A DNA stretch of 40,638 bases, from positions 1 through 40,638 of the forward strand of contig JAISKK010000084.1 in the NCBI GenBank assembly GCA_031260965.1. Direction: 5' to 3'. A program made the translations under genes and the position numbers. Origin of the DNA: Desulfovibrio sp. GTDB lineage: Bacteria > Desulfobacterota > Desulfovibrionia > Desulfovibrionales > Desulfovibrionaceae. This document shows, one piece after another, positions 1-40,638 of the stretch; within the stretch, counting starts at the first letter, position 1; each line of letters opens with the position of its first letter. A model generated the notes under the pieces. It ran no database searches. It was not told where the DNA came from and was given only the letters and a program-made list of their open reading frames with translations.

Positions 1-53
1 GCAAGGCGAATTTACTTTGCCGTCAAGCAACAATCCCAAGCGTAAATTGCGCT
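1..53. repeat. Dispersed intergenic repeat, family 1, copy A (cut by window edge)
   Basis: Positions 1-46 are the reverse complement of 4631-4676 with three mismatches, and resemble a third copy near 21905-21952. The shared core reads GCGAATTTACT followed by GCAACAATC on this strand. The copy runs into the left window edge, so the second hairpin arm seen at 4675-4686 is not visible here. It lies just upstream of clpS. Confidence 0.8.
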
Positions 54-78
54 AGTGGCCATTCTAAAAATTGGATGC

Positions 79-107
79 TTGCCGAAATCTTGTAATTACG
101 GTAGAGT
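79..107 (+). promoter_or_regulatory. Possible sigma70-type promoter for the clpS operon
   Basis: TTGCCG at 79-84 is separated by 17 bases from TAGAGT at 102-107, with four of six consensus matches in each hexamer. It lies 60 bases before the clpS start and just after the repeat. The match is weak; no other better pair was seen in 47-166. Confidence 0.3.
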
Positions 108-166
108 GCATACATGAAACCATACAGGCTGAACAACATAAGCACCCGGATACGGCACAGGACAAA

Positions 167-475
167 ATGAGCAACAGTTCGACGGACAGACAGGCGAACC
201 TTGCGGCTGACACGCTTACCCGTGAGCCAAGGCGCTACAATGTGCTTTTGCACAATGACAATTACACGAGCATGGATTTTGTGGTTGAGGTGCTTGTTTC
301 CATATTCAGCAAAAACGCGACCGAGGCCACGGCCATTATGCTCGTGGTGCATGAAAAAGGTTCCTGCGTCTGCGGAATCTACACGCGTGAAGTCGCCGAA
401 ACCAAACTGGCTCAGGTCAGACAAAAAGCCAGGCAAGCGGGCTTTCCCCTACGTTGCACCATGGAGGAGGCTTAG
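167..475 (+). CDS. clpS: ATP-dependent Clp protease adaptor protein ClpS
   Basis: ClpS binds the N-domain of ClpA and delivers N-end-rule substrates to ClpAP in the cytoplasm. The predicted 102-residue protein has the family's characteristic N-terminal strand RYNVLLHNDNYTSMDFVVEV, the IMLVVHEKGSC segment and the AETKLAQVRQKARQAGFPL tail with the conserved ETK. The substrate-binding pocket residues N-D of HNDNYT and the following T/M are present. The frame is open further upstream to a TTG at 71, but the ATG at 167 gives the usual ClpS length and leaves out an unconserved leader; an AGGA at 159-162 precedes it. The stop codon is followed at once by the clpA ATG, the standard clpS-clpA pairing. 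Confidence 0.95.
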   Translation: MSNSSTDRQANLAADTLTREPRRYNVLLHNDNYTSMDFVVEVLVSIFSKNATEATAIMLVVHEKGSCVCGIYTREVAETKLAQVRQKARQAGFPLRCTMEEA

Positions 476-2797
476 ATGCTTGACGCCCATCTGGAGCGGG
501 CCTTCGCCCTGGCCGTAAACGTTGTGCGTACGCGCCGGCATGAATATTTTACCCTGGAGCACCTCCTCTACGGCATTTTATCCGAGGAAAAGGGTAAAAG
601 CCTTCTCGCGGAAATCGGCGTGAGCGTGGATGCATTGCGCCGCAAACTTGATGATTTTTTCAACGCACACTTAAACCCCATGCGCAATGAGGGTAACCGG
701 GAAATAGTCCAGACCCTGGCCATGGAAAGGGTAATGTCCCGCACACTGCGCCAGATGCAGTCCTCCGGCCGCATTCTGGCAAGTATAGGCGACATTCTTG
801 CCGGAATCATGGAAGAAGAGGATTCTTATGCAGCCTACTTCATCCAGGAACAGGGTATAAGCCGTCTGGACATTCTGGAGCACATTTCCGCTGATGCCCC
901 CGGCGTTGAAGATTCCGAAAACCGCGAAGGCGTTCGGGAAAAACGCTCCGGTCAGGAAGGCGATGAAAACAGCCAGGACAGCAAGGCCCTGCGCAAATAC
1001 ACTCAGGATCTGACAGCCAGCGCAGCCAACGGAGACCTTGATCCCCTGATTGGACGCCAGGAAGAACTGGAGCGGACCGTACAAATTTTGGCTCGGCGCA
1101 GAAAAAACAATCCACTTTTCGTGGGCGACCCCGGCGTCGGCAAAACTGCTCTGGCGGAAGGACTGGCCCTGCGCATCGTCTCCGGGGATATCCCGAAAGA
1201 ATTTCAGAACTCCCGTCTTTTTTCCCTGGACCTCGGCGGCATGATGGCCGGGAGCAAATACAGGGGCGATTTCGAGGGACGACTTAAATCCGTTCTCGCC
1301 GCGCTGGCCCGCATCCCCAAAGCCATACTTTTCATAGATGAAATTCATACCCTGGTGGGGGCCGGAGCGGTAAGCGGCAACGCTCTGGATGCCTCCAACA
1401 TCCTGAAGCCCGCCTTGGGATCGGGAAAACTGCGTTGCATAGGCAGCACCACACACGAAGAGTTGCGCAACCATTTTGAGAAAGACAAGGCCCTGTCTCG
1501 CCGTTTCCAAAAAATTGAAGTCCTGGAACCCAGCCACGCGGACTGCCGGGAAATACTCAACGGTTTGAAAGGACATTACGAAAAACACCATAACGTGCGC
1601 TACAGCCCTTCCGCCCTGGACGCGGCCTTGACCCTCTCCGCCCGTTATCTGCCGGAGGCGCGTCTGCCGGACAAGGCCATAGACCTTATGGACGAAGCCG
1701 GGGCAAGACGACGTCTGGCCAGAGCCGACAGTCCCGCCGGCAATCCAGCGGACGCGGGGAAAAAAGCCCCGCCCGCCAGAGTAAAGGTAGCCGACATCGA
1801 ACATGTGCTGCAGAGCATGGCCCGCATCCCCTCGGTCAAGGCAGGGGCGGCAGAAAAAGTTTCCCTGCGCCATCTGGAACGCGACCTCAAAAGCGCCCTC
1901 TTCGGACAGGACGAGGCCGTCTCCGCTCTGTCCAGGTCTGTGCTGCGCGCCCGCGCCGGTTTCCGGAGCCAGGGTCGCCCGCAGGGCTCCTTCCTTTTTT
2001 ACGGACCGACAGGCGTGGGGAAAACCGAACTGGCCAAACAGCTTGCCACCACACTCAAGGTTCCCTTCCTGCGCTATGACATGTCGGAATACATGGAAAG
2101 ACATGCGGTTTCGCGCTTTATAGGCGCGCCCCCCGGGTATGTGGGCTTCGATCAGGGCGGACTGCTCGTTGAGGCTGTCCGAAAAAATCCCCATGCAGTT
2201 CTTCTGCTTGATGAAATGGAGAAAGCCCACCCGGATGTCTTCAACGTGCTGCTCTCGGCAATGGATTATGCAACGCTTACGGACTCCGCCGGGCGCAAGG
2301 CCGACTTCAGCAATGTGATCATCATCATGACCACCAATGCCGGCGCCTTTGAGATGTCCAACCGCAGCATAGGCTTCAAGGCGGCCGCCGAACGCGACGC
2401 TCCGGCCGGCAAAGCGAAAAAAGCCCTGGAAAAAGTTTTCAGCCCGGAATTCCGCAACCGCCTGGACGCCATGATTCCCTTCCATGCCCTGTCCGATCCG
2501 GTCATGCTGAAAATTGTCGAAAAATTCCGCATGGAGCTTGAAGCTGGTCTGGCTGAACGTAAAGTCAGCCTCAGCATGAGCAAGGCCGCAGAAAAACACT
2601 TGGCCCAGGCGGGATATGACCCGGTATTCGGCGCCAGGCCCCTGGCCAGGGTGATGCGAGAAGAAGTGGAAGATACGCTGGCCGGGGAAATCCTTTTCGG
2701 TCGCCTGAAAAAAGGCGGAACAGTCCGCATTGACGCCACAGACGGGGAAAAGGGCCGGACAAAACTGCTTTTCAGCTACACAGCCCAGGCCAAATAG
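476..2797 (+). CDS. clpA: ATP-dependent Clp protease ATP-binding subunit ClpA
   Basis: Hexameric AAA+ unfoldase that feeds proteins to the ClpP peptidase. The 773-residue product has an N-domain (about 1-145), an acidic linker, a first AAA module with Walker [11 protein letters not shown] near residue 217 and Walker [15 protein letters not shown] near 283, and a second module with [10 protein letters not shown] near 509 and [14 protein letters not shown]. The tripeptide IGF near residue 630 (RSIGFKA) matches the loop that docks on ClpP. There is no middle coiled-coil domain of the ClpB type, which separates it from the disaggregase. The ATG directly follows the clpS stop, with GGAGG at 463-467 as ribosome-binding site inside clpS. 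No clpP is present in the window. Confidence 0.97.
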
Positions 2798-3481
2798 ATG
2801 GACGTAGAGGAAGCGGGAGCAGCAGCGCAGCCGGATAACTCCGAGACTGAAAAAGCCTCCCTGCGCGCACATTTCCGCGCCCTGCGCAAAGCCATGCGCC
2901 CTGCTGAACGCGCCGCCCTTTCCGAGGCGGCCTGCGCGCACCTTTCTTCTGCAGACGTATGGAAAAAGGCGCAAAGCGTCGCTCTCTACATGGCCGCGCG
3001 CGGGGAGGCCGATTGCCTGCCCCTGCTCAAACAGGCGCTGGCAGAAGGCAAAAAAGTTCTCCTGCCGCTCTGCCTTGACCCAGAACGCGACAACCGCATG
3101 TCGCTTGTGCCCTGCGCGAATCTGGAGAGCTTGCGGGTCGGCGCTTTCGGCATTCTGGAGCCGCCCGCGCCGCAGGGTTCCCGGCAATCGTTTGGACAAC
3201 CGGATCTGCTTCTTGCCCCCGGTCTGGCCTTTGACCGGCAGGGTTTTCGCCTGGGCCAGGGAGGCGGCTTTTATGACCGCCTCTTATCCGAATCCGCCTT
3301 GGACGCCACTCTGTGCATCGGTTTTGCCTACTCATTTCAGATTGTGGAGCAGGCGCCGCGCGCGCCTTGGGACAGACCGACGCACGCCCTGTGTACGGAC
3401 AAGGGTCTGTTTTGGGTGGACCAGACAGCCCCCCTGACAGGTTTAAAGCCAGGGACTGAAAATATAAAGGACGGAATGTGA
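2798..3481 (+). CDS. 5-formyltetrahydrofolate cyclo-ligase (MTHFS)
   Basis: Converts 5-formyl-THF to 5,10-methenyl-THF with ATP, returning a storage folate to the one-carbon pool. The 227-residue frame shows the family features: the basic N-terminal helix SLRAHFRALRKAM, the central VALYMAARGEAD strand, and the C-terminal ATP/folate signature LAPGLAFDRQGFRLGQGGGF followed by YDRLL. The first about 18 residues are not conserved, so the true start could be slightly downstream, but the ATG at 2798 directly follows the clpA stop. The stop overlaps the next gene by four bases (ATGTG-type junction). Its product feeds the same pool as FolD at 25598. The gene is usually called fau, ygfA or mthfs; no single symbol is assigned here. 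Confidence 0.93.
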   Translation: MDVEEAGAAAQPDNSETEKASLRAHFRALRKAMRPAERAALSEAACAHLSSADVWKKAQSVALYMAARGEADCLPLLKQALAEGKKVLLPLCLDPERDNRMSLVPCANLESLRVGAFGILEPPAPQGSRQSFGQPDLLLAPGLAFDRQGFRLGQGGGFYDRLLSESALDATLCIGFAYSFQIVEQAPRAPWDRPTHALCTDKGLFWVDQTAPLTGLKPGTENIKDGM

Positions 3482-4236
3482 AAGCTGAAAAGGAAATGAC
3501 AAATCTGGCACGCGCCGGACTTATCCCCTTCGTTTTTCCAGGTGTCCCCAATGTGCTTTGCGCTTTCGGAAGCGCCCTAAGCGGCGATATCCGCCTCGGC
3601 GGCGGCTCCGACGATGATGAGAAGGCGTGCGCCAAACGTCGCGCCATGCTCGCCGCAGCCGGACTTGAGCGCTGGGTAGAACTGGATCAGATACATGAGG
3701 ACGGCTTTATTGTTTCCCCCACACCTACCCCGCTCGAATTTCCTTCCACCCTGCGGGCCGACGGGGCCTGCAACAGAGAAAAAGACCTGGCCCTGCTCAT
3801 CAAGAGCGCGGATTGCCAGCCGCTTTTCCTGGCCCTCGCGGACGGATCGGCTGTAGCGGCTCTGCATGTGGGCTGGCGGGGCAATACCTTCAATTACCCG
3901 GCCATAGGTCTGAAACGCTTTTGCGAAACCTGCAAAGCCGCCCCTGGCGACGTGCGGGCCGTGCGCGGACCGAGTCTTGGTCCCAAATCCTCGGAATTTA
4001 TAAATTTCGCCACGGAATGGCCACCCGCATGCCACCATCTTTTTGACAGGACTGACTATACCATCGACCTTTGGCAACTCACTCACACCCAGCTCGTTAC
4101 GGCCGGCATGAAAGACAAACATATTTTCGCTCTGGATCTCTGCACCCAGTCCCTGCCCGGTCTGCTCTTCTCATACAGACGCGGCGATACAGCCCGGCAG
4201 GGGTCCATGATCTGGATAAGAGGGGATAAAGCGTGA
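3478..4236 (+). CDS. pgeF: Peptidoglycan editing factor / purine nucleoside phosphorylase family (YfiH, laccase-domain)
   Basis: Member of the DUF152/YfiH 'polyphenol oxidase' family. Family members have been described both as removing wrongly incorporated L-Ser from peptidoglycan precursors (PgeF) and as purine nucleoside phosphorylase/adenosine deaminase. The 252-residue product has the conserved core LIKSADCQPLFLALADG followed by AALHVGWRG, then RGPSLGPKSSEF and the tail LDLCT, FSYRRGDTARQGSMIW. The metal-binding His of LHVGWRG and Cys of SADC are present; the usual C-x-x-Y/F-E-V motif is replaced by GPKSSEF, which is atypical. The start is GTG at 3478 with AAAGGA about six bases upstream; an in-frame ATG at 3496 is the alternative. 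It overlaps both neighbours by four bases, indicating translational coupling. Confidence 0.85.
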   Translation: MKAEKEMTNLARAGLIPFVFPGVPNVLCAFGSALSGDIRLGGGSDDDEKACAKRRAMLAAAGLERWVELDQIHEDGFIVSPTPTPLEFPSTLRADGACNREKDLALLIKSADCQPLFLALADGSAVAALHVGWRGNTFNYPAIGLKRFCETCKAAPGDVRAVRGPSLGPKSSEFINFATEWPPACHHLFDRTDYTIDLWQLTHTQLVTAGMKDKHIFALDLCTQSLPGLLFSYRRGDTARQGSMIWIRGDKA

Positions 4237-4625
4237 GCATGGATTTCTGGCGGCTTTGCGTGCGCTCGGAGTTCTCAGCCGCCCACGCCCTGCGTAACTA
4301 CAAAGGCAAATGCGAGAACCCGCACGGGCACAATTTTTTGGTCGAGGCTGAGGTTGAGGGCGAAAATCTCGACCCGGACACGGAAATCCTGGCGGATTTT
4401 TCCTGTCTCAAGCTGGACCTCAATTCCGTGCTGCAAAGCCTGGATCACAAAGACCTGAATGTGACGCCGCCTTTTGACCGGCTAAATCCTTCCTCGGAAA
4501 ATCTGGCCCGGCATATCTTTCTGGCTCTGGCCCATCTGACGGACAAACGCGGAGTATGTCTGCGCAGCGTGACCGTCGGGGAAAGCCGCGCCCAGAGCGC
4601 CACCTACTGCCCCAAAGCGGACTAG
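4233..4625 (+). CDS. queD: 6-carboxy-5,6,7,8-tetrahydropterin synthase QueD
   Basis: Converts 7,8-dihydroneopterin triphosphate to 6-carboxytetrahydropterin, the second step of preQ0/queuosine synthesis. The 130-residue protein has the zinc-site pattern: FSAAHAL (first His) and CENPHGHNF (catalytic Cys plus two His), then the LDHKDLN motif, the conserved PSSENLA segment, and the E of VGES. The length fits bacterial QueD rather than the longer eukaryotic PTPS. The GTG at 4233 overlaps the pgeF stop by four bases; an in-frame ATG at 4239 is possible. Its substrate is made by a GTP cyclohydrolase I, supplied here by FolE2 at 14884. queC, queE and queF are not in the window. Confidence 0.92.
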   Translation: MSMDFWRLCVRSEFSAAHALRNYKGKCENPHGHNFLVEAEVEGENLDPDTEILADFSCLKLDLNSVLQSLDHKDLNVTPPFDRLNPSSENLARHIFLALAHLTDKRGVCLRSVTVGESRAQSATYCPKAD

Positions 4626-4630
4626 ATCAT

Positions 4631-4686
4631 TTTACGCTTGAGATTGTTGCTTGACGGCGCAGTAAATTCGCCTTGCAACAATCTCA
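4631..4686. repeat. Dispersed intergenic repeat, family 1, copy B, forming a hairpin
   Basis: TGAGATTGTTGC at 4639-4650 and GCAACAATCTCA at 4675-4686 are a perfect 12-bp inverted repeat with a 24-base loop. The element sits between the convergent ends of queD (+) and xthA (-). It may act as a bidirectional transcription or RNA-decay barrier; there is no T-run, so it is not a classical intrinsic terminator. Confidence 0.8.
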
Positions 4687-4725
4687 CGGCAAAAACTTAA
4701 ATCTCGCCGGTAAACGGCATCACTG

Positions 4726-5493
4726 TCAGAAATCCAGTTCCAGACCGACCGGGCAGTGATCTGAGCCGCCGACGGCAGCGTCTATCCAGGCGTTTTTCAC
4801 CTTGTCCTTAAGTTCCTCCGAGACAAAAAAATAGTCTATGCGCCACCCTGTATTGGTCTGCCTCGCTCTGGCACGGTAAGACCACCAGGAATATGCGCCC
4901 GCCAGATCCCCGTGCAGCAGCCGGAAAGTATCCACATAACCGCAGGCAATGACGCGATCCAGCCAGGCCCGCTCTATGGGCAAAAAGCCGGAGTATTTTT
5001 CATTCTCTTTGGGTCTGGCCAGATCAATGGGCCGGTGCGCGGTGTTGAAGTCTCCGCAAACCACGATGGGTTTGGACTTGCGCAGGTTCTCGGCGTGTCT
5101 GAGAAAGGCGTCGTAGTAGCCGAGTTTGTAGTTGAGACGCTCTTCGTTCATCTGGCCGTTGGGAAAATAGACATTAAAAAAGTGAAACTGCGGCAGTTCA
5201 AGATGAATAAGCCGCCCTTCCCCCTGCCAGGGCGCTTGCGGCAAATCAAAGTTCACGGCCAAAGGCTGGATGCGTGAAAAGGTCGCCACCCCTGAATAGC
5301 CGCGTTTTTTCGCCGCCGCAAACCAGGACACATGATAACCGGGGGCGGAACGCTGATCTTCCGGCACATCCGTAAGCTCGGCCTTGACCTCCTGCAGGGC
5401 GACTATATCCGCGTTCACGTCCTTGAACCAGGACCAGCCCCCGCTGGCGCACAGGGCGCGAAATCCGTTAACATTCCAGGAATACAGATGCAT
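4726..5493 (-). CDS. xthA: Exodeoxyribonuclease III
   Basis: AP endonuclease and 3'-5' exonuclease of base excision repair. The roughly 255-residue protein begins MHLYSWNVNGFRA, contains the metal-ligand motif ALQEVKAE, the catalytic FNVYFPNG and VCGDFNTAH segments, and ends with the IDYFFVS and GSDHCPVGLEL motifs of the EEP nuclease superfamily. The start at 5493 is preferred because GAGG lies five bases upstream and the N-terminus aligns with the E. coli enzyme; a second ATG three bases earlier (5496) overlaps the previous stop as ATGA. It is the last gene of the hydrogenase operon, an unexpected partner, perhaps because it was captured by read-through. Confidence 0.95.
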   Translation of the reverse strand: MHLYSWNVNGFRALCASGGWSWFKDVNADIVALQEVKAELTDVPEDQRSAPGYHVSWFAAAKKRGYSGVATFSRIQPLAVNFDLPQAPWQGEGRLIHLELPQFHFFNVYFPNGQMNEERLNYKLGYYDAFLRHAENLRKSKPIVVCGDFNTAHRPIDLARPKENEKYSGFLPIERAWLDRVIACGYVDTFRLLHGDLAGAYSWWSYRARARQTNTGWRIDYFFVSEELKDKVKNAWIDAAVGGSDHCPVGLELDF

Positions 5494-6938
5494 CATAACC
5501 TCTTTAAATCAGAGCTGCCCGCGCAAAACTGCGCCAAAGCCCTCTGGGCGGTTTTGGGGGGACAGATTGTCGCGTTGCCTCCGATACAGCCGTTTTCACA
5601 GCACATTACCTCAACCAGATTTCCCTCTTCGCATTTTCTATCTTTGGCCATTTTCTTGAGCAGTTTAATCGTTGTTTTATCCAGTCCGTTGATTACACAG
5701 GGCCGGACATCGCCTTGGGATATGGAGGCGACGGCCCCGGCAACTCCACCCGAAACCCCGAAATTTCGGCCCTGTTTTGAACTTTCAGTGTCAAAAACCG
5801 CTTCTTCGCAGTCAAGAATTTCAATATTCCTGGCAATCAAAAGCGCCCCGAGTTCCTCATAGTTCATAACGAAATCAATATTCGGATTGGCCCGCCCCTC
5901 GTTTTTTTTTGCCACACAAGGGCTTATAAAAACAGTGAGCGCGGACGGTTCATCCCGCCGGACTTTTTCGGCGATGTAATAGAGAGGGGTTTTTGTAGCG
6001 GAGACAAACTCCCTGATTTCGGGCAGATGCTTGTTGATAAACTGACTATAGCCGGCGCAACAGGAGGTGGTCATAAAAGGCGCTCCGGCCTCCATGCGTT
6101 CCGCAAATTCCCTGGCCTCATTACGGGTTGTCGTATCCGCGCCTTGCGCCACTTCATAAACATCCGCGAATCCGGCCTTTTGCATCGCCGTCTTGAGCCG
6201 GTAAACACCGCCGGGGAATTGCCCGACAATGGAAGGCGCGATTAACGCGATAACCCGCCCGCCGGATTGCATCTGCTTCAAGATATCAATGATCTGGCTC
6301 TTTTCATGAACAGCGCCAAAGGGGCAGTTCATTATACATTTTCCGCAGGACAGGCAGGCATCATAATCAATCTGGACAAAACCGTTTGTGTCTTTGACAA
6401 TGGCGTCAACAGGACAGGCATCTTCGCAGGGGACAATGATTTTTACGATGGCGTTGTATGGACACTGCGCAATACACATCTTGCAGTTTTTACATTTTGC
6501 GCCGTCAATGACCGATCTGCCGTTGCTCATGCTGATTGCGCCGAATTTGCACACGCTCTGGCAGGGTCTTGCCACACAACCCTGGCAGAGGTCAGTCACA
6601 TGGATGCGATGGGGGGTACAGCCTTTGCACGCGGCATCTATGACTGTAAGCGGACCGCTCGCTGGGGTCTCGCGCGCAAGGGCTTCCTCAGCATATACCG
6701 ACAACTGTTTTATTTCGTCGTCATTTTCTATGGAGAAACCGAGTCCGGCAATAATTCGGGTTCGCAGAATCGCCCGTTCCTTGTAAATACAACATCTGTA
6801 AGGAACATTCATGCCCTTCGGACGCATTTCAAAAGGAATAAGCTCAACATTTTTCGCAAAGTTCTCTGAAAAAAAAGCTTTGATGATTTTTACTAAAACT
6901 TCTTTTTTTATATGGATTGATTGGTTGTTATTATTCAT
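5493..6938 (-). CDS. [FeFe] hydrogenase, group B-type, multi-cluster ferredoxin N-terminus
   Basis: Predicted cytoplasmic iron-only hydrogenase of 481 residues. After an N-terminal region without clusters (about 1-105) come cysteine clusters CQGCVARPCQSVC (about 116), CKNCKMCIAQCPY (about 148), CEDACP (about 169) and CLSCGKCIMNCPFGA (about 195). The H-cluster domain follows with L1 TTSCCAGYSQF (about 290), L2 ISPCVAKKNEG (about 338) and L3 VEVMCCENGCIGGN (about 445), so all four H-cluster cysteines are present. The cysteine-rich VTDLCQGCVARPCQSVC arrangement and SCCAGY in place of SCCPxW fit group B enzymes rather than the prototypical group A. The ATG overlaps the stop of the upstream [2Fe-2S] gene (ATGA), and the weak local ribosome-binding site suggests coupling. 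Group B enzymes are little characterised; H2 evolution or a regulatory role are both open. HydE, HydF and HydG maturases are not in the window. Confidence 0.88.
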   Translation of the reverse strand: MNNNNQSIHIKKEVLVKIIKAFFSENFAKNVELIPFEMRPKGMNVPYRCCIYKERAILRTRIIAGLGFSIENDDEIKQLSVYAEEALARETPASGPLTVIDAACKGCTPHRIHVTDLCQGCVARPCQSVCKFGAISMSNGRSVIDGAKCKNCKMCIAQCPYNAIVKIIVPCEDACPVDAIVKDTNGFVQIDYDACLSCGKCIMNCPFGAVHEKSQIIDILKQMQSGGRVIALIAPSIVGQFPGGVYRLKTAMQKAGFADVYEVAQGADTTTRNEAREFAERMEAGAPFMTTSCCAGYSQFINKHLPEIREFVSATKTPLYYIAEKVRRDEPSALTVFISPCVAKKNEGRANPNIDFVMNYEELGALLIARNIEILDCEEAVFDTESSKQGRNFGVSGGVAGAVASISQGDVRPCVINGLDKTTIKLLKKMAKDRKCEEGNLVEVMCCENGCIGGNATICPPKTAQRALAQFCAGSSDLKRL

Positions 6939-7186
6939 AATTTTTTTTCTATATGATCTAAAACTTTTTCAATTGTTGCGTTAGAAATTATTTCATCATC
7001 AATCTTTACATAGGGAGACTCCGCATGTTCACCGTTTGACGTACACAGATTAAGACAGTTATGACCAGCTATAACAACTCTGTCGCCAAAACGGTCAGGA
7101 ATTATATCAACAAGATCTTGCAGATGTGAAGAACCCATTACATAACATGCGGTGCCAAGACATAGTTTTACAGTAATTGTATTCAT
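6935..7186 (-). CDS. Thioredoxin-like [2Fe-2S] ferredoxin domain protein (HndA/NuoE C-terminal type)
   Basis: An 83-residue protein corresponding only to the thioredoxin-like [2Fe-2S] domain of NuoE/HndA/HydC subunits. Four likely cluster ligands are visible as C9 and C14 (KLCLGTACYVMGS) and C44 and C48 (HNCLNLC). It lacks the N-terminal helical domain of full NuoE, so it is a small electron carrier or a partner subunit of the adjacent hydrogenase. AGGAAG lies seven bases before the ATG. The gene sits between the phosphatase and the group B hydrogenase and overlaps the latter by four bases. Stand-alone proteins of this type are commonly found beside sensory [FeFe] hydrogenases. The local sequence is very AT-rich. 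Confidence 0.85.
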   Translation of the reverse strand: MNTITVKLCLGTACYVMGSSHLQDLVDIIPDRFGDRVVIAGHNCLNLCTSNGEHAESPYVKIDDEIISNATIEKVLDHIEKKL

Positions 7187-7197
7187 TTTTCCGCTTC

Positions 7198-8358
7198 CTA
7201 TATATATTTGATATTTACAGTTTTGATATATTTTGTCTCCAGTAATTTGGCTATTTTTTTTATAATATTTTTTCTGATCTCAATTTCTATGGGCATATTC
7301 GGGTCGTAGTGCGCCTGATTGAGTTTCGCCCCCACCATAAAATTTATGCAGTCGCTTTCCAGAAAAAATTTAACGAGCTGTCCCGCCGCATCGTTATGCG
7401 TGACCGCCTCAGTTTCCTCCAGATATTCACAGGCGCGGGTCAGGGTTAAAATCCCCTCCGTCACCAAATCCACTCCCTTCATTTTTGAGACAGGAGGCAG
7501 GCTGCCGGCGTTGGTCAAAATCTGCGCTTCAACGGGAATATGCAGTTCACGCGCCAGAATATTCGCCGTTGTTCCGCCACAGATGGCTTTTTTGCCGGTA
7601 AAACGCTTGAAGACATACGCACAGGCGTTATCTTTATCCGCATGATAGGGCGGTCCCGTAAAAATCAGGGATTCCCTGGGTTGACGGCAGTATATGGACA
7701 CCGCCGAAATATCGTCCCTGGCTTTTTTGTCGACCTCGTTTCCTTTCGCGCAGTTAACTATCAATTTCGCTAAATCCCGGCTGGAAATGTCCGGCTGATC
7801 CTGCAATTTTTTTAAAAGAAATTCAATAAGTCCCTCCCGGCGCAAACCCAGTTTTAAAGCGGGAGATCCAAGTCCGGCCTGGGTTACTCCGTCCGAGCAG
7901 AAAATCAGCCTGTCGCCAAGCTCAAGTTTGATATTATAAATTTGCATATGCCGATTCGGAAAGGTCGCCGAAGTGACGACCCGCGCAACGGCGTCCATGA
8001 CTTCGCCTTCCCGGACCCAGACAAACTGCGGGTTTCCTTCTTCGACGATGCGCGCAAAACCCTCGTCATTGCAGTCAAAAGCGGAAAATGTGGCATAACT
8101 TATTTTTCTGACCCTGCAGACGGGAAGCGCATTCATGACGATTTCGCAGACACTTTGAATGTCCGCATCCGCTTCAATAAATTTCAAAAGCATGGTCGCG
8201 GTCATGCAGGAGAGGATATTCGCCTTAATCCCACTGCCCAGGCCGTCTGAAAGCACAGCGGCAAGTTTGCCCGTATCCTTGTTGCGCGAGGACAAAAAAT
8301 AATCCCCGTAGGCGTTCTGATCATATTTTTTCTGCTGTGTGCAATCAATGTCAATGAA
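7198..8358 (-). CDS. SpoIIE/PP2C-type serine/threonine phosphatase of the hydrogenase cassette
   Basis: A 386-residue PPM-family phosphatase. Metal-binding motifs are AVLSDGLGSGIKAN near the N-terminus, LIFCSDGVTQAG in the middle and ARDDISAVSIYC near residue 230. A further C-terminal region of about 150 residues (GKKAICGGTTANILARELH onward) is typical of the phosphatases found next to group C hydrogenases and has no function I can name. The start chosen is the ATG at 8358, which lies inside the hydS 3' end (eight-base overlap) and has GAGG nine bases upstream; a longer frame from a TTG at 8400 is unlikely. In the accepted model for HydS clusters, a PAS-type hydrogenase senses H2 and passes the signal through such a phosphatase; the target is unknown here. 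Confidence 0.88.
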   Translation of the reverse strand, partial: FIDIDCTQQKKYDQNAYGDYFLSSRNKDTGKLAAVLSDGLGSGIKANILSCMTATMLLKFIEADADIQSVCEIVMNALPVCRVRKISYATFSAFDCNDEGFARIVEEGNPQFVWVREGEVMDAVARVVTSATFPNRHMQIYNIKLELGDRLIFCSDGVTQAGLGSPALKLGLRREGLIEFLLKKLQDQPDISSRDLAKLIVNCAKGNEVDKKARDDISAVSIYCRQPRESLIFTGPPYHADKDNACAYVFKRFTGKKAICGGTTANILARELHIPVEAQILTNAGSLPPVSKMKGVDLVTEGILTLTRACEYLEETEAVTHNDAAGQLVKFFLESDCINFMVGAKLNQAHYDPNMPIEIEIRKNIIKKIAKLLETKYIKTVNIKYI

Positions 8359-10075
8359 CATCGCCATCCGCCTCATTGTCCGGGTCGTAGTCATGGGCAA
8401 TGGAATTCAAAAGCAGTTCCGTCTCAACCATATGCTCACCGAGCAGACCGGCGATTTCCTGGACGGTTGTGACGTTTTTCATAATAACTTCACGCGCTTT
8501 TTTGGCAATTTTCTCCCTGTTTATTTCCGATTTGGTCACATCAGTTATAATTGCCCCGACAATTTCGTCAGGCTCGATGGTAAAGGCGGAAATGTCATAT
8601 AATCTGTCTTTTACGGGAAAATGTTCTTTATGAATGTCTTTTTCCGATTTCAAGGCCTGCTTGAAAAGATCCGCAAAATCAATAATCCTGTCAATCGCCG
8701 CGCCCTCCAGCCCGTTCGGACGGGAGGCAAAAACATCATACAAGTCTCCGCAAAACATTCGCATAAACGCGTCATTCGCTTCCACAACATTTAACTCATT
8801 ATCAACCATAACAATTGCCGACGGCATACAGCGCAACATGGCGGCGGTCTTGCGCATGGCGATTTTACGCATATAGGAAACGCACATGGAAGGCTCGGCG
8901 TTGCCGGAAAGCAGCGCCCGTACCATATCCCGGCAGGACAGGTAACCGCAGCCGCCGCAGTTAAGTTCATCTTCTTCCGTTTGTTTGCCGATTTTTTTCA
9001 TGCCCGTAACCATTTCATCCAATGAATAAGACTTGCGGTCCACAGGATTTTCCGGATAGGATTCCGGCACAAGCACCCGCACCTCGGCGGGGATGGCATC
9101 TCTCTTCTGAATTTTCGCCAAAATATCAGAGGTGATATTTATTCCAGCTTTTTTTGAAGCCAGAGCCGGGCCGTTCACACAGCCGGCTGGGCATCCGAGA
9201 GCTTCTACAAAAATTTTTCTGCTGATTTTTTCAGGGTTAAATCCGTTTAAAGCCTTTTCAAATGTATCCAAGGTACTTATGCTAATCAGCTGAACATCAT
9301 CCCCAATGCCTGACTGCCTGATTGTCTCATTCATTCCTCCTTCAACAGGATACAAAGATCCTTCATATGCATCTTCCGGAACAAATTTATTATCATCAGT
9401 TATCTCAATTTCCTGTATACTGATAAATTTCTCTTTAATCCAATAATTTAACTCCTCAAATGTCAAAGCTGCATTAATCAGCTCAGGGTGCTTTGTAGCC
9501 TCATTCTTTTTTGCTATACATGGGCCGATAAAAACAATATCGATATCTCCATAAATCTGTTTCAGCATCTTTGCATGTGTTAAGGCTGGAGACGCTAGCG
9601 ACATGATATTTCTGGTAAATTTAGAATTATATATCCGCACATAATCAACAATAACAGGACAGCAGCTTGAAATATAAAGATCTTTTTCCGCATTTTCAAG
9701 CATGTCCGCAGTGGCGATAGAAACTTCCTGCGCCCCCAGCGCGGTTTCGCTCACCGCCGCAAAACCAAGTTTTTTCAGCAGCCCAATCATTAGCGGCGCC
9801 GAATAATCAAACACTCCTGCCCAACTGGGGGCCAGCGAAACAAAAACCTTCCGTTGCGACTGGATCAGCTTTTGCGCTTTCTCAATATCATAACGGATAC
9901 GTTTAGCTCCGGCTGGACAGGCGCGGACGCAACTGCCGCAGGAAATACATTTATCGCTTAAAATCGACGCATGCCCATCCTGTATTTTTATCGCTTTTAC
10001 ATGGCATTCGCGTACGCATTTATAGCAGTCGTTGCATTCATTTTTAAGCGTATAGACGGGATAAAGTTCATTCAT
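8351..10075 (-). CDS. hydS: [FeFe] hydrogenase, group C, putative H2 sensor with PAS domain (HydS)
   Basis: A 574-residue putative sensory hydrogenase. Two [4Fe-4S] clusters (CNDCYKCVRECHVKAI, CISCGSCVRACPAGA; residues about 14-60) precede an H-cluster domain with L1 ISSCCPVI (about 137), L2 IGPCIAKKNE (about 184) and L3 EALGCPAGCVNGP (about 295). Then follow a four-cysteine Fe-S domain (CGGCGYLSC...C, about 372-392) and a PAS domain (about 410-510, MPSAIVMVDNELNVVEAND). This order is that of group C (HydS) enzymes, thought to report H2 to a downstream effector. Both cysteines of SCCP are retained. The start has AGGAG eight bases upstream. It is the first gene of the operon. Residues encoded at about 9240-9660 are in a notably AT-rich stretch. 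Confidence 0.9.
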   Translation of the reverse strand: MNELYPVYTLKNECNDCYKCVRECHVKAIKIQDGHASILSDKCISCGSCVRACPAGAKRIRYDIEKAQKLIQSQRKVFVSLAPSWAGVFDYSAPLMIGLLKKLGFAAVSETALGAQEVSIATADMLENAEKDLYISSCCPVIVDYVRIYNSKFTRNIMSLASPALTHAKMLKQIYGDIDIVFIGPCIAKKNEATKHPELINAALTFEELNYWIKEKFISIQEIEITDDNKFVPEDAYEGSLYPVEGGMNETIRQSGIGDDVQLISISTLDTFEKALNGFNPEKISRKIFVEALGCPAGCVNGPALASKKAGINITSDILAKIQKRDAIPAEVRVLVPESYPENPVDRKSYSLDEMVTGMKKIGKQTEEDELNCGGCGYLSCRDMVRALLSGNAEPSMCVSYMRKIAMRKTAAMLRCMPSAIVMVDNELNVVEANDAFMRMFCGDLYDVFASRPNGLEGAAIDRIIDFADLFKQALKSEKDIHKEHFPVKDRLYDISAFTIEPDEIVGAIITDVTKSEINREKIAKKAREVIMKNVTTVQEIAGLLGEHMVETELLLNSIAHDYDPDNEADGDVH

Positions 10076-10176
10076 CGTTTAACTCCTGCAAAATACCCGG
10101 CAATTTGCCCGCGTAAATTCGCATATTCAGCGTCCACAGTCCCCCCCTTGCCAACACATAGACCTGCTGATAAAAA

Positions 10177-10194
10177 ATGTGCAAAATATCACAA
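10177..10194. promoter_or_regulatory. CRP/FNR-family-like operator palindrome
   Basis: ATGTGCAAAATATCACAA reads as TGTGC-N6-TCACA, one mismatch from the TGTGA-N6-TCACA pattern bound by CRP/FNR-family regulators. Desulfovibrio HcpR sites are described with a similar TTGTGA-N6-TCACAA form. It is about 100 bases upstream of hydS and 255 upstream of the cytochrome gene, so it fits control of hydS better. No regulator gene is in the window. Confidence 0.45.
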
Positions 10195-10370
10195 GGTTAT
10201 GCTATGAATTGTAGTGGAACTCAACACCGTAACCAGAAAATTTTGCCATGGTTTTTCGTAACACAATCTTTCCCCAAAGGCTATCTCCGCTGCCATGGAC
10301 AGGGCGAAGCTGCCGGGAAATTTCACCAATTCTATGTGCGGCCAAGGGGATTGTGGTCAGAGGGGGGTGC

Positions 10371-10399
10371 TTGACTTTTCTTACCTGCCGATTTAGAAG
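10371..10399 (+). promoter_or_regulatory. Possible promoter for the cytochrome/flavoprotein operon
   Basis: TTGACT at 10371-10376 is followed after 17 bases by TAGAAG at 10394-10399. The -35 is good and the -10 is weak (four of six). It lies about 50 bases upstream of the GTG start of the cytochrome gene. Confidence 0.35.
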
Positions 10400-10448
10400 G
10401 TCAGCATAGGGTCAAGATAGGCGTATTTTCTTCTGAAAGAAGGCTAAC

Positions 10449-10841
10449 GTGAGAAAGATAAATGTAATCTCATTTGTCATTCTGTTATTGATTGCATATG
10501 GTAATATGCCTTTTATTACATCAGTATATGGCATAGAACAGCCTAAAAAAGCACAAATTCCGACACATTTCTTGAGTGATCGTCATGAAGAATATGATTC
10601 ATGCATCGCCTGCCACAATGAAAAAAAACCATCTGCCGGCGCATTAGTCAGCATGGAACAATGTCTGCTCTGCCATGGTGAATGGGAAGAGCTTGCTGAA
10701 AGAACGAAAGCCTTTGAGGACAATAATCCCCATAGAAACCATCTGAATGAAATTGAGTGCTCGCTTTGTCATAAAGGACATGAGGAATCCAGTTTATTCT
10801 GCGCCAGTTGCCATGAGCAACTGAACGCAAAAATGAAGTAA
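10449..10841 (+). CDS. Periplasmic tetraheme cytochrome c (flavocytochrome c cytochrome subunit)
   Basis: A 130-residue exported electron carrier. Residues 1-28 form a Sec signal peptide (basic MRKIN then a hydrophobic stretch). Four c-type heme motifs follow: CIACH (52), CLLCH (72), CSLCH (104) and CASCH (118), with extra histidines (H46, H95, H98, H111) available as distal ligands. The spacing and the NPHRNHLNEIECSLCHKGHE segment resemble the cytochrome domain of Shewanella flavocytochrome c3 fumarate reductase, in which cytochrome and flavin domains are one chain; here they are two genes. GTG start with AAGG five bases upstream. Seventy-one bases separate it from the flavoprotein gene, including a small CCCGC/GCGGG hairpin at 10850-10864. 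The gene is AT-rich compared with those that follow. Confidence 0.9.
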   Translation: MRKINVISFVILLLIAYGNMPFITSVYGIEQPKKAQIPTHFLSDRHEEYDSCIACHNEKKPSAGALVSMEQCLLCHGEWEELAERTKAFEDNNPHRNHLNEIECSLCHKGHEESSLFCASCHEQLNAKMK

Positions 10842-10912
10842 GCACCACTCCCGCATGTGGCGGGTAAGTATCATGGTTTCTGCTGAACATTTAACGATCA
10901 GGAGAGTGGAAC

Positions 10913-12433
10913 ATGATGGCTAAAGCAAAAAAAACATCCGGTATTACTCGTCGTGATGTCCTGACAGGGGCCGCAGTTGCAGGGGCTGCTGTTGTCATGA
11001 CTTCGCTGCCTCTTTCGTCGGCCGAGGCTGTACCCGTACCGCAAAAATGGGACCAGACCTTTGATGTGGTGGTCATCGGCAGCGGATATGCCGGGCTGGC
11101 TGCGGCAGTTGAGGCGCATGACGCCGGTGCCAGTGTCGTTGTCCTCGACAAGGCGGCGATAGTCGGCGGCAATTCTGCAATCGCCAGTGGCGGCTATAAC
11201 TGCGCCGATCCCGAGCGTCAGAAGCCACAAAACATTGAAGACTCTCCTGACCTTCACTATCAGCAGACGCTGGCCGGTGGTGATTTTAGAGGCGATCCGG
11301 CAAAAGTTCGCTACTATGCTGATCATGCTCTGGATGGGGTGCATTGGCTAGAAAAATTGGGGGTCGTATTTGAGCCAAAAGTATATACTATAGTCGGCGC
11401 ATTGCATCCCAGAAGTCACGATCCTATTAAAAATGGACGCGGCGGCGCAATTATTGCGGTCCTGAAAAAACAACTTGACCAACGGAAAGTGCAGATCCGG
11501 CTGAATTGTGCCGTAACCGGCATTGTACGGCAGGAACCTTTGGCTGGAGAGGTCCTTGGCGTACAGGTTAAAGAAAAAAATAACGTTCTGCACATTCAGG
11601 CTAAACGCGGTGTAGTAATTGCTACTGGAGGATTTGGAGCAGATGTGGCTTTTCGTTCCAAATACGCCCCGCAGTATGACGAAAAATTGCCGACCACCAA
11701 CGTGCCGTGGGCCACAGGGGAAGTGCTGACCTATGCGCAGGATATTGGCGCGGATGTTTCGGGAATGGACTTTATTCAGCTTTTGGTTGCTTGTAATTAT
11801 TTTACCAAAAAATATGGCGATATAGCCAATCTTGGCATTGATCACGCCATCTTTGTAAACCTGAACGGCAAGCGTTTTGTGGCTGAGGACGCGCGTCGCG
11901 ATATTTTGTCAGGGAGCACACTGGCGCAGCCGGAAAAGGTATATCTATGGGTTGCTGATGATCGCGCCGGTAAACGCTATAGCCCTGAGCGGACCAAGAT
12001 GTCGCTGGACAAAGGACTATGTTTTACCGCGCCGACTCTGGAAGAACTGGCCAAGATACTGGAAGAAAAATTGAAAGTGCCATCGGCCGAGTTTCTGGCT
12101 ACCGTCAAACGCTATAATGAAATGGTCGCTTCCGGCAAAGACAACGACTTCGGCAAAAAGGGCATCAACCTTAAAGCAATTGAACAAGGTCCGTTCTGGG
12201 CCAGCCCCACACAGGCCGGTGTCCACCACACCATGGGCGGATTACGCACCAAGCCGGATACGGCACAAGTGCTTGACCGCAACGGGGTGATCATACCCAG
12301 ATTGTATGCTGCCGGCGAGGTTACCGGTGGGGTACACGGCACAAATCGCCTCGGCGGCAATGCGACAGGTGATTGTATAGTATTTGGCCGGCTGGCCGGA
12401 CAGACTGTTGTCAAGGAAACCCCACGAACCTAG
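10913..12433 (+). CDS. Tat-exported fumarate-reductase-like flavoprotein (flavocytochrome c flavin subunit)
   Basis: A 506-residue FAD enzyme of the FccA/FrdA/UrdA superfamily, predicted to reduce an unsaturated organic acid in the periplasm using electrons from the adjacent tetraheme cytochrome. A twin-arginine signal (ITRRDVLTGAAVAGAAVV) occupies the first about 40 residues. The FAD dinucleotide motif is DVVVIGSGYAGLAAAVEA; GKRFVAEDARRD carries the catalytic arginine; GVHHTMGGL and GEVTGGVHGTNRLGGNA carry the conserved His and Arg of the active site. The usual Q-x-HPT motif is replaced by FIQLLVACNYF, so a substrate-binding His is missing. There is no FMN_bind domain. Ribosome-binding site AGGAG is present; a second ATG follows at 10916. 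Fumarate is the default guess, but methacrylate-, acrylate- or urocanate-type substrates are equally open. Confidence 0.88.
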   Translation: MMAKAKKTSGITRRDVLTGAAVAGAAVVMTSLPLSSAEAVPVPQKWDQTFDVVVIGSGYAGLAAAVEAHDAGASVVVLDKAAIVGGNSAIASGGYNCADPERQKPQNIEDSPDLHYQQTLAGGDFRGDPAKVRYYADHALDGVHWLEKLGVVFEPKVYTIVGALHPRSHDPIKNGRGGAIIAVLKKQLDQRKVQIRLNCAVTGIVRQEPLAGEVLGVQVKEKNNVLHIQAKRGVVIATGGFGADVAFRSKYAPQYDEKLPTTNVPWATGEVLTYAQDIGADVSGMDFIQLLVACNYFTKKYGDIANLGIDHAIFVNLNGKRFVAEDARRDILSGSTLAQPEKVYLWVADDRAGKRYSPERTKMSLDKGLCFTAPTLEELAKILEEKLKVPSAEFLATVKRYNEMVASGKDNDFGKKGINLKAIEQGPFWASPTQAGVHHTMGGLRTKPDTAQVLDRNGVIIPRLYAAGEVTGGVHGTNRLGGNATGDCIVFGRLAGQTVVKETPRT

Positions 12434-12580
12434 TTTAAAGGTCGGCTCCGTCCATAAAAAAAGCATTTCAGGGGGACTGCATGGCAGTTCCCCTTGAAGT
12501 GTCTGAAGGTGCCGCCTTTTGGTCGGATCATGAGCAGTGAATGACGCCGGTTGCTTCTGCAATGCAGCGAAGGGGCTTAC
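12434..12580 (+). other. Strong hairpin in the flavoprotein-hybA spacer
   Basis: AGGGGGACTGC (12470-12480) and GCAGTTCCCCT (12484-12494) can form an 11-bp stem with one G-U pair and a three-base loop. No T-run follows, so it is not a typical intrinsic terminator; it could stabilise the upstream mRNA or partly limit read-through to the membrane subunits. The rest of the spacer holds no gene; AAGGGG before 12581 is the ribosome-binding site of the next gene. Confidence 0.6.
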
Positions 12581-13516
12581 ATGAACCGAAGAAAATTTTT
12601 ATCCTGTTTCACCACGGTGACCGCTGCTGTCACGCTTCCGTCCCTGAGAGGGGCTGCAGCTTCGAGCGCTCATCTGTTTGCGGATACGGATATGCTGGGC
12701 GTTCTGCATGATTCCGCGCGTTGCATCGGTTGCCGCAAGTGTGAAGCAGCCTGCCAAAAAGTCAATGCCGATGTGCTTCCAAGCCCCGATAAGTTAAAAT
12801 CTCCGGAGCCTTCTTTCTATTACCGTTCGGTGATGGATAAAAAGCGGCATACCGATTTTCAAAGATTTACCGTTGTTAACCGCTATAAAATAGAAGACCG
12901 GCTTCCGGTATACCGCAAATTTCAGTGCAACCACTGCATAGAACCGGCCTGCGCTTCAGCATGTTTTGTCAAAGCGCTACGCAAAACGCCGGAAGGCCCG
13001 GTGATCTACTCTCCGGACCTGTGTGTCGGCTGCCGCTATTGTATGATTGCCTGCCCCTTTTATGTGCCGGCCTATGATTACGACAACACCTGGAATCCCC
13101 TGATCTACAAGTGCACCATGTGCGCTCCGCGCCTCGCCAAAGGGCTTCTCCCTGGTTGTGTGGAATCTTGTCCCAAGGAGGCTCTGACCTTCGGCAGACG
13201 GAAAGAACTTCTGCAAATCGCCCGCCAACGCATTGTCGACAATCAGGGAATCTATGTGGATCACATTTACGGCGAATATGAAGTGGGCGGCACCTGCTGG
13301 CTGTATCTGTCTCCAGTGCCGCACAAAAACCTGGGTCAACCTGAAGTCGGCAAGACCGCGCCAACGGATCTTACAGCGGACATTTTGGGGACCGCAGGTC
13401 TGGCAGCGGGCATATTGACCGCCCTGTTGGGCGCGACCTGCCTTGTTAGCAGCCGGCGCAACAAGAAATACCCTGCCGGGCATGATGCCGGGGACGACAG
13501 GGGGGATGAGCAATGA
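12581..13516 (+). CDS. HybA-like periplasmic [4Fe-4S] ferredoxin subunit with Tat signal and C-terminal anchor
   Basis: A 311-residue electron-transfer subunit with four predicted [4Fe-4S] clusters: CIGCRKCEAACQ, CNHCIEPACASACF, CVGCRYCMIACPF and CTMC with GCVESCP. The N-terminus MNRRKFLSCFTTVTAAVTL is a twin-arginine signal. A hydrophobic segment near residues 270-292 followed by SSRRNKK is a C-terminal membrane anchor, as in E. coli HybA. The ATG at 12581 is chosen over an in-frame start 30 bases earlier because it places the Tat motif at the N-terminus and has an AAGGGG site. It overlaps hybB-like by four bases. Role inferred: carrying electrons between the NrfD-type membrane subunit and the periplasmic cytochrome. 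Confidence 0.9.
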   Translation: MNRRKFLSCFTTVTAAVTLPSLRGAAASSAHLFADTDMLGVLHDSARCIGCRKCEAACQKVNADVLPSPDKLKSPEPSFYYRSVMDKKRHTDFQRFTVVNRYKIEDRLPVYRKFQCNHCIEPACASACFVKALRKTPEGPVIYSPDLCVGCRYCMIACPFYVPAYDYDNTWNPLIYKCTMCAPRLAKGLLPGCVESCPKEALTFGRRKELLQIARQRIVDNQGIYVDHIYGEYEVGGTCWLYLSPVPHKNLGQPEVGKTAPTDLTADILGTAGLAAGILTALLGATCLVSSRRNKKYPAGHDAGDDRGDEQ

Positions 13517-14685
13517 ACTCCGAGTGCAAAAACAACAACACCCTGCTTGATTGTATAAAAAACAATCCTGTGACCGCCATTATACTGCTTGTGGGGCTTG
13601 GCCTGACTGTGGCGCGTTTTACATCCGGCATAGGTGGCGTCACCAATCTGGACAACAAGAACCCCTGGGGCTTCTGGATGACCTTTGACTTGCTCTGCGG
13701 CATAGCCATTGCCGCAGGAGGATTTGCTGTCACGGCAGCTTACTACGTCTTCGGGCAGAAGCATTTTGGCGTCTTTGTGCGTAGCACCCTTACCACGGCC
13801 TTTCTTGGCTATTTTTTTGAAGTCATCGCGCTCGTGTATGAAGTAGGGCAGCCGTGGCGACTGCCCTATCCCATATTCTGGTCACAGGGCACGAGTTCCG
13901 TACTCTTTCTGATTGGGTTATGCGTCTTTGCCTATCTGATGATTTCCTTTACCGAACTGCTGCCTGCTGTCCTGGAATGGCTTGGGAAAAAAGATGCAAG
14001 AAAAAAAGCTATACGCCTTGTCACCCCCTTGGCCGTGATCGGCGCTGTTATCGGCATTATCCACCAAAGCTCCCTTGGAGCGCTGTATGTCATTACTCCC
14101 TCCAAGGTGCATCCTTTGTGGTACACAACACTCATGCCCCTCAATTTCCTCGTCTCCAGCCTGTTTGCGGGTTTGAGTATGGTTGTGGTTGAAGGCTTGC
14201 TGTCCCACAAGTTTCTGCATGCCTATATGGACGGGCAGCACATTAAAACCGCCAACCGGGCAGTGTTTGGCTGCGGCAAGGCCGCCTGCTTTTTCATGTT
14301 TGCCTATCTTGCCATGAAAGTTGTCCAAATGGCCGACACCAGCCAGCACCTCTCCTCCGGCTACGGCGCGTTGTTCTTGGCGGAACTTGCGGGCGGAGTT
14401 GCCCTGCCCGCCCTTATGCTCCTTACAGGCATTGCAAGAAAACGCACAGGACTGATACAGGCCGGAGCCATAGTCGCAGTACTGGGCGTTGTGCTCAATC
14501 GTTTCAATGTGAGCCTTGTTGCTTTTAACTATAACCTGCCGGCGGCAGAACGGTATTTCCCAAGCTGGATGGAAATTGCCCTTTCCGTTTTCCTCTTTAC
14601 GCTCATGGTCGCGGCATATCGCTTTATCTGCTCCAGGATGCCGGTGCTGAAAACGCATAAAGAGTATGGGGAAGGAGTCGTCTAG
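13513..14685 (+). CDS. HybB/NrfD-like integral membrane quinol dehydrogenase subunit
   Basis: A 390-residue membrane protein with about ten hydrophobic segments, of the HybB branch of the NrfD/PsrC family. It has the typical PWGFWMTFDLLCGIAIAAGG segment, EVGQPWRLPYPIFW, and the GIIHQSSLGALYVI motif shared by HybB-type proteins. Such subunits exchange electrons between menaquinone and a periplasmic Fe-S partner without heme. There is no catalytic molybdenum or NiFe subunit nearby, so the likely partner is the flavoprotein/cytochrome pair just upstream. The start overlaps the ferredoxin gene by four bases. The downstream spacer holds a repeat rather than another subunit gene, so the module appears to be four genes. 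Confidence 0.9.
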   Translation: MNSECKNNNTLLDCIKNNPVTAIILLVGLGLTVARFTSGIGGVTNLDNKNPWGFWMTFDLLCGIAIAAGGFAVTAAYYVFGQKHFGVFVRSTLTTAFLGYFFEVIALVYEVGQPWRLPYPIFWSQGTSSVLFLIGLCVFAYLMISFTELLPAVLEWLGKKDARKKAIRLVTPLAVIGAVIGIIHQSSLGALYVITPSKVHPLWYTTLMPLNFLVSSLFAGLSMVVVEGLLSHKFLHAYMDGQHIKTANRAVFGCGKAACFFMFAYLAMKVVQMADTSQHLSSGYGALFLAELAGGVALPALMLLTGIARKRTGLIQAGAIVAVLGVVLNRFNVSLVAFNYNLPAAERYFPSWMEIALSVFLFTLMVAAYRFICSRMPVLKTHKEYGEGVV

Positions 14686-14797
14686 AGCAGTTAACGCTTC
14701 AAATAGTCGCTTACGGCGAGCAAAGCTCACCTGCGCCTATTTGGCGGCAAGGGTTTACAGGAAATCCTTGCGAGCATTTCATGTATGAAATGTTCTA
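14686..14797. repeat. Dispersed intergenic repeat, family 2, long copy, with hairpins
   Basis: CAAATAGTCGC (14700-14710) pairs with GCGCCTATTTG (14733-14743), ten of eleven positions, and CATTTCAT-GT-ATGAAATG (14775-14792) is a perfect palindrome. The core 14700-14721 matches 26527-26548 at 18 of 22 positions. It follows the hybB-like stop directly and may act in 3'-end formation. About 55 bases in the middle are absent from the other copy. Confidence 0.7.
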
Positions 14798-14824
14798 GCT
14801 GACCAGGATTTTTTCTTTTCTTTT

Positions 14825-14849
14825 GCGGGGAAAATATATAAGTTCCCGC
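14825..14849 (+). other. Small hairpin in the folE2 leader
   Basis: GCGGGGAA (14825-14832) and TTCCCGC (14843-14849) form a stem with one bulged G around an AT-rich loop, about 35 bases before the folE2 start. It could be a leader structure; I recognise no riboswitch class in it. Confidence 0.3.
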
Positions 14850-14883
14850 GGAAAATTAAAGGAAAAGCAGAGGTTTCACCGCT

Positions 14884-15705
14884 ATGGAAGATGTACAGAA
14901 CACGCTGGCCACTGTCGCCCTGCCCATTGACAGCGTCGGGGTCCGTAATCTGCGTCTGCCGATTTCCGTCAGCCGCCGGGAAGGCGGCGCTCTGGCCACT
15001 GTCGCTCTGCTTGAATTGGGCGTAGATCTGCCCGCTCATTTCAAAGGCACGCACATGAGCCGCTTTATCGAAGTCCTGCAAGGGCGACAGGAAGATTTAA
15101 GCTACAAGAGCATTAAAAGTCTGCTGGAGGACATCCTGGAACGCTTGCACGCCCGCAAGGCCCGGGTCATTTTTGACTTTCCCTTTTTCATGCCCCGGCC
15201 CACGCCGGTCAGCAAAGCCACCGCCCTGCAAAGCTACCAGTGCCGCATTACCGGCGAACTGGCCCTTGAGGGCAAACTTGACTTCATTCTTGAGGTCAAA
15301 GTGCCGGTTATGACCGTCTGCCCTTGCTCCAAGGCCATCAGCAGGGAAGGCGCGCACAGCCAGAGGGCGGAAATCCGTCTTCTTTTGCATCTGAAAAATT
15401 TCTGCTGGCTCGAAGAGTTCATTGAGATCGCAGAAAGCGCAGGTTCGGCGCCCACCTATCCTCTGCTGAAGCGCGAAGACGAAAAATTTGTTACGGAACA
15501 GTCTTTTGCCAATCCCTGCTTTGTGGAGGATGTTGTCCGCAATATCGCCGAAATACTTGAGACCCATCCGCATATTTCCTGGTTCAGAGCGGAGGTGGAA
15601 AGTTTTGAATCCATCCACGCCCACAACGCCTATGCCTGGATCGAGCGTTATACGCAACCGGATTCGCAGATCTCATGCACGGACTTGTTCAATATGGTCT
15701 GCTGA
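14884..15705 (+). CDS. folE2: GTP cyclohydrolase FolE2 (GCYH-IB)
   Basis: Makes 7,8-dihydroneopterin triphosphate from GTP, the shared precursor of folate and of queuosine via QueD. The 273-residue protein belongs to the type IB enzymes, which do not depend on zinc as FolE does. Landmarks are [24 protein letters not shown] with the conserved catalytic Cys, VEDVVRNIA, and [15 protein letters not shown] near the C-terminus. AGAGG lies about ten bases before the ATG. It is a single-gene unit between a repeat and convergent ruvX; its last 33 bases overlap the ruvX 3' end on the other strand. No folE of the zinc type is seen in the window. Confidence 0.95.
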
Positions 15706-16158
15706 AGACATCTCCCGATTTTCGTCAAAGAGAAGTGAATCCCGATGCTCCGGAATCAGATTGAAAAAGGATTCCAGGATCACAGCGGCTGCTGCCCCGT
15801 CCAGAGCCTTACGCAAATTTTTCCCCTTGAGTCCGGCCTCGCGCAGGCGATCTTCCGCATCATAGGAGCTTAAGGTCTCGGGCATCAGATAAATGGGCAG
15901 ATGCAAAACGGCGCGCAAACGCCGGACTGCCGTGAGAACACGCTTCGTGCTGACGCTGTGCTCACCGTTCAGATAGAGGGGCAGACCGAGGACAAGAGCT
16001 CCGACCTCTTCCGAGCGAACCAGTTCACAAATGGCTCGCGTAAAATCATCCGGACCTCGCATGTTCAGGACCGGACGGGGAAAAACGCCCGTGCCCACGC
16101 TGTCCGACAGGGCGAGACCACTGCGTTTTTCCCCGTAGTCAACGGCCAGATAACGCAT
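15673..16158 (-). CDS. ruvX: Putative pre-16S rRNA nuclease / Holliday junction resolvase-like YqgF (RuvX)
   Basis: RNase-H-fold protein of the YqgF family, involved in 16S rRNA 5'-end maturation in E. coli. The 161-residue product begins [19 protein letters not shown] with the first catalytic Asp, has [12 protein letters not shown], the [14 protein letters not shown] segment and DGAAAAVIL with a C-terminal acidic residue. The ATG at 16158 is favoured, with AGGTGA nine bases upstream; a TTG at 16167 overlapping the previous stop is the alternative. The C-terminal about 11 codons overlap the end of folE2 on the opposite strand. It is the last gene after the fused dehydrogenase. Confidence 0.9.
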
Positions 16159-16163
16159 AAAAT

Positions 16164-19100
16164 TCAATCACCTTCCAGAACGTCAAAATCGTCATCCAGG
16201 GCTTCGCCGGCGCTTAATCTGACTTTGGTCAGATCGGCCATATTCACACGCCGCAGCCCGTCTTTGCTGCGGACATGGCGCAAAAGCTTCGCGACTTTGT
16301 GCAGAATTTTCGGCCCGCCTGCCTGCTCGGCCATATATTCAAGACAATGCAAGACACGGCGCTTTTTAAAATCCCCACCCATATTCAAAAGAATGCGGGA
16401 GAGCCCCATTTTGCAGGAAGGGCAGGAAACCAGCAAAGGGCTGTCCGAGGGCAGCGCCGCCAGATCCGCGTCAAGCTGCGCGGCCTTGCGCGCCCGTATT
16501 TTATTGTAGATAAGGGGGGAGGTCATCGCGCCGAGACCGGCTTCGCCGCAACAGCCCGGACTCAAACGCACCTTCGTCCCAAGACTGCGCCCCAAGATAC
16601 GGGCATAAAGACGCGCGGCTTTGGCCTTGTTCATTCCCGGCACTTCCACATGACAGGGGGCATGATAAAGTACGCGGCCCGGAGGCACTGTGACCAGGGC
16701 AGGTTTCACCTCTTCTCCGTCCTCCCGCGTAGACATATTTTCCTCGGCTCTTTGTCCATCCGCCCCCCCCAGAACCAGCCGCCCTTCCTGTACCCGGCTG
16801 AAAAGAAAATTAGCCAGATCGTCAAGATACAGATCCGCGCCTTCTGCATGGGGCAGGACCTCCGGAAGAAGCCAACGCTCCAGACCATCCCGGCAGGAAC
16901 CACAGGAGCAAAGGATGGCGCTAAATCCCTGTCCAAGATGCAAAGCCCGCGCGGTCAGGGCGCGCAATTCCTCAGTATTACGTTTCTGATTGGCAGCGAA
17001 GGCATCGCTCAAGCCCCCGGCCAGCAGCGGATAACCGCAACAGACCTGCTCTTCGGGCAGGGTCACGGCATAGCCGTAACTCAAAAGCAGACTTATCCCG
17101 GCAAGCGCGATGCGGGGATAAAAAACTCCCGCTCCGCAGCCGGGAAAATATAACGCGCTGCCGCGCATCTCACCCTCAGGCACAAAAATCGTGCCCTGTT
17201 CGGCACGCAGGCGCTCGCCCAGATTGCGGTAGCCGGGGCGTGGACCCGGTCCCTTAAAAAGCGGACTCTCAAACCTGGTTTTGAGCAGAGCAGGCACAAG
17301 AGGCAAAAGACGGTTCTGCATGGCCTGGCCTACGGAAGCGGCTTTGCCGAGCATGGGGATACGCCGCTCCGGATATTCGGCGATCATTTTGAGGACGCGG
17401 GATTTGAGGGGATGTCCGCCCGCGCCCTCTTCTTCAAGATATACGCGCGCGGCGAGGGAAACCTCGGCGGAAACGATTTTCACCGGGCAGACGGCGGTGC
17501 ATTTTCCACAGCCCGTGCAATGCTCCATTATCTGGCGTAAAGCGCCGAGCAGGGAGGGGTCCGGCCGTCCGTGGTTGACCTGGGAATAATACAGGGCCTC
17601 AATCAAAGAACCCAGGGACATGTTCTTGTTGCGCGGGTGAAATAAAAGCCCCCGCTTTGGATCATTCATGGGGCAGGATTGCCGGCATTTGCCGCAACGG
17701 GTGCAGAACTGCACATTCAAAAGTAGGGAGATCAACCTTTCCTTGTCCGCCAGCCCACTTTGCCGGATATCCTGGATCAGGCGGTTAAAGGAAAAGGTAA
17801 AGGAGCTGACCGGCAATTCGCGGCGGGTGAGTTTGGCGGGGTTAAAGATATTGCCGGGGTCAACGCCTTCTTTGTAAATGCGGAAGGCGTCCATTTTCTC
17901 CTTGCGCAAAAAGGCAATCTTGGTCACGCCTATGCCGTGCTCGCCCGTGACCTCGCCGCCCAAATCCTGGGCCTTGCCCATGACCAGATGGGCTGCCTTT
18001 TCCGCATTGACCAGCATATCCGGGTCATTGGAATTAACCGGAATATTCACATGCCAGTTGCCGTCTCCGGCATGCATGTGGCTGGCCGCGCAAATAGCGG
18101 AGACAAGGAAGTAATCCCGGATTTTTTCCGTTTCCGCCGCATATTGCGGATAATCAGCGGCAAAGGCCCGGAAAAACAGCTGGGCGCGCATCTGCAATTC
18201 CTGATCCGAAATGTCCAGGGCCGGGATTTCCCCTTTTATAATGCGTCCCGCGTAAGCCAGCTCAGTCCGCATCCGCTCCTCCTCCTCAGGAAAACCGGGC
18301 AGCAGGGAACAGCGGTGCAGAGCGGAGCGGTAAGCTCTGGCCATGTATTCAAGATTCAGGGTTTCCAGGTAGAGGGCAAAATCGGGTATAGCCCGAAGCG
18401 GGATAACCACATCTTCATTGATCTTGAAACCCGAAGTCCTTTTGGCTATGGCGGAGAGTTTATGTCTGTCCTCCCAGAACTCCTCGGCCTGTTTTGCGTC
18501 TTCAGCCGGAAAAATATCCACACCGTCATAGGAATCACAGATCTGAACAATGGAAGAAACCGCTTCGGCCAGGGCCTTTTCATCGCCACTGTCCATCTGC
18601 AGGATTAGGACGGAGATAGGATCTCCTTCATAAATCGCGGATTTTTTGCGATAGCCTATGGCCTGAACATATTTCAGTCCGAATTCCTCCAGTGCCGTGA
18701 TCTTCACCAAATCCCCACGCATCCGGATGTCATTACGCAGGGCCACTATGTCATTGACCACCAACATGCAGTTCTCCATACTGCGCCCGAAAAATTCCAG
18801 AACCATAACCCGGTAATGGTCCAGGAATTTATGCAGAATAAAGGTGGCGTCTACAATTACCCCATCCGTGCCTTCCTTCTGCACCCCAGGCAGCCCTCCC
18901 AGAGCCTTGTCCGTCACATCCTTCCCCAGACCCGGAGTACGGATGGCGTCTCCGCGCAGGGCTATGCTCCTGACAAGAACTCCGTCCGCATCGCGCACCT
19001 CGAAGACGGCGATTTCCTCCGGCAGTATCTTGTGCCGGGGATGATTGAGACGGGTCACTTCAATAAGCCCGCCCTCAGGAGTAACCATTCGGTATGACAA

Positions 19101-19886
19101 GATATTGTCAATAGTGGTCCCATATTCAAAGCACATGGGACCGCCTGCGTTTTCGGCTATGTTCCCGCCTATGCTGGAGGCCTCGCGCGAAGCCGGGTCC
19201 ACGCTGAACAGCAATCCGAATTTGGCCGCGTAGCGATATGCATCAGCGGTTATCGCGCCTGCCTCCAGCCTGACGTTCTGATCGGCTTCATCCACCGGAC
19301 CTATGGCGTTTAAGCCGGTCAGGGAGAGAATTACGGTGCGCTTGAGGGCCGGGATGGCGCCGCCGGTCAGTCCCGTGCCGCTGCCGCGCGGGACCAGGGC
19401 GAACTGCATCTCTCCTGCCAGCTTAACCGCTTCGCGGACCTGATCGACAGTGCGCGGGGCGATCACCAGCAAGGGCAGTTCCAGGCGCAAATCCGTAGCA
19501 TCAGTTGAATTCTCAACCAGTGTGTGCGGACTTGCGTCCACACATTCCTCAGGCATAAAGGCCAGAAGACGATTCTTCACTTCTTTTCTGAAGGCCATGT
19601 CGCTTTCATGGGCGCTCCAGAACATGGTCAGACCTTCGCTGATCGAGGCGGAATAATGCTGGGCCAGAGCGCGCCGGGAGGATTCAAAACTCTCCTGGAC
19701 GCTTTCTTTTACTGTTTCCGCATCAATAAAGGGATTGTAACGCACCAGAAAAAGTTCCGCAGCGATATCCATAGCCAGCCTGCGTACCCCTTCCGGCCAG
19801 GTGGCGAACTCCTCAACACCGATGCGTAGAATACGCGGCACCAGGGAAGGGGCTTCAATGGAAATGTGCGGACCTTTGGAAAGCAT
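16164..19886 (-). CDS. Fused FAD/Fe-S dehydrogenase, D-lactate/glycolate-dehydrogenase-like (GlcD-GlcF type)
   Basis: A 1240-residue single-chain oxidoreductase. After an N-terminal region of about 120 residues comes a PCMH-type FAD domain with PRGSGTGLTGGAIP (about 167) and GGNIAENAGGPMCFEYG (about 245). An FAD-oxidase C-terminal domain follows (to about 680, HMHAGDGNWHVNIP and GEVTGEHGIG). Then two [4Fe-4S] motifs, CTRCGKCRQSCP (about 725) and CTGCGKCTAVCPVK (about 787), and two CCG domains with PGCG/CCGYPL (about 912-950) and APCH/GCCGEAG (about 1075-1113). This combines GlcD and GlcF functions in one chain, as in several Desulfovibrio proteins. The substrate is probably a 2-hydroxy acid such as D-lactate, but this is inferred. 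No signal peptide is seen, so it is cytoplasmic or membrane-associated. It follows the polyferredoxin gene by 29 bases. Confidence 0.92.
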   Translation of the reverse strand: MLSKGPHISIEAPSLVPRILRIGVEEFATWPEGVRRLAMDIAAELFLVRYNPFIDAETVKESVQESFESSRRALAQHYSASISEGLTMFWSAHESDMAFRKEVKNRLLAFMPEECVDASPHTLVENSTDATDLRLELPLLVIAPRTVDQVREAVKLAGEMQFALVPRGSGTGLTGGAIPALKRTVILSLTGLNAIGPVDEADQNVRLEAGAITADAYRYAAKFGLLFSVDPASREASSIGGNIAENAGGPMCFEYGTTIDNILSYRMVTPEGGLIEVTRLNHPRHKILPEEIAVFEVRDADGVLVRSIALRGDAIRTPGLGKDVTDKALGGLPGVQKEGTDGVIVDATFILHKFLDHYRVMVLEFFGRSMENCMLVVNDIVALRNDIRMRGDLVKITALEEFGLKYVQAIGYRKKSAIYEGDPISVLILQMDSGDEKALAEAVSSIVQICDSYDGVDIFPAEDAKQAEEFWEDRHKLSAIAKRTSGFKINEDVVIPLRAIPDFALYLETLNLEYMARAYRSALHRCSLLPGFPEEEERMRTELAYAGRIIKGEIPALDISDQELQMRAQLFFRAFAADYPQYAAETEKIRDYFLVSAICAASHMHAGDGNWHVNIPVNSNDPDMLVNAEKAAHLVMGKAQDLGGEVTGEHGIGVTKIAFLRKEKMDAFRIYKEGVDPGNIFNPAKLTRRELPVSSFTFSFNRLIQDIRQSGLADKERLISLLLNVQFCTRCGKCRQSCPMNDPKRGLLFHPRNKNMSLGSLIEALYYSQVNHGRPDPSLLGALRQIMEHCTGCGKCTAVCPVKIVSAEVSLAARVYLEEEGAGGHPLKSRVLKMIAEYPERRIPMLGKAASVGQAMQNRLLPLVPALLKTRFESPLFKGPGPRPGYRNLGERLRAEQGTIFVPEGEMRGSALYFPGCGAGVFYPRIALAGISLLLSYGYAVTLPEEQVCCGYPLLAGGLSDAFAANQKRNTEELRALTARALHLGQGFSAILCSCGSCRDGLERWLLPEVLPHAEGADLYLDDLANFLFSRVQEGRLVLGGADGQRAEENMSTREDGEEVKPALVTVPPGRVLYHAPCHVEVPGMNKAKAARLYARILGRSLGTKVRLSPGCCGEAGLGAMTSPLIYNKIRARKAAQLDADLAALPSDSPLLVSCPSCKMGLSRILLNMGGDFKKRRVLHCLEYMAEQAGGPKILHKVAKLLRHVRSKDGLRRVNMADLTKVRLSAGEALDDDFDVLEGD

Positions 19887-19915
19887 GGTTTGACCTTTTT
19901 AAATGTAAAAATGCC

Positions 19916-21733
19916 CTAATCCAGAGGCAGAAAACCGGGAGGCAAATCCTGAGATGAATCCGTAGATTTCTCCGGCATATCGTCTTTGTTCCTGCCGCCG
20001 GGGCTGAGTTCAAGTCCCAAAGAAACTGCCTGATCCCGATAAGAACCCGAATTCAGGCGCAGGGCGTTCAAGGGTTCTACCACTATAGAGGGCAGACGGG
20101 TCACGCAGTAGTGTTCGCAATAGCCGCAACCGTAACAGCGCATAGGATCGACCTGGGGGGCAGGGACCAGCGCTCCCGCCGACTGAACCAGCTTGATCGA
20201 AGCATAGGGGCAGGTTTCCTCGCAGACCACGCACCGCCTGTTTTCCGCCCAGGCTACGCAACGGCTCTTGTTGACGACGGCAGTCCCTATTTTGGCCTGA
20301 TATTTTTCTTCAAGGACCAGACGCTTGATCGCCCCGGTTGGACAGACCACTCCGCAGATGTTGCACTCCGGCTCACAGGGTCCGCGCCGGGGCAAAAAGA
20401 GTGGACTGAAAAGCCCTTCCAGGCCGGCCTCGAAGCCGGCGGGTTGCAGGGCATTATTGGGACAGGCCTTCATACACTCGCCGCAACGTACGCAACGGTC
20501 CAAAAAATCCGCTTCTGGGCAGGAACCGGGCGGACGCAGCAAACCCGCGGCCCAGAGGCTGCCGCGCCCGTTTGCGGATAGCAGACTATGCGCCCCGGAG
20601 TACTGAAGAGACGCAAGAGCCACACCTGTCACTCCCGCGCCAAGAAAGGCGCGGCGCGAAGGAAGGGGCAAAAACGCATCAACCCGGGCAGACGGACGGC
20701 CCGTAGGCTTCACCGCTCCGGAAGACAAAATTTGGGCGTTGACCGACGGATCTCCCACGTTAATCGGCAGCTTCCCCGCGTCAGCCAGCGTATCCTGGGT
20801 CGCCCGGCTTTTGCCCCGCAACTTAAGCTCCGCAGGGACACTAAAAGAAAAAACGCTGCCGTTGACCGGGCAGACGGCGCTACAGGTCATGCAGGTAATA
20901 CATTCACTGTGCAGGGTTTTGAAACCCTCCGGCAAAATCGCCCCAGCCGGGCATTTTTCCACGCAGCTCCCGCAACCGCTACAGCCAAAAATGCGCCGCC
21001 TAAATCCTGGACGCAGAGAAGCCAGACCGAGAATGGCTCCGGCCGGACAGAGATAACGGCACCAGAAGCGGGGTCGGACCCGCTCCAGAAAAAAAAGGGA
21101 GAGGAAAAAGGCGGCGACAAAATAGATGCTGTCATAGCGACGCGGTTCAAAAGACAGGTAAAGCAGGGAATTGAGCCCCAGATCCTCGAAAAAGGGCCGT
21201 CCTGCATCAAGGGCCTGCCCCGCGCCGAGGAGAACCGCCGGATACATGAGCAAAGCCCAGAAGCGCGTGATCAAAGCTATGGGCGAGCCCCAGAAAATCA
21301 GGTTCACTCCGACCATGGCCGCGCCGACCATGATCAAAAGTATGACGTACTTGACCTTGTGCCGATGCTGGGAAAAAAGATTCTCTCCCTCAGGGGGACG
21401 GGGCTTGTTCTTCGGTTGCGGACAAAAAAATCCTCCGATAAAGCGTCCCATATCCAGGGTAATGCCCATGGGACACATGTAGCCACAAAAAATACGCCCG
21501 CACAGCAAAACGGAGAAAATCAGAAGCAGGCCCGGCAACATATGCGGGAAAGGAAAATCGCGGATGCACAGCGGGACCAGGGTGGCAAGCAGGGGATCAA
21601 GACGCAGATAGAGGTCCGGGGGCAGATAAAACTCCGCAAAGGGCCAGACGGCCGTATAGAGCAGGCCGAGGAAACAGCAGAGGCTCAGGGCCTGAATTAT
21701 GCGTTGCCGCAAAAAGACGAAGGATTTTTTCAT
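19916..21733 (-). CDS. NapH/NapG-like membrane polyferredoxin (fusion)
   Basis: A 605-residue membrane Fe-S protein. The N-terminal half has about five membrane helices and two NosR/NapH-type motifs, CGRIFCGYMCPMG and FWCRYLCPAG, then ferredoxin motifs CSGCGSCVEKCPAG and CITCMTCSAVCP. A second hydrophobic segment preceded by twin arginines (SRRAFLGAGVTGVALAS, about residue 365) opens an NapG-like half with CVRCGECMKACP, CEPECNICGVVCP, CVVCEETCPY and CYGCGYCEHYC. In total about six clusters are predicted. It likely shuttles electrons between the quinone pool and a partner; the cotranscribed dehydrogenase suggests lactate oxidation. The ribosome-binding site is poor and an upstream frame ends in an ATGA overlap with this start. 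Confidence 0.88.
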   Translation of the reverse strand: MKKSFVFLRQRIIQALSLCCFLGLLYTAVWPFAEFYLPPDLYLRLDPLLATLVPLCIRDFPFPHMLPGLLLIFSVLLCGRIFCGYMCPMGITLDMGRFIGGFFCPQPKNKPRPPEGENLFSQHRHKVKYVILLIMVGAAMVGVNLIFWGSPIALITRFWALLMYPAVLLGAGQALDAGRPFFEDLGLNSLLYLSFEPRRYDSIYFVAAFFLSLFFLERVRPRFWCRYLCPAGAILGLASLRPGFRRRIFGCSGCGSCVEKCPAGAILPEGFKTLHSECITCMTCSAVCPVNGSVFSFSVPAELKLRGKSRATQDTLADAGKLPINVGDPSVNAQILSSGAVKPTGRPSARVDAFLPLPSRRAFLGAGVTGVALASLQYSGAHSLLSANGRGSLWAAGLLRPPGSCPEADFLDRCVRCGECMKACPNNALQPAGFEAGLEGLFSPLFLPRRGPCEPECNICGVVCPTGAIKRLVLEEKYQAKIGTAVVNKSRCVAWAENRRCVVCEETCPYASIKLVQSAGALVPAPQVDPMRCYGCGYCEHYCVTRLPSIVVEPLNALRLNSGSYRDQAVSLGLELSPGGRNKDDMPEKSTDSSQDLPPGFLPLD

Positions 21734-22167
21734 TTTACCGCGTAGTTCTCGCCCAGAGCTTTCCCGGCGCTTTGGCAGCGGATTTGTATCCCGGCAAAGC
21801 GCGAACCGGCTCCGGTCCGAAAAAGCTTCGTCATGGCTTCTACCAGAGCTTGGGGAAATGGTCCAGTTTGCCCTGATCCTGCGTCAGACGGTGTCCTGGA
21901 GCATTTCGCTTGAGATTGTTGCGAGACTTCGAAGTAAATTCGCCTTGCAACATATATGACGGCATCAAACTTTCCCAAGATTGCCAAGAAAGAGAGATGG
22001 AAAAACGGTCGGACCGGCTTTCGGAAAACCTGTTCTGGACACAGGCGGAAAACGCCGAGGTAGTGTAGAGGACCGGAAGCGCGTATACACCCATCAGGGC
22101 GCTGCCAACACAGGTTGACGCCGAATATATGTTTGCATCCGAACCGCAAAATCCAAATCATCTTTTC
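21734..22167. other. Intergenic region between polyferredoxin and metK
   Basis: About 430 bases with no gene I can support. It holds a family 1 repeat. On the minus strand an open frame (22161-21730) runs through the repeat and ends overlapping the polyferredoxin start; only its last about 35 codons lie clear of the repeat, and they match nothing I recognise. A decayed gene or a leader peptide is possible. Confidence 0.5.
21895..21952. repeat. Dispersed intergenic repeat, family 1, copy C
   Basis: CGCTTGAGATTGTTGC at 21907-21922 and AGTAAATTCGCCTTGCAACA at 21933-21952 match the copy at 4635-4680, with a diverged middle (GAGACTTCGA instead of TTGACGGCGC). The right hairpin arm is degraded beyond GCAACA, leaving a six-bp stem. 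A GGAGCATTTC at the left end resembles the ends of family 2. Confidence 0.75.
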
Positions 22168-22195
22168 TTGACTCCAGGGCGGGACTATATATAGT
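22168..22195 (+). promoter_or_regulatory. Sigma70-type promoter of the metK operon
   Basis: TTGACT (22168-22173) and TATAGT (22190-22195) are separated by 16 bases and each is one base from consensus. The predicted leader to the metK ATG is about 75 bases and contains no SAM-riboswitch-like structure that I can recognise. Confidence 0.65.
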
Positions 22196-22277
22196 ACAAA
22201 AGCATATGTTGATTTATTGATATAGTCGGGTCAAAGTCACAACAACATAGAAAAATCAAGCCAATCAGGAGATTTTT

Positions 22278-23450
22278 ATGATCCCAGCCAAAGGAAAATA
22301 TTATTTCACCTCTGAATCCGTTACCGAAGGCCATCCGGACAAGGTGGCGGATCAGATTTCCGATGCGGTTCTGGACGCTTTGCTCAGCAAAGACCCCGGT
22401 TCACGCGTAGCCTGCGAAACCATGGTCACGACCGGCATGGCCTTCATAGCCGGAGAAATATCCAGCAGGGCCTATGCCGATTTGCCGGAAATAGTACGCA
22501 ACACAATCCGCAATATCGGCTACAGCAGTTCGGAAATGGGCTTCGACTGGCAGACCTGCGCCGTTATCTCCTCCATCGACAAGCAATCGCCCGACATTGC
22601 CCAGGGCGTTGACCGCGCTGTTAACGAAGATCAGGGCGCCGGAGATCAGGGTATGATGTTCGGCTTTGCCTGCAACGACACCCCCACCCTCATGCCTTCC
22701 CCCATATACTGGGCGCATCAGCTCTCCCAGCGGCTCACATCTGCCCGCAAAGAAGGGCTGATTGACTATCTGCGCCCGGACGGAAAAACCCAGGTTTCAT
22801 TTGAATACATAGACGGAAAACCCGTACGCATCAACAATGTCGTCGTCTCAACCCAGCACGCCAAAGGCGTTCCTCAGGAACAGATCATCACCGATGTCAC
22901 GGAAAAGATCATTGTCCCCACCCTGCCTCCGGCTATTTTTAACAAAGATAACTGCGAAATTTTCATAAACACGACCGGACGCTTTGAAATCGGCGGTCCA
23001 ATGGGGGACTGCGGTCTCACCGGACGCAAAATCATCCAGGACACCTACGGCGGTATGGGACATCACGGCGGCGGCGCCTTCTCCGGCAAAGACTGCTCCA
23101 AGGTGGACCGTTCCGGCGCCTACATGGCACGCTACATAGCCAAAAATGTTGTGGCCTCCGGTCTGGCCCCCAAATGCGAAGTGCAAATCGCCTATTGCAT
23201 AGGGGTTGCCCGCCCGGTCTCCGTACTTGCCTCCTCTCTCGGGACCGGGCAAATCCCGGATGACATTCTTACCGCCGCCGTCAGGGAAGTCTTTGACCTG
23301 CGCCCCTATCACATCGTAAAACGCTTGCAGCTTGTCCGGCCCATTTTCCTGAAAAGCTCCTGCTACGGTCACTTTGGCCGTGAGGAACCGGAGTTTACCT
23401 GGGAAAAAACCGATGCCGCCGCTGATATTAAAACAGCAGCTAAGGTTTGA
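22278..23450 (+). CDS. metK: S-adenosylmethionine synthase
   Basis: Forms SAM from methionine and ATP. The 390-residue sequence has [20 protein letters not shown], the hexapeptide region [12 protein letters not shown], and the phosphate-binding [20 protein letters not shown] loop. These are the signatures of bacterial MetK and the length is normal. AGGAG lies eight bases before the ATG. It is first in a run metK-coaX-eno-folD with gaps of 15, 32 and 3 bases. The order joins SAM supply with CoA, glycolysis and folate genes and is not one biochemical pathway. Confidence 0.98.
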
Positions 23451-23465
23451 TTGCGGTTCTGAATT

Positions 23466-25594
<2,129 letters not shown>

Positions 25595-25597
25595 GGC

Positions 25598-26461
25598 TTG
25601 CTTCTGCTGGATGGCAAAGCTGTTGCCGCAGCCATACGCGCGGAGACGGCTGAAGAAGTAAAAACCCTGACCGCCAGGATCGGGCGCAAACCCGGTCTTG
25701 CCGTCATTCTTGCAGGCGACAATGGTCCCTCTCAGACCTATGTTCGCAACAAAGAACGGGCCTGCGCCGAAGTCGGAATCGTCTCCGAAACCCTGCGTCT
25801 GCCTGCGCACACTACCCAGGACGAAATCCTGGCCCACATCCGGGCCTTGAACGCGCGCGAAGACATTGACGGCATCCTGCTCCAGCTTCCCCTGCCCGGC
25901 CATATCGACAGCCGCCCCTGTCTGGAATGTATTGACCCGGCAAAGGACGTGGACGGTTTTCATCCCGTTAATATGGGGCGTCTGCTTCTGGATATGCCGG
26001 GACTGCGTCCTTGTACCCCCGCCGGGGTTATGGAGCTTCTCAAACGCAGCAACTTACGCCCGGCCGGAAAAAAGGCCGTTGTGGTCGGGCGCAGCAATAT
26101 CGTTGGCAAGCCCCTGGCGGTTATGCTCGGGGCTAAAAACGCGCAGGCCAACGCTACAGTAACGCTCTGCCACTCGGCGACACCCGATCTTGCCTCAATC
26201 TGCCGCGATGCAGATTTTCTCTTTCTGGCCATGGGGCAGCCGGAAACCATAACCGGCGACATGCTGAAACCGGGAGCGGTGGTTGTGGATGTGGGGATAT
26301 CTGTTACGGACAATGGCCTACGCGGAGACGCGGATTTTGCTTCTCTGCGGGACAGGGCAGGCGCTGCGAGCCCGGTCCCCGGCGGGGTCGGGCCAATGAC
26401 TATCGCCATGCTTTTGCATAACACCGTACAGTCCTGCACGGCGCGCTGCCTGAAATGCTGA
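25598..26461 (+). CDS. folD: Bifunctional methylene-THF dehydrogenase / methenyl-THF cyclohydrolase
   Basis: Interconverts 5,10-methylene-THF, methenyl-THF and 10-formyl-THF. The 287-residue product shows TYVRNKERACAEVGI with the catalytic Lys, DGILLQLPLPGH, PAKDVDGFHPVNMGRL, PCTPAGVMELL, VVVGRSNIVGKPLAVML (nucleotide binding) and PVPGGVGPMTIAML. The start is a TTG at 25598, three bases after the eno stop, with GGAG about eight bases upstream; no ATG alternative exists before the conserved DGKAVA. It ends the metK operon and converges on rplQ. Confidence 0.96.
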   Translation: MLLLDGKAVAAAIRAETAEEVKTLTARIGRKPGLAVILAGDNGPSQTYVRNKERACAEVGIVSETLRLPAHTTQDEILAHIRALNAREDIDGILLQLPLPGHIDSRPCLECIDPAKDVDGFHPVNMGRLLLDMPGLRPCTPAGVMELLKRSNLRPAGKKAVVVGRSNIVGKPLAVMLGAKNAQANATVTLCHSATPDLASICRDADFLFLAMGQPETITGDMLKPGAVVVDVGISVTDNGLRGDADFASLRDRAGAASPVPGGVGPMTIAMLLHNTVQSCTARCLKC

Positions 26462-26514
26462 TAGGGAGCAACGCCCCCTTATCATTGGCAGAATATGGAA
26501 ACCCGTCTCCCGGA

Positions 26515-26570
26515 CAGTTGAAACTCGAAATAGCCGTTTACGGCGAACATTTCACGAGTGCAATGCTCTA
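26515..26570. repeat. Dispersed intergenic repeat, family 2, short copy
   Basis: The core GAAATAGCCGTTTACGGCGAAC (26527-26548) matches 14700-14721 at 18 of 22 positions, and the following ATTTCACGAGTGCAATGCTC resembles the palindromic end of the long copy. The inverted repeat is imperfect. It lies in the 131-base convergent spacer between folD and rplQ, where it may assist termination from both sides. Confidence 0.65.
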
Positions 26571-26592
26571 ATATCCAGCCACGAAAAAAGCT

Positions 26593-27027
26593 CTAGGCTT
26601 CGGCTTCTTTTTCGTCGTCTCCCGAGGCTTTGGGTTTTTTCAGGGGTGAAGGAACGACAGCGCCTGCCGGTTTTTTGGTAAACTCGATAAAGGCCAGCGG
26701 CGCGGCGTCTCCTTTGCGGGGCAGAGCATATTTGACGATGCGGGTATAGCCGCCACCGCCATCTTTGTAGAGAGGCCCGATCTCATCAAAAAGTCTTTGC
26801 ACTAGCTTATGTTCGCCCAGCACCCGGAAAGCCTGGCGGCGGGCGTGAACGCTGTCTTTTAAGGCCAGAGTAATCAACGGCTCTACAACAGCGCGCAGGG
26901 TTTTGGCCTTGGCTTCAGTTGTAGTGATGCGGGTGTGCGTGATCAGGGCCTTGGCCATATTACGCAAAAGGGCCTTTCTATGGGAAGGATTTCTGCCGAG
27001 CTTGCGGCCGGACTTTCTATGCCTCAT
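26593..27027 (-). CDS. rplQ: 50S ribosomal protein L17
   Basis: The 144-residue protein starts [20 protein letters not shown] and contains [20 protein letters not shown] and [20 protein letters not shown], as in bacterial L17. An Ala/Lys/Glu-rich tail of about 25 residues extends beyond the minimal core, a common variation. The start lies inside the rpoA 3' end (11-base overlap). It is the last gene of the ribosomal superoperon. Confidence 0.97.
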
Positions 27028-28057
27028 TTTGCTGTTTCCTCTTCCAGTCCTTATATTTCTTTTCGAAATTCTCTATTTTCATGCCGAAATCAAGACCCAT
27101 TTCCGTAAGCATCCGTTTGATTTCATCAAGCGATTTTTTACCGAAATTCTTGGTGCGCAGCATATCGGCTTCCTGACGCTGTACGAGTTCTCCTACCAAG
27201 GCGATATTAGCGGACTTAAGGCAATTGGTAGCGCGAACGGAGAGCTCAAGTTCATCTATGGACTTGAAAAGATTCTCATTGACATCCAAGCCGCCTGCGC
27301 CGCCCGCCGGAGTCTCGCCGGAAATACGCTCATCGAAATTTATAAAGGGTGAAAGCTGGTCTTTGAGAATTTTGGCGCTATAGGCCAAAGCGTCATCAGG
27401 CGTCACCGAACCGTCTGTCCAGACTTCGATGATCAGACGATCATAGTTGGTCATCTGTCCAACGCGCGCCTGCTCGACCGTGTAGGAAACCTTACGTACA
27501 GGGGCGTAGCTGGAATCCAGAGCAATCAGACCGACCTCTTCCGCCAAACCTTCATGCATATCGGCCGGAACATAGCCCTTGCCCATACGGACCTCAAGCT
27601 CCATCTCCACATCTCGTCGATCCGTGATCGTAAAAAGATGAAGATCGGGGTTGAGAACATTCACATGCTGGGTGCAGATCAAATTTTCCGCAGACACGAG
27701 TCCCGGTTGTGAAGCCTTGAGGCTCACGCGCTGCGGTTCGTCCGTATCCATGACCATCCGCACCTGCTTGAGATTGAGAACGATGTCTGTGACATCTTCA
27801 AGCACACCGGGAATGGTGGTGAATTCGTGCTGCACACCGTTTATTTTAACGGACACAAATGCCGCGCCCTGCAAAGAAGACAACAGGGTACGCCGCAGAG
27901 AATTGCCGAGAGTTATGCCGAAGCCGCGTTCAAGCGGCTCACAGACAAAACGCCCGTATACGACATTCGCGGTGTCGCTGGTGCGCGTAACCTGCTCAGG
28001 TTTGACCAGTTCCGACCAATTGCGCGAATTTATAAGCCTTTCGCCTTGTTTGAACAT
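27017..28057 (-). CDS. rpoA: DNA-directed RNA polymerase subunit alpha
   Basis: Assembles the RNA polymerase core and contacts activators and UP elements. The approximately 346-residue chain has an N-terminal assembly domain with [26 protein letters not shown] and a C-terminal domain with [19 protein letters not shown] and [13 protein letters not shown]. The start at 28057 ([14 protein letters not shown]) is preferred; adjacent ATG (28060) and GTG (28075) codons are alternatives, and GGTAGG lies about six bases upstream. It sits between rpsD and rplQ as usual for the alpha operon. Confidence 0.97.
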
Positions 28058-28080
28058 CATTTGCCTACCGCTCACGTCCC

Positions 28081-28710
28081 TTACTTGGAATAAAGTTCTA
28101 CAATCAGATCCTCATTGATCGGGGTCTGGATATCTTCGCGCTGCGGCAGGGACTTGACCACGCCGCGAAAAGCCGTTCCGTCAACCTCAAGCCATCCGGG
28201 CAGTCCCCGGCGCGCTATGACCTGGGGGGCGTCAGCCAGCACGGCCACCTTACGGTGTTTTTCCGGCACTTCAAGCACATCACCGGCTTTGATCAAAAGA
28301 GAAGGAATAGTGACTTTGCGTCCGTTCATTGTAAAAAGCCCATGACGCACGAGCTGCCTGGCCTGCTGCCGGGAACTGGCAAAGCCAAGCCTGTATATGA
28401 CGTTATCCAGTCTGCGTTCCAGGCTGATCAGGAGGTTGTGTCCGGTAATCCCCTTGGCTCTGTCCGCCTTGGTAAAATAATTGCGGAACTGCTGTTCCAG
28501 GACACCGTAAATACGGCGCACCTTTTGCTTTTCGCGCAACTGCAGGGCATAGTCAGAAAGTTTTTTGCGGGTATTGTGTCCGTGCTGACCTGGAGCATAA
28601 GGCCGGCGCTCAAAGGCGCATTTCGGCGTATGGCAACGGTCGCCCTTGATCATGAGCTTCACGCCCTCACGACGACACAGACGGCATTTGGAATCATTAT
28701 ATTTGGCCAA
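28081..28710 (-). CDS. rpsD: 30S ribosomal protein S4, zinc-binding (C+) form
   Basis: A 209-residue primary 16S-binding protein, and in E. coli the translational repressor of the alpha operon. The N-terminus keeps four cysteines, CRLC near residue 9 and CHTPKC near 26-31, so this is the zinc-containing form. The S4 RNA-binding domain is seen at [20 protein letters not shown] and [18 protein letters not shown]. Confidence 0.97.
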
Positions 28711-28728
28711 GGTCTTCCTCCTTAATCC

Positions 28729-29118
<390 letters not shown>

Positions 29119-29151
29119 GTCTGAACTCTTGGGTTTTCAGGTTAACGCAAA

Positions 29152-29520
29152 CTATTTTTTCTTGGGCGCGGCCCCACGGCGCGGCCCCTTTCTGGTGCGC
29201 GCATTGGTATGCGTACGCTGTCCTCTGGCCGGCAAACCCTTGCGGTGACGCAGGCCACGATAACAGCCAATATCCATAAGCCGCTTGACACTGGAACTCA
29301 CCTCACGGCGCAAGTCGCCTTCCACCTTGTGGCTCTGTTCAATCTCCTTGCGGATATCGTTGATCTCTTCCGCAGAAAGATCGTCAATGCCGCGCACCCA
29401 GTTAACGCCCGCGCTGTCCAAAATCTTCAAGGCGCTGGCTCGTCCGATGCCGTAAATATAAGTAAGAGCAATATCCGCCCTCTTGCCCCTCGGCAAATCC
29501 ACTCCGGCAATTCTGGCCAT
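29152..29520 (-). CDS. rpsM: 30S ribosomal protein S13
   Basis: The 122-residue protein begins [20 protein letters not shown], has [12 protein letters not shown] and ends with the basic [20 protein letters not shown] and GPRRGA tail of S13, which contacts tRNA and the intersubunit bridge. It follows rpmJ by 17 bases. Confidence 0.97.
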
Positions 29521-29537
29521 TTAACTCTCCTGCCCGC

Positions 29538-29651
29538 CTAGCCCTGGCGCTGCTTGTGCCTGGGGTTTTCGCAAAGAACCCGCAAAATGCCGTGGCGACG
29601 GATCACCTTGCATTTGGGGCACAGCCTCTTGATTGAAGGTCTGACTTTCAT
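29538..29651 (-). CDS. rpmJ: 50S ribosomal protein L36, zinc-binding form
   Basis: A 37-residue protein [15 protein letters not shown]... ending NPRHKQRQG. The zinc ligands CPKC, a third Cys (LCENP) and His are present, so this is the C+ form. The start at 29651 gives the exact family length; the frame is open upstream but unconserved. Confidence 0.95.
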
Positions 29652-29724
29652 GGTAACGCTCCAGTTTACAGCTTTCCGGGATTTATTCAGACCAGGGAGC
29701 CGGTCCGGAGCCGGAACCAAGTCA

Positions 29725-29751
29725 TTTATACCTTTTTCACGCTACTGTCAA
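29725..29751 (-). promoter_or_regulatory. Possible internal promoter upstream of rpmJ
   Basis: On the minus strand TTGACA (29746-29751) is followed after 15 bases by TATAAA (29725-29730). The -35 is perfect but the spacing is short. It lies in the 108-base gap between map and rpmJ, the only long gap in the ribosomal superoperon and the place where alpha operons often start. Confidence 0.4.
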
Positions 29752-29759
29752 TGCGGTTC

Positions 29760-30530
29760 TTAGGCCGCGCTGCAACTCAAAATCTCTGGTCCATGGTGCA
29801 GGATCGCCACTGAATGCTCGCAGTGGGCGGCCAGTTTACGGTCTCTGGTCACTGCCGTCCAATTGTCGTCCATGATATCCACTTCATGGGTTCCCAGTGC
29901 CAACATAGGCTCAATGGCCAGTACCATCCCCGCTTTCAGGGGCAGGGGCGTAAAAATTCCGGTCTTAAAATTCGGAATCTCAGGCTTCTCATGCAGACTA
30001 CGACCCACTCCATGTCCCACAAACCTCCGAATAACAGAATAACCGTATTCTTCGGCATGTTTTTGCACAGAACTGGATATATCGCTCAAATAACGGCCCG
30101 GACGAGCCTCTTCCACAGCCAGAGCCAGGCATTCGTCCGTCACCCGGATCAAGCGTTCCGCCTCCTGCGAAATTGCCCCCACCCCCAAGGTACGGGCGCA
30201 ATCACTGTAAAAACCCTCAAAAACCACTCCGAAATCAAAGCTCACAATATCACCATCCCGGAGCGGGCGAGCGGAGGGAAAACCGTGCACCACCACCTCA
30301 TTCACAGAGCAACACAGGGCGTAAGGAAAACCGCTATAACCCTGAAAGGCTGGCCGCACCTTGTAGGTCCGGCAAAGATCCTGGGCAATCTCCTCAAAAC
30401 GCATGGTCGGCGTACCGGCCCGGACTTCCGCACACATGGCATCCAGAATAATCACCCCGATGCGGTTAGCTTCGCGCATCAACGCGATCTCTTTCTCATT
30501 TTTGAGAAAAATGCCCCTATATTTCTGCAC
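29760..30530 (-). CDS. map: Methionine aminopeptidase, type I
   Basis: Removes the initiator Met from nascent proteins. The 256-residue enzyme has the metal ligands in SFDFGVVFEGFYSDCARTLG (two Asp), GHGVGRSLHEKPEIPN (His), LAIEPML (Glu) and CEHSVAIL (Glu). The GTG start overlaps the secY stop by one base (TAGTG). The secY-map order is common where adk is absent from the operon. Confidence 0.97.
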   Translation of the reverse strand: MQKYRGIFLKNEKEIALMREANRIGVIILDAMCAEVRAGTPTMRFEEIAQDLCRTYKVRPAFQGYSGFPYALCCSVNEVVVHGFPSARPLRDGDIVSFDFGVVFEGFYSDCARTLGVGAISQEAERLIRVTDECLALAVEEARPGRYLSDISSSVQKHAEEYGYSVIRRFVGHGVGRSLHEKPEIPNFKTGIFTPLPLKAGMVLAIEPMLALGTHEVDIMDDNWTAVTRDRKLAAHCEHSVAILHHGPEILSCSAA

Positions 30531-31843
30531 TATTGAAACCGGCCTCTAATCCTGGCTTTGCCGAGCAGACCTTCGTACTGCCTGGAAATCATGTACGAAT
30601 TGACCTGCCCCATGAAATCCATAGCCACACCCACGACAATGAGAATGCTGGTTCCGCCGAAGTAGAAGGGTAAGTTGAAATACTGGATCAAAAACTGCGG
30701 AAGCAGGCAGACAAGACTGATATATATCGCTCCCCACAGGGTAATACGCGTCAGAACATTGTCAATGTATTCCTGTGTTTTCTCACCGGGGCGGATGCCT
30801 GGGACAAAGCCGTTCTGTTTTTTGAGATTTTCCGCTATGTCCTTGGGATCAAAAATGATGGCCGTATAAAAATAGCAGAAAAAAACTATAAGCCCGACAT
30901 ACAAAACATTATACATCACCGTTGACGGCGAAAACCATGAAGAAAAGGTTTTCAGCATGGGATTTTCGGAAAACTGGGCGATGGTGGCCGGAAAAACAAG
31001 CAGAGAACCCGCGAAAATAGGCGGAATAACCCCGGCTGTATTCAAACGCAAAGGCAGATGTGTCTGTTGACCGCCGTACATGCGCCGACCCTGTTGCCTC
31101 TTGGCGTAATGAACAGGAATGCGCCGCTGCGCCCTTTCCACAAAAACCACAGCAACGGTAACGATCAGCATCAAAATGCCGATAACCGGCAACATGATAT
31201 AGGGCAGGCTGTCTCCGACCAGAGAATAGGTCTGAATCATGGCATTGGGGATTCCGGCCACAATACCTGCGAAAATGATCAGGGATATGCCGTTGCCGAT
31301 GCCTTTGGCAGTTATCTGCTCACCAAGCCACATGAGCAGAATGGTTCCAGCAGACATGGTTATGATGGTCACAAAGCGGAACATGGCCCCCGGTTCAGGG
31401 ACCATCGGCACCCCGTTCGGTCCGCTCATGCCCTCAAGCATGGCGGCCAGACCGAAGCCCTGCACAAAGGTGATAAGCACGGTGGCATAGCGGGTGTACT
31501 GGGTTACCTTTTTACGCCCGGAAGCCCCCTCCTCCTTGGCCATACGCTTGAGATCCGGACTTAGGACCTGAAGAAGCTGCATGATAATGGAGGCAGAGAT
31601 ATAGGGCATGACCCCTAAAGCGAAAATTGAGACATTGCGCAGACCGCCGCCGGAAAACATGTCAAAAACGCCGAAAAGCGTACCCTGGGCCTGATTGAAA
31701 AACGCGGCCATAGCTACAGTATCCACGCCGGGAATGGGAACATGGATGCCTACGCGATAAGCGAGCAAAAGCAAAAAGCTCCACCCGAGCTTGGACCAAA
31801 GCTCAGGTACATGGGCAATATTTTTTATGCCTTCAACAGACAC
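30530..31843 (-). CDS. secY: Protein translocase subunit SecY
   Basis: Central channel of the Sec translocon. The 437-residue protein has about ten membrane helices, the N-terminal AYRVGIHVPIPGVD, the plug-region FSGGGLRNVSIFALGVMPYI and the cytoplasmic C5 loop PGIRPGEKTQEYI. The start is GTG at 31843, three bases after the rplO stop. Confidence 0.97.
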   Translation of the reverse strand: MSVEGIKNIAHVPELWSKLGWSFLLLLAYRVGIHVPIPGVDTVAMAAFFNQAQGTLFGVFDMFSGGGLRNVSIFALGVMPYISASIIMQLLQVLSPDLKRMAKEEGASGRKKVTQYTRYATVLITFVQGFGLAAMLEGMSGPNGVPMVPEPGAMFRFVTIITMSAGTILLMWLGEQITAKGIGNGISLIIFAGIVAGIPNAMIQTYSLVGDSLPYIMLPVIGILMLIVTVAVVFVERAQRRIPVHYAKRQQGRRMYGGQQTHLPLRLNTAGVIPPIFAGSLLVFPATIAQFSENPMLKTFSSWFSPSTVMYNVLYVGLIVFFCYFYTAIIFDPKDIAENLKKQNGFVPGIRPGEKTQEYIDNVLTRITLWGAIYISLVCLLPQFLIQYFNLPFYFGGTSILIVVGVAMDFMGQVNSYMISRQYEGLLGKARIRGRFQ

Positions 31844-31846
31844 AGC

Positions 31847-32356
31847 CTATGCCTTTCCTTTTGGGGTGGTGATTTTATAACGGTTAAATCCGGGCTTTTT
31901 TTCCACCGGCTCTTCAAGAGCCCGAGCGCTGCCCCCCGCTTTTTCAATCTTCTCACGGGCCGAGGCAGTAAACCTGTGCGCCTCGACATTCAAGGCAACC
32001 TGGATTTCACCATCGCCAAGAATCTTCACCGGACTACCGTTATCGGCAAGACCGGCAGCGTAAATGTCCTCAAGGCGAATCTCGCTTTTACCGTCAAAAA
32101 AGTCGGCCAGATCGGCAATATTGATCACGCAATAACGGACGCGGAAGGGATAATTTTTAAAACCCCGCTTGGGCAGGCGTCTTTGCAGGGGCATCTGACC
32201 GCCTTCAAAGCCCGCCGGCACACCGCCGCCGGATCTGGCGTTCTGGCCCTTATTGCCCTTGCCGGCCGTGCAGCCGAGTCCGGAACCGGAGCCACGCCCA
32301 ACGCGTTTGCGGCTTTTACGCTCTTCCTGGAAGGGATAAAGGGTATGCAGATACAT
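31847..32356 (-). CDS. rplO: 50S ribosomal protein L15
   Basis: The 169-residue protein has MYLHTLYPFQEERKSRKRVG, RGSGSGLGCTAGKGNKGQ and GGGVPAGFEGGQMPLQRRLP, the conserved glycine-rich N-terminal extension of L15. It is somewhat longer than E. coli L15 (144) at the C-terminus. The ATG overlaps the rpmD stop by one base. Confidence 0.97.
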   Translation of the reverse strand: MYLHTLYPFQEERKSRKRVGRGSGSGLGCTAGKGNKGQNARSGGGVPAGFEGGQMPLQRRLPKRGFKNYPFRVRYCVINIADLADFFDGKSEIRLEDIYAAGLADNGSPVKILGDGEIQVALNVEAHRFTASAREKIEKAGGSARALEEPVEKKPGFNRYKITTPKGKA

Positions 32357-32526
32357 TATTCCACCACCTTGAGCATATGCGAAACCTTGGCAATCATGCC
32401 GCGCATGGATGCGTTATCCTGTATTTCCTTTTCCTGATGCATGCGCCGCAGACCAAGGGCGGCAAGAACCTGCCGCTGTTTAGGCGTGCTGCGTATGGTG
32501 CTGCGAATAAGTTTGACCTTGAGCAT
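32356..32526 (-). CDS. rpmD: 50S ribosomal protein L30
   Basis: A 56-residue protein, MLKVKLIRSTIRSTPKQRQV continuing to MIAKVSHMLKVVE, matching bacterial L30 in length and in the LGLRRMHQ motif. The frame is open upstream, but the ATG at 32526 gives the family start. Confidence 0.95.
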   Translation of the reverse strand: MLKVKLIRSTIRSTPKQRQVLAALGLRRMHQEKEIQDNASMRGMIAKVSHMLKVVE

Positions 32527-32539
32527 GAGTTCACCTGTT

Positions 32540-33031
32540 CTATTTGCGCGGGGTAAAAAGTTTTTTGCCGCGCATTTCACCGACATCTTCACTGGCGCGC
32601 AGGGAAGCAAGGCCTTGGACAGTAGCGCGCAGCACATTATGCGGGTTGTTGGTGCCAATGGCTTTGGTCAGAACATCAGAAACGCCCACGGCTTCCATCA
32701 CTGCACGGACGGCTCCGCCAGCTATTATGCCGGTACCGCGCGAGGCGGGCTTGAGCATAACACGGCCCGCGCCGTAAATGCCCAGCACTTCATAAGGCAA
32801 TGTCCCTTCGATGAGGGGGATCCGGATCATGGATTTTCTGGCCCGCTCCGTAGCTTTGCGCAAAGCTTCCGGAACTTCCTGAGCTTTGCCGAGACCGAAG
32901 CCGACGGAACCTTTGCCGTCGCCAACCACAACCAGAGCGGAAAAAGAAAATCTGCGTCCGCCCTTGACAACCTTTGCAACACGATTGAGAGACACTATCT
33001 TCTCAACCATGCCAAGTTCATTCTGTTCCAT
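32540..33031 (-). CDS. rpsE: 30S ribosomal protein S5
   Basis: The 163-residue protein contains [40 protein letters not shown] and [20 protein letters not shown], the decoding-fidelity protein S5. A start at the internal Met (GMVEKIV) is possible but the upstream ATG is conventional. Confidence 0.97.
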
Positions 33032-33047
33032 GCCTTACCTTACCGGA

Positions 33048-33410
33048 TTAAAATTCAAGGCCGGCTTCACGTGCCCCATCGGCAACCGCTTTAATCCGAC
33101 CGTGAAACAGATAGCCGTTGCGATCAAAAACAACGCTCGTTATATCCTTTTCCTTGGCCAGACGGGCAATTTCCTTGCCCACCAGTTCACTGCCGGCTTT
33201 GTTGCAACGCACAGCATCCCCGGCCTTTTTGAGGCCCAAGGTAGAGGCGGCAAGCAAGGTGGCGCCGACATTATCGTCAACAAGCTGAGCATAAATATGC
33301 AGATTGGAACGGAAAACGACAAGACGCGGACGTGCGGACGTGCCGGAAATCTTTTTACGGATGCGCACCTTACGGCGGCGCCGCGCTGTTTCTTTAGAAA
33401 GGGCTGACAT
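33048..33410 (-). CDS. rplR: 50S ribosomal protein L18
   Basis: The 120-residue 5S-rRNA-binding protein has RRRRKVRIRKKISGTSARPR, LVVFRSNLHIYAQLVDD and the C-terminal VVFDRNGYLFHGRIKAVADG, then AREAGLEF. Length is normal. Confidence 0.97.
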   Translation of the reverse strand: MSALSKETARRRRKVRIRKKISGTSARPRLVVFRSNLHIYAQLVDDNVGATLLAASTLGLKKAGDAVRCNKAGSELVGKEIARLAKEKDITSVVFDRNGYLFHGRIKAVADGAREAGLEF

Positions 33411-33421
33411 TTCTCACCTGC

Positions 33422-33961
33422 CTATTTCTTGCTGCCGGACTTGCCGACCTTACGACGAACCTGTTCGTTTTCGTAACGGATGCCCTTGCCCTTGTAGGGT
33501 TCGGGTTTGCGCAGGCGACGGATGCCGGCCGCCAGCTCTCCAACCTGCTCCTTGCTTATGCCGGAAATGGTAAGTTTCTGTCCTTCCGCCTTGGCCTCAA
33601 TGCCCGCAGGCAGATCCACCAGCACGGGATGGGAGAAACCAAGAGACATTTCAATGATGGACCCTTTGACGGCTACCCTGTAGCCAACACCGATGACTTC
33701 CAGGGTCTTGGAAAAACCCTTGGCCACCCCCTCCACGCAGTTAGCGAGCAGGGTGCGGCGCAATCCGTGCCGGGCGCGAGCGGTTCGGGACTCGTCCACG
33801 CGGGTAATCACAACCTCATCGGCCTTAAATTCGTAGTGCAGATTCTCGTCAACCGGGGTACTGAGGTTGCCCTTGGGACCTTTGACGTTAATCATCCCGC
33901 CCTCAAGTTTTACTTCCACACCCTTGGGCAAGGCTACGGGGATCTTTCCTATTCTGGACAT
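33422..33961 (-). CDS. rplF: 50S ribosomal protein L6
   Basis: The 179-residue protein starts MSRIGKIPVALPKGVEV and ends in the conserved EPYKGKGIRYENEQVRRK followed by VGKSGSKK. An upstream-open frame to 34114 overlaps rpsH and is not conserved, so 33961 is taken as the start. Confidence 0.97.
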   Translation of the reverse strand: MSRIGKIPVALPKGVEVKLEGGMINVKGPKGNLSTPVDENLHYEFKADEVVITRVDESRTARARHGLRRTLLANCVEGVAKGFSKTLEVIGVGYRVAVKGSIIEMSLGFSHPVLVDLPAGIEAKAEGQKLTISGISKEQVGELAAGIRRLRKPEPYKGKGIRYENEQVRRKVGKSGSKK

Positions 33962-33971
33962 ATATCTAACC

Positions 33972-34352
33972 CTACCATATTTCGCACAAAAGTTCGCCCC
34001 CGATCTGCCTGTCCCGAGCGGTGACACCATCCAGAACTCCATTGGAGGTAGAAATGATGCAGACGCCAAGACCGTTCTGAACGCGAGGGATTTGGGAAGA
34101 GCCGACATAAACACGCCGGCCGGGCTTGCTTATCCGCTTTAAGCCGCTGATGGCTGGTTTACCACCGCTGTATTTAAGGGCTATGGTGAAGGATTTGTCG
34201 GAATCCGTAACATCCTCCACATAACCTTCCTGCTTCAGGATGGCAGCTATGGCTTTTTTCATTCTGGACCCGGGCACACTTACTTCCTTGTGCAAGGCAA
34301 GATGGGCGTTCCGGATGCGCGTGAGCATATCGGCAATAGGATCGGTCAACAT
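33972..34352 (-). CDS. rpsH: 30S ribosomal protein S8
   Basis: The 126-residue protein starts MLTDPIADMLTRIRNAHLAL and contains KRISKPGRRVYVG and the C-terminal GVCIISTSNGVLDGVTARD. S8 is the translational regulator of the spc operon in E. coli. The final IGGELLCEIW is normal. Confidence 0.97.
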   Translation of the reverse strand: MLTDPIADMLTRIRNAHLALHKEVSVPGSRMKKAIAAILKQEGYVEDVTDSDKSFTIALKYSGGKPAISGLKRISKPGRRVYVGSSQIPRVQNGLGVCIISTSNGVLDGVTARDRQIGGELLCEIW

Positions 34353-34373
34353 GTATTACTCCTTAAACCTTTA

Positions 34374-34559
34374 TTACCAGCTTGACTTGCGCACGCCGGG
34401 GAGTTCGCCGCGCAACGACATATTGCGAAAACAGATGCGGCAAAGCCCGAATTTACGCATAAACGCGCGCGGCCGACCACATATAGGACAACGATTATAA
34501 CCGCGGGCGCTGAACTTGGGTTTGCGTCTGGCTTTAACTTCAAGAGAAGTGCGGGACAA
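34374..34559 (-). CDS. rpsN: 30S ribosomal protein S14, type Z (zinc-binding)
   Basis: The 61-residue protein is the short zinc form with CPIC and CRIC pairs ([25 protein letters not shown]). The start is a TTG at 34559 with GGAG about eight bases upstream; no ATG alternative is available, an unusual start codon for a ribosomal protein gene. Confidence 0.95.
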
Positions 34560-34645
34560 GGTATGCTCTCCTTCCTTTTGCTTGCTTGGCTTTTTTCACC
34601 ATAACAACGACTTGGCAATCCAAATTGGATCTTGCACCGCTGTTA

Positions 34646-35185
34646 TCATTTCCTGAAGGGCATCCCCAGTTGTTCCAGAAGATGCTTGCCTTCCCGGTCA
34701 GACACGGCTGAAGTCACAATAGTGATATTCATCCCTTTGGGGTTGTCCACGCGGTCAACATCCAGTTCCGGGAAAATCGTATGTTCCTTGATGCCGAGCG
34801 TAAAATTGCCGCGACCATCAAAACCCCTGTCCGGGATACCACGAAAGTCGCGCACCCTGGGCAATGCGAAGTTGACCAGCTTGTCCAGAAAATCCCACAT
34901 GCGCGGCCCGCGCAGGGTCACGCGGCAACCGATAGGCATTCCCTCGCGCAACTTGAACGCAGCTATAGATTTTTTGGCCCTGGTAACTATGGCCTTCTGG
35001 CCGGCAATGGCCGTGAGTTCCGCCACGGCCTCCTCCATGAGCTTGTTATTCTGGGAGGCGGCGCCAAGGCCGATGTTCAGGGAAATTTTAACAACATCAG
35101 GGATCTGCATGGGGCTCTTATAGCCAAATTCCTTTTGCAGTCCGGGCACTACTTTATCGCGGTATTCCTTTTCAAGGCGTGTCAT
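34646..35185 (-). CDS. rplE: 50S ribosomal protein L5
   Basis: The 179-residue 5S-rRNA-binding protein starts [20 protein letters not shown] and contains [40 protein letters not shown] and [19 protein letters not shown]. The start overlaps the rplX stop by four bases; an upstream-open frame to 35221 is inside rplX and rejected. The 86-base spacer to rpsN contains only the ribosome-binding site. Confidence 0.97.
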
Positions 35186-35544
35186 TTCTTCTTCCCACCC
35201 TGAACCAGTATTTCGTTGCATTTTTTGCAGAAGCGCACCCTTTTGCGGGCGCTTGCGCCGTCCCTGGTTTCTTCAAGATAGCGGTAGCCCACCCGCGTCA
35301 CCTTATGGCAAACCGGGCACTGCAACATGACATTTGACACATGCAAGGGCATTTCCTTCTCAAGGCGTCCTCCAGGCTGCTGAGCCTGAGGATTGCCGCG
35401 CGTATGGCGGATATACACATTGACCTTCTCTACCAAAACCCTATCCTTCTTGCGCAACACCTTGAGGACACGGCCGACTTTGCCCTTGTCCTTTCCGGCT
35501 ATCACCATAACCACGTCATCTTTATGGATGCGGAATTGTTTCAT
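35182..35544 (-). CDS. rplX: 50S ribosomal protein L24
   Basis: The 120-residue protein has the KOW motif at [20 protein letters not shown] and the conserved [12 protein letters not shown]. Its C-terminal half carries CPVCHK and CKKC, a possible zinc ribbon found in some L24 proteins. It starts assembly of the large subunit. Confidence 0.96.
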
Positions 35545-35553
35545 ATAGTGCTC

Positions 35554-35922
35554 CTACAAAACCTCAGGCGCAAGAGAGACAATTTTCATAAAATTCTTGG
35601 CACGCAGTTCTCTGGCCACGGGTCCAAAAATACGCGTTCCCACCGGCTCACCTTGCTTGGTCAGCAAAACGGCTGCATTGGTGTCAAATTTTATATATGT
35701 TCCGTCTGCGCGACGCAATTCTTTAGCTGTACGCACCACAACCGCCTGCATCACTTCGCCCTTTTTCACTTTGCTGTGCGGCATGGCATCTTTCACGGAC
35801 ACCATGATAATATCTCCGACGGATGCGTAACGGCGTTTAGAGCCACCCAGCACCTTGATGCAGGCGACGCTTTTCGCGCCGGAGTTGTCGGCGACTTCCA
35901 GAGAGGATTCTACCTGTATCAT
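35554..35922 (-). CDS. rplN: 50S ribosomal protein L14
   Basis: The 122-residue protein begins [20 protein letters not shown], contains [20 protein letters not shown] and [20 protein letters not shown], and ends [18 protein letters not shown], all typical of L14. Confidence 0.98.
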
Positions 35923-35934
35923 AGTCGCAACTCC

Positions 35935-36201
35935 TTAGACGGCCTTTTCCAGTATGGAGACAAGATGCCAGCGTTTATTACGCGAAAGCGGACGGTATTC
36001 AATAATCTTTACCGTATCGCCCAGACCACATTCATTATTGGGGTCGTGCGCCGTAAATTTCTTGTGCCGGCGGATGAATTTTTTAAGCAAAGGGTGCTTG
36101 ACCAGTGTCTCAACCAAAACGACTATGGTCTTGTCGTTGCAGTTGCTCACCACCGTGCCCACCAGGGACCGGCCCTTTCTGTTAGCAAGTTCCGCGCTCA
36201 T
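35935..36201 (-). CDS. rpsQ: 30S ribosomal protein S17
   Basis: The 88-residue protein begins [20 protein letters not shown] and contains [20 protein letters not shown] and [20 protein letters not shown]. The start at 36201 gives the usual length; the longer frame into rpmC is rejected. It follows rpmC by one base. Confidence 0.96.
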
Positions 36202-36202
36202 C

Positions 36203-36556
36203 TTAAGACACCACTTCCTTTTGCCGGATAAGGGTAAGAAGCCGTGCCACGCGCTTGCGCAGCCGGCCGGGCTGGGAGGAATTTTCCAGTTGGCCGGTGG
36301 CCTGGCGGAAACGCAGATTAAACAGTTCCTTGCGCACTTCGCCAAGTTGCGTCTTCAATCCTTCCAAATCAAGCTTTTCAAATTCCCGCATAGCCGGGGA
36401 ACTTACCTTTTTCAAAGCCAGGGCTGTTTTAAGGTTAACCCTGGTTGCCTCACGCGCCGCTTCCGAACCCTTACCCGAAGCTATCGCGCCGGAACGATTT
36501 TTCAGCTTGGAGCGGTACCTTTCGCGTTTTTTTATCTTGAGGGCGACCTTGCTCAT
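36203..36556 (-). CDS. rpmC: 50S ribosomal protein L29 with predicted N-terminal extension
   Basis: The last 62 residues (from [19 protein letters not shown]) are a complete bacterial L29 with the [16 protein letters not shown] motif. The frame continues in phase 55 codons upstream to an ATG at 36556 that overlaps the rplP stop as ATGA and has a strong GGAGGG site seven bases before it. The L29 core start at 36391 has only AAAGG at an unfavourable 14-base distance. The extension is rich in Lys/Arg ([16 protein letters not shown]). If the short start were used, a 162-base gap would remain in a superoperon whose other gaps here are mostly 0-90 bases. The extended form is favoured on these grounds. 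Confidence 0.8.
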
Positions 36557-36969
36557 ACAAAGCCCTCCCTGGCGACAATATTGGTTTTGATGGGAAGTTT
36601 GTGGGCAGCCCGGGTCAAAGCCTCTTTAGCGAGATCCAGGGACACCCCCTTTATCTCATAAAGAATGCGACCGGGCTTAACTGCGGCATACCAGCCGGCT
36701 GGAGCTCCCTTGCCTTTGCCCATGCGCACTTCAAGGGGCTTGGAGGTATAGCAACGATCCGGAAAAATGCGGATCCAGACCTTACCGCCGCGTTTAATAT
36801 GACGCATCATGGCGATACGCGCGGCCTCAATTTGCTGATTGGTCAATTTTCCGTGCTCCATGGCCTTGAGACCGATATCACCGAAAGAAATCTCCGCTCC
36901 CCGCAAAGCAGGACCCTTGATGCGACCCTTTTGCAGTTTGCGAAATTTTGTTCTTTTTGGACTAAGCAT
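36553..36969 (-). CDS. rplP: 50S ribosomal protein L16
   Basis: The 138-residue protein begins [19 protein letters not shown] and contains [20 protein letters not shown] and [20 protein letters not shown], as in L16 near the peptidyl-transferase centre. The start at 36969 is inside the rpsC 3' end (eight-base overlap). Confidence 0.98.
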
Positions 36970-37609
36970 TGCTGAACACCTCATGGTCCAGGATTTCGCC
37001 TTTGAAGATCCAGACCTTGACCCCGATTATACCGTAGGTAGTTTTGGCCTCCGCATAACCGTAGTCAATGTCGGCCCGCAAAGTCTGCAAGGGCACGCGG
37101 CCGTCACGGTACCATTCGCTACGGGCTATTTCCGCCCCAGCCAAACGCCCGGCGCAACCGATTTTGATTCCCTCAGCTCCGAACTTGCGAGCTTGGGAAA
37201 CCGTGCGCTTCATAGCCCGGCGAAAGGCAACCCGCCGCTCAAGCTGCTGGGCCACATTCTCCGCCACAAGCTGGGCTTCAATTTCCGGACGGCGAATTTC
37301 GTTTACTTCAATCGCGAAATCGCGACCGAATTTTTTATGCAAATCCGAACGCAACTTTTCAATTTCCACACCCTTGCGGCCAATTACGATACCAGGCTTG
37401 GCCGTGGAAATAATAAGCCGCGCCTTCTCGCCGGGACGCTCAATTTCAATGCGCGCAATGCCGGCAGCATAAAGAAGCTTTTTCACATGGCAACGGATCT
37501 GATGATCCTCAAACACAAAGGTCGGGTAGTCCTTTTTGCTGTACCAGCGGGACTGCCAGTTCTTGTTGTACCCGAGCCTGAAACCGAAGGGATTGACTTT
37601 CTGACCCAT
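36962..37609 (-). CDS. rpsC: 30S ribosomal protein S3
   Basis: The 215-residue protein begins [20 protein letters not shown], has the KH domain around [20 protein letters not shown] and the C-terminal [20 protein letters not shown] and [16 protein letters not shown]. Length is normal for S3. Confidence 0.98.
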
Positions 37610-37619
37610 AATTGCGTTC

Positions 37620-37952
37620 CTAATACTCGGCGAGAATAACGGTTATGTGGCTGGTGCGCTTTTTAATGGACGAAGCCCGTCCTTGGGCGCGGGGCATAAA
37701 TCGTTTCCAACTCGGGCCTTCGTTGACAATAATACGCTGGACCCTGAGCGTGTCCGGATCAATGGAAGTATTGGCACTGCTGTTGGACAGGGCCGAATAC
37801 ATAACCGAACGGATTACTCCGGCCGCCTTCTGCGGGGAAAAGCGCAAAATATCCAAGGCGTTGGACACGTCCAACCCCACCACATTCGCGGCTACCAGCC
37901 GGGCTTTGCGGGGAGAAAGGCGTACTCCCTTGAGAGTTGCTCTGCTTTCCAT
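37620..37952 (-). CDS. rplV: 50S ribosomal protein L22
   Basis: The 110-residue protein has [37 protein letters not shown] and the exit-tunnel loop region [20 protein letters not shown]. Typical L22. Confidence 0.97.
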
Positions 37953-37961
37953 ATGACTGCC

Positions 37962-38246
37962 TTATTTTTTAACCTTGGCCGCCTTCCGATCTCCGGAATG
38001 GCCATGGAAAGTGCGGGTTATGGAAAATTCGCCAAGTTTGTGGCCGACCATATTCTCCGTGACAAAGACGGGAATGAATTTTTTCCCGTTATGCACGGCA
38101 AAGGTCAGACCTACCATCTCTGGCAGTATCGTGGATCTGCGCGACCAGGTTTTTATGACACGGCGGTCATTATTTGAGTTGGCCGTTTCTACCTTGCGCA
38201 ACAGATGCGAATCAATAAATGGACCCTTTTTCAGCGATCTCGGCAT
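37962..38246 (-). CDS. rpsS: 30S ribosomal protein S19
   Basis: The 94-residue protein begins [20 protein letters not shown] and contains [20 protein letters not shown] and [19 protein letters not shown], typical S19. Confidence 0.98.
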
Positions 38247-38260
38247 AAATCACTCCCGGC

Positions 38261-39085
38261 TTACTTCCGGCGGTTAACAATGAGCTTTGTTGAGGGTTTT
38301 TTCGGATCACGCGTCTTGTAGCCCTTGGTAGGCACACCCCAAGGGGTGACCGGGTGTCTGCCTCCGGAGCTGCGACCTTCACCGCCGCCCAGAGGGTGAT
38401 CCACCGGGTTCATGGCGACGCCGCGCACCTTGGGACGTCGTCCCAGGAGACGATTGCGCCCGGCCTTGCCGAGGGAAATATTTTCATGCTGGATGTTGCC
38501 GACCTGTCCTATAGAGGCAAAACCGGCAGACAGCACCTTGCGCACCTCCCCGGAGGGCATACGCAAAGTGACATATTTTCCCTCACGGGCTACCACCTGG
38601 GCATAGGAGCCGGCGCTACGGCAAAAAACGCCGCCGCAACCGGGGCGCAGTTCTATGTTGTGGACCAGGGTGCCGACAGGAATTTTGCCCAAAGGTAAAG
38701 CATTGCCCGGCTTTATGTCAGCCCCTGTCCCGGCAATTATGGAATCGCCAACGTTAAGACCGACCGGAGCTATAATATAGCGTTTCTCTCCGTCCGCATA
38801 ACAAAGCAGAGCAATGCGGGCCGTGCGATTAGGATCGTATTCGACGCTGGACACGGTCGCCGTGATGTCAAGCTTGTCACGCTTGAAATCAATTATGCGA
38901 TAAAGCCTCTTATGGCCACCGCCGCGCCTGCGGCTGGTAATGCGCCCGTTGTTGTTGCGACCCGCTTTTTTGCTAAGCCCGCACGTAAGAGATTTTTCCG
39001 GGCGCAGGGCAGTGATTTCCTCAAAATCGGAAACCGTCTGAAAACGCCTTCCCGGCGAGGTGGGTTTGAGCGTACGGATAGGCAT
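38261..39085 (-). CDS. rplB: 50S ribosomal protein L2
   Basis: The 274-residue protein starts [17 protein letters not shown] and carries [20 protein letters not shown], the [19 protein letters not shown] region and the conserved C-terminal [20 protein letters not shown]. The start 15 bases inside the longest frame is chosen by family alignment. Confidence 0.98.
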
Positions 39086-39086
39086 T

Positions 39087-39386
39087 TTACACTCCCTCAA
39101 AGAACTCTATCTTGCTGCCGGGCGCAAGTTTGACATAGGCTTTTTTGTATCCGGGCACCCTGCCATACTGGCGTTTGCGCCCACGGCTGAACACCCTGGC
39201 CAGTGGTTTTTTAACCACGATATTAACCGCTTCGACGGAAACGGCAAAAGCAAGCTCAACGGCCTTTTTCACCATCAATTTATTGGCGTTTTTATTCACA
39301 AAAAAGGCAACCTGATTCGTTTCCTCTTTCAGGAAGGTGCCCTTTTCGGAAATCAGCGGTTTTATAAGAATTTGCGTATAGTCCAT
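39087..39386 (-). CDS. rplW: 50S ribosomal protein L23
   Basis: The 99-residue protein begins [20 protein letters not shown] and contains [17 protein letters not shown] and the [17 protein letters not shown] tail. It forms part of the nascent chain exit site. The frame is open upstream into rplD, which is ignored. Confidence 0.97.
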
Positions 39387-39396
39387 GACTTGTTCC

Positions 39397-40056
39397 TCAT
39401 TCCCCTTCCACGTCGACGCCCGCCAAAGAACCAGGAGCCGAAAGGCGCAGGGCCAGCGGGGAAAGCACACTCTCAAGCAACACCAGGCTTCTGTGCCGCA
39501 ACACCTCATAAGCGTTGAGACGCTCCGGAGCCAACACGGTAAGACCGGAAAGATTGCGGGCCGAAAGAAGCAGATCTCTGGCTTCAGCCGGGGCCACCAG
39601 CAAGGCCCGCTCCAGACCCAAGGCTTTCTGCACCTTGGCAAAATGTCGGGTTTTGGCCTCCGGTAGCGTGATGTCCTTAACCACAACCAGACGCTGCGCG
39701 GCCAGTCGCGAGGAAACAGCCATCCGCAAAGCCAGACGCCGAATCTTTTTGTTCACCTTGAAAGCGTAAGAACGCGGCTGCGGCCCGAAGGTCACGGCGC
39801 CGCCTGTCCAGATCGGCGAGATGTTCGAGCCGGAACGGGCGCGGCCGGTGCCTTTCTGGCGCCAGGGCTTGCTGCCGCCGCCTTTCATTTTCGCACGGTT
39901 CAGGGTGGCGTGTGTGCCGGAACGTCTGGCCGCACGGTAAGCGCGCACCACAAAATTCAAAATTTCCGGCCGGACTTCTACCTCATAGAGTTCCGGCGCC
40001 AGAGTCACGCTCCCGGCAGCATTATTTTCCTGATCTACTACTGTTAACTCTGCCAT
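39397..40056 (-). CDS. rplD: 50S ribosomal protein L4
   Basis: The 219-residue protein contains the L4 loop segment KPWRQKGTGRARSGSNISPI and WTGGAVTFGPQPRSY, preceded by NFVVRAYRAARRSGTHATLN. In E. coli L4 represses the S10 operon. The ATG at 40056 has GAGG eight bases upstream; an ATG six bases earlier is too close to it. Confidence 0.97.
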   Translation of the reverse strand: MAELTVVDQENNAAGSVTLAPELYEVEVRPEILNFVVRAYRAARRSGTHATLNRAKMKGGGSKPWRQKGTGRARSGSNISPIWTGGAVTFGPQPRSYAFKVNKKIRRLALRMAVSSRLAAQRLVVVKDITLPEAKTRHFAKVQKALGLERALLVAPAEARDLLLSARNLSGLTVLAPERLNAYEVLRHRSLVLLESVLSPLALRLSAPGSLAGVDVEGE

Positions 40057-40067
40057 GAACATATCCT

Positions 40068-40638
40068 CTACTGCTTGCGCACCATGACCAAACCGTTGCG
40101 CGGTCCGGGAACAGCCCCTTTGACAAGAATCACGTTGTCTTCGGGACGCACCGCAACAATGGACGCGCTTTTAACGGTAACATTCCTGTCGCCCAGATGC
40201 CCGGCCATTTTCTTGCCTTTCCAGACCTTGGCCGGTTCAGTGTTGTTGCCGATGCCGCCGCCGCTCCTGTGTACCTTCTCCGCACCGTGCGACGCTGACG
40301 CGCCACGAAAATTCCAGCGTTTCATAACCCCGGCCGTGCCCTTGCCTATGCTGCGTCCGCTCACCTTGACAACATCTCCGGCAGCAAAAAGGGTGGCATC
40401 CAGCGCGTCTCCAACGGCGAATTCAGCCGGAGCGTCGAGGCGCAACTCACGCAGAGTGCGAAAAGTCCCCTGGCCGGCCTTGTTGAAATGACCCAGCAGG
40501 GGTTTTGTCAAATTTTTTTCCTTGCAGGCGCCATAGGCGATCTGTATGGCGTCATAGCCGTCTTTTTCAGTATTCTTCACCTGGATCACCGGACAGGGAC
40601 CAGCCTCAATCACTGTTACGGCCAAAGCTGAACCATCG
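40068..40638 (-). CDS. rplC: 50S ribosomal protein L3 (5' end cut by the window)
   Basis: The visible 189 codons include [39 protein letters not shown] and [19 protein letters not shown], which identify L3. The frame continues past an internal TTG at 40625 to the window end, encoding DGSAL before [13 protein letters not shown], so about the first 20 residues and rpsJ lie outside. Confidence 0.97.

Follow-up and report, generated by a model that had tools for sequence, protein, structure and literature searches.

The hairpin repeat dispersed over this Desulfovibrio sp. contig is best explained as a non-autonomous MITE of the IS630 family, which inserts at TA, carries three hairpins kept by compensatory changes, and may use that structure during its movement (probability about 0.88). 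The window, i.e., the whole stretch of DNA analyzed here (40,638 nucleotides), is contig 30 of a 2.46 Mb genome (G000; 164 contigs, 95.7% complete). The preliminary description had called the repeat "REP- or MITE-like"; the second half of that label stands, on account of the TA ends, the IS630-like ends, and a length of ~126 bp, and the first half fails on size, ends, and transposase. Three features by which a MITE of the IS630 family is recognized were found: a short length, which leaves no space for a transposase gene, a TA duplication, and terminal inverted repeats, albeit imperfect ones, in common with IS630 elements.

Reading the copies of this genome in register identified the hairpin described at 4631–4686 as the first of three in the ~126-bp element, which has the plan TA/GAGCA–hairpin 1–hairpin 2–hairpin 3–TGCTC/TA. 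The element begins with the left end TAGAGCA, followed by hairpin 1, which contains an inner hairpin, hairpin 2 with the arms GGCAAGGGTTTGC/GCAAACCCTTGC, and hairpin 3 with the arms AGAGCAGAT.../...ATCTGCTCT, and it closes with the right end TGCTCTA. Short forms also occur in the same genome (L014, L018, L025, and L030), in which hairpin 1 is followed by ...CTGCTCT or ...CTGCCCT.

The three hairpin copies first reported from the window (1–53, 4631–4686, and 21895–21952) are all present with slightly shifted bounds, but three is not the total, as the full-length copy D (14683–14797, plus strand) had been missed. Copy D has all three hairpins, reads CTAGAGCA...TGTTCTAG with TA at both ends, and appears by eye to be of the same subtype as copy L075 in another genus (G022). 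Copy A (1–56, minus strand) retains the left end, CTAGCGCA, and the greater part of hairpin 1; its match is broken off at its 3' end, where the contig breaks inside the copy. There is a parallel in the genome G012, where 9 of 20 stretches around copies end at a contig end. Copy B (about 4623–4692, plus strand) is a 5' part with the left end TAGATCA and hairpin 1, without hairpins 2 and 3. Copy C (about 21897–21960, plus strand) retains hairpin 1 in a decayed 5' part and lies between divergent genes. The near-identity of A and B on opposite strands was borne out, with 50 of 56 positions shared and no gaps, and so was the partial decay of copy C, which matches A and B more weakly and with gaps. 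Likewise, the stem of copy B is perfect over 12 bp, with the left arm at 4639–4650 pairing with the right arm at 4675–4686.

Copy B folds at –25.6 kcal/mol (z = –4.6; none of 200 shuffles as stable), and the fold of copy C is ordinary (z = –1.9; equaled or exceeded in stability by 11 of 200 shuffles). A search of its own genome with copy B gave E values of 4.8e-15 for copy A and 1.1e-13 for copy C, and a conserved 19-mer has two matches in the window (B and C) compared to 0.03 expected. No part of the window matched an Rfam family at the gathering score, and the four matches at E ≤ 0.5 in six loci with copies did not overlap the element. A search for terminators (a GC-rich hairpin followed by a T run) found 37 sites in 1–20000, none overlapping copies A, B, or D. 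Elsewhere in the window, positions 26593–40625 of the minus strand hold a tightly packed ribosomal protein cluster including rpoA, secY, and the genes for S3, L2, and L4, in which no copy of the repeat was found. A prophage was considered for this gene run (26.6–40.6 kb) and rejected, as none of six products matched PHROGs and the Pfam matches were to ribosomal proteins, SecY, and RpoA.

The repeat had been expected to be present many times in the genome, and rather than finding no further copies, a genome-wide blastn search with copy B located it in at least 40 separate places, with 40 of 56 candidates scored. A full-length covariance model built from 14 full copies placed it in at least 49 separate places at E ≤ 1e-6, with 150 of 1297 candidates scored; 110 matches were listed at E ≤ 1, many of the weaker ones being opposite-strand echoes. 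With the same model, every one of the 15 genomes from the genus gave a match, as did 4 of 20 from elsewhere in the family and none of 24 from the order outside it. For wider sampling, a second model from 36 copies was used, which matched 39 of 149 sampled genomes of the family, in 15 of 44 genera, and 7 of 198 sampled across the phylum, one of the seven (G320) lying outside the family. The G320 copies (L330 and L334) belong to another family of the phylum and may reflect either transfer or old presence.

Several relatives are rich in the element, with at least 59 matches each in G004, G005, G008, and G012. Judged by eye, copies are more alike within one genome than between genomes, as if lineages had undergone their own bursts of the element. 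In G136, 14 copies are identical and four more are 99.2% identical, with differing flanks; 19 stretches were fetched from this genome, and the nineteenth copy is divergent. The 14 identical copies indicate recent spread. The G136 consensus had no match in plasmid and phage collections, and one hairpin-2 pattern had no exact match in viral contigs. The relatives' copies are drawn from the highest-scoring matches, a choice that favors intact copies. A search for the repeat among 94 of 221 loci gave 100 matches, including opposite-strand echoes that were removed in the analysis of gene positions.

The ends of the element are best preserved where its copies are youngest. TA is found at both ends in all 18 full near-identical copies of G136, in 14/14 copies of G012, 12/18 of G004, 11/20 of other genomes, 3/17 of G005, and 2/29 of the window's own genome (one opposite-strand echo each being subtracted in G004 and the own genome). 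Moreover, the G012 copies L089 and L107, which sit within another dispersed repeat of that genome, each have about eight unoccupied paralogous places that are continuous through a single TA. This second dispersed repeat (...TTTCGCCGTTAAGCGCCGGAGGAGGCG...) acts as a landing site for the element at L089, L107, L108, and L164. In the window's own genome the ends are eroded, such that positions 1–3 agree with the consensus in 64% on average. Copies such as L003, L018, L025, and L029 often have CCAG or CTGG in place of the outer CTAG, or lack some of its bases; such changes might stem from VSR-type repair of CTAG. The target context of the element is YTAR, which surrounds 49 of 57 non-coding insertions compared to 166 of 859 background TAs, and IS630 itself prefers CTAG.

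Gene context was assessed with a simple codon-usage gene caller of our own, trained on long frames. The 42 copies scored in the window's own genome comprise 11 between convergent genes, 4 between divergent genes, 23 between tandem genes, 2 gene-internal, and 2 undetermined. The gene-position set adds 13 copies placed by hand (3 from the window and 10 short forms), the 3' ends of which are uncertain except in copy D. Called coding sequence contains only 4 of the 62 copies that have TA at both ends, compared to 41.7 expected from random TAs. The earlier claim that the window's copies use only intergenic sites is inexact, in that the left ends of copies B and D overlap TAG stop codons: the first three bases of copy B are the stop codon of queD, and the left TA of copy D falls within the stop codon of the upstream nrfD-like gene. 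The window's QueD does not look truncated, since it ends a few residues beyond the last conserved ones, as in its relatives. No empty site for copy B was recovered by synteny, because the relatives with queD and the downstream exonuclease gene have them on different contigs.

Stop codons are hit more often than expected. Among the non-coding insertions with TA at both ends, 18 of 57 coincide with a stop codon once the site is restored, compared to 7.7 expected (P = 2.5e-5; 57 of 58 non-coding copies scored), and the excess becomes smaller when the YTAR context is controlled for and L009 and duplicates are left out (18 compared to 11.6 expected, P = 0.004). These per-site tests replaced an earlier test whose null fraction was uneven (28/185 in the window and 35/733 in the loci). 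When the element is removed in silico, TAA or TAG is restored at 28 of 30 stop-overlapping ends; where TA is also present on the other side, this holds for 17 of 18 ends, the exception being L098, with the hand-set L009 excluded. The restored base of copy B is unreliable, as its right end is lost. A stop codon that is hit remains a stop because the element begins with TAG from either side. Furthermore, 6 of the 18 young copies of G136 sit in stop codons, and their near-identity implies that this placement arises at or soon after insertion.

Genes of the IS630 type (PF13358) occur in 12 of the 15 genomes of the genus and exceed the curated cut-off in 10. Scanning 30 IS630-type loci for TA-anchored inverted repeats led to L151 in G005 (contig JAITRF010000069.1 of Desulfovibrio sp. 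isolate Roe453_bin138, a MAG), an IS630-family element of 998 bp whose ends, TAGAGCATTTTAACTTTGAAA, match at 21 of 22 positions. The second of its frames hits PF13358 (E = 3.2e-32) and scores above the cut-off of the NCBI (NCBIfam) IS630 transposase model. IS630 elements with TAGAGCATTT ends and related transposases were also identified in G022 and G063 (two copies), and an element of G122 has TAGAGCATTT on one side and TAGAGTATTT on the opposite side. The related products are 57–75% identical to that of L151 where aligned, and the family's IS630 elements with repeat-like ends measure 988–998 bp. Both ends of the repeat resemble the IS630 ends in 12–16 of 20 positions beyond the TA; the resemblance is imperfect, although at most 15 of 20,000 shuffles were as good in any of 18 comparisons (the comparison for G136 used the IS of G063). 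The first 15 bases of the repeat had a sole match in the 30 IS630 loci, which was a copy of the repeat itself in L175.

Remnants of the L151-type transposase remain in the window's own genome (C15, E = 5.5e-23), G008, G012, and G004. The remnant C15 still has a legible TAGAGCA left end; G012 retains an interrupted relative, and G004 and the own genome retain fragments only. Since most ends are eroded and only a broken remnant of this transposase type is left, the element is probably inactive in the window's genome. The genome G136 is listed as 100% complete and has identical copies, and it gave no PF13358 match, which implies that its transposase was lost, lies on missing sequence, or is of another kind. 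The window's own genome has a second IS630-type element (L154, G000:C103) with an open frame of 359 aa. Its inverted repeats are perfect over 22 bp, start with TAGTCGATCC, and are unlike the repeat, and its product had no match to that of L151 at 1e-4. In L151, L284, and L289, the transposase gene is split over two overlapping frames whose junction is identical in position (KKN... / KKTL...), a shared split that may reflect frameshifting. An IS630 element in G063 (L283:1041–2142) adjoins a match of the repeat with two bases between them. Directly behind the IS630 element of G005 (L151:1000–1160), there are tandem GTTGTGCTAGT-like repeats within a reading frame.

The three hairpins are maintained by compensatory change. 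When 36 copies were aligned by sequence alone, representing 13 of the genus's 15 genomes (G007 and G009 left out), the three-hairpin structure, which was taken from one member, paired 91.1% of the cells. Double-sided changes occur in 28 of 48 pairs (170 cells), affecting 13/22, 6/11, and 9/15 pairs in hairpins 1, 2, and 3, respectively. The aligned copies are related, and sliding the partners by 1–3 columns as a control left 14–31 such cells; none of 500 shuffles reached the observed value. In G022 and G030, which represent other genera, the stem sequences are different, and the hairpin plan was recognized by eye and by single folds, that of G022 being cut short by the match.

The copies resident within a genome present a different pattern. 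Among 74 full-length copies (115–135 bp) of four genomes, there are 167 changes private to one copy at the 352 paired sites, compared to 85 at the 150 unpaired sites. The stem changes break the pair in 114 of 167 cases, and in 24 of 167 they are accompanied by a changed partner that keeps it. Per site, the private rates at paired and unpaired positions are 0.76 and 0.60 in the window's own genome, 0.29 and 0.55 in G012, 0.55 and 0.59 in G005, and 0.32 and 0.52 in G004. The drift of resident copies thus takes little account of structure, apart from the reduction in stems in two genomes (G012 and G004), which points to some constraint on residents. Mean agreement with the consensus of the genome, in which inherited changes are combined with private ones, is greater in stems than at unpaired positions in all four genomes (0.85 and 0.72 in the own genome; 0.95 and 0.92, 0.90 and 0.79, and 0.89 and 0.83 in the others). 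That covariation is kept, yet private mutations are near-equal in stems and loops, suggests that the structure matters more for moving elements than for the host. We infer that the covariation between lineages builds up chiefly in those elements from which new copies derive and that the hairpin structure serves the mobility or survival of the moving form.

The covariation could also have arisen without any role in movement. If the repeat were an RNA element recruited by the host, with transcribed hairpins that stabilize or process mRNA 3' ends, a host benefit would explain both the conserved, strongly RNA-like structure and the many copies at gene 3' ends, as well as the better agreement of stems than of unpaired columns with the consensus; moreover, RNase III or E processes the transcripts of other small MITEs of bacteria within mRNA (PMC10969869). 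However, the private mutations of residents fall almost equally on stems and loops and mostly break pairs, copies A, B, and D coincide with no terminator-like site in 1–20000, and the identical young copies of G136 are already placed in stop codons, which makes a host role improbable. Slightly better placed, but still unlikely, is a purely mutational and unselected origin, in which template switching in quasi-palindromes copies one arm onto the other. Such correction of arms is known in general, all paired arms of the element are close inverted repeats, and the 24 private stem changes with a pair-keeping partner are of the kind it would produce; against it, most private stem changes of residents remain uncorrected, 114 of 167 breaking the pair.

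A REP or REPIN sequence spread by a REP-associated tyrosine transposase (RAYT) would likewise be short, palindromic, numerous, and mostly intergenic, and the window's own genome does have one Y1_Tnp gene (G000:C40). The search for a REP-associated transposase (PF01797) proposed in the preliminary description gave only this frame of 144 aa, and no copies of the repeat were found at its locus L222, nor at L223 or L228, at E ≤ 5. Y1_Tnp matches are absent from 5 of the 15 genomes of the genus (four of the five being 65–82% complete), whereas the element is in all 15. The unit of ~126 bp with three hairpins contrasts with the 20–40 bp of a REP, and the TA-duplicating ends, the empty sites, and the likeness of the ends to IS630 do not fit either; the transposase linked to the repeat is of the IS630/DDE kind. 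Spread by a RAYT is thus highly improbable.

Under the preferred reading, a MITE moved by IS630, the transposase would act in trans on the ends of the repeat by cut and paste. The element inserts at a TA, mostly in YTAR context, that becomes duplicated. The ends, which read TAG from the outside in, remake the stop when they enter the TA of a TAA or TAG codon, and since the stop is remade, sites in stop codons are harmless and retained. The structure may matter while the element moves, and resident copies would then decay with little regard to it. As for how the structure acts, we favor a mechanism in which the hairpins bring together both ends in DNA that is shorter than its bending length; alternatively, the structure may act during lagging-strand synthesis. 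A more specific version, in which mobility depends on the three hairpins folding a single strand so that the ends meet, leaving host copies free to decay, is tentative, with the odds somewhat against it. If true, it would mean that a transposon family has been selected for single-strand structure strongly enough to show RNA-like covariation, which a cut-and-paste element acting at the level of DNA is not expected to need.

It has often been remarked that bacterial MITEs fold well, although it is, to our knowledge, rarely possible to test whether the element, the host, or neither benefits from this. In this family, the combination of covariation, identical new copies, decayed old ones, and recognizable IS630 partners allows structure, movement, and decay to be separated. 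In addition, ends that remake the stop codon they hit represent a harmless route of insertion.

In the openly available literature searched, this repeat family was not met, but its kind is already known. The repeat unit of pneumococcus (RUP) is 107 bp long with 108 copies and a TA target, and its ends resemble those of IS630-Spn1, an IS630-family element proposed as its mover, as described in PMC2229807. By that description, the two repeats are alike in size class, TA target, and IS630-like ends; RUP differs in occurring in other bacteria, and the present repeat in having three successive hairpins with cross-species covariation and a YTAR and stop-codon placement. ERIC and Correia/NEMIS elements are about 100–200 bp, have TA ends and hairpin-forming transcripts, and are mostly intergenic according to PMC2229807 and PMC10969869, and thus are like the repeat in size, ends, hairpins, and intergenic preference. 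According to the former source, repeats other than CIR fold by pairing the 5' end with the 3' end, whereas in the present repeat three separate hairpins stand in a row between the ends. The CIR-type repeat (PMC2229807) has separate arms with a linker and a structure kept between Caulobacter and Brucella; this two-arm repeat carries GANTC and its mobility mechanism is given as unknown, in contrast to the three arms and the IS630 link here. REPs are palindromes of 20–40 bp with a GTAG or CGTC tag according to PMC3733652, and REP/REPIN with RAYT share with the repeat the short palindromes and many copies but differ in size, ends, target, and transposase, the unit here being ~126 bp with the ends TAGAGCA...TGCTCTA (tags judged by eye). 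What is new relative to RUP with IS630-Spn1 is the three-hairpin plan with its covariation and a constraint that seemingly acts on the source elements.
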